In this document: in pieces, positions 1 through 56,158 of the stretch | Layout: each line of letters opens with the position of its first letter | How positions within the stretch are numbered: position 1 is the stretch's first letter | Position numbers and translations under genes: made by a program | Notes under the pieces: generated by a model | Database searches by the model: none | What the model was told of the DNA's origin: nothing | The model's input: only the letters and a program-made list of their open reading frames with translations | IMG/VR virus record: IMGVR_UViG_3300022902_001182 | Location: 1-56,158 of that record | Source: a virus | Length of the DNA stretch: 56,158 nt | Direction: 5' to 3' (one strand)

Positions 1-3000
1 ATTTGATGCGTTGGGCTTGAGAGGAAAGATGAGGGGATCAGCTATTCCGATAACGGTAGGAGTAGAATCTTCTGGATATGTGGTCGACAAATTCTCAAAA
101 ACAGCATTATAAGATACCCCGCCTAGAACCATGTCTAGGGTTGCTCCGGACATGGCTGCTGCAATTCCTCCGCCTTCCATAATGCCAACGTTTGCAAAAA
201 GCTGTGTACCATCTCTGGGGAAATCAAGAACTGGGCATTCCCACTTTGGCATGATGACCCATTTATTTTCATCAAACGGTTTTATTTTTCCGCCGACTTC
301 GGTAGGGAATAAGTTGTCAATGACAATGGATGCATCTATATCCATTCTGTTCTGCCAGGCACGATTCCACATATAATTTGGGGTAGCTGCACCATGGATC
401 GCCGCCGAAGAAGTAAGGGAGGAATAGGATCCTGATGCGAAGTCATAATATCTTCCGTCAGAGTTTAGGAACTCAATATAAATATCATCACTGTTTAGTA
501 TATTGGTTAGTGTAACCTCGCTGTCCTGCTGTGGCATATAGGTTATGCGGGCAAGGCTCGGACCATAATAATAAGGTGGTGTAAACGGGGCAAACTCTCC
601 GCGGTGCAGCGGCCAATCTTTTCCTTCTGGTACGGTACCCACAGAAGAGGTAGTCGCTGGTATTGTGGTCGTGCCGTTGGGGTACCAGTCGGCGGATCCG
701 GTAGCAGTAGGAGGACCAAAGGCATATGGGTTGCTATACATATTAAACTGGTCGGTTTTTCTCATACCGATTTCCATCATGTATGCCACTCCAGAATTAA
801 CTGATACGGTTCTTGGTTCCGTTGAACTCGCCGGCTGGTTACCTTCGGGGTTTGTATTAGGGCTCTTTCTTGGTAGCTCTGCTACAATTTTAGTCATATG
901 CCCGCCCTCTGGCTTCTCAGATAAGAAGAACGACGGGGTTGCTGCTAAAAAGTTTGATATAGCCGAGCGGTATAAAACATCCTTTATTGATCCGCTACTT
1001 AACACCGATGCCGACACAAACATCGCCATGTTGGAGTTGATATCGTTTGGCATCAGAGGTGACTTTAGATCGCTTATATCGTCTAGCGGCTTAAGCAAAG
1101 ATTCAAAGGGTATCCGGTCGGACCAAAAGAATCCGGCTCTTGCTTCAGCACTGAAATCAAAATCTGTCTCAGCACCAGTTTCGCGACGGCGACGAGAGCC
1201 GGGTATCTGGCCGGGCTCAATGCCTCCTCCTCCGACCATGCCGACTGTCCAAGAGCCTGTCAGTGTACCCTGTAACGGGTCATAGTCTGAGCCTGTGACA
1301 TTCCAGGGTAAAGTCTGTCCGGCACGGCGGACAGGATGGTCAACTGCTATGCCTGATTTAATAGAGTTGTAGAGTATACCCGGAGAATAATATGGATCCA
1401 GAATTGTTCTAAATCTCTCTGGTCGCGAGGCATGTCCAGTTTCTCCATCTCCGTCCGGACCACTGTAACTTACATAAGAAGAATATGATTGAGAAAATAA
1501 AGCTGCTATCTCTATAGTTCTGGTCTGGGGGTAGAATCCGTCATAAGGCAAAAGTTTAACTGCCGCTTCTGATGTCATCGTAAATTGTTTAGGTGCCTTG
1601 TTGAATTGGAGATCTTTTGTTTTGTACCCCATAAACGTGTCTAAATATTCTACAAAATCAGTGGTACTGTACCTGGTCATAAATTCTGGCTGTCCGGAGC
1701 TTGTCAGGTGATCAGACGCACCGGTCAAGGAGATTGTACCAGAGAAAGAAGCCAACATGTTAGAGCGATTGATATAACTTGTCATGTGCTCAGAAATTCT
1801 AAATTCTGGTATAATCGTATTTTCTTTAGAGATTAACCTTATATCCTCCACAAAACTCTCATAATTCTTATAGAAGGGAAATCTATTTTGTGTATAAATC
1901 GGTTCGCCCAAGGCAGGCTCAACGAGTTTTCTTTCTAATCCCGCTGTCCAATCTGGTCTAGTTGCGATACCGCCGGGGCGATACGGATCAATTTGTGTTG
2001 TGCCATCCGTAAGTCTTTTATGATTAGGAACTGAATATATGTATTGTGCCGCAACAATACTTGAGGTATTATAGTATGTTGACCCACTGTTAGCAATGGC
2101 CGCGGGAATTCCGCGTCCGTCTATAACATTACCGTAGTTACAACTCATCAGTTCGCCAGAAGCCATTTGTCCGGCGGCGGCTGGGTATAGATGAATATTT
2201 TCGCCCGCAGTAGTCCCGCCGCTGGCGAAGGCTGTGACAGTTAGCATTTCGTCTACTCTGTCGGCGTACATAAAGGTATCCATTGGCCAAATTGATCCGG
2301 TACCAGCGCCCGAAATGCCGGACAAATTGATGGTATCTTCAAATCTGTACCATGGTGTTTGCTCCTCGCTTCTTAGAGCATATCCTTGAGAAGTGGTAAA
2401 CTCTGTTTTTAGACGGGATTGTGTCTTTACATTAGTTTTTATAGTTGAGCCATCATATAAACTAGCAACGTTGCTAAGACTTGATACGGTGGTTGTGGGA
2501 CGGAGGTAATCGGGCTCCCAAGCAGTGAATTTGAATACCTGTCTGGTTCTAGTACCCGATAAAAATGTATGTATTTCTTTAGGATATATCTGCTCGGAAT
2601 ATACAAATCCCTTTATTTTATCTACACCGGTGATTGAGCGAGGCACCTCGGATAAGTAATGTCCCTTAATGACTTCATAAGGGGTCTTAATTTTCCCTGA
2701 GATATGCTTTTTACTACCCCCAAAAACTATGTTAAGACCCTTGTTGGCAAACGCTTGCATATCATTACCGTAAGAATATATTACGTCAACATCCATTTTC
2801 TGGTTATATTCCGTTATCTCCGGAGTACCGCGATATGTTCTAATTGTATGAATAAGCGGAGAGTATTTTGCAGTAACAGGAGGTTCTGTATATTCTTCAG
2901 AATATCTCTGCGTAATTATATTTCCAGCACGATCAGAATATGTCTTTTCCTTATTGTTAACCGAGATTCTCTTTGTATCGGTAGATAGATTACTATTAGT

Positions 3001-6000
3001 TGGCAATATGTGGATTCTGCCATGTTTTCTATCATGTACAGCGCGAGGTGCCGAACCTGCTCGTAGCTGGCTCACAGGTCCGAATCCGGTGGGTAACGAC
3101 CAGATATATTTTAAATCAGTGCCGGAGCCCGTTATAACTGACGAACCAAAAGAGATGGCACTAGATGGCAGGGAATTCGGCGATACAAGAACTCTCTCCG
3201 GGTACCTTGATCCAGACTGGATATATTGATCCATATTCAGAGATCCAGTAGTATCAGACCCTGATAACGATAAGAACCAGGAGAAGTTATCTGCCGATGG
3301 GACAGGTCTTGTTACGAACGCATTATCCTTCTGGGAACCTGTGATGAAGGATTCCCCAGACAATTTAATTCTTTTTGTCTGGTTCCTTTGAGTTTTGTGG
3401 AAGGGGCTAGCGAGGCCGTTGGCAGGAACCGACAGAATGTTTGGACCTTGGGCGTTGCTTGTAGCGGCAGCAAACGAAGCCGGAACGTTGCCGGCATTGA
3501 ATACCGTATTCAAAGATTCCGGTCCAAGATCCGGTAAATAAACAGAAGAGTTGATATCTGTAATGAACCCTCCCCACTCAGCCGGGGCGGCTAAGAAAGA
3601 TGTTATACCGGCACCTGCCATAAATCCAAAGTTCCCGGCACGCCGGATATTTATATTTCGGTACGGAAGTGCATTATTTGGAGATAGTTGATCTGATGCT
3701 GGATCTCGGAATAACTGTGAAGAGTCTTGATAGCTGCCGGGAGAGGAGAACCGTTGAGCTATAACAGATTTGTTTGTTCTTGCAGAGCCGGTTTGGCGTG
3801 AAGAAAGATAATCCGTGGACCCAGTCATACCTAGGGCACGGCTGGACGGGCTCGTTACAAAAGAGGACACTATCCCGCCACTATAGTAGTTTGAGTTATT
3901 GTGGACAAAATCTGTGTTGATTGTACGGCGGTCACTTGTCTGGACAATCTCATAGGTATTCTTATAGTTGCCGATTACACTAACGCCGGCGGTCGGAGAT
4001 ATAGATCCAGTAGTTGTTCTTATATTTCTAATGTTTGCCGGCGAAGTGACCGTCATCCCACGAGTAAGGTGACCCGCTGAAATGTTTCCTGGTCCAACAG
4101 AAACTATAGAGCCTGTTCCCGAAGAGATGCTTAGATTGAATATTTCGCTTCTGTCTACTTGAGCTAGCGGCGGATTGTGCCGGGCGTGAACTCCACCAAC
4201 GTGCTGAAAGCCAAAGGGTCCCTGCAGGGAGATTTGTCGCGGATGATAGTTTGTAAAGTCCACGCCTACAACGCCAGCATTTTCCAGGGTTGCTCGGTAA
4301 CCTGTGTTTACGCTGGAGCTATATGCCCGGAAAGGTGCTAATATGTTTGAGGTGTAGTTGACGCCGTCCTTGATTACCCTAAACCTAATGGGTCGGCGGA
4401 TGTTCGGGTTTAGCGTTTCCAATGATTGTGGAAGGGGTTCAAACCGATCAAAAACAATATCTCTTTCGGCAGGAGCCTGGCTTCGTCTTTGCTCAAATCT
4501 TTCCTCTTGTGGATCTTGTCCGATGAGGAACTCAGCAGTAACATAAACTCTTTGACTGCTCGTAAACTCAGACTGTAGCGCTGCGAGTATACCAGTTCGG
4601 TCAGAGTTTATACCTGTCCCCGACTGTGATAGCTGTGATATAGTTCTCTCGGCTCTCGTTTTCCACCAAAACCCATTTTCGGCTTCGTCAAGGGGGATTG
4701 GAGCGTGGGCATATTGCCAGCCTCTTGTGTTCCTGTTGTTTGATTGCCCTAAAGATTGTACAATCCCGTCACCCATAGGCAAAGGATAGTTGATCATTTT
4801 TTTGTTACCCAAAAAGTGATACTGGTATTTTGGTCTCTCTAGGATATGACTTTCAATGACAGTTCTTATATCTTCGGTATGCCGGGCTGATGCCGGGAAA
4901 AGCTGTTGAACCATTTGACCTATGGACGAATCAATCCACTTATAATATTTTACGTATTTTTCTAGATCTGGTGTATTTTCTACTTTCCGAAAAAAGATTT
5001 CTCTAAGCTTTTCCATGGATTTATAGGTAAGTCTATATTTGTTGACTGGCTCACCAATCAGATTATTCATATCATCTATAGAAGCGAACAGTTGAAGTAT
5101 TCTATTTGAGACGCTCCGATACATGCTTTTTTCAAGAGCAAAGAAATAGTTTGCTGGGCGGCGGTTAGGGGCGAATATTTCTACATCATGATCCAAAACC
5201 TGTATCATATCGCTGCTAGCAACATACTCGGGTGCCTGGGTCTTATTAGTTTCTACATATTCCTTTTGTACGGGCTGTGAGTTTGCCTTAAAGAAGTTAC
5301 CCATGCCTGTATGTTGGCGCAGGTTTATAGAGCTTAAGGCGCTGCCCTGGTACATACTGGCATATCCGTTGGCAGCAGAGCCCGAAGAATAATCTTCTAC
5401 CGAGAATTTACCCAGGGTGTCACTTCCGGTTACTGTTACAAAGTCCCAGTTGAGGGCTAGCGTTTCTATTTCTGGAATATAATTTACATTTGATCCCGTC
5501 TGAAAGCCAAAAGTATTCCTGAATGGGTTTTTACGTCCGAAGTTATCAACATCTTTAGAGTGATTGTCTACGGTCCCCGTTGGAATATAATCTGTCCAAT
5601 ATAGTAAACTTGAAGCTCGTACATCGCTGTAGTTCGTGACGGTACCAGTTACATTATTTCTGTGTGCTCCCAAGAACATCCGTTTGCTACTGGCGACTAT
5701 AGCAGAACCGCTAGTAGCGCCAATAGATGAAGTAACACAGAAACTATTTCTTTTGATCCCCGTATCGTAACTTACACCATATAGTTCTAAAATATATTTG
5801 TCGGTCGGTGAGTCAATTTCTGTGCCGAAGACACCATCAGCAAAATTGTATTTCTCTGGACGCACAGAAAGAGCGAAATTCCATTTCCTATTTTCGTAGA
5901 CATTCTGGAAGATAGAGCTACTAACCACGAGGGTTCCGGCACGGTCATAAACTGCGAAATAGGCGTCTTTGACAGCATGTCCGGGGCTTGTAATCTCCGC

Positions 6001-8196
6001 ATATTCAGATGGCGACTTAACCGCAGCTACTCTCAGTCCATGGTCACTTCCATAATTAGCCCAAGCAGTCTCGGTAGATGTCTGGTCGGTGATGGCAGGA
6101 GTATTGAATCCGAATAAACTAACGTCAGTAACCGCTATAGGCTCATATGAAAGCCGAGCAATACCTGAGCGATCCGGGAATATAACTTCGGCTTCAGCAG
6201 TAAACGCATGTGGCGCTAGTGTATTGCTTCCTTTTATAAGTCCGGCAGAGTTAGGATTATCGGAATTATAATGTTGGTAGATTGATCCAAACGAATCCTG
6301 TCTATTTCTAAGTCCTGAGAAGTCTGCATACTTTTTGTGCGAGACTGCCATTTTATATTCAGTATCTAAGTTATAATCTTGATTGTCCGCATATATGTTT
6401 AGCGATACCACCTCATCGTCAATCCCGAAACATCTTATTGTGTTTCTTATTGATTTTTCATTACCTTTGGATTTCAGAATATACGTGAGATTATTATATA
6501 TGTTCTTGTAGATTGAGTTTTTAATGTCCGGTAGTGACTGATCAAAATCTATCTTATCTGATTTTTGTAGATACTTCTCAATGAGAGTAGCGTTCTCAAA
6601 TAATTCTGGTGCGTCAAAACCAACAGCTTCCAATATCCTATCGTTGTGTGGGAAATGGCTTATGCTGCCGGTAGCGCTACCGCTGATATACTCATTGTTT
6701 CTTACCTTTGTAAGAGCCCCGATTTGAGCGTGCAAAGTATCAAAGTAGCTAGCAATAACTTGAGTAACATTTTGCAACTCGTTCTCAGAATCTTTATCTT
6801 CCTCTATTATCCAGGTTGGGATCATATCGGTTATCTTAGAGGAGTTAAACCGATCATACTCTATACCAAGATTGACAAGGTTGCTTCTGTCATTTATTAG
6901 TATGGCGCTTTCATTCCGAATAATCGGGTCGCCGGCTTCTCGGAATGTCAATACAGAGGAAGATACGCTTATTTCGTTTATTGCCGATCCTGTATTCCTA
7001 GATTCTGGCACATAGTTTACAATTTGACCATTAGATATTCTTCCAGAATAATCAAGTACTATATTATCAACGGCGTTATTCTCGGTGATCCCCTCGTTAA
7101 AGCGGTAATATATTCCGAGATCAACATTCGCTATATATTTATCTGAGCCACCGTATACTCTTCCGTACCAGTTTTTTCCAACATCTTCTGATGAGCGGGT
7201 AGATTTCCAATAACGGAACTCATCAATAGAGCCAGAAAGTTTTCCCCAACCAAGCATGCTCGCATCTGAAGAATCTGCTGTCCCAGAAGTAGCTGTGCGT
7301 AAAGCACCAATATTGCTTGTAAGTGATCCCTCAACAATGTTTATATCGCTATTTTGAGTTATCTGTGGACCCACGCAAGTTCCAGATTGATATAGATCAA
7401 TCTTTGTAGTAGTACCGTTGGTGTCAACCGATAAAGAGAACTGGTTCCACTGTGAAGACCCTAAGTCTAATCCGCCAGTTGTCGGAACTGGGATTTCATA
7501 AAACCCGGTGGAGCCCGACTGGACCGTTAGAAAGAATCTATCCTGTTCTTCAGAACTTAGTGCAAGAGTAAATCTGCCGTAGTCATGTGAAGAAGACAAA
7601 TTCCCGTTCCACACATCAAATATAACTTCTCGGGATGAAGTGACCTGTGAAACTGCCCAATCCTTTTTGACAAAGAACTCAACAGTTGAACCAGAGACGC
7701 CACCAAACGATAAGTTATTTGTTCTATTATCAGAAGTAGAATAAATTGTTCCGATTTGTGGGCCACCCTTGGTTTGGATATATTCTACAGAAGAGGAGTA
7801 ATATCCTGAAGAGTGGCTTATTGGTGTTCCGTATGAAGTCCCGAGTGTGACATACCCTGTTGACTTAGGATATTTTTCATCTAAGATGTACTTTTCTAAC
7901 GGGTTCAGATCATTGTAGAACTTAGTTTGTTCTAATGAAGATCCATCATATGGATAGCTTCCGGATATATGATCAAATGATAAAGAGTAATATTTCTCTG
8001 CTGACCCATACTTTACGAACTCAGCGGGGTCTGCATAATTTAGCGGGGGTATAAATGCCCGGTCTCTTTTAATGCTCTCACTAAGATGAGCGGCGGATTC
8101 TATTCCTTCGCCAGTAGCATCAGCAGCCGTCTTTTTGAGATATTTGTTGACGGTGGTTGCTTGTCTGCTCTTTTCAAATAATCCTTTTATACTCAT
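1..8196 (-). CDS. Giant virion structural protein with LamG-like domain (3' end outside window)
   Basis: The frame read from ATG at 8196 is open to base 1, giving at least 2732 codons; it has no stop in the stretches I translated at both ends and in the middle, and the C-terminus is beyond the window. Residues about 145-345 look like a laminin-G/concanavalin-like jelly roll, ending in the hallmark GSIDEFRYW. Much of the rest is rich in Ser, Gly, Thr and Asn, as in tail or baseplate proteins. The start overlaps the stop of the preceding gene as ATGA, so the two are probably translationally coupled. Position after gp25- and gp6-like genes matches where T4 has its large baseplate wedge proteins. 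A role in the baseplate periphery or in sugar binding at the host surface is inferred. All plus-strand frames here are shadows. Confidence 0.85.
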   Translation of the reverse strand, partial: MSIKGLFEKSRQATTVNKYLKKTAADATGEGIESAAHLSESIKRDRAFIPPLNYADPAEFVKYGSAEKYYSLSFDHISGSYPYDGSSLEQTKFYNDLNPLEKYILDEKYPKSTGYVTLGTSYGTPISHSSGYYSSSVEYIQTKGGPQIGTIYSTSDNRTNNLSFGGVSGSTVEFFVKKDWAVSQVTSSREVIFDVWNGNLSSSHDYGRFTLALSSEEQDRFFLTVQSGSTGFYEIPVPTTGGLDLGSSQWNQFSLSVDTNGTTTKIDLYQSGTCVGPQITQNSDINIVEGSLTSNIGALRTATSGTADSSDASMLGWGKLSGSIDEFRYWKSTRSSEDVGKNWYGRVYGGSDKYIANVDLGIYYRFNEGITENNAVDNIVLDYSGRISNGQIVNYVPESRNTGSAINEISVSSSVLTFREAGDPIIRNESAILINDRSNLVNLGIEYDRFNSSKITDMIPTWIIEEDKDSENELQNVTQVIASYFDTLHAQIGALTKVRNNEYISGSATGSISHFPHNDRILEAVGFDAPELFENATLIEKYLQKSDKIDFDQSLPDIKNSIYKNIYNNLTYILKSKGNEKSIRNTIRCFGIDDEVVSLNIYADNQDYNLDTEYKMAVSHKKYADFSGLRNRQDSFGSIYQHYNSDNPNSAGLIKGSNTLAPHAFTAEAEVIFPDRSGIARLSYEPIAVTDVSLFGFNTPAITDQTSTETAWANYGSDHGLRVAAVKSPSEYAEITSPGHAVKDAYFAVYDRAGTLVVSSSIFQNVYENRKWNFALSVRPEKYNFADGVFGTEIDSPTDKYILELYGVSYDTGIKRNSFCVTSSIGATSGSAIVASSKRMFLGAHRNNVTGTVTNYSDVRASSLLYWTDYIPTGTVDNHSKDVDNFGRKNPFRNTFGFQTGSNVNYIPEIETLALNWDFVTVTGSDTLGKFSVEDYSSGSAANGYASMYQGSALSSINLRQHTGMGNFFKANSQPVQKEYVETNKTQAPEYVASSDMIQVLDHDVEIFAPNRRPANYFFALEKSMYRSVSNRILQLFASIDDMNNLIGEPVNKYRLTYKSMEKLREIFFRKVENTPDLEKYVKYYKWIDSSIGQMVQQLFPASARHTEDIRTVIESHILERPKYQYHFLGNKKMINYPLPMGDGIVQSLGQSNNRNTRGWQYAHAPIPLDEAENGFWWKTRAERTISQLSQSGTGINSDRTGILAALQSEFTSSQRVYVTAEFLIGQDPQEERFEQRRSQAPAERDIVFDRFEPLPQSLETLNPNIRRPIRFRVIKDGVNYTSNILAPFRAYSSSVNTGYRATLENAGVVGVDFTNYHPRQISLQGPFGFQHVGGVHARHNPPLAQVDRSEIFNLSISSGTGSIVSVGPGNISAGHLTRGMTVTSPANIRNIRTTTGSISPTAGVSVIGNYKNTYEIVQTSDRRTINTDFVHNNSNYYSGGIVSSFVTSPSSRALGMTGSTDYLSSRQTGSARTNKSVIAQRFSSPGSYQDSSQLFRDPASDQLSPNNALPYRNINIRRAGNFGFMAGAGITSFLAAPAEWGGFITDINSSVYLPDLGPESLNTVFNAGNVPASFAAATSNAQGPNILSVPANGLASPFHKTQRNQTKRIKLSGESFITGSQKDNAFVTRPVPSADNFSWFLSLSGSDTTGSLNMDQYIQSGSRYPERVLVSPNSLPSSAISFGSSVITGSGTDLKYIWSLPTGFGPVSQLRAGSAPRAVHDRKHGRIHILPTNSNLSTDTKRISVNNKEKTYSDRAGNIITQRYSEEYTEPPVTAKYSPLIHTIRTYRGTPEITEYNQKMDVDVIYSYGNDMQAFANKGLNIVFGGSKKHISGKIKTPYEVIKGHYLSEVPRSITGVDKIKGFVYSEQIYPKEIHTFLSGTRTRQVFKFTAWEPDYLRPTTTVSSLSNVASLYDGSTIKTNVKTQSRLKTEFTTSQGYALRSEEQTPWYRFEDTINLSGISGAGTGSIWPMDTFMYADRVDEMLTVTAFASGGTTAGENIHLYPAAAGQMASGELMSCNYGNVIDGRGIPAAIANSGSTYYNTSSIVAAQYIYSVPNHKRLTDGTTQIDPYRPGGIATRPDWTAGLERKLVEPALGEPIYTQNRFPFYKNYESFVEDIRLISKENTIIPEFRISEHMTSYINRSNMLASFSGTISLTGASDHLTSSGQPEFMTRYSTTDFVEYLDTFMGYKTKDLQFNKAPKQFTMTSEAAVKLLPYDGFYPQTRTIEIAALFSQSYSSYVSYSGPDGDGETGHASRPERFRTILDPYYSPGILYNSIKSGIAVDHPVRRAGQTLPWNVTGSDYDPLQGTLTGSWTVGMVGGGGIEPGQIPGSRRRRETGAETDFDFSAEARAGFFWSDRIPFESLLKPLDDISDLKSPLMPNDINSNMAMFVSASVLSSGSIKDVLYRSAISNFLAATPSFFLSEKPEGGHMTKIVAELPRKSPNTNPEGNQPASSTEPRTVSVNSGVAYMMEIGMRKTDQFNMYSNPYAFGPPTATGSADWYPNGTTTIPATTSSVGTVPEGKDWPLHRGEFAPFTPPYYYGPSLARITYMPQQDSEVTLTNILNSDDIYIEFLNSDGRYYDFASGSYSSLTSSAAIHGAATPNYMWNRAWQNRMDIDASIVIDNLFPTEVGGKIKPFDENKWVIMPKWECPVLDFPRDGTQLFANVGIMEGGGIAAAMSGATLDMVLGGVSYNAVFENLSTTYPEDSTPTVIGIADPLIFPLKPNASN

Positions 8197-9674
8197 GCCT
8201 TGTCTTCTTCTACCCTAAATTTGAATACTTCAGGTTGTTGGCGGTAGGACCCCTGCAAATAATAGCAAAATTGGAGATTATAAGAATAGCCCGACTCAAA
8301 GTTGGAGGTGTCAAGTTCAAAATAGTTACCGCTAACATCATATGAAAGCTGTGTGTAATTGTAGCTGCCTGTACCAAACGGTAATATTTCCATATCATCT
8401 ACCGTTCTAGAAACTCTATAATAAGCGGATTCAATTACCTCTGGTTTTATTTCAGAAGTTGCAACGGTATGAATGCTTGGCTGCCAATTCTTTTTGCGGG
8501 CGAATACACGAAGTCTTGGGGTTTGACCCTGCAAATAAGAACTATTCAAATTTGTAACATCGGTGATATATTCGTCTTCATACAAGAGAGATTTAGCGTT
8601 GATAGATTTTGGCAGGATTGACCCCGTATAATATTGTACCGATCCCGAATGCCACACGTCATATATCTCTGTAAGTGTGCTTGTTGACGCGAAGGAAGCA
8701 CTGTATATGCCGGTTATGTTACTGCCGTTTTCTATAAGAAGTCCGCCGGTAATATTTGTGACGGTTTCTCCAGAAGAATTTATTATTTCAAGCGAGGCCC
8801 CATCAGGAGCGCCGGAGCTTCCGCTGTATAAGCTTATCAACACGTTCTGTGCGGTGCCGGCTAATCCAGGAATATCCTTAAGTTGACCGCGAATATTATT
8901 ATATAGATAAACAGTGTTTATGTTGTCCGTCGCTGGTGCTAAACTACTAGACTGTACAAAGGTTGCACGGTTATCTTTTCTTGCAGAATCCCAACGAGCC
9001 TCTATTATGGGTCGCTTAAAGAAGTACTCGCTGGTTCTGCCAAAAAATCTCTTTGTGTAATATGATCCTTCGGCTCCAGAAACAACTTCATCGTCCATTC
9101 TAAACAGAAAACCATAGTTACTAAGCTCGCCGGAGCGCCAGCGGTCCATGGCAAAACTTCCAATATCTAATTCCATATCTTCAATGCCGCCAGAAAAGTG
9201 AAAGCTAGAAGAATATCCGGCCGCTGTCTGGTAATCGCTTCCCGTATTTGACCAAGCAGTAGTGGCTGTCGCATATTCCCAGTTTGATGAACCTGCATCA
9301 GAATAGTTTTCCATATCCAAACCAGAACCCTCTGACCAGTCTTTTGACGGCAGGAATACTCCGAGGCTAAAGCTCAAAGGAGTTGTATTCCCATGGGGAG
9401 CGTTATACATTTTTAGTTTATATTCTACACTAGATGACGGAATGATTCCGTTGGAGATATCATCCAAAATATTTTGGACATTGAACTGTAGCAAAACTCT
9501 AGACTGCTCCGCATTTTGAGCGCTAACGGATGCTGATGTTTGACCATGGATCACAAAGGTTTCTAATATATCTGAAGCGCCCATGTTTGAGCCGGTGCCT
9601 CGTGTAGACAAATCACTTTTAAATGCGTTTGTGATTGTGTTGTCTTTTTCTGCAAAATATCTCTTTATTGCCAT
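8193..9674 (-). CDS. Virion structural protein, probably baseplate or fibre attachment (493 aa)
   Basis: 493 aa. The N-terminus (RYFAEKDNTITNAF, then GTGSNMGASDILE) resembles a conserved opening that I associate with structural proteins of marine T4-like phages, from memory and without a search. The rest is beta-rich and Ser/Gly/Tyr-rich with repeated Y-Y-T/S-G-S patterns, typical of tail-associated jelly-roll proteins. No catalytic motif is visible. It lies directly after the gp6-like gene (stop and start abut at 9674/9675) and overlaps the giant LamG protein by ATGA, so it belongs to the baseplate operon. It may link the baseplate wedge to the giant protein. The structural assignment is firm from context; the exact role is unknown. 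Confidence 0.75.
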   Translation of the reverse strand: MAIKRYFAEKDNTITNAFKSDLSTRGTGSNMGASDILETFVIHGQTSASVSAQNAEQSRVLLQFNVQNILDDISNGIIPSSSVEYKLKMYNAPHGNTTPLSFSLGVFLPSKDWSEGSGLDMENYSDAGSSNWEYATATTAWSNTGSDYQTAAGYSSSFHFSGGIEDMELDIGSFAMDRWRSGELSNYGFLFRMDDEVVSGAEGSYYTKRFFGRTSEYFFKRPIIEARWDSARKDNRATFVQSSSLAPATDNINTVYLYNNIRGQLKDIPGLAGTAQNVLISLYSGSSGAPDGASLEIINSSGETVTNITGGLLIENGSNITGIYSASFASTSTLTEIYDVWHSGSVQYYTGSILPKSINAKSLLYEDEYITDVTNLNSSYLQGQTPRLRVFARKKNWQPSIHTVATSEIKPEVIESAYYRVSRTVDDMEILPFGTGSYNYTQLSYDVSGNYFELDTSNFESGYSYNLQFCYYLQGSYRQQPEVFKFRVEEDKA

Positions 9675-11465
9675 TTACCTAATAACTCCTTGAATATTTT
9701 CATCTGGAAACAGCAATTCTGCAACTGCATTTGCTGGGATTTTTATATATCTTCCATCATCAGATAAATTTGAGTCCATGTTGTGGTAAGAGGAGGAATA
9801 GACACCTCCGGACTTACTTTCTATTTCAACGGTTGTGGTATCCACAACACCAGGGATAGAATTTAGTGCTTTGTAAAAGTCCGTTATATAAATTGGATCG
9901 CCAAAGTTTTTCTTTATATTGATTACAGAATCTTTTATTTTATCTACACAATCGCTTAGTACTTCATACTTGTTTGCTGTGGCATCAACTATCACCTCAA
10001 AGTTAACCCCGTAATTAATTATTTTTCCATCCATAATGTCTAGTGTATCATTCATCATCCGGTAAGAGTTCAACCAGTTTTTAAGGTTTGTCTTGAGTGT
10101 AGTATTGGCAATAGACAAATCACCCTCACTATCTTCGGACAAGACATACAAATTTAGATTTCTTTTGTTGGAGTCGCTGTCTCTTATTATATTGACTCGG
10201 CGAATTCTTCCGAATTTTGAGGGTAATCTATAGCATAACGAGATATAATCTGTTTTTGTTACTGCTCTATTTTGAGAGGCGTATGCCGAATAGGCACGTT
10301 CTCGTATTTCTTCGGGCAGCAAGACGCTTGTATCACCGGTTATCGGCGAATCGTTGGAAGTTTCCAAAGACTGTATTATCTCAGTCATTGTATTCCGGTT
10401 CAAACTTGAGCGCTCTTTGAACACTAAATCTGGGTTGACCACCGAGTTGACTGCTCCGCTCTTCGCATTAGCATTTTCCTGGGTATTTGAACGATACTTT
10501 ATTATCAAGGTTGTGTTCTCGGGAACAACTCCGAACTTATCACTGGTAATCAAATTCGTTGGATCAAAGGTTACATCTGTGGTGTGTGTCCTGCCAACGA
10601 CATCAAGTACAACATCTGCCGGGTCGGAAATCAAATCGCTTGTTAGATTTTCCGAGGATCCATATCCAAATTGTATTGATACATTTCCAATAGCATCATA
10701 TTCCGTTGTAAATCTTCGTGGCACTGATTTAGATTTTAGAACATATGGAACTGTCTCTTTTTCATCTCCATAATTTGGAACTTGGGAGATGACCGTGTCT
10801 TGGGATAAAAAATCAACTTCGTAATATTCATTTCCCTGAGAGTCTGTTACTGATAATATTTCGGAAACGTTCTCGGCATCTATTTCTGCTTTGAAAAATC
10901 TCTGGTAGTCTTCAACAATTAGAGATGTTTCTAACTCTTGCCCCGAAAGTATTTGTCCAAATGCCTTCACAGCATACCAAGTTGGGGAGCCGGTGGAAGA
11001 ATCAACTCTTGCTACAGTTATTTCATTACTGGTATTGGAGAAATTTACATTCTCGTTCAAAGTGTATACATTGCCGCCGTCAGAAGATAGAAGAGCGCCT
11101 CTCTTCAATATCGGAAAATAATCTAAATCTGGTCCGCCGGTTGTAGACGCTGGCACTAAAATATAAAAAGTAGCGGTACCGGTGGAAGAAGCAGCGCCGG
11201 GCATCTTGAAGCCCATTTGTTTAGAGAGGCGAATAATATTTTGATATTCTAGAGCGCTGTCCAGGTAACTCTCGTTTGCCTGATAATCTGCATAAAACGA
11301 AAGTTGGTCTCCGATATATGCTACCATATCTAGCATAAGAGCACCGAAGGAGGCTTCGTTAAAATCCTTATAAGTTGACGGATAATATCTCTTGGCATAA
11401 TTGACAAGATCATTTTTTATGTTTTTAAAATCTCTGTTTGTATAAGATATGGGTCTTTTCGGCAT
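9675..11465 (-). CDS. 6: Baseplate wedge protein, T4 gp6-like (Baseplate_J family)
   Basis: 596 aa, close to T4 gp6 in length. The N-terminus (SYTNRDFKNIKNDLVNYAK, then FGALMLDMVAYIGDQLSFYADY) is the typical gp6/Baseplate_J opening, where an LxDxxAYxxDxLxYY-like segment is conserved. The C-terminal third has the usual KTDYISLCYRLPSKFGRIRRV segment and a late IYITDFYKALNSIPGVVDT stretch. In T4, gp6 dimers form the inner ring of the baseplate wedge and drive the hexagon-to-star change on infection. The gp25-like gene lies just upstream, as expected for wedge partners. The start is ATG at 11465 with GGGGAAG a few bases upstream. A 48-base gap before it holds only this leader and an AT-rich CCTAAATAAA motif. 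Confidence 0.93.
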   Translation of the reverse strand: MPKRPISYTNRDFKNIKNDLVNYAKRYYPSTYKDFNEASFGALMLDMVAYIGDQLSFYADYQANESYLDSALEYQNIIRLSKQMGFKMPGAASSTGTATFYILVPASTTGGPDLDYFPILKRGALLSSDGGNVYTLNENVNFSNTSNEITVARVDSSTGSPTWYAVKAFGQILSGQELETSLIVEDYQRFFKAEIDAENVSEILSVTDSQGNEYYEVDFLSQDTVISQVPNYGDEKETVPYVLKSKSVPRRFTTEYDAIGNVSIQFGYGSSENLTSDLISDPADVVLDVVGRTHTTDVTFDPTNLITSDKFGVVPENTTLIIKYRSNTQENANAKSGAVNSVVNPDLVFKERSSLNRNTMTEIIQSLETSNDSPITGDTSVLLPEEIRERAYSAYASQNRAVTKTDYISLCYRLPSKFGRIRRVNIIRDSDSNKRNLNLYVLSEDSEGDLSIANTTLKTNLKNWLNSYRMMNDTLDIMDGKIINYGVNFEVIVDATANKYEVLSDCVDKIKDSVINIKKNFGDPIYITDFYKALNSIPGVVDTTTVEIESKSGGVYSSSYHNMDSNLSDDGRYIKIPANAVAELLFPDENIQGVIR

Positions 11466-11513
11466 ATAACTTCCCCAGTTTGCTTCAATAATTAGTGTTC
11501 TTATTGGGTTTAT

Positions 11514-11903
11514 TTAGGCTATCGTGAGAGTATCTTTACTGTCCACTGAGCCAAGGTTGTAATTTATGGAAATAGCCACTCTATTTGTATCCTCTCCTAG
11601 TGCGTCAGTTACCGGTGCAAATCTGACATCTTCTATAACAACAAATGGCATAAACCTTCTGGTTTGTTCATTTATTGATACAATAACTTTTTCACGCAGT
11701 CTCGGATCTATATTTTCAAACAACAATCTTTTTAGCCCTACCCCAAAATCTGGTATCATGATTCTTTCACCTGGACTTGTAAGGAGCAGGTTCTTAAAAT
11801 TTTGTTTTACTGTTTGACCAATATTCTTATTCAACCTAAATGGACCATCTATTGGATCGTAGGTTAAAGGTAGCCTTACAGAAATTCCTTCTAACTTTGA
11901 CAT
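11514..11903 (-). CDS. 25: Baseplate wedge protein, T4 gp25-like
   Basis: 129 aa, the usual size for the gp25/GPW family. Landmarks are DPIDGPFRLNKNIGQTVKQNFKNLLLTSPGERIM, abbreviated here as the IGQTVKQNFKNLLLTSPGER core, followed by PDFGVGLKRLLFE and INEQTRRFMPFVVI. In contractile tails this protein bridges the inner baseplate and the first sheath ring. It sits between the 2148-aa protein and the gp6-like gene. About 33 bases separate it from the upstream gene, with AT-rich sequence (ATTTAGGTATAAGG on the minus strand) but no clear sigma70 promoter. Confidence 0.92.
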   Translation of the reverse strand: MSKLEGISVRLPLTYDPIDGPFRLNKNIGQTVKQNFKNLLLTSPGERIMIPDFGVGLKRLLFENIDPRLREKVIVSINEQTRRFMPFVVIEDVRFAPVTDALGEDTNRVAISINYNLGSVDSKDTLTIA

Positions 11904-11936
11904 GTTTCTTTACCGCCTTATACCTAAATATCTCTA

Positions 11937-14900
11937 TTATTCAATTTGGTGACGGGATAACTCATTTTCTAGAGTATCTAAATCCGACAAAATTCTTTCT
12001 TTTCTAAACTCGTAGGTGAATTGTCCATTTATTGGTATGCCCGAGTTTCTTATACTATCATATAGGTCCTGGATATCATCAACGCTATCCATTACGCCCG
12101 GCTGGCCGTAGTCGCCGCCGGCGATATCCTGGAGACCACTAAGCCCTACTGCCATCGTTCTTTGGTCTACACGCGTTCCGATGAGGCGATTTTTCCAGTT
12201 GAAAATAAGGTTTCGGGTCGGCGCGTCCTCATCCCTGCCGGCGTCGGCAATGCCATAAGCACTAAATGACGCTAAAATTTCTACTAAATCCGCGAGGAAA
12301 TCCTCAATACCATCTTCCAAATCAATTCCCTCTTGAAGGTCTAAACCCCCGAGTCTGAGGAAGTTCTTGAATTCTCTGCTTATATTGTCTACAATATTCT
12401 GAAAAGACTGCGAAGCCGATGACCCGCTAATCATAGCTGTGGAGTAGGTCCTCACCATCCAACTGGCAATGCTCATCCCGTCTAGATCTTGTTCGGCGGC
12501 AGCCTCGGCGGATCTTTCTAAACTATCTGCCTCTCTCCATAGGCGATCATAGGTAGACCTGTGTTCATTTAAAACAGCAATACTTGTAAACAGTAACGAT
12601 GCGCGGATTTCCCTTATCTTCTCTTCTAGCTCGTCAGTACTGAAGAATACTGCCGGTTCGCCGTCAATATTCAAGTATGCTGGAAATTTAGATTGGGGAG
12701 TTGGGTCTGCTGCAATATATTCTTTTAGCTCTTCTATTTCATTGAACTGTGACTGTGGGTCTACAAGTGGCTTAATATCCCTTGATTTAGTAGCAAGTTC
12801 ATAATATAAATGATTAATCGCCACTTTCTCCAAAGTATTTTCGTGTGCCGGTAAAGCTTTAGCACAGTCATACATATCTTCCGGAGTTGATAAGTTTACT
12901 GTTCCATAACGGGTCGCGGCCGGGGTGTCGCGAAGAGACCTTAAAGAATCAGATTCATCGGGGTCGCGAAAGACATCACCGCCATCAAAAAAGTTTGCGA
13001 TGCCGTCGTATACGGAGCCCATCCATGCGCCTATTAGCCAAGGTCCGATCGCCGTCAAAGTGAGTAGAGCGCTGCCCGCGCCGGACCAACTAAATATATC
13101 GTTTCTTGCATCTTCTGATATTGATCCTAGTCCAGAATTTAAAATTGTAGTGACGTGGTTATTATCATATACTCCGGGAGACCACATATTTTGCTTAAGC
13201 TGGTGGGTTCTCAGAAATACAGTGATCGCCCTAGCTTGTTCGGATGCGTTGGGGTGGTCGTTAGCGTCTTTGTAGGCTGCGATGAGAGTTGCGTCTGCAT
13301 CGTCAGACGGTGCCCAGCCTATTAGTCTGGCACGTTCATACCAAGCCCATGGATTAAACTGCATTGATCCGCTCTGAGAATCGGGTGCGCCCATCGCGAT
13401 CGCTAGGTTTTCATGACGAGACATGAAATCGTATTTCAAGGCTGCGATAATAAGTTTCTTTTGCCCGGCAACCGTAGGATATAGAACTCTAAACTCTCTA
13501 AATGTTCTCGGGTTTGAATATATGTGGTTAAACGATACTTTGAATTGGGTCACGTTTTGTTCAAGCTTTATCGGGTTGCCGTCGTCATCTGTTATCGGGT
13601 CGCCAAACTCGTTTGCCGCCCGCTGGAGATAAGAATTAGGGGCATATGAAGTTTGAAGCGTTGCTAGTGGTCCGAACATTCTCTCAAGACTAAATATTCG
13701 CTGTCTTTGTTCTTCAAGAAATTCAATTCTTTTCTCCACTTCTTCCTTTGAATAATATGTATTGCCGCCAATGACAACAGGATACCCATCATATGGGTGA
13801 CTGAAAATTGTAATGTTTTGATCATTGATTGCGCTCAGTAGAGCGTCATCCGCCAAAGCAACCCGCTGTCCAGCATAAAAATTCAGCGATGGGAACTTTT
13901 TAACAAAGTTGACACCCTTGTCATAATGAATAATATTCAGAGCGATTGTTAGAGGTACGGGAACATAATTTTGAAAGACTGCTGAACCCCAAATGGCTGG
14001 GGATATTGGTCCGAGGGAGGACTGTCCGTCTATCAAAGTAGCATTAGATAAAGAAGCTTCTGATAAGTCATATTGGTTATATATATCATCGCCTAGGCTT
14101 CTTAGTCTTTCCGATGTTCCACTTTGGACATATTCTGCTAGTGCGGTGAACCAATCCCCGGTCATATTATCTTCAAAAATGTTTTTGTTTACCGTAGTGG
14201 ATGCTCTGTTAAATTCAAGGCGTTTAAGCATTTGTAGAAAACACTGTTCAACTATATATTCTAATTTTGCCCTCACTGTTTCTTTAGATCTGATATCAAA
14301 TGTAATTTCTGGGGCTGGACCATCCGGATCTTCTTGTCGTACTATTTTATCTTGCCGGTCGTTCGGCATAAAATCTTCAATATATTGGATAGAATTATAA
14401 TATAAATCTAATATGTTTTTTTCTCTCATATCTTTTTCTATTTCTGCTGCCAAATATGAAGAGACCATTTTAACCGTGTCCGGAGTTTTCCAAGACATAT
14501 AGACTCGTGACAGGGGTCCGGCATTCATTAGGAAGTTTACTATCCGGACCTGTATTCCCCCTAATGCAGCAACTGCTATAACCTCTTCATTGGGGTTTAA
14601 ACAGAGCGGGTCGTCCACCGTAGTAAAATTTGGTTCTGCCATAGTGGCGGTGATTTTTCGTAGTTTACGCTGTCCACGATCAGTCAAATAAAAGTTTTTT
14701 AGTTGATCTTTGATTGTCTCGTATGTATTTTCTGCCAGTAAACCAAATTTATATGGGTTCGGGTCTGACGGGTCTAAATGTGCGCTAGCTATAGAAGTTG
14801 CGCCCTTGAGCATACGTCCAATTCTTTCTATACTGTCACCCTGTCCCACAGGGGGATATCCCATTCTCTTCAGCCAAAGGTTTGGGCGTCCATAGGTATT

Positions 14901-17900
14901 ATGCATATCATGTGGGCTTATATTATCACCAGGTTTATTTGTCTCAGATAACTCGAACGACGAGATGAGTTTCATATTTTCACCCGGTGGTTTGTAATAT
15001 ATTCCTACTCTATTCTCTCCCAGAAAAGTAAAGGATGTCTCGCCGGTGTTACCGCCGCTTACAGACCATTTTATATGTCCAGCAGAGGCTTCTGTGGACC
15101 GTAGGTGAGAGGCGATACTAAGTTCTAGGGCAAGCTTTGAATCACCATAAAACTGGTTAGCAGCCTGATACATTTGAGTTTCTTCTATTGGTGTGCCGGC
15201 TAGCGCCTGCGATGGTGCTTTAGCTTGTTGTAAAAGTGCTTCCTTGATTGCGTTAGCTGCTGCATTACTGTAAGAGGAAATCTTCGCCAGAAGGTCTGTA
15301 TAGAATTGCGGTGGTCCGAGAGTGGCTGTAAATTCTTCAATCTCTGCCTGAAACGAGAAATTCGCCTTCATTAGGTCGCATAATCCCTGCACCTTTTTTA
15401 TTTTGGAATCAATTTGTTTATCAATTTGTGCTTCTAGTTGTACCTGAGTTAGCCCCATTGCTACCGGTGTCGGGACTAGCGGGTCGCGAATATCACAATA
15501 AGCCCGGTTTGGATCTAACCCAGGTAAAGAACCAACGATGTCGCCAAGGTGTTCCCCAAGTATTCTATAATATTGTTCTATTTTTTGGGGGGTGAGTCCA
15601 AATGTTGCGTAGATAATATCTCCATATTGGAGAGAGTGTTGGCGCTCGGCGAGTACTAGAGGGTTGCTTAGTTCCTCTCTGGTTAAACCGTCCAAGTTTG
15701 CCTGTCCACGATTGACCATTTCGTCTACAACCCCAACTGTAGATTCGGAAGCATTTGATGCCAATATCCCAAGAACTTCTCCCTTGAGTAAAACATCTGA
15801 AGTATCCTGGTTGAACTGTCTTAGTTGTTCTAGGAGCGGTGGTGAGATTTGCTTATTCTTTGGGTCATCCTCTGTTGGTCTAAAGTAGATGTTTTTTATA
15901 TCTGCCAACTCGGCGATTGCCAATAGATCTATACCACCCTTTTTATCAATCAAATCATTTATTTGAAGCTCACCATAACTTGCTATTTCAGACTCTCTCT
16001 TAAAATCTGGGGTAGGCTTATCCGCCGATTCTTCTGGTCCACAGCCAAGAGCCGCAGAAACTAAATCTTTAAATATCCCCAGAATCAACTGCTCAATATA
16101 ATTTAAAAGAAGCTGCTTAAACTTCTTTCTCCAGGCTTTAAAAAAATCTCTTGTTGGAGATTTAGAGAATTTGATGCCCCTAGGAGGCTTGACAGCGGCT
16201 GTCAGCATTTTACTAGCGCCGGGGGGAACACCAGCGGGATCTAGTATTTGTTCTTTTATGACATCTCCGATAATGTCAAATATACAAAACAGTTCTTGAT
16301 TTATTTCTCTCTCAATCAGCCGGGCAACCTCGTCTGGGTGTTCCGCATAGAATTGTGCCTGTCCGATGACATATTTTGCAGTCTTATCTGAAATTATTTG
16401 GTCACGGAGAATTGTAATAGCAAGCGCAACTAAATCCTTAGTCTTCGCCTTGCGGCTCATCATAGTATATAATCTCATACCATTACGCAGTATGGCTGCT
16501 TGATCCGTGCTACATGATCCTGCGGAAGACGCCAGGACAGAACGGACAGAAGAATACATATCCTTATCCCCGAAAAGGCGGGATCTTACTTTTTCCCTGG
16601 ATCTTGCTGCGGTGATGTGTACCTCGTTGGATGGACGAGTATTTCTCTTTTTAGCTGCTTCTTTTCTTTTATTTTGGACATCTTTAGGGTAAATTACCGG
16701 GGAGGGCCAGGTATAAGTTTGTATGAACTCCATCCACCCAAGTGACTCTTCGTGGTTATCTTTAGTTAGAACCGTGGAAATATCTGGTGAGAAAAATATG
16801 TATCCAAATGTTGTTGGGGAAATATCATAGAAGACTCCCTTAGAGGGTGTTCCCTCTTCGGCTATCTTTGTTATACCGTTTAAGTATATTTTTCCTTCAA
16901 CAACAATGTACTGAAGCTCAAAGCTAGCGCTGAACTTGAACTCTATTTTATCGCTGGCTGCGGGCTGCAGCTTATTCAGCTTAAAAAACTTCTCTAATAC
17001 GGAGTAGAATGTTGATAAACTATCAAGTTCTTTTTTTAGGTCAAGTCCGCTCATTGTAGATGGGTCTGCGCCATTTGCTGTTGCTTGTTCGTGGTATTTT
17101 CCAAGAACACGAACAGTCGCTGCTATATTACTCTTTAGTCCCGAGATAGTGAAGGCAACCTGTCGGTCGGCGCTCATATTTTCAAGAATATATAGAGAGG
17201 TGGCTAAGTTTGAAAGAGTAGAGTCAGCATCTGCCTCTGTCCCGTCAGAAGGTAGCCCATCTATTAGAGCTTTTGATATCTTCCCACTAACTATCCACCT
17301 GCGGGGGGGCGGGGGAATAACTCTTTTGACATTAGAATCAGAAGGAGAATCTTCAGATTCTTTTAGTATTGGACGATCAGGATCTCCATAAAATGTTTCT
17401 ACCGTTGTTCTTCCTAGAATATCCTCATTCTGCCGATTTTCTGGTGTAAACTTCCCCGCAGATCTTAAAATAGCGCCCAGTGCGATACCTTTAAACGTTG
17501 CTATTTTGTCTATCAAGGGGGCGTTGTTTCCAATTGTGCCAAGATCCCATTCGCTGCTATCTAGACTATCCGTTCGTTGGACAAAATAATACATATTATC
17601 GTCGCGACAATAATATGGTTCCGGATTTGGGTTATTGGCAGGAGCGTTGACAAACGGGTTCGTGCCAGTTTTAATATTTTTTGGTGTTGAGCCCTCAGCT
17701 TCTATATCTTCCTCTGCCGCTGAAGCGGGTGCCGGGGTTTCACCAAATGATTTTAATATATCTTTTTTTCTCTGCGATGATATTACATCCGGAGGTGATG
17801 TTAGCTGTGCCCAGTCACTTGAGTCTGGGGTAGACGAAGCGTTGGTTTGGTTATCGGGGTCCTGGAACTCCTCGGTTGTTACTGTTAACAAATTTCTGCC

Positions 17901-18383
17901 ACCAAATGATCCGCCACGAGCAATCATGGCCGTGATTATTCCACCAAGCTGAGTTCTTGATGCCTCGGCAGTAATGGGAGATAAAATCAAGGGTCCACCC
18001 AAAGCGGTGTCAGAAGGGTTAACCGGACTATCTTCTGGGACATCCGTGGCAGGGGCGGTCAGCGATCTAAGAACTTCAGCGTTTTGTGGGTATAGCGCCG
18101 CATAAGCCAAGGCATCAGGGCGAGTTATCATGTTGTTCGGGATACCGTTAGTAGCACCCGCTAGCGGTCCTGTTGCCTCAAGAACTAAACCAATCTTTGG
18201 AAAACTACCATATTTCAGGAAATATAAATGGATGCCGGTTATTATCCATTGGCTTCGGGGAGTTTCGTAATCATAGCTTCCGTTTCTTCCGCCGATTTCA
18301 GAAGTGATCGCCACTTCCGTAGAAGTGAAACTACCAGGAAGTGGGTTGATGATATTTTTTTGGTGGTCGCTGATTCTTGCCAT
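11937..18383 (-). CDS. Giant baseplate-region structural protein (2148 aa), family unknown
   Basis: One continuous 2148-aa frame. It opens with MARISDHQKNIINPLPGS and a segment about peptide and ligand-like folds that I cannot assign. Several regions are hydrophilic and helical (for example the RKEAAKKRNTRPSNE region), and there are many Asp/Pro-rich loops. No enzyme motif is recognised. Its position between the gp5-like/spike genes and gp25/gp6 puts it inside the baseplate block, and its size suggests a large wedge or peripheral baseplate component. In T4 the same neighbourhood has gp53, gp5 and gp7, none this large, so it could be a fusion or a lineage-specific scaffold. Start ATG at 18383 follows the preceding gene by 23 bases. 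Coding certainty is high; function is by context only. Confidence 0.82.
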   Translation of the reverse strand: MARISDHQKNIINPLPGSFTSTEVAITSEIGGRNGSYDYETPRSQWIITGIHLYFLKYGSFPKIGLVLEATGPLAGATNGIPNNMITRPDALAYAALYPQNAEVLRSLTAPATDVPEDSPVNPSDTALGGPLILSPITAEASRTQLGGIITAMIARGGSFGGRNLLTVTTEEFQDPDNQTNASSTPDSSDWAQLTSPPDVISSQRKKDILKSFGETPAPASAAEEDIEAEGSTPKNIKTGTNPFVNAPANNPNPEPYYCRDDNMYYFVQRTDSLDSSEWDLGTIGNNAPLIDKIATFKGIALGAILRSAGKFTPENRQNEDILGRTTVETFYGDPDRPILKESEDSPSDSNVKRVIPPPPRRWIVSGKISKALIDGLPSDGTEADADSTLSNLATSLYILENMSADRQVAFTISGLKSNIAATVRVLGKYHEQATANGADPSTMSGLDLKKELDSLSTFYSVLEKFFKLNKLQPAASDKIEFKFSASFELQYIVVEGKIYLNGITKIAEEGTPSKGVFYDISPTTFGYIFFSPDISTVLTKDNHEESLGWMEFIQTYTWPSPVIYPKDVQNKRKEAAKKRNTRPSNEVHITAARSREKVRSRLFGDKDMYSSVRSVLASSAGSCSTDQAAILRNGMRLYTMMSRKAKTKDLVALAITILRDQIISDKTAKYVIGQAQFYAEHPDEVARLIEREINQELFCIFDIIGDVIKEQILDPAGVPPGASKMLTAAVKPPRGIKFSKSPTRDFFKAWRKKFKQLLLNYIEQLILGIFKDLVSAALGCGPEESADKPTPDFKRESEIASYGELQINDLIDKKGGIDLLAIAELADIKNIYFRPTEDDPKNKQISPPLLEQLRQFNQDTSDVLLKGEVLGILASNASESTVGVVDEMVNRGQANLDGLTREELSNPLVLAERQHSLQYGDIIYATFGLTPQKIEQYYRILGEHLGDIVGSLPGLDPNRAYCDIRDPLVPTPVAMGLTQVQLEAQIDKQIDSKIKKVQGLCDLMKANFSFQAEIEEFTATLGPPQFYTDLLAKISSYSNAAANAIKEALLQQAKAPSQALAGTPIEETQMYQAANQFYGDSKLALELSIASHLRSTEASAGHIKWSVSGGNTGETSFTFLGENRVGIYYKPPGENMKLISSFELSETNKPGDNISPHDMHNTYGRPNLWLKRMGYPPVGQGDSIERIGRMLKGATSIASAHLDPSDPNPYKFGLLAENTYETIKDQLKNFYLTDRGQRKLRKITATMAEPNFTTVDDPLCLNPNEEVIAVAALGGIQVRIVNFLMNAGPLSRVYMSWKTPDTVKMVSSYLAAEIEKDMREKNILDLYYNSIQYIEDFMPNDRQDKIVRQEDPDGPAPEITFDIRSKETVRAKLEYIVEQCFLQMLKRLEFNRASTTVNKNIFEDNMTGDWFTALAEYVQSGTSERLRSLGDDIYNQYDLSEASLSNATLIDGQSSLGPISPAIWGSAVFQNYVPVPLTIALNIIHYDKGVNFVKKFPSLNFYAGQRVALADDALLSAINDQNITIFSHPYDGYPVVIGGNTYYSKEEVEKRIEFLEEQRQRIFSLERMFGPLATLQTSYAPNSYLQRAANEFGDPITDDDGNPIKLEQNVTQFKVSFNHIYSNPRTFREFRVLYPTVAGQKKLIIAALKYDFMSRHENLAIAMGAPDSQSGSMQFNPWAWYERARLIGWAPSDDADATLIAAYKDANDHPNASEQARAITVFLRTHQLKQNMWSPGVYDNNHVTTILNSGLGSISEDARNDIFSWSGAGSALLTLTAIGPWLIGAWMGSVYDGIANFFDGGDVFRDPDESDSLRSLRDTPAATRYGTVNLSTPEDMYDCAKALPAHENTLEKVAINHLYYELATKSRDIKPLVDPQSQFNEIEELKEYIAADPTPQSKFPAYLNIDGEPAVFFSTDELEEKIREIRASLLFTSIAVLNEHRSTYDRLWREADSLERSAEAAAEQDLDGMSIASWMVRTYSTAMISGSSASQSFQNIVDNISREFKNFLRLGGLDLQEGIDLEDGIEDFLADLVEILASFSAYGIADAGRDEDAPTRNLIFNWKNRLIGTRVDQRTMAVGLSGLQDIAGGDYGQPGVMDSVDDIQDLYDSIRNSGIPINGQFTYEFRKERILSDLDTLENELSRHQIE

Positions 18384-18406
18384 TATTAACTCTTTTTTAG
18401 TTTGTT

Positions 18407-19339
18407 TTAGTTTGTATTGTTATAAGCACTACAAATATAGCCCTCACCCCAAGGCCATAAATAGTTTTGTTCTACCATTATACAGTTTTGCTGATGGGCT
18501 AAGATGTCCGTCATAAACGGGGTAACCTTCACAGTAAACTCGTTGAATGCAAAAGCAGCCGCGTCAGGCGATGGAGAGGTTGGGTTTCCGGGAGCAGTAG
18601 TAATATGAGTATGAACTGCGAATGACGCCAACATCCGAGTATAGGTTACAAAGTGAGTTAATAAAAGACCATTTAGGTCGGCGACTAACTCTATAACTTC
18701 GCTAAGTGCCTCAACTGTTTTATCACCTTTTATCAGGGGTTCTAGTTCATAATCGTTATTTCCGGCAATAAGATCAATCCCTTGAATCGCATCTATTTTT
18801 ATTCCCTGTGAGTTATAGTTATCAACTCCGGTTATTAGCTTAATCCCTTCCCTGCCTATTATTCTAACGCCGTCAGCTTTTATTGCAATACCAGAACGAG
18901 AGCCGGGATTTCCCACAAAACCAGCAGCTAAGTTAAAATTCTCATCTATATCGGTTTTCTGACTAACATAAATTCTTGCTGCGTCTAATGAGGTGGACTT
19001 ATTGGTGTATATCTTTTCACCTTTTTCGTTTGTCTCCTTCGCAAAACGGCCAGATAATCCTGCTATGATATCTATACAAGAACTATGAGAATGTCCCTTG
19101 CCACCATAACCACTGCTTTCATCGGACGGGCGGTCGCGACCAATTATAATATATTGCCCGTTTTTTCCTCCTGCAATGTCTGTTTCGTTGTTATGGGGGT
19201 TGTGATAATTTGGATGAGGCTCTACGAGGTTATCATTGTCAAAACCACTATTGTTTTTATAATAATCTTGTACCTTCCCTTTTTCCTCAAGGGTGACGGG
19301 ACTCAGATTTGACATCAAATGAGTATGGATTTTTGCCAT
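18407..19339 (-). CDS. Baseplate spike-associated protein, possibly gp5.4-like or beta-helical (310 aa)
   Basis: 310 aa. The middle carries short alternating hydrophobic strands with G-I-x-I-x-A-x-G-V-x-I-I-G patterns (residues about 145-195), as in the beta-helical parts of gp5/VgrG-type spikes. The N-terminus is His/Asn/Gly-rich (HPNYHNPHNN, GGKGHSHSS), suggesting metal binding, and HTHITTAPG lies near the C-terminus, a motif often seen at the tips of spike proteins. It follows the gp5-like peptidase with stop and start sharing one base (TAATG at 19339-19341). I infer a spike or spike-tip component of the central baseplate hub. An exact family cannot be named. Confidence 0.7.
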   Translation of the reverse strand: MAKIHTHLMSNLSPVTLEEKGKVQDYYKNNSGFDNDNLVEPHPNYHNPHNNETDIAGGKNGQYIIIGRDRPSDESSGYGGKGHSHSSCIDIIAGLSGRFAKETNEKGEKIYTNKSTSLDAARIYVSQKTDIDENFNLAAGFVGNPGSRSGIAIKADGVRIIGREGIKLITGVDNYNSQGIKIDAIQGIDLIAGNNDYELEPLIKGDKTVEALSEVIELVADLNGLLLTHFVTYTRMLASFAVHTHITTAPGNPTSPSPDAAAFAFNEFTVKVTPFMTDILAHQQNCIMVEQNYLWPWGEGYICSAYNNTN

Positions 19340-20721
19340 TATGGTCCTTCAAACGGGCGATCGGTGGTATGGGCGAATCTCTCATTCCCTATATATCCTT
19401 TACCTTTATGAGTATTCCACTTCGCTTCTCTCTGTTGAAAGCCGTGGCTGTTGCTGGTCACAAACGCTGGCCAAGTGCCGCTGCGGAAGGCGGTGTCCTT
19501 TTTGACCCTGGCAAATGGTCCGGATGCTCTTATCATTGCCGGTCTATACTCCCAATGCCAGCGCTCTTTTGGTACGGTTCTGATAAACCCATATTCTACT
19601 GCATGTTTCGTGAGCCACGCATAAGATGTTCCGCCGACGCCGCCGGTGCTAAAATCAACCGCGATGCCAGACTGGTGGCTTGAGGTGCCTGGTTTTGCTG
19701 CGAAGCCAGGACGATGCAGGTTTTTATTATAAAGCTCTGTCTGTTTTTCCATCGTCCTAAAACCCGAGTTGACTAATAATTCCACGCCGTCTTTTTTCGC
19801 ATCTGCTATCATTTTTTTTAGGTATTTACTAAAAGGTGTTCCGCCGGGGGTTTTTTTCGCTATAACATATATATCTCTGTTTGGTCCGAAGCCTTTACCT
19901 GGGTTCCCCTTGATATAGTCCAATTCTATGGGTCCGAGTGACTTTCCTCCTGCCCATGCAATATTATTTTTTGCTTTCACCAGTTCTTCTAAGAGAGCAG
20001 AAGGACCACAAGGAGGTGGACTGACTGATCCGCTGACTATAGCGGAGTTACCGCTCGTGCCAGCAGTTGCAGGTTTGCCAACAGAGCCAGGAACGTTAGT
20101 GTCAGTTCCTTTTCCTACACCACGCTTGGAGTTGGGGGAACCCTTCTTTTTGTTTGCACCTGCCACACCACCTGTGGATCCTGGTTTGACCTTAGTCTTT
20201 GAGTGATTTTCAGGGCATTCCCATATAATTGAACTAAATCCGGCGGTAAATGGCACAGATTGTTCAAGCAGTTCTAGTATCCTACCATTTTGGTACCTTA
20301 GTGCAGTATGATGTTTATCTATGTGTTTGACCCGAACAAGACGTCCAGGATTGTGACCGGTGCCGACGCCGGGGTCATTGCTTATATATTCGGGGTACAT
20401 ATCTATAACTTGTGCGTCGTTTTGACTTCTTGGTAGTGGTAGATGTGCATGAATTTCTGGGATTCTTGCTCTCACTATTATAGGACTAGGCATGGCAGTC
20501 ATAGTGTTTGCATGAATTTCTGAGGTCCTCAATATAATTGCGGTATGCTCAGTTAGCTGATCTTCTTTGTCTGGTTGATATTTCCGAATTGCTTCAGCAT
20601 GAACAACGCCGAGGAAATTGTCATTTAGATTAAGAGGGCGCTTGATACGAGGCTTGACACGGTTCGGTATCTTTGATATCTTTTTGTCAACGTTGATATT
20701 TTGTTTTGGTGTACTAGCCAT
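19339..20721 (-). CDS. Baseplate hub/spike protein with M15 (VanY-type) peptidase domain
   Basis: 460 aa from ATG at 20721; a longer TTG start at 20742 in the same frame lacks a ribosome site and overlaps the gene before it. Residues about 75-150 look like an OB-fold hub segment (ISNDPGVGTGHNPGRLVRV). A Gly/Ser/Lys linker (about 175-235) follows, then a D-Ala-D-Ala carboxypeptidase/L-Ala-D-Glu peptidase domain. The zinc site is clear: SSHQSGIAVDF gives H349 and D356, and RWHWEY gives catalytic E391-region and H389. The protein should cut peptide cross-links in peptidoglycan as the tail tube penetrates, the role T4 gp5 performs with a lysozyme domain. Finding a peptidase in place of a glycosidase is a known variation among phages. 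Confidence 0.88.
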   Translation of the reverse strand: MASTPKQNINVDKKISKIPNRVKPRIKRPLNLNDNFLGVVHAEAIRKYQPDKEDQLTEHTAIILRTSEIHANTMTAMPSPIIVRARIPEIHAHLPLPRSQNDAQVIDMYPEYISNDPGVGTGHNPGRLVRVKHIDKHHTALRYQNGRILELLEQSVPFTAGFSSIIWECPENHSKTKVKPGSTGGVAGANKKKGSPNSKRGVGKGTDTNVPGSVGKPATAGTSGNSAIVSGSVSPPPCGPSALLEELVKAKNNIAWAGGKSLGPIELDYIKGNPGKGFGPNRDIYVIAKKTPGGTPFSKYLKKMIADAKKDGVELLVNSGFRTMEKQTELYNKNLHRPGFAAKPGTSSHQSGIAVDFSTGGVGGTSYAWLTKHAVEYGFIRTVPKERWHWEYRPAMIRASGPFARVKKDTAFRSGTWPAFVTSNSHGFQQREAKWNTHKGKGYIGNERFAHTTDRPFEGP

Positions 20722-21025
20722 TATTCTGGTTGAGGATATCAAATAATTGTTGTTTGTCCATATCGTTCAACTCATTATTTGTCTGTCCTTGCTCCTTTTT
20801 ATGTACTAGCGTTGCTAGCTTTACCAATTGTTCATTACTCCTTTGAAGAGTTTCTACAAATTTGGCAGCGGTAGCTCCGGAGTCTGCATATCTTTCTTTT
20901 GAAACACTCATGAACTCTTTAAGCTCAGACAGAAGACCTTCTGTCTCCTGCCTGTCATTCTTTATATTTTCTAAGGCTTGTTCTATAAGTCCTTCAAGTT
21001 TTTTTACCACGTTGTCTACCTCCAC
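20714..21025 (-). CDS. Small coiled-coil protein of the baseplate/sigma block (103 aa)
   Basis: 103 aa, almost entirely charged heptad-like helix (for example KLEGLIEQALENI, then LLSELKEFMSV and TLQRSNEQLVKLATLV). No signal peptide, membrane segment or catalytic motif. It lies between the gp55-like sigma factor and the gp5-like gene and overlaps the start of the latter by 8 bases. It could be a chaperone, a tail component or a transcription accessory factor; the sequence does not decide. It is accepted as a gene because it fills the operon with normal overlaps and has clear coding character. Confidence 0.7.
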   Translation of the reverse strand: MEVDNVVKKLEGLIEQALENIKNDRQETEGLLSELKEFMSVSKERYADSGATAAKFVETLQRSNEQLVKLATLVHKKEQGQTNNELNDMDKQQLFDILNQNNG

Positions 21026-21052
21026 ATTTCTGCTATATTAAGTAGGTCGCGA

Positions 21053-21805
21053 CTAAAAAACTCCATTATCCCATTTGTGCTTAAACGCCCTGTAGCGTTG
21101 ACGCAGTTTATTTAGGCAACCGACTATTTGTTTGGTGTTGAGTCCCGTGATTTCTCTCATATACAAATAAACTGCCTTCTTGTTGAAAATTTCTATTTGT
21201 TCTATATTACCCATGAGGGTCAGTATGGCATCCAGAACCTTCTTCTCGTTTTCTTTAAGTTGCAGTTTTTGCCATGATGATATTTCATTGGTCAACGACA
21301 TCCAAAACTCATAATCAACTTGATCATCTAATATGCCTTTACTGGAACTAATTTCAGCAATTTCAACTTCGCGAAGAATACTGTCATAATTTGTTTCTCT
21401 CTTATTCTTTAGATTTTGTTTCTTTGCCTTGTGCGTAAACCAATTTTTTGTAACCACTGAGAAATAGGAAAATGCTTTTGTTCCTTTTGACGGATCAAAC
21501 TTCCCAAGAATAGTGGTGAGCCATATTTTACAATCTTCTTTGTGATAATCTATGTTTTCTAAAGAGGTGAACTTATAAGTATACACAATCTTATCAACTA
21601 GATTATCAAAGGCTGGCTGTATCTGATCTATATAAAGTTTCGTTCTTACTCTGATATCTTCGGTGGCGCAATAATCTACAATCGCTTGTTCTGTATCTGA
21701 TGTAAAATAATATTTTACGGTCTTTTTATTTTTAGCCTTGGCTTTAGTCTTAGCTTTAGTCTTAGCTTTGGCTTTAGTTTTAACTTTGGCTTTAGTTTTA
21801 ATCAT
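21053..21805 (-). CDS. 55: Late-transcription sigma factor, T4 gp55-like, with basic N-terminal tail
   Basis: 250 aa. Residues about 60-145 match region 2 of gp55-type sigma factors: a DNLVDKIVYTYKF helix, then ILGKFDPSKGTKAFSYFSVV and TKNWFTHKAKK, the segment that contacts core polymerase and the late promoter -10 element. In T4, gp55 with gp33 and the sliding clamp directs late transcription from TATAAATA. Unusual here is the first 27 residues or so, an almost pure Lys/Ala/Thr/Val tail (KTKAKAKTK units) encoded by short in-frame repeats on AAA-GCC/GCT and ACT codons. It overlaps the next upstream gene by 8 bases. Family assignment is strong; a DNA-binding or charge role for the tail is inference. 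Confidence 0.88.
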   Translation of the reverse strand: MIKTKAKVKTKAKAKTKAKTKAKAKNKKTVKYYFTSDTEQAIVDYCATEDIRVRTKLYIDQIQPAFDNLVDKIVYTYKFTSLENIDYHKEDCKIWLTTILGKFDPSKGTKAFSYFSVVTKNWFTHKAKKQNLKNKRETNYDSILREVEIAEISSSKGILDDQVDYEFWMSLTNEISSWQKLQLKENEKKVLDAILTLMGNIEQIEIFNKKAVYLYMREITGLNTKQIVGCLNKLRQRYRAFKHKWDNGVF

Positions 21806-22124
21806 GCGAGACTTCTATCTGTTCATCCACGGGGGTACCTTCTTCCTCTTCTTCTGCTTTTTCTATCCTAAATATTTCACGATATTCTTGCATATATTCT
21901 TTTGTCTCTTTGGCGTGTACCAATAGCCCAGCCAAAGTTTCATCGCCATAAAAGGTCTCTAACTCATAAACTGCGCCGAGGTGTTGCTCAAATTCCTCTA
22001 GCCTCTGATGTATATCTTCAGTTGAGTCTCCGATATAATGAAACTTATTAAGCATTTCCCGGATATACCAAAATAATAGGGCATCTAGTGCTAGGTTTAG
22101 CCCAAATAGTATCCAACCGAACAT
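21798..22124 (-). CDS. Small membrane-anchored acidic protein (108 aa)
   Basis: 108 aa. The first 20 residues are hydrophobic (FGWILFGLNLALDALLFWYI) and probably form one membrane segment or signal anchor. The remainder is a helical, charged domain ending in a Glu-rich tail. No known family. It sits between the zinc-ribbon gene (shared base at 22124) and the sigma factor (8-base overlap), so it is co-transcribed with the late-transcription block, but nothing in the protein itself suggests a transcription role. Confidence 0.7.
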   Translation of the reverse strand: MFGWILFGLNLALDALLFWYIREMLNKFHYIGDSTEDIHQRLEEFEQHLGAVYELETFYGDETLAGLLVHAKETKEYMQEYREIFRIEKAEEEEEGTPVDEQIEVSHD

Positions 22125-22384
22125 TATTTTTCCCTCTTTATAAAATCTTTTTTTGAGTCAGCGAGTTCTTTATTGGCATTTTCTATTGCGTCTACCACAA
22201 CCGCTCCAACTTTTTGTATATACTTTCTCTTGCTAATATCATTTCTATTTATTGGAGCCGATAGATTTTTCTTTAGAGTATCAGTTTTTCCGCAGGTGAT
22301 ACAATCAGTCTTTAGTTCTTTATATGGGTGGATTATTTCAAAGACACCAGAACAGGATATACAGTCATAGATATATCTTGGCAT
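22124..22384 (-). CDS. FmdB-type zinc-ribbon protein (86 aa)
   Basis: 86 aa. The N-terminus PRYIYDCISCSGVFE, with a second CxxC in DCITCGK about 18 residues later, is the FmdB/CxxC_CxxC_SSSS-type zinc ribbon, normally written as (M)PxYxYxCxxCG. Four cysteines are present. The C-terminal half is basic and helical. Such proteins are often called regulators, but their function is not proven. Neighbours on both sides overlap by a single base. Its place next to a gp55-like sigma factor makes a role in phage transcription possible, though that is inference from context. Confidence 0.8.
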   Translation of the reverse strand: MPRYIYDCISCSGVFEIIHPYKELKTDCITCGKTDTLKKNLSAPINRNDISKRKYIQKVGAVVVDAIENANKELADSKKDFIKREK

Positions 22385-22596
22385 TATCTTACGTCAAACA
22401 CCGGCTTTTGAGGTTCGGCGGTTGGAGTTATGCCAGTTTCAATGATTGGTGGGTTTACGACGAAGATTTCTGTGTCTTTCACTTCCAAGACCCAGTCTTT
22501 TAGCATGTCTGTGATATCAAGCTGCTCAGATAAACACTTTTGTAATGTCATCAATAATGAGCCAACTGCTTGGTTTGATAATTTTAAGTTTGTCAT
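22384..22596 (-). CDS. Conserved-looking small phage protein (70 aa), first gene of the sigma block
   Basis: 70 aa: LKLSNQAVGSLLMTLQKCLSEQ, then DITDMLKDW and a Val/Asn/Pro-rich end. From memory, without a search, similar short openings (LSNxAVGxLMMxLQ) occur in small proteins of T4-like marine phages next to the sigma gene. A gp33-like co-activator role would fit the place but is not shown. It is the first gene after a sigma70-like promoter at 22643-22671, about 45 bases upstream of the ATG, and starts with AAGGAAATAGAGT upstream. Confidence 0.65.
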   Translation of the reverse strand: MTNLKLSNQAVGSLLMTLQKCLSEQLDITDMLKDWVLEVKDTEIFVVNPPIIETGITPTAEPQKPVFDVR

Positions 22597-22642
22597 ACTC
22601 TATTTCCTTTTATACTTTTGCAAGTGATTTTGCCACAACTCT

Positions 22643-22671
22643 ATGATATAGAATTTGTTGGGTATTGTTAA
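22643..22671 (-). promoter_or_regulatory. Sigma70-like promoter for the sigma-factor block
   Basis: On the minus strand, TTAACA (22666-22671), a 17-base spacer, and TATCAT (22643-22648) form a good -35/-10 pair about 45 bases before the first gene of the block. Part of this element (18 bases, CTATGATATAGAATTTGT on plus, 22641-22658) is identical to the region upstream of the tmRNA at 42472-42489. It probably lets host polymerase make the gp55-like factor before late genes switch on. Confidence 0.55.
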
Positions 22672-22680
22672 ACAATATTA

Positions 22681-23673
22681 TTAACTTTCTATTTTCTCAT
22701 ATAAATCGCAGATGTATTTTGCAGAAAACCCATCGCCGTAGGGGCACACACTATTTTTGGAGATTGGGGCATGCGCCCAAATAGTTTGTCTCGTCAAATC
22801 TTCCGGTGTTTTACATAAAACGGAAAAAGTTCCTAAACCTTCTTTTCTCTCTGTATGGTCGCGACAAACAACACACGGTTTTCCTAGAAATGCCGCTTCC
22901 TCTTGTACGCCTCCGCTATCAGTTATTACAAATTTACACGATGCAAGAGAAGTTATAAATTCCTGGTGAGAAAGAGGAGGAACAACTTCTACATTTGTGA
23001 GGATATCTTTGTATTTAGTAATGGCTGGGTTTGGATGAAGCGGAAGTATAAATTTTAGATGAGGGTAGCGTATGGCTTCTTTGTTTATTGCGTCAAACCA
23101 TGCTGGTATCTCCTCTAACTTTTCTCTACGATGGATGGTTACTAACACAACGTTTGTTTCTGAAGTCTGAATATTAACAAGATTGTCTAGCACCGTATTC
23201 CCAACCTTGTAGAGATTTGTGAAGCCCTCACCCTCTAATACTTCCTTTGCACTCTCAGTAGGACATAGGTGATATTCTGTCAAGGCAGAGATAGCACGGC
23301 GGTTGAACTCCTCAGGGTATGGACTATACTTGTTATAGGTCCTCAACCCTGCCTCTAAGTGGAACACGGGAATCTTTCGGTGGAAGGCTGCCAAAGCTGT
23401 AGCAAAAGCAGAAGAGGTGTCACCTTGAACTAATACTGAGTTTACATTTCTGAATATATCTTCTTTATTCAGAATAGACTGTATAATTGTATCCAATCTA
23501 TTGCTGCCTGTGCCAACTTCTAGTGTATGAGTTGGCGGTTTGATATGTTTTAGAAGATCAACGTGCTGTCCTGTAAAAAATGTTTTAAATCCTATACCAC
23601 GGGATTCCATTTCTTCCATTACAGGCAATACTTTGATATATTCTGGTCTCGTTCCAAACGTTATCAATATCAT
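22681..23673 (-). CDS. UDP-N-acetylglucosamine 2-epimerase (WecB-type)
   Basis: 330 aa, slightly shorter than WecB (about 375). It starts with ILITFGTRPEYIKVLPVM, the family's GTRPE motif, and has FFTGQHVDLL, a VQGDTSSA motif, HLEAGLR, NRRAISALTEYHLCPT and VTIHRREK, followed by TDSGGVQEEAAFLGKPCVV with the conserved SGGxQEE. The enzyme converts UDP-GlcNAc to UDP-ManNAc, a donor for surface polysaccharides such as enterobacterial common antigen or capsules. It is the last gene of the sugar operon in transcription order, with a 6-base gap to the dehydratase gene. An 84-base gap follows, holding the promoter of the next block. Confidence 0.92.
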   Translation of the reverse strand: MILITFGTRPEYIKVLPVMEEMESRGIGFKTFFTGQHVDLLKHIKPPTHTLEVGTGSNRLDTIIQSILNKEDIFRNVNSVLVQGDTSSAFATALAAFHRKIPVFHLEAGLRTYNKYSPYPEEFNRRAISALTEYHLCPTESAKEVLEGEGFTNLYKVGNTVLDNLVNIQTSETNVVLVTIHRREKLEEIPAWFDAINKEAIRYPHLKFILPLHPNPAITKYKDILTNVEVVPPLSHQEFITSLASCKFVITDSGGVQEEAAFLGKPCVVCRDHTERKEGLGTFSVLCKTPEDLTRQTIWAHAPISKNSVCPYGDGFSAKYICDLYEKIES

Positions 23674-23679
23674 CTTATA

Positions 23680-24627
23680 TTACCATCTAAAGTTTGTCTT
23701 ATAGAACGTTGTTATACTTTTAACTTCTTCCTTGAAATTCTTCTGGGGTTGCCACCCAAGAGATCGTAGCTTATCATCGTTTACAGAATATCTAACATCT
23801 TGTCCTTCACGGATATGTCCAAGGTCAACATAATCGTTCCAATCCACAGCATTATCAAAATAAGATTCTATAATAAGTTTTACTACTTCTCTATTTTCTA
23901 GCTCTTCGCCCGAAATGTTATATATCTTGTCTCTTTGTCCCTGGGATATGACAGCCAATACAGCGGTGGCCGTATCCTCTGCATGGAGCCAGCATCTTAT
24001 CGGTAGACCCTTGTCGTGGAGCCTAATCTTTACACCACGCTGTAAACATTTTACGCTGATAGGTAAAAGCTTTTCTGGGTATTGGTGAGTCCCATAATTG
24101 TTTGTTGGCCGGAGGATATTGTATTTGATACCAAATGTTCGAGCCCAGGCAAAGATCAACATATCTGCTGAAGCTTTGGCTGCCGAATATGGATTGCTTG
24201 GTTTCAGGATATCCTTTTCACTATGAGATCCTGAAACAAGGTCTCCGTACACTTCGTCTGTGCTAAAGTGTATCAAAACTGGACGAGCGCCTGTATTCTT
24301 GGGTTTTTTCCTGATGAGTTCTAATATATTTTTTGTGCCAAGAATATTACTAGACATAAATTCGTCGCTATTGATTATGCTATTCCCGACATGAGATTCT
24401 GCTGCAAGATTTATTACGAAATCACAGTCAGGCAAATGAGTTAGTTTGGAGATATCTTGGTCAATAAAGTCAAAGTTCTCGTTAGTCGTGAACTCTTCTA
24501 GCGCATCCATGTTTGCTGCGTAGGTACATTTGTCTACCCCAAATATCTTCCAGTTCTCCTCAAGAAGCTTTCTTGTTACGTGGGATCCAATGAACCCCAA
24601 ACATCCAGTGACTACCGCTAACTTCAT
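23680..24627 (-). CDS. dTDP-glucose 4,6-dehydratase-like SDR enzyme (RmlB-type)
   Basis: 315 aa extended short-chain dehydrogenase. The NAD-binding TGCLGFIGSH motif is at residues 8-17; catalytic STDEVYGD and YSAAK (Tyr/Lys) are present, and SNPYSAAKASADML and RPTNNYGTHQYPEKLLP closely match RmlB, whose T-D-E triad does the dehydration. The reaction makes a 4-keto-6-deoxy nucleotide sugar, starting point for rhamnose and amino sugars. No RmlA, RmlC or RmlD gene is seen here, so the product probably feeds host enzymes or the nearby aminotransferase. It abuts its neighbours in the operon. Confidence 0.9.
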   Translation of the reverse strand: MKLAVVTGCLGFIGSHVTRKLLEENWKIFGVDKCTYAANMDALEEFTTNENFDFIDQDISKLTHLPDCDFVINLAAESHVGNSIINSDEFMSSNILGTKNILELIRKKPKNTGARPVLIHFSTDEVYGDLVSGSHSEKDILKPSNPYSAAKASADMLIFAWARTFGIKYNILRPTNNYGTHQYPEKLLPISVKCLQRGVKIRLHDKGLPIRCWLHAEDTATAVLAVISQGQRDKIYNISGEELENREVVKLIIESYFDNAVDWNDYVDLGHIREGQDVRYSVNDDKLRSLGWQPQKNFKEEVKSITTFYKTNFRW

Positions 24628-24628
24628 T

Positions 24629-24988
24629 TTAGTCTCCTTTCGTTATCCGGTATGAATCTTTATCAAAATGTTCTGTAGAAAATTCAAATAACTCAGAATC
24701 CTCTAAGGCTATCATCTGGTGTCTTAGCCCAATATTGATATGGAAGTTCATACCTGGAACAAGTTCTAACTCTTCGCACTTGGTAATATCATCATCTTCC
24801 CCATATCTTACCGTCATTCTTCCAGATTGTAAATAAAATACTTCGTCCTTAACTTTGTGATAATGCCAAGAACATCGTTTACCTTTTTCAAAATATAGAA
24901 GCTTACCACAATATTCTTCTTTGTTGACGATCCATTTTTCATAACCCCAGCCTTTGTCCACATGTTTTATTTCAAATGGTCCGCTCAT
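24629..24988 (-). CDS. Cupin protein, sugar-phosphate or sugar-nucleotide type
   Basis: 119 aa single cupin domain. The metal-binding motif 1 is CSWHYHKVKDEVFYLQSG (H-x-H, E) and motif 2 includes GMNFHINIGLRHQMIA. KGWGYEKWIVNKE at the N-terminus resembles the opening of mannose-6-phosphate isomerase/GDP-mannose pyrophosphorylase cupins and of phage capsule-locus cupins. A sugar isomerase or epimerase role is likely, substrate unknown. It overlaps the HAD gene upstream by ATGA. Confidence 0.8.
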   Translation of the reverse strand: MSGPFEIKHVDKGWGYEKWIVNKEEYCGKLLYFEKGKRCSWHYHKVKDEVFYLQSGRMTVRYGEDDDITKCEELELVPGMNFHINIGLRHQMIALEDSELFEFSTEHFDKDSYRITKGD

Positions 24989-25278
24989 ATCTCTTCTATC
25001 CTTTTTGTTTTGTCACATATTAGTAGGTCGTAGGAGGGCTTTTCATTCATGATAAGCTCATGGTGTTTTGCCCCCCACTCCTCTAATTGTTTTGCGGTTA
25101 AATCTGACCAGTCCAAACCCGTGTTTCCGCCGCGAGCGGTCCAGTAAATTATTGTATGCCCCTCTTCATATAGCTTATTTATCTTATCTATATTTTCCGT
25201 TATTGGCAGCGCATCCGGATAACTCCTAACTGCGCCGTGAGAACAGATAGTATCATCTATGTCAACATATATTTTCAT
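24985..25278 (-). CDS. Short HAD-family phosphatase-like protein (97 aa)
   Basis: 97 aa. The N-terminal YVDIDDTICSH has the HAD motif I (DxDxT), and YWTARGGNTG matches motif II-like TxR sequences of short capsule-locus HADs; a later ICDKTKR may be the end of motif III/IV. It is smaller than GmhB (about 190 aa), so it lacks a cap and probably acts on a small sugar phosphate. Both ends overlap neighbours with ATGA. Given the kinase and nucleotidyltransferase next door, a role in removing the phosphate of a bisphosphate intermediate is plausible but unproven. Confidence 0.75.
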   Translation of the reverse strand: MKIYVDIDDTICSHGAVRSYPDALPITENIDKINKLYEEGHTIIYWTARGGNTGLDWSDLTAKQLEEWGAKHHELIMNEKPSYDLLICDKTKRIEEI

Positions 25279-25667
25279 TTATTTATCTCAAGGAGGTTTG
25301 TTGTTGAATAATCCCCAACCCTCTCATAAAAAGAAACTCGGGTCGCATACTTTGCCCCAACCACTTCTTTACCTTCCCAGTCGCTGCCGATGACCATAAC
25401 GGAAGGTTTCATATTTTTTATTCTATCTTCAAGTTCTTGTTTTGTATCAAAAATCACTACCTCGTCTACACAATGTAAGGCTTGTAATAAGAATTTACGA
25501 TCATCCTCATTGTTATATGGGCGAGTTGGACCTTTGTTTTCTTTTACTTTTCTGTCAGAGTCTATTCCAACACACAAGTGAGAACCGAGTGACTTGGCAT
25601 ACTCTAACATCTGAATATGTCCTCGGTGAAGTATGTCAAAACAGCCATTTACCCATATCTTTTCCAT
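25275..25667 (-). CDS. Heptose-phosphate-type nucleotidyltransferase (HldE C-terminal domain-like)
   Basis: 130 aa. WVNGCFDILHRGHIQML carries the HxGH nucleotide-binding motif; VGIDSDRKVKENKGPTRPYN and EDDRKFLLQALHCVDEV match the ADP-heptose synthase C-terminal domain (RfaE domain II) more than TagD-type cytidylyltransferases. The reaction would join a nucleotide to a heptose-1-phosphate (ATP or CTP donor). It sits beside a PfkB-type kinase (26591-27346), which mirrors the two halves of HldE split into separate genes. No GmhA isomerase is present, so the host would have to supply sedoheptulose-derived precursor. Confidence 0.85.
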   Translation of the reverse strand: MEKIWVNGCFDILHRGHIQMLEYAKSLGSHLCVGIDSDRKVKENKGPTRPYNNEDDRKFLLQALHCVDEVVIFDTKQELEDRIKNMKPSVMVIGSDWEGKEVVGAKYATRVSFYERVGDYSTTNLLEINK

Positions 25668-26594
25668 TTAGTAATTTCCGTACCACGGACTATCAATAAT
25701 GGAATACACATTTAGTAGCTGTCGGATACCATCGTCTAAATCATATTTACACTCAAAACCTAAATCATATATTTTTTGACTGCTTACAATATAATCACGC
25801 ACATCGGGGTCTGATGTGAATTCTGCTGTCATTATTTCTAGCTGTGTGTGTTCTGCTACCTTTTGAGCCAACTGAAGCTTATTCATATTTATGGAATCGT
25901 TGCCAACATTATATGTTTCATTTTTGCACTTGTCCCAATTTTCTAGAACAAACATAAATGCCCGGCAAACATCTTGAATGTGTACATAATTCCTCATGAA
26001 CTTGCACTCGTATAATACTAAGATACGTTCCTTAAGGGCTTTATACACAAAGTTATTCACCAGCAGATCTGCCCGCATCCTTGAAGAGGGTCCGAATACG
26101 GTTGCTAAACGGAAAGTTACATGATTGTCAACTTCCTTATAAGCTTTCTCTGCCTGAACCTTTGTAACGCCGTACAATGAGATAGGGTTTAGCGGCGATT
26201 CTTCTGTACAAACCCCGCCGGCAGATGTTCCATAACCCGAGTTTGTACATGGGTAAATTACCTTTTGTTCGGGTCTCTTATTCTTTGCTATCCATTCATT
26301 AATCTCAAAGTTGATTTCTTTAGCATCACGAGGGCTCTGATCACACAAGGGGAAACCAACAAGAGCCGCTAAAGGAATAATAACGTCGGCGGCGGCCATA
26401 TGCTCTGATAAAATATCTTTATTTCTGATATCACCCTTGACAAACTTAAACTTATCAGTTGTGGCGTATCTCAGAAGTGAGGTGTGCTCATACATCAAAT
26501 TATCAATCGCTACGACTGAGTGGTCGGCGTCTAAGAAATGTTGTATCATTTCTGATCCCAGATATCCTGCTGCGCCCGTTATTAGAATTTTCAT
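25668..26594 (-). CDS. NAD-dependent nucleotide-sugar epimerase/dehydratase (308 aa)
   Basis: 308 aa extended SDR. It starts with the dinucleotide motif ILITGAAGYLGSEM; the catalytic region reads IYPCTNSGYGTS (Thr/Ser site) and LYGVTKVQAEK (Tyr/Lys). Residues FRLATVFGPSSRMR and the DVCRAFMFVLEN segment are typical of sugar epimerases and dehydratases. No precise substrate can be read. It abuts the nucleotidyltransferase and overlaps the kinase by ATGA, so it may act on the same heptose-type sugar, as HldD does, but HldD-specific features are not evident. Confidence 0.85.
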   Translation of the reverse strand: MKILITGAAGYLGSEMIQHFLDADHSVVAIDNLMYEHTSLLRYATTDKFKFVKGDIRNKDILSEHMAAADVIIPLAALVGFPLCDQSPRDAKEINFEINEWIAKNKRPEQKVIYPCTNSGYGTSAGGVCTEESPLNPISLYGVTKVQAEKAYKEVDNHVTFRLATVFGPSSRMRADLLVNNFVYKALKERILVLYECKFMRNYVHIQDVCRAFMFVLENWDKCKNETYNVGNDSINMNKLQLAQKVAEHTQLEIMTAEFTSDPDVRDYIVSSQKIYDLGFECKYDLDDGIRQLLNVYSIIDSPWYGNY

Positions 26595-27346
26595 TTCTTA
26601 TATTTTCCCTTAAAATTGTTTGGCAAAGAAACTCCCAAGGATTGTACAACCTCTGTAGAACATTCATTGGCGAATTTGATAGCGCTATCTATATTTGTTG
26701 ACATCTCATATTCCGCTACGAGTCCTGACAAAAAAGTATCACCTGCACCACAGATGTTTTTAACTTCAACTTGTGGAACTGAATATTTCTTCTTATTATG
26801 AGTGCATCCTCCAGGTCCATGCGTGACTATCAACTTTTTTGCTGCCCATTTTTTAACTAAATGTTTCGTAGTTTTATATTCATACTCATTTATTTTGATA
26901 AAGAGGCTATCCTTACACCATTCCCCAAGAAGCTTCTTTGTGTCAATAAACACGGCGGGGTGGTTCTTACAAATAAACTCAATATCATCTTCTAATAAAA
27001 AACCTTTGTTATAATCAGATACTACAACACTTTGGTATTTACTAAAATCAATTGTTTCCAAGTTTTCTATCCTGCTTATTTTTTTGACTTCTTCATCTAC
27101 TCGGACAATCATCTGATTAGTTTTTTTATCTACATATCTTATTTTCTTTATATCCTCGGAATTTGTAATAAAATCTACATCTAGACCAAGAGTCAAAAGG
27201 TTTTCGTATACATTCCCAGCCATGCCGGCGTTTGTGGTAGTTTCCATTGGAACGAAGATAGGGACTGGAGCCGCCGGACAAAGGCGGTCACACTTACCAT
27301 AAATGTAAATATCTTTACAGCTATCTCCGAGCAATAAGGTTTTCAA
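26591..27346 (-). CDS. PfkB-family sugar kinase, heptose-phosphate kinase-like (HldE N-terminal domain-like)
   Basis: 251 aa. LLGDSCKDIYIYG and RLCPAAPVPIF match the N-terminal region of heptose-7-phosphate kinases, and NICGAGDTFLSGLVA is the PfkB signature with its catalytic aspartate. About 70 residues shorter than the HldE kinase domain. Expected reaction is phosphorylation of a heptose-7-phosphate or similar sugar phosphate. With the nucleotidyltransferase gene it makes a split HldE-like pair. One base separates it from the gene upstream. Confidence 0.82.
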   Translation of the reverse strand: MKTLLLGDSCKDIYIYGKCDRLCPAAPVPIFVPMETTTNAGMAGNVYENLLTLGLDVDFITNSEDIKKIRYVDKKTNQMIVRVDEEVKKISRIENLETIDFSKYQSVVVSDYNKGFLLEDDIEFICKNHPAVFIDTKKLLGEWCKDSLFIKINEYEYKTTKHLVKKWAAKKLIVTHGPGGCTHNKKKYSVPQVEVKNICGAGDTFLSGLVAEYEMSTNIDSAIKFANECSTEVVQSLGVSLPNNFKGKYKK

Positions 27347-27347
27347 A

Positions 27348-27755
27348 CTAATCCCAACTTATATCCCAGTCCTTAAACTCGGCAGCCAGACAATCAATCT
27401 TGTAGTCTTTTCTCCCACCGGCAATTTCTTGTATTTTATTCTTTGCTGTATTTCTAATTCCGTTGAGGCCATGAGTAAGCTCTAAGTCATTTCCCTCGCT
27501 TAGCCCCTTGCGGTAGTTTGACTCGTTGTGCCAAATGTGCAAGTTCATTTGTGATAAAACCACTATAGCGCGGATTATTTCTGAAGTGACTGGCTGGTTT
27601 GATTCGTTAAGGTGCATTTGAATGTCGTGCACGATGTCTGATATCTCACTTGCATATTCCTCTTTATGTTCTGATATAAATACCTCTTTTAGCTGGATTA
27701 TTGATAGGCGATCTACCAGTTCCGATAATGTTGGCAGATATTTTCTATTTGTCAT
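27348..27755 (-). CDS. Unknown small helical protein of the sugar operon (135 aa)
   Basis: 135 aa, mostly helical. LPTLSELVDRLSIIQLKEVFI opens it and MNLHIWHNESNYR lies in the middle. Similar ELxDRLxIxxLK openings are familiar from glycan loci of bacteria and phages as uncharacterised proteins (recollection, not a search). It overlaps the GDP-fucose synthase gene by 11 bases. No catalytic motif that I recognise. Confidence 0.7.
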   Translation of the reverse strand: MTNRKYLPTLSELVDRLSIIQLKEVFISEHKEEYASEISDIVHDIQMHLNESNQPVTSEIIRAIVVLSQMNLHIWHNESNYRKGLSEGNDLELTHGLNGIRNTAKNKIQEIAGGRKDYKIDCLAAEFKDWDISWD

Positions 27756-28680
27756 TATTTCTATACCACTCTATGGTTTTTTTCAAACCATCTTTTAGAC
27801 TTGTTGAGGGAACGTAACCAAACGCCTCTTGAAACTTACTCATATTATAGAAACGTCGGGGTTGTCCGTTGGGTCTTGAAGTATCCCATATAACATCTCC
27901 GTCAAACCCGGTTTCTTCTGAAATCGTTGTAATCAACTCTTTGATAGTTGTTTCTGTTCCTGTACCAAGATTGAACGGTCCAGAACCAACGTCTTTCTCT
28001 GAGGCATCTACGATCGCACGTGCGGTGTCGTCAACATATAAGAACTCGCGAGAGGCGGATCCATCACCCCAAACTTCTACCTCGGTTGCGCCAGAATCTT
28101 TTGCTTCTATAAACTTTCTAAGAAGCGCCGGCACCACATGAGAAGACTCAAGATCAAAGTTGTCGTGTGGTCCATAAAGATTTGCCGGTAATAAAACAGT
28201 TGAATCAAACCCATACTCCTCACGATAAGTCCATGATTGGATTACTAACATTTTCTTTGCCATAGAATACCCAATGGAGTTTTCATCTGGCATGCCCATC
28301 CAAAAATCTTCCTCAGTATATGGAACTTCCAAAAACTTTGGGTATCCACACCCCGCAGCGAGCACAACTGTTTTTTCACAATTGTGCCTCTTGGCATATT
28401 CCATTATAAGAGTTCCCATCATTAGGTTTTTATAAAAGAACTCGCCAGGGTTCGCCTTATTTGCTGCGATGCCGCCGACTTTGCCAGCGATATGAAGAAC
28501 GATCTGCGGTGAATTCTTATCAAAGTATGCAGAGACCTGGTCTTCCTTCGTTATATCACACTCTTTGCTCGTCGGGGTGAGTATCTTTGTATATCCCCTT
28601 TTTTTCAGGAGCGCTACTACGGCATGTCCCACAAAGCCATGGGCTCCGGTGACAAGAACTTTCTTATTATGATTATCCAT
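27745..28680 (-). CDS. fcl: GDP-L-fucose synthase (Fcl/WcaG-type)
   Basis: 311 aa. KVLVTGAHGFVGHAVV is the NADP-binding motif; IAGKVGGIAANKANPGEFFYKNL is the near-diagnostic fucose-synthase segment; catalytic GYSMAKKM supplies Tyr/Lys, and PANLYGPHDNFDLESSHVVPAL is typical of Fcl. The enzyme epimerises and reduces GDP-4-keto-6-deoxymannose to GDP-L-fucose. The GDP-mannose 4,6-dehydratase partner is not in this window. The product would feed the GT11 fucosyltransferase at 32361-33251. Confidence 0.93.
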   Translation of the reverse strand: MDNHNKKVLVTGAHGFVGHAVVALLKKRGYTKILTPTSKECDITKEDQVSAYFDKNSPQIVLHIAGKVGGIAANKANPGEFFYKNLMMGTLIMEYAKRHNCEKTVVLAAGCGYPKFLEVPYTEEDFWMGMPDENSIGYSMAKKMLVIQSWTYREEYGFDSTVLLPANLYGPHDNFDLESSHVVPALLRKFIEAKDSGATEVEVWGDGSASREFLYVDDTARAIVDASEKDVGSGPFNLGTGTETTIKELITTISEETGFDGDVIWDTSRPNGQPRRFYNMSKFQEAFGYVPSTSLKDGLKKTIEWYRNNDK

Positions 28681-29680
28681 CTTGATTATTTAACCTTTCC
28701 CTTATATCTTTATACACTACTTTTAGTCCTTCTTTAAACGAAGTAGCTGCTTTCCAACCATCTAAGGTTTTTTCTGCCAAAGAACAATCGCACCACTGTC
28801 CCCAAATTAGAGTGTCCTTTGTCCTATCAAATTCTATCTCTATTTTTTTCCCAGAAATTTCTATTACTGCTGCGGCGATGTCGGCTATTGAAATAATTTC
28901 TTGTTTGCCAACGTTTAGAGGTCCAACTAAGGGCGTAGATTCCATTTTCTCTATCATTCTAATGGTACACTCCACGGCATCGTCTATGAAGCAATAAGAT
29001 CTTGTCTCTTCACCTGTGCCCCACACACTAAATGGAGTTTTGGGGTGCTTGATTGCTCTGTGAGAAAATACGGGGATAACACTGCCTGTATCCAGTCCAT
29101 AATCTTGTCCTGGTCCATAAATCCCGATATACCTTGCAACTGCACTCCTGAGATTTTGATGCTCTCCCATTGCATATACAATATTCTTTTCTCCAACTAA
29201 CTTTGCCATTCCATATGATAACTCGGGATTAGCTGGAAATGCCTGCTCCTCTTTTATTGCTAGCGGGTTTGGTGTTGCCTGTAACTCAAGCGGATAGACA
29301 TGAGCGCTGCTAGCATAAAAATATCTTTCTACACCAGAGGATATTACCTCGTCTAAAACATTGGCATCTATTTTTAGCATATCCCTGAACACCTCATATG
29401 GTCTTGAGGTATAGACACCAATACCGCCGACTTTTGATGCCAGGTGTACAACTATATCCATGTCGTAAAACATCCCTTTACATTCGTCGGTATTTCTGAG
29501 GTCTATATTCCTCATACTTATATTGTTGCCATCAATCTCTAAGCCACTGGTGTCACCTCTTTCTAAGTTGTCTATTATCACTACTTTTGCACCGAGTGCA
29601 GACAATGATTTGACAAGAGATTTTCCAATGAATCCACATCCCCCAGTTATACAAACTTTTTTATCTAAAAAGTAGCTCAT
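28673..29680 (-). CDS. NAD-dependent epimerase/dehydratase (335 aa)
   Basis: 335 aa extended SDR. KVCITGGCGFIGKSL is the nucleotide motif, YASSAHVYPLE the serine site, and LSYGMAKLVGEKN the catalytic Tyr/Lys. YIGIYGPGQDYG resembles GDP-mannose 3,5-epimerase and related enzymes, but the substrate is uncertain. Overlaps Fcl by 8 bases and the FkbM gene by ATGA. Confidence 0.87.
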   Translation of the reverse strand: MSYFLDKKVCITGGCGFIGKSLVKSLSALGAKVVIIDNLERGDTSGLEIDGNNISMRNIDLRNTDECKGMFYDMDIVVHLASKVGGIGVYTSRPYEVFRDMLKIDANVLDEVISSGVERYFYASSAHVYPLELQATPNPLAIKEEQAFPANPELSYGMAKLVGEKNIVYAMGEHQNLRSAVARYIGIYGPGQDYGLDTGSVIPVFSHRAIKHPKTPFSVWGTGEETRSYCFIDDAVECTIRMIEKMESTPLVGPLNVGKQEIISIADIAAAVIEISGKKIEIEFDRTKDTLIWGQWCDCSLAEKTLDGWKAATSFKEGLKVVYKDIRERLNNQDG

Positions 29681-30369
29681 TTTGCAAAGATCATCCCATA
29701 ATTTACACGTCGGTCAGGATTACACACCTCTTCCAACTCTTCTTTTAGATCGGAGAATGATATATATTTTTCTGGTTCTACTAAATAAGGGTCGCCAGTA
29801 GCGTTATATGTCATATTCTTTATATCTTCTTTATTATCAAAATATCCTATGATTCCAGCTTCAGTATATCCAATGGTTTCTAAATGATCCATACACTTAT
29901 AAAGAACCTCTATCATTTCTTCGTGCCACTCAAAACAGATTGTTCCAACCTTTTTAGTCAGCCCTGACAATACTTCATATTCATAACCCTCTACATCAAC
30001 CTTTACAAAATCAGGTGTGCCGAAGGTATTTGTCAGCTTATCCAGGGTTATAGATGGTATTTCTAGTTTTTTTGTCCAGCCAACGGAACCTGGCGATAGG
30101 TTTTTGCTACCTTTGGCGAAACGAGAGTTGCTCATAAAATCTTCTGAGGCCGTAGACACCCCCGACTGAGTAGGGTCAATATAAAATGGAACAAAATCGT
30201 CGTCTTTATTTGAAACCAACCGGTTTATAAAAACAAAATCACCTTCAAGTTGAACATTATTAAACTCTGGGTTGGCGTCTACCCCGATTACCTTACAATT
30301 CGGAAACTTCTTATATACCTCTTTGGTAAAGTCTCCTAAGTTGAAGCCAATATCAAATACTAAATCCAT
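29677..30369 (-). CDS. FkbM-family methyltransferase (230 aa)
   Basis: 230 aa. VFDIGFNLGDFTKEV and VIGVDANPEF are the SAM-binding motifs, and PDFVKVDVEGYEYEVLSGL is the FkbM signature (KxDxEGxE). Such enzymes methylate hydroxyls of sugars, often O-antigen or capsule end groups. It overlaps the epimerase gene by ATGA; a second FkbM gene lies 1 kb upstream. Confidence 0.9.
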   Translation of the reverse strand: MDLVFDIGFNLGDFTKEVYKKFPNCKVIGVDANPEFNNVQLEGDFVFINRLVSNKDDDFVPFYIDPTQSGVSTASEDFMSNSRFAKGSKNLSPGSVGWTKKLEIPSITLDKLTNTFGTPDFVKVDVEGYEYEVLSGLTKKVGTICFEWHEEMIEVLYKCMDHLETIGYTEAGIIGYFDNKEDIKNMTYNATGDPYLVEPEKYISFSDLKEELEEVCNPDRRVNYGMIFAK

Positions 30370-30371
30370 TT

Positions 30372-31364
30372 CTATTCTCCCATGCTTTGTTTGATTGGTG
30401 TTTTGTTCATTATCTTCTTAAGAATACTTCTAGTTGTATATTCTTTCACAGCCAAATGATATGCTGAGTCTACCATGCTTTGATATTTTTCTGGGTTCTT
30501 TAGGGCATCATCACAAATTTCAATAAGATCACTTTCTGTTTTGTAATATATAAAATGCTTTCCTGGCACAAACCATTCTTCTATAACATTCCATGGATCT
30601 TCTTGAACTACCATTAACATCCTAAAAAACGCTGCCTCTGATATTCTTGGCTTGAGTTGAGGTGCCCTATACATCTCTAAGTGAGAAAAGGCTTCGTTTT
30701 CTTCCCATCTATCATACTTTTTTATATTTTGGATATGTGTGTCATTTATGGGCAACCAATTATAAACAGGAACGATTCTAGTTTCTCTAAGTATTTGCCA
30801 CTTCTCGCTGTTTATTACATTTTTATCTGTTATCATACTTATGAGTTTGTCACGATCTTTTAGTGGAAAGTTTGGTGACCAATATTCTGGACCCATCGTT
30901 ACAAACTTATAATTGTACTTGGATATAGTATTTATTAGCTCCTCATGCTCGGGGCAATGTACTCCTCCATAAAATATGGCATCGTTCTTTTTTTTAAAAG
31001 ACGACCCAATATTATCCTCGTTGATGGGAAATAATACTGGCTTGAACTTGTTATCGCCCGCGATATGGTTTAACCACTTGGCAGAGTAGGGACAAATTGT
31101 ATATATATCATTAAAATAGTCCTCCTTATCTGCACTATAGTTTCCTTCTATTTCCGGCAATAAAAAAGCGCAAGGTTGCTCACCATTAAAAAATACCTTC
31201 CTATTGAAATTCTTATTTTCAAATCTGGCAAACTCATTCTTTGCAGATCCATATCCTAAAAACAATACGGTATCATCTGGATATTCTTGAGAATACTTTT
31301 CAAATCCCATGTGGTTAATAATACAATCCTTATAATTGTCTGCCCAATCAATTACTGTTTTCAT
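30372..31364 (-). CDS. Glycosyltransferase-like protein (YkvP/CgeB type C-terminus)
   Basis: 330 aa from ATG at 31364; an in-frame upstream start at 31391 would overlap the preceding gene by 23 bases. The C-terminal part (PRISEAAFFRMLMVVQ, IYYKTESDLIEICDDALKNPEKY) resembles the glycosyl-transferase group 1 domain of spore maturation-type proteins, with the conserved glutamate in the RxSEA segment. The N-terminal half is a Rossmann-like donor domain. A sugar is presumably moved from a nucleotide donor to the growing glycan; donor and acceptor are unknown. Confidence 0.78.
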   Translation of the reverse strand: MKTVIDWADNYKDCIINHMGFEKYSQEYPDDTVLFLGYGSAKNEFARFENKNFNRKVFFNGEQPCAFLLPEIEGNYSADKEDYFNDIYTICPYSAKWLNHIAGDNKFKPVLFPINEDNIGSSFKKKNDAIFYGGVHCPEHEELINTISKYNYKFVTMGPEYWSPNFPLKDRDKLISMITDKNVINSEKWQILRETRIVPVYNWLPINDTHIQNIKKYDRWEENEAFSHLEMYRAPQLKPRISEAAFFRMLMVVQEDPWNVIEEWFVPGKHFIYYKTESDLIEICDDALKNPEKYQSMVDSAYHLAVKEYTTRSILKKIMNKTPIKQSMGE

Positions 31365-31368
31365 TTTA

Positions 31369-32364
31369 TTATCTCGTCGGCATCGTGACAAACTCTAGCG
31401 GAAGTCCGCCAAGCAGCTTCTTATTATTTTTAGCTTGTGCTCTAAGTGTTTTGGATAGGCTGCCGGTTTGATCTCTGTGTGAAATTACCAAATTTTCGCC
31501 TATGAGCAAACCATTTTCTCGGTGATATCCGATGTTTTGTAAAAATTCAAGGATGTCATTTGTGGAATATCCAAATTGCTCTGTATTCTCTTGACAAAAT
31601 TCTATGATTAGATTGGGCATGTGTCGGATCAGAGTTTTTGCTGCGCCCTTGAGTATATTTAGCTCAGCGCCTTCGGTGTCTATTTTTATAGCATTGACCC
31701 AGGGGATTTGATTAGTTTCCATAAAATCATCTATTGTAATACACTCTACTTCTATTTGAAGGATATCTGAACGATCAGCTATCCTTCTCAGATCACTTCC
31801 AAAGGTTGAGAGACCCGACCATTCTGATTTGCTAGCAACATTGAGGGTCATGTTTTTCTTTTCATCCCAAAAAGCATTTTTACTAAGCTTAATATTTTCT
31901 GCCAGCCAGGGATATTCTTGTGAATTCAAAAATACATTTTCGTAGAAGGTTGCAAAAAGCTCTGTATTTGGCTCAAAACTATAACATTTCATATCCTTCT
32001 CAAATGTAGTGACAAGAGAAAAAGCGCCAGTTGAGGCACCTATATCAAAGATAATAGGATGTGGGTTTGATTTTGCTAGTTGATCTTCTTTCGCCACCTG
32101 GTGGTACATCGCTATTAATGTTGGCTCTGCTGGTATACCGGACGAAGTAGCATATTCATTGATATCAATGCCATGGTGATTTTTACAATATTCTCTATAA
32201 TTTTTCCAAACAACGTTTTTTATAGTATTGGGATCTATTCCCTGTAAGGCTGGTGCGTGAAATGATCCACCCCATAAAAAAGATAATGGTGACACATTTA
32301 TCCTATGATCGGGATGAAACATACTTGTCAAAGGAATTCTATGGGCTATCACTGTATCCTTCAT
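31369..32364 (-). CDS. FkbM-family methyltransferase (331 aa)
   Basis: 331 aa from ATG at 32364 (ATGA overlap with the fucosyltransferase; the frame also offers an earlier ATG at 32376). IIFDIGASTGAFSLVTTFE and CYSFEPNTELFATFYENV are the SAM-binding motifs, and NAIKIDTEGAELNILKGA the FkbM core. It has an extra N-terminal segment of about 100 residues ahead of the domain (WGGSFHAPALQG). Probable role is O-methylation of a sugar in the surface glycan. Confidence 0.88.
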   Translation of the reverse strand: MKDTVIAHRIPLTSMFHPDHRINVSPLSFLWGGSFHAPALQGIDPNTIKNVVWKNYREYCKNHHGIDINEYATSSGIPAEPTLIAMYHQVAKEDQLAKSNPHPIIFDIGASTGAFSLVTTFEKDMKCYSFEPNTELFATFYENVFLNSQEYPWLAENIKLSKNAFWDEKKNMTLNVASKSEWSGLSTFGSDLRRIADRSDILQIEVECITIDDFMETNQIPWVNAIKIDTEGAELNILKGAAKTLIRHMPNLIIEFCQENTEQFGYSTNDILEFLQNIGYHRENGLLIGENLVISHRDQTGSLSKTLRAQAKNNKKLLGGLPLEFVTMPTR

Positions 32365-33251
32365 TTCAATATCCAACTTTCAGGGTAAAAGCCCTCGCGA
32401 TAAGTATAATTTTCTAAATCTGGGTGATAATGTAAGGGAGCGATAACTTCCTTATTGTTGTTTTTGTTTAGATAAGCAGCCCACCACCCAAAGCTACTAA
32501 TATGTGATATTATGTTGTGGTCACAATTCATAATGGTAGAAAAATCAAGCATGGCTGTGTTCTTATCAGCTACAATATATTCTTCTCCTTCTAAATTCTT
32601 TTGGCACCATTCTATATCATTACTATTCTCATTATTTTGACTACGAGCACCGCCGGTAAAAACTAAGAATTTCACTTTCCTATTCTTAAAATTATCTTTA
32701 GCTGCTGTCAAATATCTTCCATAGAAACTGTTGTTCTGAAGTTCCCCATTAGTTCCATACATTGTTGAAAGTTTAGGGTTTGGATTAGACCAGTCGGTGT
32801 TATCACCTCGGCGTAGGTGAAGTGAGACTATCTCATATCCACTATAATCACTTTTGATCTGGCTCAGTCGTTCAGACGCCTGTTCTGTAATATACTCTTT
32901 CGGGGTAAGTTCTTTTTTTATTTGGTTCGCGAAGTTTCCAAAATAGAAAGTGCTTTGAAAAAAACCATTTATTGAAGAGTTATCTGGTATTTTAAAGAAA
33001 TTCTCATCATATTTCATGTGGTCTGGTTCATTATATAGAAATTGGAGGTTTTCAAGATCGCTTGCTGTCAAGAAATCACAACCAATATTAAAATTTTCCA
33101 GCAGACACGATTGTCCGTGCCAATCCCTTTGAGTAGGGTTGGGAATTTTTATCTCATAATTATTTTCTAAAGAAAGGGCTCTAAGAGCAGCATATTGGAA
33201 TAGCTGATTTCCGAGGCGTCCATTCTCCCCAAGTTTGTGAAATGTTATCAT
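32361..33251 (-). CDS. GT11 alpha-1,2-fucosyltransferase
   Basis: 296 aa, normal for GT11. GRLGNQLFQYAALRAL is the N-terminal signature; VSLHLRRGDNTD is the HxRRGD donor-binding motif; HNIISHISSFGWWAAYL is the third conserved block. The enzyme transfers fucose from GDP-fucose to galactose of a glycan. Its co-occurrence with fcl in one operon gives a coherent fucosylation route. Start and end overlap neighbours by a few bases. Confidence 0.93.
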   Translation of the reverse strand: MITFHKLGENGRLGNQLFQYAALRALSLENNYEIKIPNPTQRDWHGQSCLLENFNIGCDFLTASDLENLQFLYNEPDHMKYDENFFKIPDNSSINGFFQSTFYFGNFANQIKKELTPKEYITEQASERLSQIKSDYSGYEIVSLHLRRGDNTDWSNPNPKLSTMYGTNGELQNNSFYGRYLTAAKDNFKNRKVKFLVFTGGARSQNNENSNDIEWCQKNLEGEEYIVADKNTAMLDFSTIMNCDHNIISHISSFGWWAAYLNKNNNKEVIAPLHYHPDLENYTYREGFYPESWILK

Positions 33252-33859
33252 TTTTTTCTAAAAAGTTCAAACTCTGTTAGATCGCGATATGGAGGATCTT
33301 CTGGCATATCAGGCATATGTTCTGGATAGTTTTGCATAAGAGTCAACCCTCTTGCGGCTTGTTCGGGCGTCATATACATATTCCAACCTTCTTCATCTAT
33401 CATATCTTCATGGTATTGCATACCGTCAGTCCTACCTTCATAGCGTCGTGCTTTGAGCCACTTTACGGCATCGGGGTCGGAACATAATATCATTCCGCCT
33501 TTTCCTATTTTTAGATGCTTTTTGATATGGAAAGATAAGCACATAAATGTGTCAGGCATATACATTCCTGATGTCAGTCTTTTTGCTGCGTCATATATTG
33601 GGAAGGGCTTGAGTTGATAAATGCCTTGCCATGAAACGTCTTCAAATATTACTTTTCCTCCTGCCTGAGTTATGGACTGCGGGGGAGATAAATAGGTTCT
33701 CTTCGGAATCGTAATTTCCTTGCCCTTGACATCAAGCCACTTACATGCTAGAAAAATAGCGTTGGTGCAGCTATTGACCGAAACTGCATAAGGTGCTCCG
33801 GTATAATGGGCGACCTCTTCCTCAAACATTTGGACAATTTTATATGGATTATGAAGCAT
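33248..33859 (-). CDS. Short DegT/DnrJ/EryC1-type aminotransferase (203 aa)
   Basis: 203 aa from ATG at 33859, sharing one base with the upstream stop. AVSVNSCTNAIFLACKW and TYLSPPQSITQAGGKVIFEDV are the N-terminal PLP-fold segments, and LSFHIKKHLKIGKGGMILCSD is the lysine-containing site. The family is usually about 370 aa, so the C-terminal small domain is reduced or missing; either the protein is a trimmed form or it has lost activity. It would make an amino sugar from a keto-sugar nucleotide. Neighbouring acetyltransferase gene (33859-34254) makes an N-acylated amino sugar plausible. Confidence 0.78.
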   Translation of the reverse strand: MLHNPYKIVQMFEEEVAHYTGAPYAVSVNSCTNAIFLACKWLDVKGKEITIPKRTYLSPPQSITQAGGKVIFEDVSWQGIYQLKPFPIYDAAKRLTSGMYMPDTFMCLSFHIKKHLKIGKGGMILCSDPDAVKWLKARRYEGRTDGMQYHEDMIDEEGWNMYMTPEQAARGLTLMQNYPEHMPDMPEDPPYRDLTEFELFRKK

Positions 33860-34254
33860 CAATCTTTCTCCAAAATATAATATTTCTTTTTGAAGCCACA
33901 TTTCTCAAATAGAGCAATGCTAGCAGGATTATCAAGTTTGATTTTTGCTATAGAATCTGGCATTATTTTTATTATCTCATTTATCATAAAAGTTCCAATG
34001 CCATACCCCTGGAATTGGGGATGAGTCGCGACTCGGATATCCTTGTTTATAATACCAACATATCCTGCTGGTTCATTATCGCACAAACAAACGTAATAGT
34101 TAACACCATATTTTTGCATATACTGGAGGTGTTCTTTTTTGGTTATATTATCCTGTTGTATAAAACCTTGTTTTACCTGTTTGTTATTGCGTAAGTCTCT
34201 TATAAAATCCCAGTATTCTTTAGAGTTTTTTATGAGGGCTAAACTACCACTCAT
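33859..34254 (-). CDS. GNAT-family acetyltransferase (131 aa)
   Basis: 131 aa. VCLCDNEPAGYVGI, then RVATHPQFQGYGIGTFMI with the acetyl-CoA loop (Q/R-x-x-G-x-G), and ALFEKCGFKKKYY at the end identify a GNAT fold. Next to an aminotransferase it probably N-acetylates an amino sugar, as in WecD/PseH-like pairs. Overlaps the aminotransferase by one base and the upstream gene by about 10 bases. Confidence 0.85.
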   Translation of the reverse strand: MSGSLALIKNSKEYWDFIRDLRNNKQVKQGFIQQDNITKKEHLQYMQKYGVNYYVCLCDNEPAGYVGIINKDIRVATHPQFQGYGIGTFMINEIIKIMPDSIAKIKLDNPASIALFEKCGFKKKYYILEKD

Positions 34255-35035
34255 CTACTTGATTTCCCCAATGACTGCTACTCTTCATCCAATAACTTGT
34301 AAGATATCCTCTTGTAAACTTCCAGCCCTCTAAATCAAGATATGGGTTTAGGCTACTACCAATATCCAGAAAGGTATTATTCTGATTTTCTTTATAACAT
34401 TCGTGAATAACGAAGTTGCTTAGGCTTGCAGCACTACAAAGTATCAAGTGATTTTCTATATTATTATCTGCAATATACTTTTTAACTTCTTCCGCTGTAT
34501 CATAGTTGTTGATCATGCAGTTACTGCCGATTCTAAACTCTTTCTTTATTTCAAATGGAAGTCCTGCCAAATTTGCAGCCTCGTTGACAACATATATAAT
34601 TTCTTTATTTTTGAATAGCGGGACGATTTCCTCAACGTATCTCGGATAATTACTATTAATAAGTACGTTTGCAAAGGTCAAACTATCTTCATCCCCTGAG
34701 CCGTGTAAGTTTATCTGCCAGTTGAAGTTTTCTTCCCCCACATCAGTTTTTGTACAAACGCCCTTGAAATAATTCTTCTCCCTAAACTGGAAGCTCTCTA
34801 TCAATTTTTCTCTGTGGAATTGATGCTTATCCGGAAGAAACTCTTTCTGTTCTTCTTTTGTATATATATTATTTCCAACTCTATCTCCTGTTACAAAATA
34901 ACTAGGAGCCAAGACAACTGTCTTGTTCTGCATAATAAACATCTCACCATCCGAATATCTTGCAAATGCGAAATTCTCACCGGTGGTTAGCATATCTTTG
35001 AACTTGTTAAATTCTTCTTTGAAATCTTTTGTCAT
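34244..35035 (-). CDS. GT-D type glycosyltransferase (DUF1792-like)
   Basis: 263 aa from ATG at 35035, which overlaps the upstream stop as ATGA; an in-frame ATG at 35062 is less likely. ENFAFARYSDGEMFIM resembles the RxxDGE donor motif of the GT-D fold described for serine-rich protein glycosylation. YFKGVCTKTD and ILCSAASLSNFVIHE fit the same fold. Assignment is from motif only; substrate unknown. Confidence 0.7.
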   Translation of the reverse strand: MTKDFKEEFNKFKDMLTTGENFAFARYSDGEMFIMQNKTVVLAPSYFVTGDRVGNNIYTKEEQKEFLPDKHQFHREKLIESFQFREKNYFKGVCTKTDVGEENFNWQINLHGSGDEDSLTFANVLINSNYPRYVEEIVPLFKNKEIIYVVNEAANLAGLPFEIKKEFRIGSNCMINNYDTAEEVKKYIADNNIENHLILCSAASLSNFVIHECYKENQNNTFLDIGSSLNPYLDLEGWKFTRGYLTSYWMKSSSHWGNQVDEW

Positions 35036-36651
35036 TTTGATAATCCTTCTACTGTTTTCCATCCATTTTTAATAGCGTTTTGTATACACATATCTCGTTC
35101 CTGGAAAAACTGCTGGTGTGATACTTGTTGATTATTAGAGGTCGCCTTTGAATCTATCCCAAGTTCGTTGCCCCTGGTTGATCCGTGTAACTCTTTATCG
35201 TTTGATGGGTGAGGAGGGCAAAAGGTATTTATGCCACCATATTTCTGGGCCAAATAAGAAAATTGAATGTCTTCCCCGTTATCCCAGGTGAATGGTTTCT
35301 CTCTCCATAAAAATTGCAACCAGTCCCGTTTGAAGAACCATGCATGACCAACTAAATCTACCCGAGTTCTATCTTCGTTCTGAGTTGGCCAGCCGCAACG
35401 TGCATGCTTCATATAATAATCCTCGCTCTTGAGTATTATTCCTGCCGAGCCTTGTATTCCCTCTTCCTGTCCCATACTATCTAAACAATTTTCAAACCAT
35501 TTAGAGCCAGGGATAGTGTCGTCATCAAAGATTGCTACATACTCTGTGTCTGCCAGTAAGGCTGCGGCAAATCTGCCATAAAACTTCCAGTTATAGTCGT
35601 TGCTAAATACACGGTCAACATCTAGCTGGTGATGATCAAAATCTTGGTTGTCCTCGTGCTTGTTTATCCATAGCCATATTTCTTTAGGCTGGATTGTTTG
35701 GCTTCGGATTGCCTCTATTTGTGCTTTGAGGTTGTGTGGTCTTCTGTAAGAGTTCAAAATCACAGTAATATTATTATCTGAGAAGCTTGATTCTTTTATT
35801 TCTTTTTGCCCTAAAAACGCATCCGTGAATTTCTTTGGAGTGGATTTTCTGGCGTCTTCCAATACTTCCATTATTTGGGTGGGGTTGCCACTAAACCAGT
35901 CTTCGCTGATAACGCCTAGCATCTTATTCGTAATTATTTCGCAGCCAGCCAATTTTGCCTCTACTGTGACCCTTGATAATGTTTCTAATACTTTTGGGAA
36001 AAAGACGAAATATGTGTATTTGGTAAGGAGCTTATAAAAATCCAGAGATGACGGTGCCTCTAATAAATCATACGGAATGTTATTATCATTGCAATACTTT
36101 TCCGACATTTGTTGATTTTTTATAACATTGTCAGATTTCATGATCGCGGCTCTGCCATTTTTTTCTGGTATTACAATATTCTTTATATCAGATAAAAATT
36201 CAGTTGTCCACAAGCTTGTTCCAAGGTTGATTGTATTAGCTAATGGAATATTCTTCTTTAGAACCTCGGCGTGGATTTTACTTTGACAAAAAACAGCTAA
36301 GGAATTTTCATAAAATTCTTGGTTAATAATCAAATGCCTTGGTGCAGTAAAATCAGGATAAGATGCCGGGTTTCTATTGACCACATATTTGTGATCGTGC
36401 TCATATAAAACATAGTTACAGCGGTATAGAGCCTCTTTAGGTCCTCCGCCTAATAGCATAAAGTTGCTGACTATAAATCTACTACCCTTATTTTCTAAAA
36501 TGTATTCTTTAGTTACGTCTGCTGAATATTTCCTTATTACAGTATTGCCTTCCTGGGAAAGAAGAGTAAGTAACTCTTCATTTGCCATTTCAGCGCCGCC
36601 GAAGAAATCACCCAAAAAATAATCAGCTATAAAAATGTATTCTTGACTCAT
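35032..36651 (-). CDS. Two-domain glycosyltransferase (GT4-like plus GT2-like)
   Basis: 539 aa. The N-terminal half (FIADYFLGDFFGGAEMANEELL, YEHDHKYVVNR, TVEAKLAGCEIITNKMLG) has the look of a glycosyltransferase family 4 or related donor domain. The C-terminal half (TVILNSYRRPHNLKAQIEAIRSQ, YVAIFDDDTIPGSKWFENC) is a GT2-type domain with the DDD metal site. Two different linkages could be made by one protein. Overlaps both neighbours by ATGA-type junctions. Confidence 0.82.
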   Translation of the reverse strand: MSQEYIFIADYFLGDFFGGAEMANEELLTLLSQEGNTVIRKYSADVTKEYILENKGSRFIVSNFMLLGGGPKEALYRCNYVLYEHDHKYVVNRNPASYPDFTAPRHLIINQEFYENSLAVFCQSKIHAEVLKKNIPLANTINLGTSLWTTEFLSDIKNIVIPEKNGRAAIMKSDNVIKNQQMSEKYCNDNNIPYDLLEAPSSLDFYKLLTKYTYFVFFPKVLETLSRVTVEAKLAGCEIITNKMLGVISEDWFSGNPTQIMEVLEDARKSTPKKFTDAFLGQKEIKESSFSDNNITVILNSYRRPHNLKAQIEAIRSQTIQPKEIWLWINKHEDNQDFDHHQLDVDRVFSNDYNWKFYGRFAAALLADTEYVAIFDDDTIPGSKWFENCLDSMGQEEGIQGSAGIILKSEDYYMKHARCGWPTQNEDRTRVDLVGHAWFFKRDWLQFLWREKPFTWDNGEDIQFSYLAQKYGGINTFCPPHPSNDKELHGSTRGNELGIDSKATSNNQQVSHQQFFQERDMCIQNAIKNGWKTVEGLSK

Positions 36652-37910
36652 ATTTTTTGTACTGTTTCCATGTTTTCCGCCCAGCGGGTAGTTTCATTTT
36701 CAATTCCAGACCAGATAGCATCAGACATTGCCTTATGTTGATTTTCTTCTGAGAATGTTTCTAGGATGTGGGTTTGTAATCTATTCGCCGTTGTCCTCTT
36801 CGCTTTAAGTTCAGTAAAGACACTTCTCATGGCTCTTTTGAATTTATCTTCCTTTGGACGACACCAGTTCATGTCTTTTGTAATGATTCCTGGCATCAAG
36901 GCAATTTCTGGTACAGGTACAATATCTACCGCCACCTTTTCATAGCAAGTTTCTCTCTTTATTTTACCTGCTTTGTTTTTGGTTGTGGTAGACAAAAAGT
37001 CTACATGACCAGACCATGCTGGAGCAATCACTGGCAGTCCGCTATAAGCAGATTCAAAGATAGGAAGTCCGAAGCCCTCACCGTGGGTAGCGGTGAGATA
37101 TGCTGACATTTGCGGATGAACATAGAGTCCATGCAATTCTTCATCAGACATTGCGCCATGAATATGATATATTTTACACTTGCGAGGACCTAGTTGTTCT
37201 ATGAAACCCTTTAGTAATCTCTCAGACTTATAACGATCAGGTATTGAGTTATTTTCACCATGAGCCTTCAAGAGTAAACCAACGTTCTCTTCTTCTCTAA
37301 ACTCTTCAACAAACCATTTAAGCGCATCTTCTATATTTTTTCTTGGTGCCATTTGGGTAATGGATAAAAAGTTGAAGTCTGTTGGTAGTTTGATTTTTTC
37401 AGATAAATCTACGGGAACAATATTTCTAACTGGGTAAGTTACAACCTCTACTGGTTTTTGACATCCCACCAGCGAAAGAACCTCGTCAGTATGCTCATTT
37501 TTGATATCATATTTTGTCTTAAGAAAAGTATCGGCAGTATGGGCTGAAGTTACAATTATCTTATCCATTGAGTTCGCTCGGCGGAGCCAGTCAAGTGGTA
37601 CCCGATCAGTTTCTACTCCAGCAGTGATACCAATATTAATCTTTGCCAATCCCTTCCATTCGGTGGGGACGGTTACCTGAATGGATACATCAAATTCTCC
37701 TTGATATGACGCCGCCTTTTGGATAAGAAAATTATAATACTTTCTTTTAAAGTTATCCTCATGAAGCCAACTGCTTCTTCCCCAGTTAAGCGGGCTAACA
37801 TATACATCATAAAGATCTGGACGGCTAGATAAAGCATCTATTACAAATCTTGAATGAACACCATATCCTGATTTTGATAGGACTGGCGCTACTACTAATA
37901 CTTTCTTCAT
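36648..37910 (-). CDS. Glycosyltransferase family 4 protein (420 aa)
   Basis: 420 aa from ATG at 37910 (ATGA overlap with 37907-39172); an earlier in-frame ATG at 37922 lies inside the upstream gene. KVLVVAPVLSKSGYGVHSRFV is the N-terminal donor domain with a Gly loop, and HPQMSAYLTATHGEGFGLPIFESAYSGLPVIA is the GT4 EGFGLPxxE catalytic block. The donor is unknown. One of several glycosyltransferases in the operon. Confidence 0.9.
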   Translation of the reverse strand: MKKVLVVAPVLSKSGYGVHSRFVIDALSSRPDLYDVYVSPLNWGRSSWLHEDNFKRKYYNFLIQKAASYQGEFDVSIQVTVPTEWKGLAKINIGITAGVETDRVPLDWLRRANSMDKIIVTSAHTADTFLKTKYDIKNEHTDEVLSLVGCQKPVEVVTYPVRNIVPVDLSEKIKLPTDFNFLSITQMAPRKNIEDALKWFVEEFREEENVGLLLKAHGENNSIPDRYKSERLLKGFIEQLGPRKCKIYHIHGAMSDEELHGLYVHPQMSAYLTATHGEGFGLPIFESAYSGLPVIAPAWSGHVDFLSTTTKNKAGKIKRETCYEKVAVDIVPVPEIALMPGIITKDMNWCRPKEDKFKRAMRSVFTELKAKRTTANRLQTHILETFSEENQHKAMSDAIWSGIENETTRWAENMETVQKI

Positions 37911-39172
37911 ACTGTTATACACTCCCAGCTATTATATTTTTTTCTATTTTCCCAAGATCCATGCTCATCGTGAATTTTATCCATTAGAGTAATCCAATTA
38001 TTTTTGAAATCGGAGAAATTATAGTTTTTCATAATGTGTTCTCTGCCGCGAAGTCCTAAAGCTGTTCTATCTTCCATGGTCATATTATATATTTTTTCCA
38101 AGGCTGCGATAAAGTCATCTTTATTTATTCTATCTTCAAAAATGAAGGGAACTTGTTGTGATCCGATTATTGCCTTGGATGATGGTTCAATCCCTACCCC
38201 AAAGAAATCTTCGCCATCCGTAACCTGTTCTTGAAGACCTCCGGTCATGCTGACTATAATTGGAGTACCACAAGATAATGATTCTAAAGTGGCAAGTCCA
38301 AATCCTTCTGCATCTGAGATATTGACTGTACAATCTGCCATCTTGTAAAGAATGGATAGTTGGTCTTGTTGAAGTTTTTCCGTAGAGAATAGAACCTCTC
38401 CGTTATTCAAACCAAGCTCTTCTATGATATAGTCCAATGGCTGACCGTGGGGGTCCCTTACATCAGTATGCATCAATAAACATGCCTTATCTTTCCCTAC
38501 CTTATCAAGGAATTCCTTAAACCAAAAGATAAGCGTACCACTCTGCTTTCTGCGAGCATTTCTATTGTTCCAGAAAAAGATTACCTTATCGGTAACGCCC
38601 ATGTTGGATTCTCTTACATTTTTTACAAGTGCCCGTTCAGATTCAGTTGATGGAGGCTTGAATATGTCAGTGTTGACTGCATGTGGAATATAATATTCTT
38701 CTGCTTCTGGAGCCACAGTCTGAACGATGTCGCTAGTTACCTTTGAAATTGTAGCTATAACATCAGTTGAATCATACCATTTTTTATTGAACGCCGGATA
38801 TGGTGTGTTATCCCACACATGATAGTACACCATTGGGACAAGTGGACGGATTTCGTCCTCCATATTCCAAAGCCATTCATAAAATCTAGGATCAGTCATA
38901 AAATACAGAATGTCTGGTTTATGGTGGTGAATCATCTGGCGGAGCATATCTGGATTTCCGTATCCATCAACAGGATAAACTATCCAGTCCTCTCCATATT
39001 TTTCGGTTTTGACTGGATTATAGTTAGGGTGTGTAATCGCACCCCCTAATGATACCACCTGGTACCTTCCTGTGTCAAGTAGTGTTTCTAAAATATATTT
39101 TGTTTGTGTGCCTACACCAGATGGTAAAAATGGGTGGTCACTCAGAGTTAGGATTTTGATTTTTTTATTTGT
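37907..39172 (-). CDS. Glycosyltransferase family 4 protein, GTG start (421 aa)
   Basis: 421 aa. An earlier in-frame ATG at 39286 would overlap the nuclease gene by nearly 100 bases; GTG at 39172 has GAGG seven bases upstream and lies 16 bases past the nuclease stop, so it is preferred. ILTLSDHPFLPSGVGTQTKYI is the N-terminal motif; MADCTVNISDAEGFGLATLESLSCGTPIIV is the GT4 EGFGLxxLE block. The first sugar-cassette gene in transcription order. Its job may be early in glycan assembly, which is inference. Confidence 0.88.
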   Translation of the reverse strand, partial: TNKKIKILTLSDHPFLPSGVGTQTKYILETLLDTGRYQVVSLGGAITHPNYNPVKTEKYGEDWIVYPVDGYGNPDMLRQMIHHHKPDILYFMTDPRFYEWLWNMEDEIRPLVPMVYYHVWDNTPYPAFNKKWYDSTDVIATISKVTSDIVQTVAPEAEEYYIPHAVNTDIFKPPSTESERALVKNVRESNMGVTDKVIFFWNNRNARRKQSGTLIFWFKEFLDKVGKDKACLLMHTDVRDPHGQPLDYIIEELGLNNGEVLFSTEKLQQDQLSILYKMADCTVNISDAEGFGLATLESLSCGTPIIVSMTGGLQEQVTDGEDFFGVGIEPSSKAIIGSQQVPFIFEDRINKDDFIAALEKIYNMTMEDRTALGLRGREHIMKNYNFSDFKNNWITLMDKIHDEHGSWENRKKYNSWECITV

Positions 39173-39188
39173 CACTTTACGCCCTCGT

Positions 39189-40028
39189 TTATGTGCAATG
39201 TTTTGATTTGTAAAATTCACAAGTACCAAATCTGTCCTTACAACTAACGCAGGCAGATCTGTTTTTTGTATAGTTCTTTTTTTCAATGTTACTCAACGCT
39301 TTGGTTAGAAGAGCTAAGGCATCGGTTGTTCTCTTTTTGGCAGCGGTCACCCTTACAAATTCTGCCTTCTTTCCTGCCTTGGCAGTTCGCTTGAGCAAGA
39401 CAAAATGACATTCAATATCTTTAGGATCCACATCATACTTTTTGGACCAAAAGTGCTTATAAAACACTAGCTGATATGATAAAATCTTATCATTCTTTTT
39501 TTGAGGTTGCCAGCCCCACGAGCAGGTCTTCCAATCAATCAGATGAACCTTCTTGTCCTTTTTACTCATGATTACAAGATCAATAAATCCTTTGAACTTT
39601 TTGTCCACATCTGTAAACTCAGTTATTGGTTCATAAAGTTGTTCTTCTGCTTTGAGAACTTCCCAGTCCTCTCCTAGTTTGCCGAATTTCTCAGCCAAAC
39701 AAGTATATAAATCAGGAATAATCTCTATTCCCTTCTCTAACCATTCTTTCAGATTGAAGTTCTTTTTTGCCTCAGCTTGCATGTCTTGGGGCAGAGCTTT
39801 TAGTTCAGCCAAAAATTGCTCTTTAACTAGTGATTTGATTTTTCCAGAAGATCTATAATCCTCTGGCTTTGATAAGGTATATTCACACACCGTATGAATT
39901 GCTTTTCCAAATGCGGTGTGGATATTTCCATCAAATTGAGTTATTTTATCAATATAAGTCAACTTGTGATACTGTGGGCAAATATACCAGTTCTTCCACT
40001 CAGAATATGAAATGTGTTTTCCGACCAA
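39189..40028 (-). CDS. PD-(D/E)xK nuclease, RecB/Cas4-type with cysteine cluster (279 aa)
   Basis: 279 aa. SYSEWKNWYICPQYHKLTYIDK is the N-terminal segment with one cysteine, and FGKAIHTVCEYT the RecB-like helix. FKGFIDLVIMSKKDKKVHLIDWKTCSWG gives the D...DxK core. The C-terminus has three cysteines (CVSCKDRFGTCEFYKSKHC), so with the first cysteine it fits the Fe-S-type AddB/Cas4 nucleases. It probably trims DNA ends in recombination or packaging. Adjacent genes are the metallopeptidase upstream and the sugar cassette downstream. Confidence 0.88.
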   Translation of the reverse strand: MVGKHISYSEWKNWYICPQYHKLTYIDKITQFDGNIHTAFGKAIHTVCEYTLSKPEDYRSSGKIKSLVKEQFLAELKALPQDMQAEAKKNFNLKEWLEKGIEIIPDLYTCLAEKFGKLGEDWEVLKAEEQLYEPITEFTDVDKKFKGFIDLVIMSKKDKKVHLIDWKTCSWGWQPQKKNDKILSYQLVFYKHFWSKKYDVDPKDIECHFVLLKRTAKAGKKAEFVRVTAAKKRTTDALALLTKALSNIEKKNYTKNRSACVSCKDRFGTCEFYKSKHCT

Positions 40029-40046
40029 TGTAACCTTCTTTCTATC

Positions 40047-40712
40047 TTATTTTCTAATAAGATGAAGTTCTTTTATTTTCATATATAAAGCTGGGGATAT
40101 TTTATATAACTCATCTGCTTTACCTAAATAGTATGATTCAAATCCAGTCGCAAAATATTCTCTCAAGGAAACGGCTGCGTATGGACGAATGAACAATCCG
40201 GTTGATATCATTTTTAGCATATTATTGCCAACATATTTATATAAGAATTTATCAAATGCTACGTCATACTTTAGATTTCGGAAGTCATACTTTTCAGTCC
40301 AATATCCTTCGCTCCTTAGTTCATATAAGAGTTGCTGTCTCTTTTCTAAAAACTCGGCAATTATATTAGTGTCTGAATAAATCTGTTCTGCAAACTGAGT
40401 TTCCATATGATGAGCAAACTCGTGGACTATATCGTCTAACAAATCCTCTGGGTTGTCTTGTCTATTGGTAATATAAAAGATTCCAGATTTATAAAAAGCA
40501 TTGATATCTCTTTCCTCAAATTCTTTTTTATGTCCTATTTCAATCATTTTCACACCATGAAGAAAGTGAGGTGGGAATTTGTCTTCTATCGTTTTTAGTA
40601 TTGCCTGGAGATTAAAACCTGCTGGTAGCGGATCTACTTCTTCCACACGAATATTACCAAACCTAATAGATCGGGTTGTATTTTTAACTTTCTCCGCAAT
40701 ATATTTTTTCAT
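40047..40712 (-). CDS. HExxH metallopeptidase-like protein (221 aa)
   Basis: 221 aa. DDIVHEFAHHMETQF holds the zinc motif HEFAH with catalytic Glu; a later REYFATGFESYYLG could supply the third ligand. No signal peptide. The substrate is unknown; phage proteins of this type may process structural or host proteins. It overlaps PhoH by ATGA, so the two are co-translated. Confidence 0.78.
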   Translation of the reverse strand: MKKYIAEKVKNTTRSIRFGNIRVEEVDPLPAGFNLQAILKTIEDKFPPHFLHGVKMIEIGHKKEFEERDINAFYKSGIFYITNRQDNPEDLLDDIVHEFAHHMETQFAEQIYSDTNIIAEFLEKRQQLLYELRSEGYWTEKYDFRNLKYDVAFDKFLYKYVGNNMLKMISTGLFIRPYAAVSLREYFATGFESYYLGKADELYKISPALYMKIKELHLIRK

Positions 40713-42028
40713 AATATTTCGGCTGCTAATGTCGCCAGCTTAGATCTTTCCCCTTTTTTCAAGGTAACGTGACCGGATATCTCAAATTCTTTGAACTTTT
40801 CCACTGCGTGAGTAAGACCATTGGAAACAGCATCAACGTATGAATTGTCAATTTGTTGAATATCTCCTGTTAGTACCAACTTGGTTCCATGTCCTACCCT
40901 TGTTATTATAGTCTTTAATTCGTGTGCTGTTAAGTTTTGAGCTTCATCAACAATCAAAAAGGCATTTGATATAGACCTGCCACGGATATAAGTCATCGCC
41001 TCAATCTCTATAACCCCCTGTTCCATGTGCATTTCCATAGCCGATCTATCCCCGAATAAAAATTCTAGATTGTCTCTAAGCGGAGCAATCCAGGGTAACA
41101 TTTTTTCTTCAATAGTGCCTGGTAAAAAACCTATATCTCTGCCCATGGGTTGTACCGGCCTCGTTATTATCAGCTTATTATAGCCGCCGCCTTCACGAGT
41201 TTTATTTAGAACCTGCTCTAGTCCACATGCAGCCGCTATTAGTGTTTTCCCAGTACCAGCCTGCCCTGTAAGTGAGAGGATATGTACATTTCTATCAAAG
41301 AGTAGGTCCATGGCAAACGTTTGTTCTTTATTGTTAGCAGAGAGTCCCCAAATATCTTTATATTTCTGTAGTTTTTTTATTTTATTTTCGGACTTTACAT
41401 ATCTCCCCATAGCAGATTGGAGATTGTCTGAACATGTGTCTGCCTTGAGCAGTACAAACTGATTTGGATATAACTCTATTTCTTTTTCTATATCTTCTGA
41501 GGATATAAAACCATTTTGATAAAATTCATCTATCACTTTACTAGAAGAACTAATTTCTATTGCGCCATCAAATAGTTTGTCCGCAGATTGTACTGCTTGT
41601 TGTGGTTGATAATCAAAACACTCAATCCCAAACGAATCGCACTTGACTCGCATATTCAAGTCACGAGAGATTACTGCCACATTTTTTCCCTCTATTTTCA
41701 TTCTTAGAGCGGTGGCAATTATTTTATTGTCTGAATCTTCTGTATCCATACCACTTGGCATATACCTTGGGTCGTATTGGGCTACAAATACTTTACCCAA
41801 GCTATCACCGAGGGGGGCACCAATGCTTAAACTGCCCTTTGATCTTAGTTTGTCTAAAAGACGATTCATTGAACGTGCATTTAGTCCAGCCATATCTTGT
41901 CTGTGCTTGTGCTTGTCTATCTCATCAAGGACAATGGTGGGGATCGCTATGTCATTTTCCCCAAATGAAAAGAGCGAGTTTGCCTCGGTCAAAAAAACGT
42001 TTGTATCTAACACTAGAGTCTTTACCAT
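40709..42028 (-). CDS. phoH: PhoH-family ATPase with N-terminal PIN domain (439 aa)
   Basis: 439 aa. The PIN domain (residues 1-140) has VLDTNVF with D8, DEIDKHK, and DSDNKIIATAL and ISRDLNMR acidic residues, as in VapC-like ribonucleases. The PhoH ATPase domain has Walker A GQAGTGKT at 255-262 and a Walker B-type LIVDEAQN near 350. This PhoH2/YlaK arrangement acts as an RNA helicase-nuclease in bacteria. Common in marine phages, where its role is debated. A TATAAT at 42052-42057 on the minus strand is a plausible -10 without a good -35, with GGAG before the ATG. Confidence 0.92.
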   Translation of the reverse strand: MVKTLVLDTNVFLTEANSLFSFGENDIAIPTIVLDEIDKHKHRQDMAGLNARSMNRLLDKLRSKGSLSIGAPLGDSLGKVFVAQYDPRYMPSGMDTEDSDNKIIATALRMKIEGKNVAVISRDLNMRVKCDSFGIECFDYQPQQAVQSADKLFDGAIEISSSSKVIDEFYQNGFISSEDIEKEIELYPNQFVLLKADTCSDNLQSAMGRYVKSENKIKKLQKYKDIWGLSANNKEQTFAMDLLFDRNVHILSLTGQAGTGKTLIAAACGLEQVLNKTREGGGYNKLIITRPVQPMGRDIGFLPGTIEEKMLPWIAPLRDNLEFLFGDRSAMEMHMEQGVIEIEAMTYIRGRSISNAFLIVDEAQNLTAHELKTIITRVGHGTKLVLTGDIQQIDNSYVDAVSNGLTHAVEKFKEFEISGHVTLKKGERSKLATLAAEIL

Positions 42029-42075
42029 AATAATCTCCTAAACAGGTGCTTATTATAAGTAGATTTTTAATTAAT

Positions 42076-42105
42076 AAAAAAGCTGCCAATATTGGTGGCT
42101 TTTTT
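42076..42105 (-). terminator. Terminator hairpin after the tmRNA
   Basis: A stem of A/T and G/C pairs (AAAAAAGCTGCCAA at 42076-42089 against TTGGTGGCTTTTTT at 42092-42105) lies just past the tmRNA 3' end, followed on the minus strand by T-rich sequence. With A tracts on one side and T tracts on the other it may work in both directions. It would end the tmRNA transcript before the PhoH gene. Confidence 0.75.
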
Positions 42106-42110
42106 ATATT

Positions 42111-42451
42111 TGGTGGAGGTGGACGGTATCGAACCGTCGTCTTGAAAGTGTCCATAAACTAGTCATTCACAGGGTTAGTATGCGCCTTTATCGTCGTAGC
42201 AACGTTGACTATCTCATCCTTCTTTATTTAGCCTCGGAGTTTATGAGCAATGCCGAACGAGGGTTCTATTCAAAAAGCAACTTTCTGTTTATTGGCAGTC
42301 ACCGCCTCAAGAGTGGTTAGGTTATTACGCCGCCATCTCTAGGTTGAAATTGTCATTTGCAATTATCTTTTTAAGCGTTTTTAGTGAGCCACGCTTCCCT
42401 CACCCCTGCACTAGTTTATATCTTCCTCCCAATCGAATCCATTTCACCCCC
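42111..42451 (-). ncRNA. ssrA: tmRNA (transfer-messenger RNA), one-piece, encoded CCA
   Basis: The 5' end reads GGGGGTGAAATGGATTCGA, matching bacterial tmRNA; the 3' end reads GACGGTTCGATACCGTC then CACCTCC and ACCA. The acceptor stem is 7 bp (GGGGGTG with CACCTCC) with a G3-U70 wobble, the AlaRS identity pair, and discriminator A. The reading frame runs GCA AAT GAC ... GCG GCG TAA TAA, encoding tag ANDNFNLEMAA, at about 42310-42365, with GATAATT just before the resume codon. Length 341 nt is normal. tmRNA frees stalled ribosomes with SmpB; no smpB gene is seen here, so host SmpB would be used. Confidence 0.95.
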
Positions 42452-42463
42452 ATAACCTTATAC

Positions 42464-42492
42464 AATATACCCTATGATATAGAATTTGTCAA
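42464..42492 (-). promoter_or_regulatory. Sigma70-type promoter of the tmRNA
   Basis: On the minus strand, TTGACA (42487-42492), 17-base spacer, and TATATT (42464-42469) are near-consensus and place a start about 7 bases later, close to the tmRNA 5' end at 42451. The spacer contains the 18-base block shared with the promoter at 22641-22658. Confidence 0.8.
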
Positions 42493-42513
42493 TCTATTTA
42501 TTTTTAGAAAGTA

Positions 42514-42605
42514 GTTAAAGCTGTTAAAACTAAGAAAAGTAGTTAAAACTGTTAAATCTGTTAAAGCTAAGAAAAGTAGTTAAAGCTGTTAAAGCTGTTA
42601 AAACT
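42514..42605 (+). repeat. Array of eight 9-bp repeats (GTTAAARCT) with 10-bp spacers
   Basis: Eight near-identical units with consensus GTTAAAGCT or GTTAAAACT lie at 42514, 42523, 42542, 42551, 42560, 42579, 42588 and 42597. They form blocks of 2, 3 and 3, separated twice by the same 10 bases AAGAAAAGTA, and flanked by AGAAAGTA and AACAAATG. The region is AT-rich and lies between the tmRNA promoter and a structural-type gene. Looks like an iteron or protein-binding array rather than coding: the 10-base spacers break the frame. An origin of replication is one possibility. Confidence 0.7.
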
Positions 42606-42661
42606 AACAAATGCATTATAATTCAATTTGAAAAGTTGTTAAGTTAAAAAATGAAACTTAT

Positions 42662-43480
42662 TTAAAGATCGTCAAACTCTTCATCGCCGAGGAGGTCCCC
42701 TTCGTCTCCGGAGGGGCTGTCTTCTTCCGCGGTTTCTGATGCCTCAACAGCCTTGTCTACCTCATCTTCATATTCTGGAGTTGTTGTATCTGGGAGTTCG
42801 GGTGCTAGCTCATCTTCAAACTTATCAAAATATAGAAGAGCATTTGTCAATAAATAATCATAAAACAAGTCTTGGTCTTTTTCGTCGGCCAACATGTCGT
42901 AAGCATCAACTATTTGTTTTTCTATTTTTTTGAAGGAGGTCGCTGCAAAGTTTCTTCCTGTTTCATTCTGATCATCTAGCACTACAAAATCATCGGCGTC
43001 ACTATCGCCGTCGCCATCAATATCAATAAACTCACCCTCTATTGACTCACTAGCCTCTTCTTCGTCCTCAATATCAATTACTATTTTCTCAGAAAGTGTT
43101 TCTTCATCTATTTCAAACTCATAGCTCTCTGGTATTTTCTCTGCGACGGTTGTTACATCAATTGGTCTTATTGTATTTTTAATAGCATGTATAATATGAT
43201 TACGGAATGATTCTCTTTGCTCCTCTGATGTTGTGAGCATTTTATAATCAATTTCAAGAACGGGGATAATTTTTTCTAGTAAGCTCGCGAGAACATTAAT
43301 ACCAGTGTAAGTACTAGCTTCTTCAGTACCAGTTTCGGTCTCTAATATCATAGACCTTACAACTTTCCTCAGTTTATTCTCTGCTAATCTTTTAGTTTTA
43401 AAGGACTTTTCTATACGATTTCGTACATAAGTTCTTATTAGCTCTTCAGCGATTAGTGTACTTCTTTTGATTTCATTCAT
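42662..43480 (-). CDS. Acidic helical protein, possible head-scaffold or core protein (272 aa)
   Basis: 272 aa from ATG at 43480. A longer frame from 43585 would overlap the upstream gene by 95 bases, so the short start is preferred. The N-terminal third is basic and helical (RTYVRNRIEKSFKTKRLAENKLRKVV), the rest is strongly acidic (IDIEDEEEASESIEGEFIDIDGDGDSDADDF and a Glu/Asp-rich tail). DIDGDGDSDADDF looks like a calcium-binding EF-hand or dockerin-like loop. No recognised family. Scaffold or core proteins of phage heads can be this acidic, but that is conjecture. Confidence 0.7.
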   Translation of the reverse strand: MNEIKRSTLIAEELIRTYVRNRIEKSFKTKRLAENKLRKVVRSMILETETGTEEASTYTGINVLASLLEKIIPVLEIDYKMLTTSEEQRESFRNHIIHAIKNTIRPIDVTTVAEKIPESYEFEIDEETLSEKIVIDIEDEEEASESIEGEFIDIDGDGDSDADDFVVLDDQNETGRNFAATSFKKIEKQIVDAYDMLADEKDQDLFYDYLLTNALLYFDKFEDELAPELPDTTTPEYEDEVDKAVEASETAEEDSPSGDEGDLLGDEEFDDL

Positions 43481-43490
43481 GATACTATAT

Positions 43491-45482
43491 TTATCTCCGA
43501 CGTTGCCGTTTCGCTTTTTTAACTTTTGGGCGTATGGTCGTTGTTTTTTTATAAGGATTATAAGTGTTCGGACTGCCAAAGCCAACAGTACCTGCTGGAC
43601 CCTCTACTGCACCCGCTCCCATTGCAGACATCTCTTCAATTTTACTATCAACAAAATTGTCAATATTCATAGATTCTCCGATATCAGAACTAACAATATT
43701 CCATATCATATCTTTGTCTACCGTATTTGGCAGATATTTTAGAAAAGTATCTTTATCGCCTACAGAAATAGCTTGTCTCATATCTCGTGCGCTGTATACA
43801 GTTCCATCTCTTGACTTAACTGGGTCTTCTATAATATAGTCTACCTTGACACCAGGATTTTTTCTTTCAGCATATGACTGGGCTCCATCAAATCTTGTAT
43901 CTCCCACATCTTTGCTGCTTTTGATCAGCAATACAGTATCTCCATCTGATACCTTCATAGAATCAGCAACAAACTCATATACACCTTGTACCGGACTTCT
44001 ATATTCTGATACTTCAACACTTATTTTAGGGTTAGCTCCTGCCAAATAAAGATTCCAGATTTTTAAAGCTTGTTCATTATTCACTTCATTTCTATTGACT
44101 GGAGAGATAATGATTTTCACTTCATCAACATCTTTTCTATTAGCTATTTTGTTAACGTACTGTAAGTGTCCTTTATGCGGGGGCTTGAATTTTCCTGGGA
44201 ATAGAGCTATTCTCTTTCCGGAAATTTCAGATAATATCTCGCCCTTTGTATATATTCCTTCAGAGGTTACGCCCTTGGAGACTCTTCCATATTTGAATAA
44301 TCCTAATATTTGGTTTATTGGAGCATAATTCCCAGTAAATTTGTAGATATGATCATCATATTGAAATACAATGCCCTCTACCGGGGTTGTAATACGACTC
44401 ATATCTCCAATTTTATTTAGATGCCTTTGAAGAATCTCCATACTGTTTGGATCATCCTCTCCTTTTTCAGTGATATCATTTACAGCATTGGCTAACTCTT
44501 TGCGTATCCGTTCAACTTCTGCACTTCCATCAACAATAAACAAGCTTTGGATACCCTTGAGAACCTCTACCGAAAACTCATGGACAACCATCTCTATTGG
44601 TGAGATCGCCATATTTAAAATTTCACTCTTATTCCGGATAATATCATTTAGATCTTCTAGTTCATCTTCCTTCAAACCCTTTTTGAGTGCTCTTAGTCCA
44701 ACATTCCCCGGAAGCTTGAGAAGGTATTTTACTATTTCATCCTTTAGAGATCCTCTGATTTCAGAATCTATTCCGGCATATATTCTACTATAAACATAAC
44801 TACCGACGTTATCTTTTTCCGTTCTTCCTGCATCACTCAGAGCAATATCTATTTTTTGATAGGCATCACTCAATATTGTGTCATCTGATAACTTCTGAAG
44901 CTGAACCACCGCTCGGCGCATGATCTGAAAATCATCTTCGGAGATAGTTCTCTGCATGAGTTCTAACTGACCGTCTAATAGATCAAGCCTGTCTTCTAAT
45001 CCTTCAAATATTTTCTTACCGGTAGCCTTATCGTATATAAAATGCCCAGTATCATGTATTTTTATTATCTTTTCATCATAACTTATAACATTTTTTGAGG
45101 CAGGATCCATAATCTCTGCGTTATACCAAACATTGGCATCACTGCCAAATACTGCCACCCTCTGATTAGGAGTGAGAGCATTTACAGCTTTCTCAAAAGT
45201 TTCAAATCCATTTGTAAAGGCTGCGGTCAAGACACCTCTATCGGCAAACTTGTGTGCCAGTTCTCGCGCCGTCAATCCACCTTTCCTTAGATTAGAAAGG
45301 TTTCTTGCAGCCTTCGCTATCCCCTCTTTTTCGGAGAAGGATATAAAAAGGTTTTGCCCATCAACCTTCTCTTCTGCTACTAAATCGCCTTCAGCAACCG
45401 CAGCCATTATCTCTTTCATTTTTAAAAAAGATAAAGAGGGGTTGTCATATAAGTGGGACATGTGTCCTGCAACACCACCCAT
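43491..45482 (-). CDS. Ligase-like nucleotidyltransferase fused to HxGH nucleotidyltransferase (663 aa)
   Basis: 663 aa. The N-terminal domain has AEEKVDGQNLF with K39 in KxDG, motif I of DNA/RNA ligases; EGIVF (369-373) and YKFTG (380-384) resemble motifs IV and V. The C-terminal domain starts near 424 with ALFPGKFKPPHKGHLQYVNK (H436, H439), the nucleotide-binding motif of NMN- and phosphopantetheine adenylyltransferases, and SARDMRQAI near 564-572 resembles their ISxTxxR block. The tail is very basic. I know of separate phage ligases and NMN adenylyltransferases, but not this pairing. Function could be RNA repair joined to NAD or cofactor metabolism; inference only. Confidence 0.82.
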   Translation of the reverse strand: MGGVAGHMSHLYDNPSLSFLKMKEIMAAVAEGDLVAEEKVDGQNLFISFSEKEGIAKAARNLSNLRKGGLTARELAHKFADRGVLTAAFTNGFETFEKAVNALTPNQRVAVFGSDANVWYNAEIMDPASKNVISYDEKIIKIHDTGHFIYDKATGKKIFEGLEDRLDLLDGQLELMQRTISEDDFQIMRRAVVQLQKLSDDTILSDAYQKIDIALSDAGRTEKDNVGSYVYSRIYAGIDSEIRGSLKDEIVKYLLKLPGNVGLRALKKGLKEDELEDLNDIIRNKSEILNMAISPIEMVVHEFSVEVLKGIQSLFIVDGSAEVERIRKELANAVNDITEKGEDDPNSMEILQRHLNKIGDMSRITTPVEGIVFQYDDHIYKFTGNYAPINQILGLFKYGRVSKGVTSEGIYTKGEILSEISGKRIALFPGKFKPPHKGHLQYVNKIANRKDVDEVKIIISPVNRNEVNNEQALKIWNLYLAGANPKISVEVSEYRSPVQGVYEFVADSMKVSDGDTVLLIKSSKDVGDTRFDGAQSYAERKNPGVKVDYIIEDPVKSRDGTVYSARDMRQAISVGDKDTFLKYLPNTVDKDMIWNIVSSDIGESMNIDNFVDSKIEEMSAMGAGAVEGPAGTVGFGSPNTYNPYKKTTTIRPKVKKAKRQRRR

Positions 45483-45739
45483 TATTTGTCTCCTTTACTT
45501 TCTTCCAACAAATCCACTTGTTCTTCAAGATTACGAATTTGTTCTTCCATTTTCCTAAAGTGTCTTTTTAGATCACGCAGATGTTCTCTCGCCAGGCTTA
45601 GCCTATGAGAATCCTTTTTACTGCTTGGGCGGATTTGTTCTACTAAATCAAATAAAGATTGGATATAAGAGACCCCGACGGGTCGCGAAGATTCTTTAAG
45701 CAAGAATTGCTTAGTAAGTCTGTCTAACATTTGTTTCAT
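45482..45739 (-). CDS. Small coiled-coil protein (85 aa)
   Basis: 85 aa. HRLSLAREHLRDLKRHFRKMEEQIRNLEEQVDLLEESKG is a long charged coiled coil; the N-terminal half has MKQMLDRLTKQFLLKE. Overlaps the next gene by ATGA at 45736-45739 and ends one base before the fusion protein's start. No catalytic motif. Structural or accessory role unknown. Confidence 0.7.
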   Translation of the reverse strand: MKQMLDRLTKQFLLKESSRPVGVSYIQSLFDLVEQIRPSSKKDSHRLSLAREHLRDLKRHFRKMEEQIRNLEEQVDLLEESKGDK

Positions 45740-46023
45740 TTTTTAGACTTAGAATGCTTGACTGCTGTAACCTTGGGCTGTACAGTACGCGCAGGTTGTG
45801 CAGGTTGTACAGCCTTAGGTTTTGCCGTAAATGACATCTTATGCGCTGATTCTTTAGCTGGTACCTTTACTGCGGGCGCAGGTGCTTTTGCAGATAAAAC
45901 CGCAGATTCAAGATCTGCCGCTTCACCAGTACTTAAAAATCCCTTATTGTTTTCCCAAAATGTCATATCTCCCGCAAGTAATGCTATTTCCAGTCTTGCT
46001 CTCCATTTAGCGTTGCTAGCCAT
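45736..46023 (-). CDS. Small protein with Ala/Pro/Lys-rich tail (95 aa)
   Basis: 95 aa. A folded-looking N-terminus (SNAKWRARLEIALLAGDMTFWENN) is followed by an Ala/Pro/Lys/Val-rich low-complexity tail (AKAPAPAVKVPAKES ... VKHSKSKK). The tail is basic and H1-like in style. Upstream AAGGAG lies before the start and a late-promoter-like GATAAATA motif is 64 bases upstream. Role unknown. Confidence 0.7.
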   Translation of the reverse strand: MASNAKWRARLEIALLAGDMTFWENNKGFLSTGEAADLESAVLSAKAPAPAVKVPAKESAHKMSFTAKPKAVQPAQPARTVQPKVTAVKHSKSKK

Positions 46024-46086
46024 AATTATTTCTCCTTAAATGTAAAGTGGGTAACTAATGCACAATATATAGTATATAGCAACCCT

Positions 46087-46094
46087 TATTTATC
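46087..46094 (-). promoter_or_regulatory. Late-promoter-like motif GATAAATA
   Basis: Minus-strand TATGGATAAATAAGGG contains GATAAATA, one base from T4's late TATAAATA. The same 12 bases TATGGATAAATA occur upstream of the serine protease (48236-48243). A gp55-like sigma factor is encoded in this window, so a late promoter is plausible. Two copies only, so the consensus is weak. Confidence 0.5.
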
Positions 46095-46124
46095 CATATC
46101 TCGGCAAACAAGAAATCAATATCC

Positions 46125-46550
46125 CTAACAGCTTCCCGAGGTGACAGTCAATAATCCACTATCGGTTATATCCATGGAAAAGCAAGTTCCATCTGATGAT
46201 TTTAATATTATTGTGTTAGACGCATCACTTTGTGACATAGCTGTCAATAATCCAGCGTCGGTTACACCTACTGAATAATAATCTCCGTTCGGCGATCGGA
46301 TTGATATTGATCCAATACTACCACCGCCACTACTACCGGTAGAAGATCCAACTCCAAGTATAACCGCTGCTTCTGCGGGTGATATACCGGCAATTTGGCT
46401 AGGACTACCAGATGACGTCAGAAAATATCCATTAATATTATTACTAATACCTATAAAAGATCCGGACGCCGCTGAGCCGGATGGCTCAGGATCACCGCCC
46501 AACTCTAGGTTAATGGGTCCGAGCATCCGCCGTGCACCAAGAATACTCAT
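46125..46550 (-). CDS. Small virion-type protein with repeated strand motif (141 aa)
   Basis: 141 aa. Two similar strand segments, IRSPNGDYYSVGVTDAGLLT and LKSSDGTCFSMDITDSGLLT (about 40 residues apart), show internal duplication. The middle has a Gly/Ser linker (GSSTGSSGGGSIGSIS). The R/K-S-x-(D/N)-G...V-D-x-G-x-L pattern is common in phage structural proteins. A head or tail decoration role is inferred. Confidence 0.68.
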   Translation of the reverse strand: MSILGARRMLGPINLELGGDPEPSGSAASGSFIGISNNINGYFLTSSGSPSQIAGISPAEAAVILGVGSSTGSSGGGSIGSISIRSPNGDYYSVGVTDAGLLTAMSQSDASNTIILKSSDGTCFSMDITDSGLLTVTSGSC

Positions 46551-46554
46551 TTAT

Positions 46555-47004
46555 TTAGCTTCCTGTTCCGTTATATCCAGCGCTGGGATTGTTGACATCT
46601 TCGGGATAGTGTCTCATAACAAAGCCAACAAGGTTGACTGAACTTCCAAGGCTGGCTTTTGCATATACTTCACATGTACGATGTGGAATCCCTGGATATA
46701 CCAAATATAAGCCATTCTGTTTTGTGAGGGGAGCTATAACTGTATCTGTAGCGCCGAATCCTGTGCCATCAAACGTAACACTGATATGTATGTTAGCACT
46801 GACCGCCCCATAATCATGAGCCCAGAGATACACCTCTTCCATGGAAGATGCAGAACAACTGTGAATGAGGGTAGCTGCAGTTCCTATTGCAATAGGTAAT
46901 CCATATGGACTTTCAGAGAGGGGAAATCTTGATGCCCCTCTGGCATTACTATTTAGAGCTTCTCCACTAAAAGTGGGTCCCTGAGGATTGGTACCAAATG
47001 ACAT
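46555..47004 (-). CDS. Small structural-type protein (149 aa)
   Basis: 149 aa. Beta-rich, with EVYLWAHDYGAVSANIHISVTFDG and VYAKASLGSSVNLVGFVMRHY, and an N-terminal Ser/Gly-rich region. No enzyme motif. Pairs with the 141-aa gene downstream in the same operon. A virion surface role is inferred; I recognise no family. Confidence 0.65.
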   Translation of the reverse strand: MSFGTNPQGPTFSGEALNSNARGASRFPLSESPYGLPIAIGTAATLIHSCSASSMEEVYLWAHDYGAVSANIHISVTFDGTGFGATDTVIAPLTKQNGLYLVYPGIPHRTCEVYAKASLGSSVNLVGFVMRHYPEDVNNPSAGYNGTGS

Positions 47005-47051
47005 TTATAATATACTCCAACAAATCTTACCTTATAAATATCTCCTAATAA

Positions 47052-47249
47052 CTAAATTTTCTCATCTCCGAACAAATCAAAGACTATTACGCCCCTATTA
47101 TTTTCTTGTTCTGTCGCAACCTTATTATAATTCTCCTCATAGAGAGGGAGAATAATGGGAAGATAAAGTAGATTTTCTTTCTCGCTTTCCTTTTTTTGCG
47201 ATATCACCCTCGGCGAGATAAACGGAACTAGTGGATAATATTTAAACAT
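47052..47249 (-). CDS. Small protein (65 aa), first gene after promoter
   Basis: 65 aa, KYYPLVPFISPRVISQKKES then IILPLYEENYNKVATEQENN. AAGGG lies about 8 bases before the ATG, and a near-consensus sigma70 promoter sits 50-75 bases upstream (47298-47325). Accepted because of start signals; no family recognised. Confidence 0.6.
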   Translation of the reverse strand: MFKYYPLVPFISPRVISQKKESEKENLLYLPIILPLYEENYNKVATEQENNRGVIVFDLFGDEKI

Positions 47250-47297
47250 TTTTAGTACCCTTTCAGAAATAAATATAACTGCACTTCTGTCAGACTC

Positions 47298-47325
47298 ATT
47301 ATATCATAGAATATTCATATGCCAA
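47298..47325 (-). promoter_or_regulatory. Near-consensus sigma70 promoter upstream of 47249
   Basis: On the minus strand TTGGCA (47320-47325), 16-base spacer, and perfect TATAAT (47298-47303). It overlaps the last codons of the serine protease gene and points at the 65-aa and structural-type genes downstream, so these can be made by host polymerase independently of the late motif. Confidence 0.75.
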
Positions 47326-48208
47326 GTAAATTCCCGATTTTAAATGCCATTTTTTCGGACCAAGACTCAACAATTTTCTTGCCAGCATCAGGAACATTAT
47401 TCTTTTGCCACATTTTTATTTCAGCCATGGCTATTGAATTCTTCAAAAAAACCTTGATAGCAACAAGCGGGGATGATAACCCAACGTTCTCAATTTTTGG
47501 ATATCCTGCAAATATAACCCCTATTAACTCATTTTTGGAGTTAATAATAGGAGATCCACTCGACCCTGGTTTTGTAGGGATTGTATATACTGAATATCCC
47601 CTATCATGATATCCTGAGAATACTCCCTGGAATAAGAGAACTGTGTCTCTCCAAAAGAGTCCATGTGGCGCTGCCATATTTTTTACCATATCCCCAGGTT
47701 CCGGGGGTAACTTTGATATTTTTAGTACTGGCGGGGCTTTATAAATATCACGAACCTTCATAAGACATAAATCAAATCTATCATTTGTTTTTACAACTTC
47801 ACCACGATGAGGAATTCCATTCAAACCCACGACAGTAAAGGTAGATTTTTTCTTTTTAATAATAATGTCACCAACCCGCCGCACAGATGGTATATTATTT
47901 TTACACGAATGTCCAGCAGTCAGAACATAATATATACTTTCAGATATTTCACTACGAAATATATAAGCCCCGGAAGAAACATACTTCATAATGGCTCCTT
48001 GACATTCTGACATACCTGTTTCTTTATTGAGACCACAACCCTCTAGCTCAACTTCTTGCCTGACCTGTGTAAACGCCTCACGAGGGAATTTGTTTATAAT
48101 TTTCGGAGTGCTTATTATATCAGATGTGGCACATCCGTTTACACAACTAATAAAAAACAACAGTGAAACCGTAAGAAACTTGACGTATATTGGATGTTTT
48201 TCATTCAT
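47315..48208 (-). CDS. Trypsin-like serine protease, predicted lipoprotein (297 aa)
   Basis: 297 aa. The N-terminus is a lipoprotein signal peptide: hydrophobic run to SCVNGC, with Cys26 the likely lipidated residue. Catalytic triad is visible: H100 in LTAGHSC, D146 in NDRFDLCLM, S217 in KPGSSGSPI. This is the chymotrypsin/V8 fold (S1C-like). It should sit in the outer or inner membrane facing the periplasm and cut proteins there. It is transcribed on the minus strand, divergent from the plus-strand genes at 48288. A phage-encoded lipoprotein protease may alter host receptors or resident proteins, which is inference. Confidence 0.88.
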   Translation of the reverse strand: MNEKHPIYVKFLTVSLLFFISCVNGCATSDIISTPKIINKFPREAFTQVRQEVELEGCGLNKETGMSECQGAIMKYVSSGAYIFRSEISESIYYVLTAGHSCKNNIPSVRRVGDIIIKKKKSTFTVVGLNGIPHRGEVVKTNDRFDLCLMKVRDIYKAPPVLKISKLPPEPGDMVKNMAAPHGLFWRDTVLLFQGVFSGYHDRGYSVYTIPTKPGSSGSPIINSKNELIGVIFAGYPKIENVGLSSPLVAIKVFLKNSIAMAEIKMWQKNNVPDAGKKIVESWSEKMAFKIGNLLGI

Positions 48209-48235
48209 AGTAAAGTAACTATGTTTTTAAAAGAC

Positions 48236-48243
48236 TATTTATC
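48236..48243 (-). promoter_or_regulatory. Late-promoter-like motif GATAAATA upstream of the protease
   Basis: Minus-strand TATGGATAAATAGTC, the same 12-base block (TATGGATAAATA) as at 46087. It lies about 30 bases before the protease ATG at 48208. Direct repeats CATAGTAAA flank it at 48206 and 48244 on plus. Suggests late expression under the gp55-like factor. Confidence 0.45.
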
Positions 48244-48287
48244 CATAGTAAATCTATTCAAGTTTTATAAAAAGATAGGAAAGACAA

Positions 48288-48515
48288 ATGATAAGCAATA
48301 TTTTGATGGCAGGAATCTTAATATTTTCCGGACAAGAACTAACAAAATCAAGTATTTGGCAAAAAATAGAAGGAACTTGGTCTTATATTGGAAAAGTCCA
48401 AGAAAAGCCACAAGTTCTTTTTTGGCTAGAAAAGAATATAAAAAGTAAGAATCAAGAGATATTTACTAAAGAGATAAAGAAGATGCCATTTCTAACTTTA
48501 TCTCCAAAGGGATAG
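48288..48515 (+). CDS. Small exported or membrane protein of unknown role (75 aa)
   Basis: 75 aa. MISNILMAGILIFSGQ is a short hydrophobic N-terminus, then a charged helical region (WLEKNIKSKNQEIFTKEIKK). AGGA sits about 8 bases before the ATG. One of only a few plus-strand genes in the window, first in a three-gene run. No family recognised. Confidence 0.6.
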   Translation: MISNILMAGILIFSGQELTKSSIWQKIEGTWSYIGKVQEKPQVLFWLEKNIKSKNQEIFTKEIKKMPFLTLSPKG

Positions 48516-48527
48516 GTCAAGTATATA

Positions 48528-48550
48528 TAGCCTCTCCCATAGGGGGGCTA
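48528..48550 (+). promoter_or_regulatory. Hairpin masking the ribosome site of the 155-aa gene
   Basis: TAGCCTCTC (48528-48536) can pair with GGGGGGCTA (48542-48550), nine pairs including two G-U, leaving loop CCATA. The Shine-Dalgarno run AGGGGGG lies in the 3' arm and the TTG start is at 48553. If it forms, translation of the gene would be held back unless ribosomes from the upstream gene or a helicase open it. Confidence 0.55.
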
Positions 48551-48552
48551 CA

Positions 48553-49020
48553 TTGAAAATATCAAAGATAAGATTTGTCCTACTGTGTTTATTTACACTT
48601 AGTTGTTTAACTGCGTTTTATTGGCACACAAAATATCAGACCCAGTTCCAAATAATAATCCCACAAAAAACAACTTATTATACTCCGGGTCAACAAGACA
48701 ACTGTAAGTGGGTTGTACACATAAGTAGAGAGGTCACAACAAGAGAAGGTGATATGTCACCGGCACAAATAGGAATCCCAGAGGTTGCCGGCAATGGCTA
48801 TATTTCTGGAGTGGTGCAGAGTGGTCCAGGTAAATCTATCATAATGGCATTTAACCTCCCAAAAACTGTTTCTAAGCTACCCCCGATTATTATGATTGCC
48901 AGCTATAATAATAAAACGCTGCCCATAAAAACTATTCGTTTTCGTGTTATGAATAGCACACTAATGTCAATGTCGGTGTATTCCTCATATGAAAAATGTA
49001 TTGAGGCAACTATGAAATGA
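48553..49020 (+). CDS. Exported or anchored protein, TTG start (155 aa)
   Basis: 155 aa. KISKIRFVLLCLFTLSCLTAF is a signal peptide or membrane anchor with a Cys, then an extracytoplasmic domain rich in Tyr, Thr, Pro and Gly with strand-like segments (WVVHISREVTTREGD, GYISGVVQSGPGKSIIMAF). The TTG start has a strong AGGGGGG ribosome site five bases upstream. The stop overlaps the next start as ATGA at 49017-49020, coupling it to the VWA lipoprotein. No family recognised. Confidence 0.72.
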   Translation: MKISKIRFVLLCLFTLSCLTAFYWHTKYQTQFQIIIPQKTTYYTPGQQDNCKWVVHISREVTTREGDMSPAQIGIPEVAGNGYISGVVQSGPGKSIIMAFNLPKTVSKLPPIIMIASYNNKTLPIKTIRFRVMNSTLMSMSVYSSYEKCIEATMK

Positions 49021-50234
49021 AATACTTTCTTCTGTTGTTGCCGGCAATATCAGCGTGTGATGATACGATGTTAATACGCCATGACTGCCCCCTCGGTCAA
49101 ACCAGGCAATGCTCCTGGAATCCAGAAAGTACACAACTCCCGTCCGGACTATGCAAATATGGAACACAAATATGCAGTTCTAAAGGCTGGTCAGAATGTG
49201 TTGGTGCGGTAGGACCAACAGAAGAAGTCTGTGATGGCTATGACAATGATTGCGATATGTTAATAGATGAATCCTATCCAGAAGAACATCAATTATGTGG
49301 TTTTGTTGAGGGTGCTAATTATGGCTCCGGAGTTTGTATCCCTGGAGTTATGACTTGCGATAACTCTGGCACTCTATATTGTTCTGGACATATAGGACCA
49401 TCAACAGAGATCTGTGATGGTATTGATAATAATTGTGATGGAACAGTAGATGAAGGAATCGCTAACTCAACAGCAATTGTTTGTTATGAAGGTCCAGAAG
49501 GAACAATGGCGATTGGAGAGTGTAGGGCCGGCGTAAAATATTGCAGTGAAGGTATCTTTGATGGTCCATGCGACGGACAGGTATTGCCCACGGCAGAACG
49601 CTGTGATGATCTAGATAATGACTGTGACGGCGAAGTTGACGAAGGTCTAGATACTCGTGGAGTAGACATTGTATTTGTCCTTGACATTTCTAGCTCGTTT
49701 GATGACGAGATAGACTCTATGATTGCCGGCATCGCTCCCCTTTTAGACGACCCTTTGACGAGCAGTTTTCGCTTTGGACTAGTTGTAGTAGGTCTAGCTA
49801 ACCGTCGCGACGTGCCACCCCAAGAACGGCACTCAACTCTCATCACTGATTTTGTTCCGGCTGATGAATTCTTGTCCTTTCTTGAGAGTACACGATCAAT
49901 GAGAAGTGGTGGCATTGAGCCAACTCTTGATGCTATGATATGGACCATGAATGGAAGCTTCCAATTTTCTTGGCGACAAGATGCGCAAAAAGTAATAATC
50001 ACGATGACCGATGAAGAGGCACAAACAGTTATCAATACTCCCGGTGCTGATGTTCACGCTATGGCGGTCAATGGTGCCTTTGAACTATTCGTCTTTGCAT
50101 TGCCAATACATCATAATGGCTTTTTATCTTCTGTTGGCGGTGAGCAAAGAAGGCTATTTTCACCTTCTGTAAACTCCACAACCGTCTTCCAGCAAATCAG
50201 ACAGATATTTGATGATTTGTGCGTTAGAGAATAA
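49017..50234 (+). CDS. Lipoprotein with MopE-type metal-binding repeats and VWA domain (405 aa)
   Basis: 405 aa. Signal peptide FLLLLPAISAC gives lipidated Cys14. Three Cys/Asp-rich repeats follow, at about 72-86, 133-147 and 196-210, each of the form CDGxDNxCDGxxDEG, matching the MopE-type metal-binding motif. Residues 216 onward form a von Willebrand A domain with the MIDAS motif DISSS (D223, S225, S227) and a later TMTDEE. Such proteins are surface adhesins or metal-dependent ligands and are typical of some Deltaproteobacteria. In a phage it may be host-derived cargo. It ends one base before a convergent gene at 50235. Confidence 0.88.
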   Translation: MKYFLLLLPAISACDDTMLIRHDCPLGQTRQCSWNPESTQLPSGLCKYGTQICSSKGWSECVGAVGPTEEVCDGYDNDCDMLIDESYPEEHQLCGFVEGANYGSGVCIPGVMTCDNSGTLYCSGHIGPSTEICDGIDNNCDGTVDEGIANSTAIVCYEGPEGTMAIGECRAGVKYCSEGIFDGPCDGQVLPTAERCDDLDNDCDGEVDEGLDTRGVDIVFVLDISSSFDDEIDSMIAGIAPLLDDPLTSSFRFGLVVVGLANRRDVPPQERHSTLITDFVPADEFLSFLESTRSMRSGGIEPTLDAMIWTMNGSFQFSWRQDAQKVIITMTDEEAQTVINTPGADVHAMAVNGAFELFVFALPIHHNGFLSSVGGEQRRLFSPSVNSTTVFQQIRQIFDDLCVRE

Positions 50235-50498
50235 TCACTCTTCTGGTAAATCTTCTATTTCTGCCAGCAATGGTATAAGATTTGCCATTTCTTCAGAAGT
50301 TGCGATCAGCATATGTGCCATATCTGAAACTGTTTTCGTTGCTGCTACCTGCGTACCGGCGTTTATCTCCGCTCCCATAGCGTCAACAGCCTTTTTATAA
50401 TTTACTTCAAACCGTGCCAATATATTAGCAAGAGATGAACTTGTCAATCTCCTAATATCTTCTTTGCTAACGTTCATTGTTATTTTTTTATGGCTCAT
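50235..50498 (-). CDS. Small helical protein (87 aa)
   Basis: 87 aa. KITMNVSKEDIRRLTSSSLANILARFEVNYKKAVDAMGAE, then DMAHMLIATSEEMANLIPLLAEI. Helical and amphipathic. AAAGGA precedes the ATG at 50498. It overlaps the J-domain gene by 11 bases. No family recognised. Confidence 0.65.
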   Translation of the reverse strand: MSHKKITMNVSKEDIRRLTSSSLANILARFEVNYKKAVDAMGAEINAGTQVAATKTVSDMAHMLIATSEEMANLIPLLAEIEDLPEE

Positions 50499-51108
50499 AT
50501 TTTATTCCTTTGTATTTGAAGATATTTAATATTATATCCCTCTTTGTTTCCTCATTTTCGGCACCATGCCATGCCCACGCAGTTGTTTTCTTCATATTAG
50601 ATATATCTTCTGTAAGTTTATTTATATTGTTTTTCAGGAGAGCAATTGACTCAGCGCCTAGTCCTGATAGTTCTATATTAAGCGCACCGGCAATATCCAA
50701 AAGCCTCGCTATATTGTTTTCGTCATAAGCAGTAGTTGCATCTGAGAATTGTTCTGCATAATCGTTATTTCCTGTCTTGTCTGGATGTGTCTTTTCCGCA
50801 ATCCTCCTATAAAGATTTTTTACGTCCTTGTTCTTTGGCATTGACGGGCTGGATTCTAATAGCTCCGTTTCTTCAGTGTCTTTCTCGTCTGTTGGCGGCT
50901 CTTCTTGTTCTGGTGGTACGGCATTTTGCCCTGGTGGTTGATATTCAACAGGTGGTCCAAATATAGCAGAATATTGTTCTGGATAGTTCTCTTCTATAAA
51001 CTTTCTCATATCTGGTTCCGTTGCTAAACAAGCAACATCCACATCTTCCATTTCAAGCTTTAGATAAGAATATTGAAAGCTTAGCTTTTTCGTATTTTGC
51101 GGGCACAT
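50488..51108 (-). CDS. J-domain (DnaJ-type) co-chaperone (206 aa)
   Basis: 206 aa from ATG at 51108; an in-frame start at 51177 lies inside a terminator and is rejected. A Pro/Gln/Glu-rich linker precedes the J domain: LYRRIAEKTHPDKTGNNDYAEQF with the HPD motif. Downstream is a helical tail. J proteins stimulate Hsp70 ATPase, usually host DnaK, to fold or disassemble proteins. Phage J proteins can serve head or tail assembly, but specific role is not shown. Confidence 0.8.
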   Translation of the reverse strand: MCPQNTKKLSFQYSYLKLEMEDVDVACLATEPDMRKFIEENYPEQYSAIFGPPVEYQPPGQNAVPPEQEEPPTDEKDTEETELLESSPSMPKNKDVKNLYRRIAEKTHPDKTGNNDYAEQFSDATTAYDENNIARLLDIAGALNIELSGLGAESIALLKNNINKLTEDISNMKKTTAWAWHGAENEETKRDIILNIFKYKGIKYEP

Positions 51109-51127
51109 AATATAAATAGTTACCTTT

Positions 51128-51159
51128 AAAAAAGAACAGGGAGCCGAAGCCCCCTGTTC
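51128..51159 (-). terminator. Strong terminator after the fibre gene
   Basis: On the minus strand a stem of 11 pairs (GAACAGGGGGC against GCTCCCTGTTC, one G-U) with a TTCG loop is followed by TTTTTT. It lies 26 bases after the stop of the fibre-like gene (51185) and before the J-domain gene, so the two are separate transcripts. Confidence 0.85.
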
Positions 51160-51184
51160 AAAAAAACCTTTTAGCAAATCAGGT

Positions 51185-52624
51185 CTAAACTTGATTTACC
51201 TGAAGTATACCACCGCTCACCTGGAACTTGAACTCTTGCAGAAGACCGCCTGAGTCCGTACCCATGATCTGGATATGCGGAATATCGTTGATTTGAGCCT
51301 CCGCGGCGCTGTCGCCGACGGCGATTGGTGTCATATTATTCATAATGGTACCATAAGCTCTAAGCACTGTACCTTGACCAGATCCAGTCATCAGGGTTCT
51401 GTTAGTACGATATGAAGAGCCAGTTATATCACCGGTCATATTAATACTGCCTACGGAGGTAACATTTCCTGACCCATCAACCACAAAATCATCACTAGCG
51501 ACCGAAAGAGTCGCGACCGACGCCTGACCAGTAGCAACAATCGTGCTTGCACCAGCAATCGCACCAGCATCAGTAATACCACCAGAGTTTAGATCCAAGC
51601 TTGTAAAATCACCAATCTTGGCCCTAACATCACCACTATAGTGACCGTTAACAAAGAATACATCGCCAGAACCTGTCAGGCTTCGAAGACCACTTGCGAT
51701 GTCAGCATTTGCATCAAGAACAAGAGCCTTGGCAGCAGCACCAGCACCATTAGTAATGCCATCAATCTTAAGAAGATCAGCAGCGCCAACAGTAGTAGAC
51801 CCAACAGACAAGTTAGTAGAAGCAATCAAATCAACGGCTCTAACATCGTTAGAGTAGTGACCGTTAGCAAAGAATACATCGCCAGAACCTGTCAGGCTTC
51901 GAAGACCACTTGCGATGTCAGCATTTGCATCAAGAACAAGAGCCTTGGCAGCAGCACCAGCACCATTAGTAATGCCATCAATCTTAAGAAGATCAGCAGC
52001 GCCAACAGTAGTAGACCCAACAGACAAGTTAGTAGAAGCAATCAAATCAACGGCTCTAACATCGTTAGAGTAGTGACCGTTAGCAAAGAATACATCGCCA
52101 GAACCTGTCAGGCTTCGAAGACCACTTGCGATGTCAGCATTTGCATCAAGAACAAGAGCCTTGGCAGCAGCACCAGCACCATTAGTAATGCCATCAATCT
52201 TAGCAATATCAGCTTCAAGAACTTCAGTAGTGCCAACTGTTAGAGCACCACCAGAAGCGGTCAGGCTCACAGCCGATACACCACCTACATCTAATGTCAA
52301 TGTATTAGAAGCAAAGACAAGACCAGAACTAGCACCGAACTCACCGCTATCATTATACTGTACTTGTGTAGTACTACCAGCAGCATCATTAGACGCATCC
52401 GAGGCAGCACGGAGATAATTCAGTGCTTGAATAACCGAACCCGAATTTCCCAAAAACGAAGCACTAAGAACGGCGCTTGTATCAACCATTGCCGGTGCAC
52501 TATCTGTTGCTACAACGGGAAGACTGACGAAAGCGCCAGAATTTGGATCATATATCAATCCACCAAGTTGTTCATTATTAACAATATAAGGTAGTGCATT
52601 ACCACCTGATACATAAGTTCTCAT
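51185..52624 (-). CDS. Fibre-like structural protein with 72-aa tandem repeats (479 aa)
   Basis: 479 aa. Middle carries a 72-residue unit (VGAADLLKIDGITNGAGAAA ... GDVFFANGHYSNDVRAVDLI) present twice fully and in part a third time, nearly identical in DNA. Flanks are Ser/Gly/Ala/Thr-rich strands typical of trimeric tail fibres or head-tail fibres. The N-terminus SGGNALPYIVNNEQLGGLIYD may attach to the virion. GGAGG precedes the ATG. C-terminus EFKFQVSGGILQVNQV lacks a recognisable chaperone. Fibre assignment is by composition and repeat structure. Confidence 0.78.
   Translation of the reverse strand: MRTYVSGGNALPYIVNNEQLGGLIYDPNSGAFVSLPVVATDSAPAMVDTSAVLSASFLGNSGSVIQALNYLRAASDASNDAAGSTTQVQYNDSGEFGASSGLVFASNTLTLDVGGVSAVSLTASGGALTVGTTEVLEADIAKIDGITNGAGAAAKALVLDANADIASGLRSLTGSGDVFFANGHYSNDVRAVDLIASTNLSVGSTTVGAADLLKIDGITNGAGAAAKALVLDANADIASGLRSLTGSGDVFFANGHYSNDVRAVDLIASTNLSVGSTTVGAADLLKIDGITNGAGAAAKALVLDANADIASGLRSLTGSGDVFFVNGHYSGDVRAKIGDFTSLDLNSGGITDAGAIAGASTIVATGQASVATLSVASDDFVVDGSGNVTSVGSINMTGDITGSSYRTNRTLMTGSGQGTVLRAYGTIMNNMTPIAVGDSAAEAQINDIPHIQIMGTDSGGLLQEFKFQVSGGILQVNQV
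51641..52202 (-). repeat. Tandem 216-bp repeat within the fibre gene (about 2.6 copies)
   Basis: The block GTGACCGTTA... begins at 51641, 51857 and 52073, exactly 216 bases (72 codons) apart. Copies two and three match almost base for base until about 52200, where the third diverges. The first copy differs at a few sites near its start. Near-identity in DNA as well as protein points to recent duplication or gene conversion. Confidence 0.9.
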
Positions 52625-52654
52625 ATTTATTTTCCTCCGAAATATGAAATAGAA

Positions 52655-52702
52655 AAATATAACCTAAATGTAAACATTCAGAAAATATAACCTAAATGTA
52701 AC
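52655..52702 (-). promoter_or_regulatory. Direct repeat of a 20-bp AT-rich block upstream of the fibre gene
   Basis: AAAATATAACCTAAATGTAA occurs at 52655-52674 and again at 52683-52702 on plus (28 bases apart), and a shorter copy ATATAACCTAAAT is at 52889-52901. On the minus strand it reads TTACATTTAGGTTATATTTT, 30 to 80 bases before the fibre ATG. Could be operator or promoter elements; a -35/-10 pair is not evident. Confidence 0.5.
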
Positions 52703-52776
52703 TTGAATATTTGAAACTACCGTAACACACAACATAAAAACAAGAACGAATTCTGTGCGTCTGTATATAGTGAAGA

Positions 52777-52855
52777 GTTATCAATATTAGTGGAGATAAC
52801 ATCTAAAAAGTTACAGAACTTTAGACAACTAATATTCGGGGAGTTAGCTTCCGAA
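52777..52855. other. Region of nested inverted repeats in the fibre leader
   Basis: Perfect pairs: GTTATC/GATAAC (52777-52782 with 52795-52800), AATATTAGT/ACTAATATT (52783-52791 with 52828-52836), AAAGTT/AACTTT (52807-52812 with 52817-52822), TTCGG/CCGAA (52835-52839 with 52851-52855). The first two compete or form a pseudoknot, since AATATTAGT lies in the loop of the first stem. No ORF is seen in 52625-52905. Could be a structured leader RNA of the fibre gene; the strand is uncertain. Confidence 0.4.
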
Positions 52856-52907
52856 CATGGCTTTGACGACCGGCATTCACTTTTATTCATATAACCTAAA
52901 TTATTAA

Positions 52908-52937
52908 ATAAAAAAGCCCCATCCGAAGATGAGGCTT
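52908..52937 (-). terminator. Terminator after tRNA-Ser with UUCG loop
   Basis: On the minus strand AAGCCTCATC, TTCG, GATGGGGCTT form a 10-pair stem with a stable UUCG loop, followed by T-rich sequence. It lies about 43 bases after the tRNA-Ser 3' end and ends that transcript before the fibre leader. Confidence 0.82.
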
Positions 52938-52979
52938 AGTAGTTGTATTTTGTTGACGTCAATGGGAACAACCACGCCC

Positions 52980-53067
52980 TGGAGGAAGAGGAGAGATTCG
53001 AACTCTCGGTACATCACTGCACAAGGCATTTCTAGTGCCTCACCATCGACCACTCGGACACTCTTCC
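52980..53067 (-). tRNA. tRNA-Ser (anticodon AGA), encoded CCA
   Basis: 88 nt class II tRNA. Acceptor GGAAGAG/CTCTTCC, D region GTCCGAGTGGTCGA, anticodon stem AGGCA/TGCCT with loop CTAGAAA giving AGA (Ser, UCU), a long variable arm, and T arm GAGAG-TTCGAAT-CTCTC. CCA is encoded after discriminator T, where Ser tRNAs usually have G. A34 is rare in bacterial tRNAs and would normally need conversion to inosine. It starts exactly at the stop of the 72-aa gene upstream. Confidence 0.88.
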
Positions 53068-53286
53068 TTATAAATAAACGTTCTTTATGATTCCCTTCTT
53101 ATCATAGATCTTGCCGGCAATCCTAGATGGGGTGCTGAAGGTTACAACATAAGCATCATCCTCTATGACTCTGGTTTGGGGTTTGAGAGCTATTGCCTGC
53201 CTTGGCTGAGGTCCATTGACTCCTGTAACCATCGCAGCAATAGAGGTTGCAAATGGATCTGGGTACATATACTTCTCAATTTTCAT
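53068..53286 (-). CDS. Small unknown protein between nuclease and tRNA-Ser (72 aa)
   Basis: 72 aa, KIEKYMYPDPFATSIAAMVTG then VIEDDAYVVTFSTPSRI. GAGAGG lies five bases before the ATG. No signal peptide or motif recognised. Its stop abuts the tRNA-Ser 5' end, so RNA processing may separate them. Confidence 0.6.
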   Translation of the reverse strand: MKIEKYMYPDPFATSIAAMVTGVNGPQPRQAIALKPQTRVIEDDAYVVTFSTPSRIAGKIYDKKGIIKNVYL

Positions 53287-53295
53287 AGCAACCTC

Positions 53296-53670
53296 TCAGT
53301 ATGGTTTTGCATGGCCCTCGGCGATTAACCATTGATTTATATTTTCTTCTTCAATAAATACCTCACCAAGCCATCTTCCAAACTTTCCTTTTTTGTCCTT
53401 AGATGTTTTGATGGTTATAACCTTTCCGAGGATTCTCGCACGGAGAGCATCTCGGGAGATGAGTCCCTCAGATTTGCTCTCACCTCTGACCTCTGGAGTG
53501 TTGATACCTAAGAGTCTTATCTTCTGAGATTTTAGTATAATCCCGAAGCCAAGTTCAAAGTCTACCGTGATAGTATCACCATCATATACTTTTGTAACCG
53601 TAGCTTTATACTCATACATACCGTATATAGCCGGCAACAATAAAAGAAAAAAACCCGTGAGGGATCGCAC
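53296..53670 (-). CDS. Exported staphylococcal-nuclease-like nuclease, GTG start (124 aa)
   Basis: 124 aa. The fold is clear: TVTKVYDGDTITVDFELG, KIRLLGINTPEVRGE, GKFGRWLGEVFIEE and the INQWLIAEGHAKPY end are SNase (Nuc) hallmarks with Asp/Glu/Arg active-site residues. From GTG at 53670, with GGAGG 7 bases upstream, the protein gains an N-terminal RSLTGFFLLLLPAIYG that looks like a signal peptide; a shorter start at ATG 53619 lacks a ribosome site. If exported, it would cut DNA outside the cytoplasm, possibly limiting superinfection. That role is inference. Confidence 0.85.
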   Translation of the reverse strand: MRSLTGFFLLLLPAIYGMYEYKATVTKVYDGDTITVDFELGFGIILKSQKIRLLGINTPEVRGESKSEGLISRDALRARILGKVITIKTSKDKKGKFGRWLGEVFIEEENINQWLIAEGHAKPY

Positions 53671-53724
53671 CTCATAACCTCCGCAGCAACGGCTAGAACA
53701 CTAGATCCGGGGAAACTTCCTCTA

Positions 53725-53800
53725 TGGAGCCACTTATCCGACTTGAACGGATCACATCCTGTTTACAAAACAGGTGCTCTACCAGATGAGCTAAAGCGGC
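53725..53800 (-). tRNA. tRNA-Thr (anticodon TGT), encoded CCA
   Basis: 76 nt. Acceptor GCCGCTT/AAGTGGC (one G-U), D arm GCTC...GAGC, anticodon stem CCTGT/ACAGG with loop TTTGTAA giving TGT, T arm ATCCG-TTCAAGT-CGGAT, CCA encoded. Reads ACA/ACG-type threonine codons. Three bases from tRNA-Arg. Confidence 0.92.
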
Positions 53801-53803
53801 TTA

Positions 53804-53880
<77 letters not shown>

Positions 53881-53915
53881 ATAAGTGAGCAGTTTCATGA
53901 CCTACTCAGGTCCCG

Positions 53916-53992
53916 TGGTAGTCCCCCTAGGGATCGAACCTAGTACCTAACGATTATGAGTCGTTTGCTCTAACCAAATGAGCTAGAGGACC
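53916..53992 (-). tRNA. tRNA with anticodon CAT, probably tRNA-Ile2 (lysidine-modified)
   Basis: 77 nt. Acceptor GGTCCTC/GGGGACT, D arm CTAGCTCATTTGGTTAGAG, anticodon stem AACGA/TCGTT with loop CTCATAA, T arm CTAGG-TTCGATC-CCTAG, discriminator A, CCA encoded. CAT could be Met or Ile2. The acceptor has C4-G69 and C5-G68, the pairs known to be important for TilS recognition of tRNA-Ile2 in E. coli. A TilS-like gene lies at the right edge of the window, so tRNA-Ile2 reading AUA is favoured. Confidence 0.85.
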
Positions 53993-54078
53993 ACATCACC
54001 CCTCTTTAGAGGGTGCTTCTTCCTATTCACTTCTCAAATCACTTACTGATGGTTTGGTAGCCTCCCCATCACTTATAT

Positions 54079-54106
54079 ACTATACCATATTTTAGTTGTC
54101 TGTCAA
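54079..54106 (-). promoter_or_regulatory. Sigma70-type promoter of the tRNA cluster
   Basis: On the minus strand TTGACA (54101-54106), 16-base spacer, TATAGT (54079-54084). It lies about 85 bases upstream of the CAT tRNA, with a leader carrying a short hairpin (CACCC...GGGTG near 53997-54015). No terminator is evident until after tRNA-Ser, so the nuclease and 72-aa genes are probably read from here too. Confidence 0.78.
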
Positions 54107-54109
54107 CTT

Positions 54110-54271
54110 TTATTTATTGTTGCCGAGATTATTAGTTTGTTCCAAGCCTTCAACATAACCGCCAACGAGAATAATAGCTACAATTATAACTCCTAAAACC
54201 CAAGCTCGTATAGTACCTTCACCCTCCTCATAATATTGGTAAAAGAAAAGCTTATCCCAATCAATCTTCAT
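54110..54271 (-). CDS. Small membrane protein (53 aa)
   Basis: 53 aa from ATG at 54271 with GGAG eight bases upstream; the frame extends further upstream but would run into the methyltransferase gene. IRAWVLGVIIVAIILVGGYVEG is one transmembrane segment; KIDWDKLFFYQYYEEGEG precedes it. Single-span small protein of unknown function. Confidence 0.68.
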   Translation of the reverse strand: MKIDWDKLFFYQYYEEGEGTIRAWVLGVIIVAIILVGGYVEGLEQTNNLGNNK

Positions 54272-54296
54272 TATTATTGCTCCGTCAAAAAAATGA

Positions 54297-55169
54297 CTAT
54301 TTTTTGTCATTCTTGTTTTGTGGGAAACCATTATCAACAAGCAGCCGAGCCATATGAACATAATCTTTGTTCAACTCAAACCCAATCCAATCATATCCCC
54401 GCTGATCACAAACATAACATTCGCTTCCAGTACCGGCAAACGGGATGACGACGTTCCCAACAGTTCCCTCTTTGATACATGAGTTCAGGAGAGTCTCTGT
54501 TATTTTAGTAGGCTTCTGTGTCGGATGTGAAATTGTATCATCAGTTACCAATAATTTCTTTTCTTTAGAAGTAAGCAGTTTCTGCTGACTTGGGGAATAA
54601 TGGAAACGCTCTCGGCGACCTGCACCGCCGGCTAATGACGGAGTACAAATAACATCTCGGGGAAGAGCACCTTTATCATGTGCCACATAAGTTGTTTCCT
54701 TGTTCCCAAATCTTCCCTCTGTGTCCTTTCTTTTTTTGCCGGCAGCATTCTTGAGAAAAGTTTCTGTGTATGGAATCCTAACTTGGTCTCGGAAGAACAT
54801 GCGCTCGTCTTTCCAGCAACACAAGATAGACTCATGAGTCCTCTGCCAGAAGTTAGATGAAGGAACCGTCTTATTAGTATAGTGCCAAACCAACCAGCGT
54901 TGATCCATATCCAAATTCACCGAAATATGTGCTAATATCTCGGGAAAACCGTAAACATACATAATACCGGTAGGCTTAAGAATGCGTTTACACTCAGATA
55001 ACCACTTGTCTGACCAATCAATATACTCCTGAATCTCTATTTTTGTCTTATTATTACCGAAGTTCTTCCCAATATTGTAGGGAGGATCTAATATAATACA
55101 GTCAGCGCTCTCAGATTCAATCTTGTTGAGCCCTTCTACCACATCAATGTTATGAATCATACCCGCCAT
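54297..55169 (-). CDS. DNA methyltransferase, N6-adenine or N4-cytosine, beta class (290 aa)
   Basis: 290 aa. DPPYNIGKNFG (28-38) is motif IV of amino-methyltransferases, and PFAGTGSECYVCDQRGYDWIGFELN is motif I/II; motif IV precedes motif I, which marks the beta class. HPTQKP (about 228) is another typical block. GGAG lies eight bases before ATG 55169. It overlaps the upstream endonuclease-like gene by 13 bases. Probably protects phage DNA, or is the modification half of a restriction system. Confidence 0.9.
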   Translation of the reverse strand: MAGMIHNIDVVEGLNKIESESADCIILDPPYNIGKNFGNNKTKIEIQEYIDWSDKWLSECKRILKPTGIMYVYGFPEILAHISVNLDMDQRWLVWHYTNKTVPSSNFWQRTHESILCCWKDERMFFRDQVRIPYTETFLKNAAGKKRKDTEGRFGNKETTYVAHDKGALPRDVICTPSLAGGAGRRERFHYSPSQQKLLTSKEKKLLVTDDTISHPTQKPTKITETLLNSCIKEGTVGNVVIPFAGTGSECYVCDQRGYDWIGFELNKDYVHMARLLVDNGFPQNKNDKK

Positions 55170-55780
55170 TTGGTAATCTCCTTTACAAACGGTAAATCAA
55201 TTAACTGATAGAACTTAGAAATGCCCGGAACAATATAATCGTCGTTATTTCCTTTTTCCCCACCCTGCTGGCGGCGGAAGGGATGACGGTTGTCCGAGTC
55301 ATTCTGAATATAAATACTGAAGTCTTTCTTTTCCATGAAGTACGCCCGGATTATTGGAGGACTAGATGTTCTATTTTTGTCGGTTAGCCTCTGGTTTGGT
55401 TGATCTGACCTTGGGTTGATCCCAAAAAAGATAAACCGTTCCCAATCTTTTTCTACTGCGATGTGATTGAAGGTAAAGGCGTCTGGCTGGATCAGCTTTT
55501 CCCCCTCTTTTGTTTTGATAGAGTTTGCAACCGAGAATTTTATCTCAGTTTTATACCCATCAATGATTCTATCGTGACCTGTACCCTCTGGATTCTCTAT
55601 ATTGGAGCCCATCACTTCTTCCATAAACCCTTCCACATATTTCTCACCGAAGTGACCTTTTTGTTTTGGATCCATATGGGGATAAAACTCAAAATGTGTT
55701 CCACCCCAGTTATTATGCAGAGAGGCATAAATATACTCTTTCAAATTCTTATTTTCAAAAATTGTGTCGTGAATGCACAT
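55157..55780 (-). CDS. Probable type II restriction endonuclease (PD-(D/E)xK), partner of the methyltransferase
   Basis: 207 aa from ATG at 55780, with AAAGGA seven bases upstream; a longer start at 55795 is possible. Early glutamate helix GHFGEKYVEGFMEEV, then GHDRIIDGYKTEIKFS giving D...E-x-K (D70, E79, K81 by this start), the nuclease core. The FAFNHIAVEKDWERFIFFGIN stretch fits such endonucleases. Gene order and overlap with the methyltransferase suggest a restriction-modification pair. Recognition sequence cannot be read. No family match recognised beyond the motif. Confidence 0.72.
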   Translation of the reverse strand: MCIHDTIFENKNLKEYIYASLHNNWGGTHFEFYPHMDPKQKGHFGEKYVEGFMEEVMGSNIENPEGTGHDRIIDGYKTEIKFSVANSIKTKEGEKLIQPDAFTFNHIAVEKDWERFIFFGINPRSDQPNQRLTDKNRTSSPPIIRAYFMEKKDFSIYIQNDSDNRHPFRRQQGGEKGNNDDYIVPGISKFYQLIDLPFVKEITKWRV

Positions 55781-56158
55781 CTTTGGTCCTTTCAATTAGT
55801 TTTATAACAGTTTTTTCTAGTCCAGGATTTACAAGGAGAGAATGAGGAAGAATATCATTCCGGATAATACTCCTCATATATTTTCTATCAACGTTTGAGG
55901 GATCATCTATAAAGGGTATTTCCTTACGAATACACCATTTTCTTAGTACTTGTTTAGGGGTCGTGATAAACGGTCTAATCACATTTTGATTGCTGTATGG
56001 GATAAGGCGTGGCTTCCCGTGCAAGGAAGTAAAGATCCACCACTCAATCTGGTCCTGTAAATGGTGAGCGGTGACAACTGTCCCGGAGAGGGTGTTATTG
56101 AAAAAGTCCTTACGGCAGTTTCTCCAATATTCTTCCTGGCTCTCTTCTTTTTTTCTTT
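55755..56158 (-). CDS. tilS: tRNA(Ile)-lysidine synthetase (TilS), C-terminal part, 5' end outside window
   Basis: The visible 134 codons run off the right edge. VVTAHHLQDQIEWWIFTSLHG matches the TilS N-domain stretch that usually reads TAHHxDDxxET; here one Asp is Gln. RPFITTPKQVLRKWCIRKEI and FIDDPSNVDRKYMRSIIRNDILP match the TilS DPSNxDxxYxRNxIR block. The P-loop SGGxDS would lie outside. TilS puts lysidine on C34 of tRNA-Ile2 so it reads AUA. The protein seems short at the C-terminus compared with bacterial TilS. Its pairing with the CAT tRNA at 53916 is telling. Confidence 0.87.
   Translation of the reverse strand, partial: RKKEESQEEYWRNCRKDFFNNTLSGTVVTAHHLQDQIEWWIFTSLHGKPRLIPYSNQNVIRPFITTPKQVLRKWCIRKEIPFIDDPSNVDRKYMRSIIRNDILPHSLLVNPGLEKTVIKLIERTKDVHSRHNF

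Follow-up and report, generated by a model that had tools for sequence, protein, structure and literature searches.

The window analysed here, the whole 56,158-nt stretch of IMG/VR virus record IMGVR_UViG_3300022902_001182 (positions 1 to 56,158), comes from a T4-superfamily phage and has nearly all of its genes on the minus strand. It carries an AT-rich, strand-switched island in which a minus-strand gene for a predicted lipoprotein serine protease (PROT) faces three plus-strand genes: a small protein with a hydrophobic N-terminus (smallA), a membrane-anchored protein (B155) and a lipoprotein that combines MopE repeats with a VWA domain (VWA). The features of the window are collected in Table 1.

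Table 1. Features of the cassette and other features of the window (window coordinates).
Position	Strand	Feature	Details
47315-48208	-	PROT	Lipoprotein trypsin-fold serine protease, 297 aa; triad H100, D146, S217
48209-48287		Divergent intergenic promoter region	ACTATTTAT at 48234-48242, in the coding orientation of the plus-strand operon
48288-48515	+	smallA	Small exported protein, 75 aa; hydrophobic N-terminus; conserved W-K-G-W ... KQ ... KMPF core
48513-48545		End of smallA and frame beyond	smallA ends nine residues before its relatives (shortened C-terminus in this phage); two more TAG codons in the frame beyond
48553-49020	+	B155	Membrane-anchored protein, 155 aa; TTG start; helix 5-31, then predicted beta-barrel; invariant Cys51 and Cys149
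49017-50234	+	VWA	Lipoprotein, 405 aa; three MopE repeats, then integrin-like VWA domain with complete MIDAS
49017-49020	+	ATGA	Overlap of B155 and VWA genes
18457 and 48235		CTATTTAT	Putative promoter element
22681-39286	-	Surface-sugar cluster	Four proteins matching nucleotide-sugar epimerase profiles, two glycosyltransferases, a methyltransferase
42111-42451	-	tmRNA	Tag ANDNFNLEMAA; 109.6 bits against the Rfam tmRNA family
51185-52624	-	Repeat protein	479 aa; about three near-identical tandem blocks of roughly 70 aa

The island had been picked out in a preliminary description made from the sequence alone, and that observation was confirmed in all its elements: the three plus-strand genes, the facing lipoprotein protease, the metal-binding repeats and MIDAS of the VWA protein, and the ATGA coupling. 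The first plus-strand gene, which had not been delimited, is best placed at the 75-aa frame, because that frame, and not the overlapping 84-aa one, is conserved in relatives. An exact 4-nt overlap between the B155 and VWA genes is found in 38 of 50 contigs. Outside the island, the tmRNA is unusual cargo for a phage, the sugar cluster suggests that the phage may also remodel host surface glycans, and 500-aa genes related to the repeat protein stand in three copies in L003 and L004 (L numbers denote viral loci in our set).

The protease matched Trypsin_2 with E = 3e-12 (47.9 bits against a curated cut-off of 27.6) and carries a lipobox-type signal. Its His/Asp/Ser triad was invariant in 31 aligned sequences, and its nearest solved relatives are HtrA/Spl proteases. 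The core of smallA was identified from an alignment of 33 sequences. The two cysteines of B155 were invariant in 34 aligned sequences and would fit an oxidising compartment. The B155 barrel, predicted to be periplasmic, was modelled with a pLDDT of 87.7, but its best structural matches were weak and came from mixed families (Foldseek E at best 0.24, VIA Z 8.2 or less, in a comparison that included avidin/lipocalin-like, or calycin, barrels).

The VWA protein matched MopE in three stretches (2e-10; 41.1 bits against a cut-off of 27). The match to VWA was weaker (7.8e-4; 20.1 bits, below the Pfam cut-off of 23.8), but the predicted fold is clearly VWA, aligning with I domains and other VWA domains at Z 17–19 (up to 18.9) over 170–180 residues, and Foldseek ranked CMG2 and integrin beta chains first. 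The MIDAS consists of D223-x-S225-x-S227 with E301 and D332, all invariant in 34 aligned sequences. E301 occupies the position where alpha-I domains have Thr, as in beta-I domains. Most VWA proteins also show a lipobox, and the exceptions look like start-codon choices.

To determine how widespread the cassette is, viral contigs were searched with the VWA protein, the B155 alignment and the protease alignment, which returned 28, 22 and 50 loci, respectively. Profile scanning of every locus showed that each protease locus and each B155 locus carries all four genes, apart from one protease locus cut at a contig end. Collapsed to distinct contigs (the window included), 50 of 50 have the four genes in the same order and orientation, far beyond chance. 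The protease and B155 genes were never found alone. Since pattern-based scans can miss relatives, 50 is a lower bound, although some contigs are near-duplicates (about 33–37 distinct sequences per protein). Between cassettes, protein identity falls to about 30% for the protease, 23–25% for B155, 13–20% for smallA and 43% for VWA. VWA is the only member found without the others: 12 more distant loci carry a VWA/MopE-type lipoprotein without the cassette. Other phages (L018, L019, L022, L024, L026, L028), gp23-bearing where tested, carry large solitary MopE-repeat lipoproteins of up to 814 aa without the protease core.

At least three gene neighbourhoods surround the same cassette. Neighbourhood I is window-like (33 contigs, with PhoH and cytidylyltransferase genes nearby), although one subgroup (3300032086_003969 type) has different immediate neighbours; II and III share some neighbouring families. 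Long contigs of I and III, and several contigs with a solitary VWA-type protein, encode a gp23-type capsid protein and a tail sheath, so these are T4-superfamily phages. Their nearest cultured capsids are 47% identical or less. In lineage II, the VWA gene is followed by a second trypsin-type lipoprotein, while an exported SLT transglycosylase lies on the other side of the protease, which also has small membrane proteins next to it. In lineage III, VWA is followed by an RseP-like M50 site-2 protease (L080:7079-7885, +; 194.5 bits), with a DnaJ homologue beyond it. In a separate, unrelated phage type (L023, L025), a VWA/MopE lipoprotein lies about 3.5 kb from another trypsin-type lipoprotein. 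Many small proteins of these T4-like phages (L028, L080, L085, L283 and others) begin with a near-identical MKITKxxLRxIIxEE peptide, perhaps a shared targeting tag. A capsid-led scan intended to measure how "core" the cassette is returned mostly short contigs and yielded no usable estimate.

No cellular copy was found, either in a B155 pattern scan of an 84,980-species genome collection or in a profile search of 379 genomes from one phylum, the latter run without a positive control. Bacterial matches of the VWA protein run mostly through the MopE part; a profile meant to cover the VWA domain alone, with a column cut that had not been validated, found nothing in those loci. Among the cultured phages of the INPHARED collection, there was no match for the protease, B155 or VWA. 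Pfam, PHROGs, NCBIfam and PADLOC recognised nothing beyond generic domains: PHROGs gave only weak generic protease hits, NCBIfam nothing for three of the four proteins, and PADLOC, which was searched for known anti-phage defence systems, only weak partial protease-domain matches and nothing for the other three. No description of such a set was found in the literature searched.

We next compared the histories of the four genes. For 25 non-redundant lineage I contigs, the identity matrices of the protease, smallA and B155 correlate at 0.92, above their correlation with backbone genes (0.42–0.55), whereas VWA correlates with them at only 0.09, 0.08 and 0.20, respectively. A sliding window placed the break at the end of the VWA signal region. 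Tree tests agreed: the protease and B155 trees differ little (deltaL 41–53; rejected by AU, run with only 1000 replicates, but not by SH), while protease and B155 data reject the VWA tree (deltaL 459 and 268) and VWA data reject theirs (deltaL 1357 and 1220). When three divergent contigs were dropped, the contrast weakened but remained (0.78–0.80 against 0.29–0.46). So the protease, smallA and B155 behave as one unit, and the VWA body is traded separately. Co-evolution of three adjacent genes may partly be linkage, and the VWA break may reflect homologous recombination within a well-conserved gene; linkage could contribute to the first half of that statement, but VWA overlaps B155 by 4 nt and still breaks away.

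All four genes are under purifying selection (pN/pS 0.08–0.30), which, together with the 50 of 50 conservation, rules out chance ORFs. Within lineage I, the MopE region of the VWA protein is the more conserved (entropy 0.61) and the VWA domain the less (0.94), with hypervariable loops at 261–272 and 341–353 around the invariant MIDAS. This is what a diversifying recognition domain would look like, but it does not show positive selection (VWA pN/pS 0.09–0.30).

A search of the divergent region for a canonical TATAAATA late promoter was uninformative; the enriched element turned out to be CTATTTAT. In a 178-kb relative, this motif lies just upstream of gene starts in coding orientation in 12 of 18 occurrences, against 8.5% for shuffled 8-mers, including the tail-sheath gene and the gene just before the capsid gene. 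It looks like a genome-wide promoter element of this phage lineage, in coding orientation 20–70 nt before genes. ACTATTTAT or its variant ACTAATTAT lies upstream of smallA in 29 of 33 lineage I contigs, including the window, from which we infer late expression in lineage I. The motif is absent in backgrounds II and III.

The interpretation offered in the preliminary description was partly supported. It held that the genes may form an envelope system, for superinfection exclusion, receptor shaving or host attachment, carried as accessory cargo, and that the ATGA coupling pointed to a functional unit. A functional unit of exported proteins is supported by the linkage, the co-evolution of three members and the purifying selection, and the VWA protein has adhesin features. 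Unrelated neighbours in related genomes, named beforehand as the outcome that would count against the proposal, were not what we found: the four genes stay together. Accessory cargo, in the sense of loosely assembled genes, was not supported, since the set is fixed across phage backgrounds. The unit is better described as a three-gene core plus a swappable recognition subunit, as the VWA gene alone is exchanged between phages. The three proposed roles cannot be told apart from sequence.

Our preferred explanation, which remains tentative, is that this is an envelope module made late in infection. What the analysis itself establishes is the architecture: four genes always linked in one order, a protease with an intact triad and an export signal, a protein with a membrane helix, a small protein with a hydrophobic N-terminus, a lipoprotein with metal-binding repeats and an intact MIDAS VWA domain, and the differing histories of the core and VWA. 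The rest is inferred from sequence alone, including proteolysis, location in the envelope, metal-dependent ligand binding and late expression. In this view, the first three proteins form a protease complex in the envelope, with the beta-barrel protein as anchor or activator and the small protein as partner or inhibitor, and the VWA lipoprotein binds a variable target through its MIDAS face and brings it to the protease. The recurrence of VWA/MopE and trypsin-type lipoproteins near each other in the unrelated phage type, and the second trypsin-type lipoprotein of lineage II, are in line with this. The most likely purpose would be removal of surface proteins of the infected cell (receptor destruction), which would exclude rival phages and stop progeny sticking to the spent host and its debris, although nothing as yet shows proteolysis of receptors. 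It is possible, though less likely than not, that this is a previously undescribed phage system in which a secreted protease complex is aimed at host surface proteins by an interchangeable integrin-like lipoprotein, with the recognition gene traded among T4-like phages as host surfaces change.

Among the alternatives, a lysis or egress module survives best, but is unlikely. The protease and anchored proteins would dismantle outer-membrane or envelope linkages at the end of infection, doing the job of spanins, and B155 (inner membrane, N-in) and the overlapping lipoprotein gene resemble an i-/o-spanin pair in layout. The probable late promoter and the SLT lipoprotein and small membrane proteins of lineage II fit this view. 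However, the SLT gene is not near the cassette in the other backgrounds, the B155 model is a beta-barrel rather than a coiled coil, and a variable, swappable VWA domain is not needed for lysis. Somewhat less likely is an adhesion module, in which the VWA lipoprotein makes the infected cell stick to particles or other cells, helping spread in dilute water, and the protease matures or releases the adhesin. The MIDAS and MopE repeats, the solitary VWA/MopE lipoproteins of other phages and the MIDAS lipoprotein adhesins that act at the predator–prey contact in Bdellovibrio (PMC11003981) speak for it, but it does not explain why the protease, smallA and B155 are obligatory, and VWA does not co-evolve with the protease. 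A takeover of envelope quality control, in which HtrA-like proteolysis blunts the host's periplasmic stress response during phage production, is more doubtful still: the protease has weak sequence similarity to HtrA/DegP and lineage III has the RseP-like protease next to VWA, but the protease has no PDZ domain and a MIDAS adhesin has no obvious role. Unrelated recent insertions of cargo genes, suggested by the AT-rich, strand-switched island in this window, are contradicted by the shared order and 50 of 50 conservation across phages diverged to about 15–30% identity in smallA and B155, and by the low pN/pS.

Large uncultured phages are full of unannotated envelope proteins. Here, four of them form an obligate unit of about 3 kb with readable catalytic and metal sites, which makes a phage surface-remodelling system directly testable. 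If the targeted-proteolysis reading is right, it adds a receptor-destroying activity built into the envelope of the infected bacterium, with a recognition part that evolves by exchange. Even if the role is lysis or adhesion, the linkage and co-evolution data define a phage module that current family libraries do not hold.

The individual folds are known; their obligate combination in a phage is not, and its function is still unproven. Phage superinfection-exclusion lipoproteins, such as Ltp of Streptococcus phages (PMC3952083), are likewise phage-encoded surface or envelope lipoproteins, as are Llp and Cor of coliphages, but those are single small proteins without a protease or MIDAS. The MIDAS-family lipoprotein adhesins of bacteria, such as Bdellovibrio Bd0875 (PMC11003981), share a lipobox plus a VWA/MIDAS domain in an envelope protein; CglB of Myxococcus belongs to the same family. 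The protein described here is phage-encoded, has three MopE repeats and, in the cassette, always occurs with a protease and two other exported proteins, and homology to these adhesins has not been shown beyond the VWA fold. Complement factor B/C2, in which VWA is joined to a trypsin-type domain, follows a similar logic of a MIDAS VWA module paired with a trypsin-fold protease, but here the two are separate polypeptides in bacterial viruses, without evidence of common origin. Two-component spanins of the Rz/Rz1 type share the layout of an inner-membrane protein gene overlapping a lipoprotein gene, but the present cassette has a predicted beta-barrel and a VWA domain in place of the coiled coil and short lipopeptide, with a protease attached.
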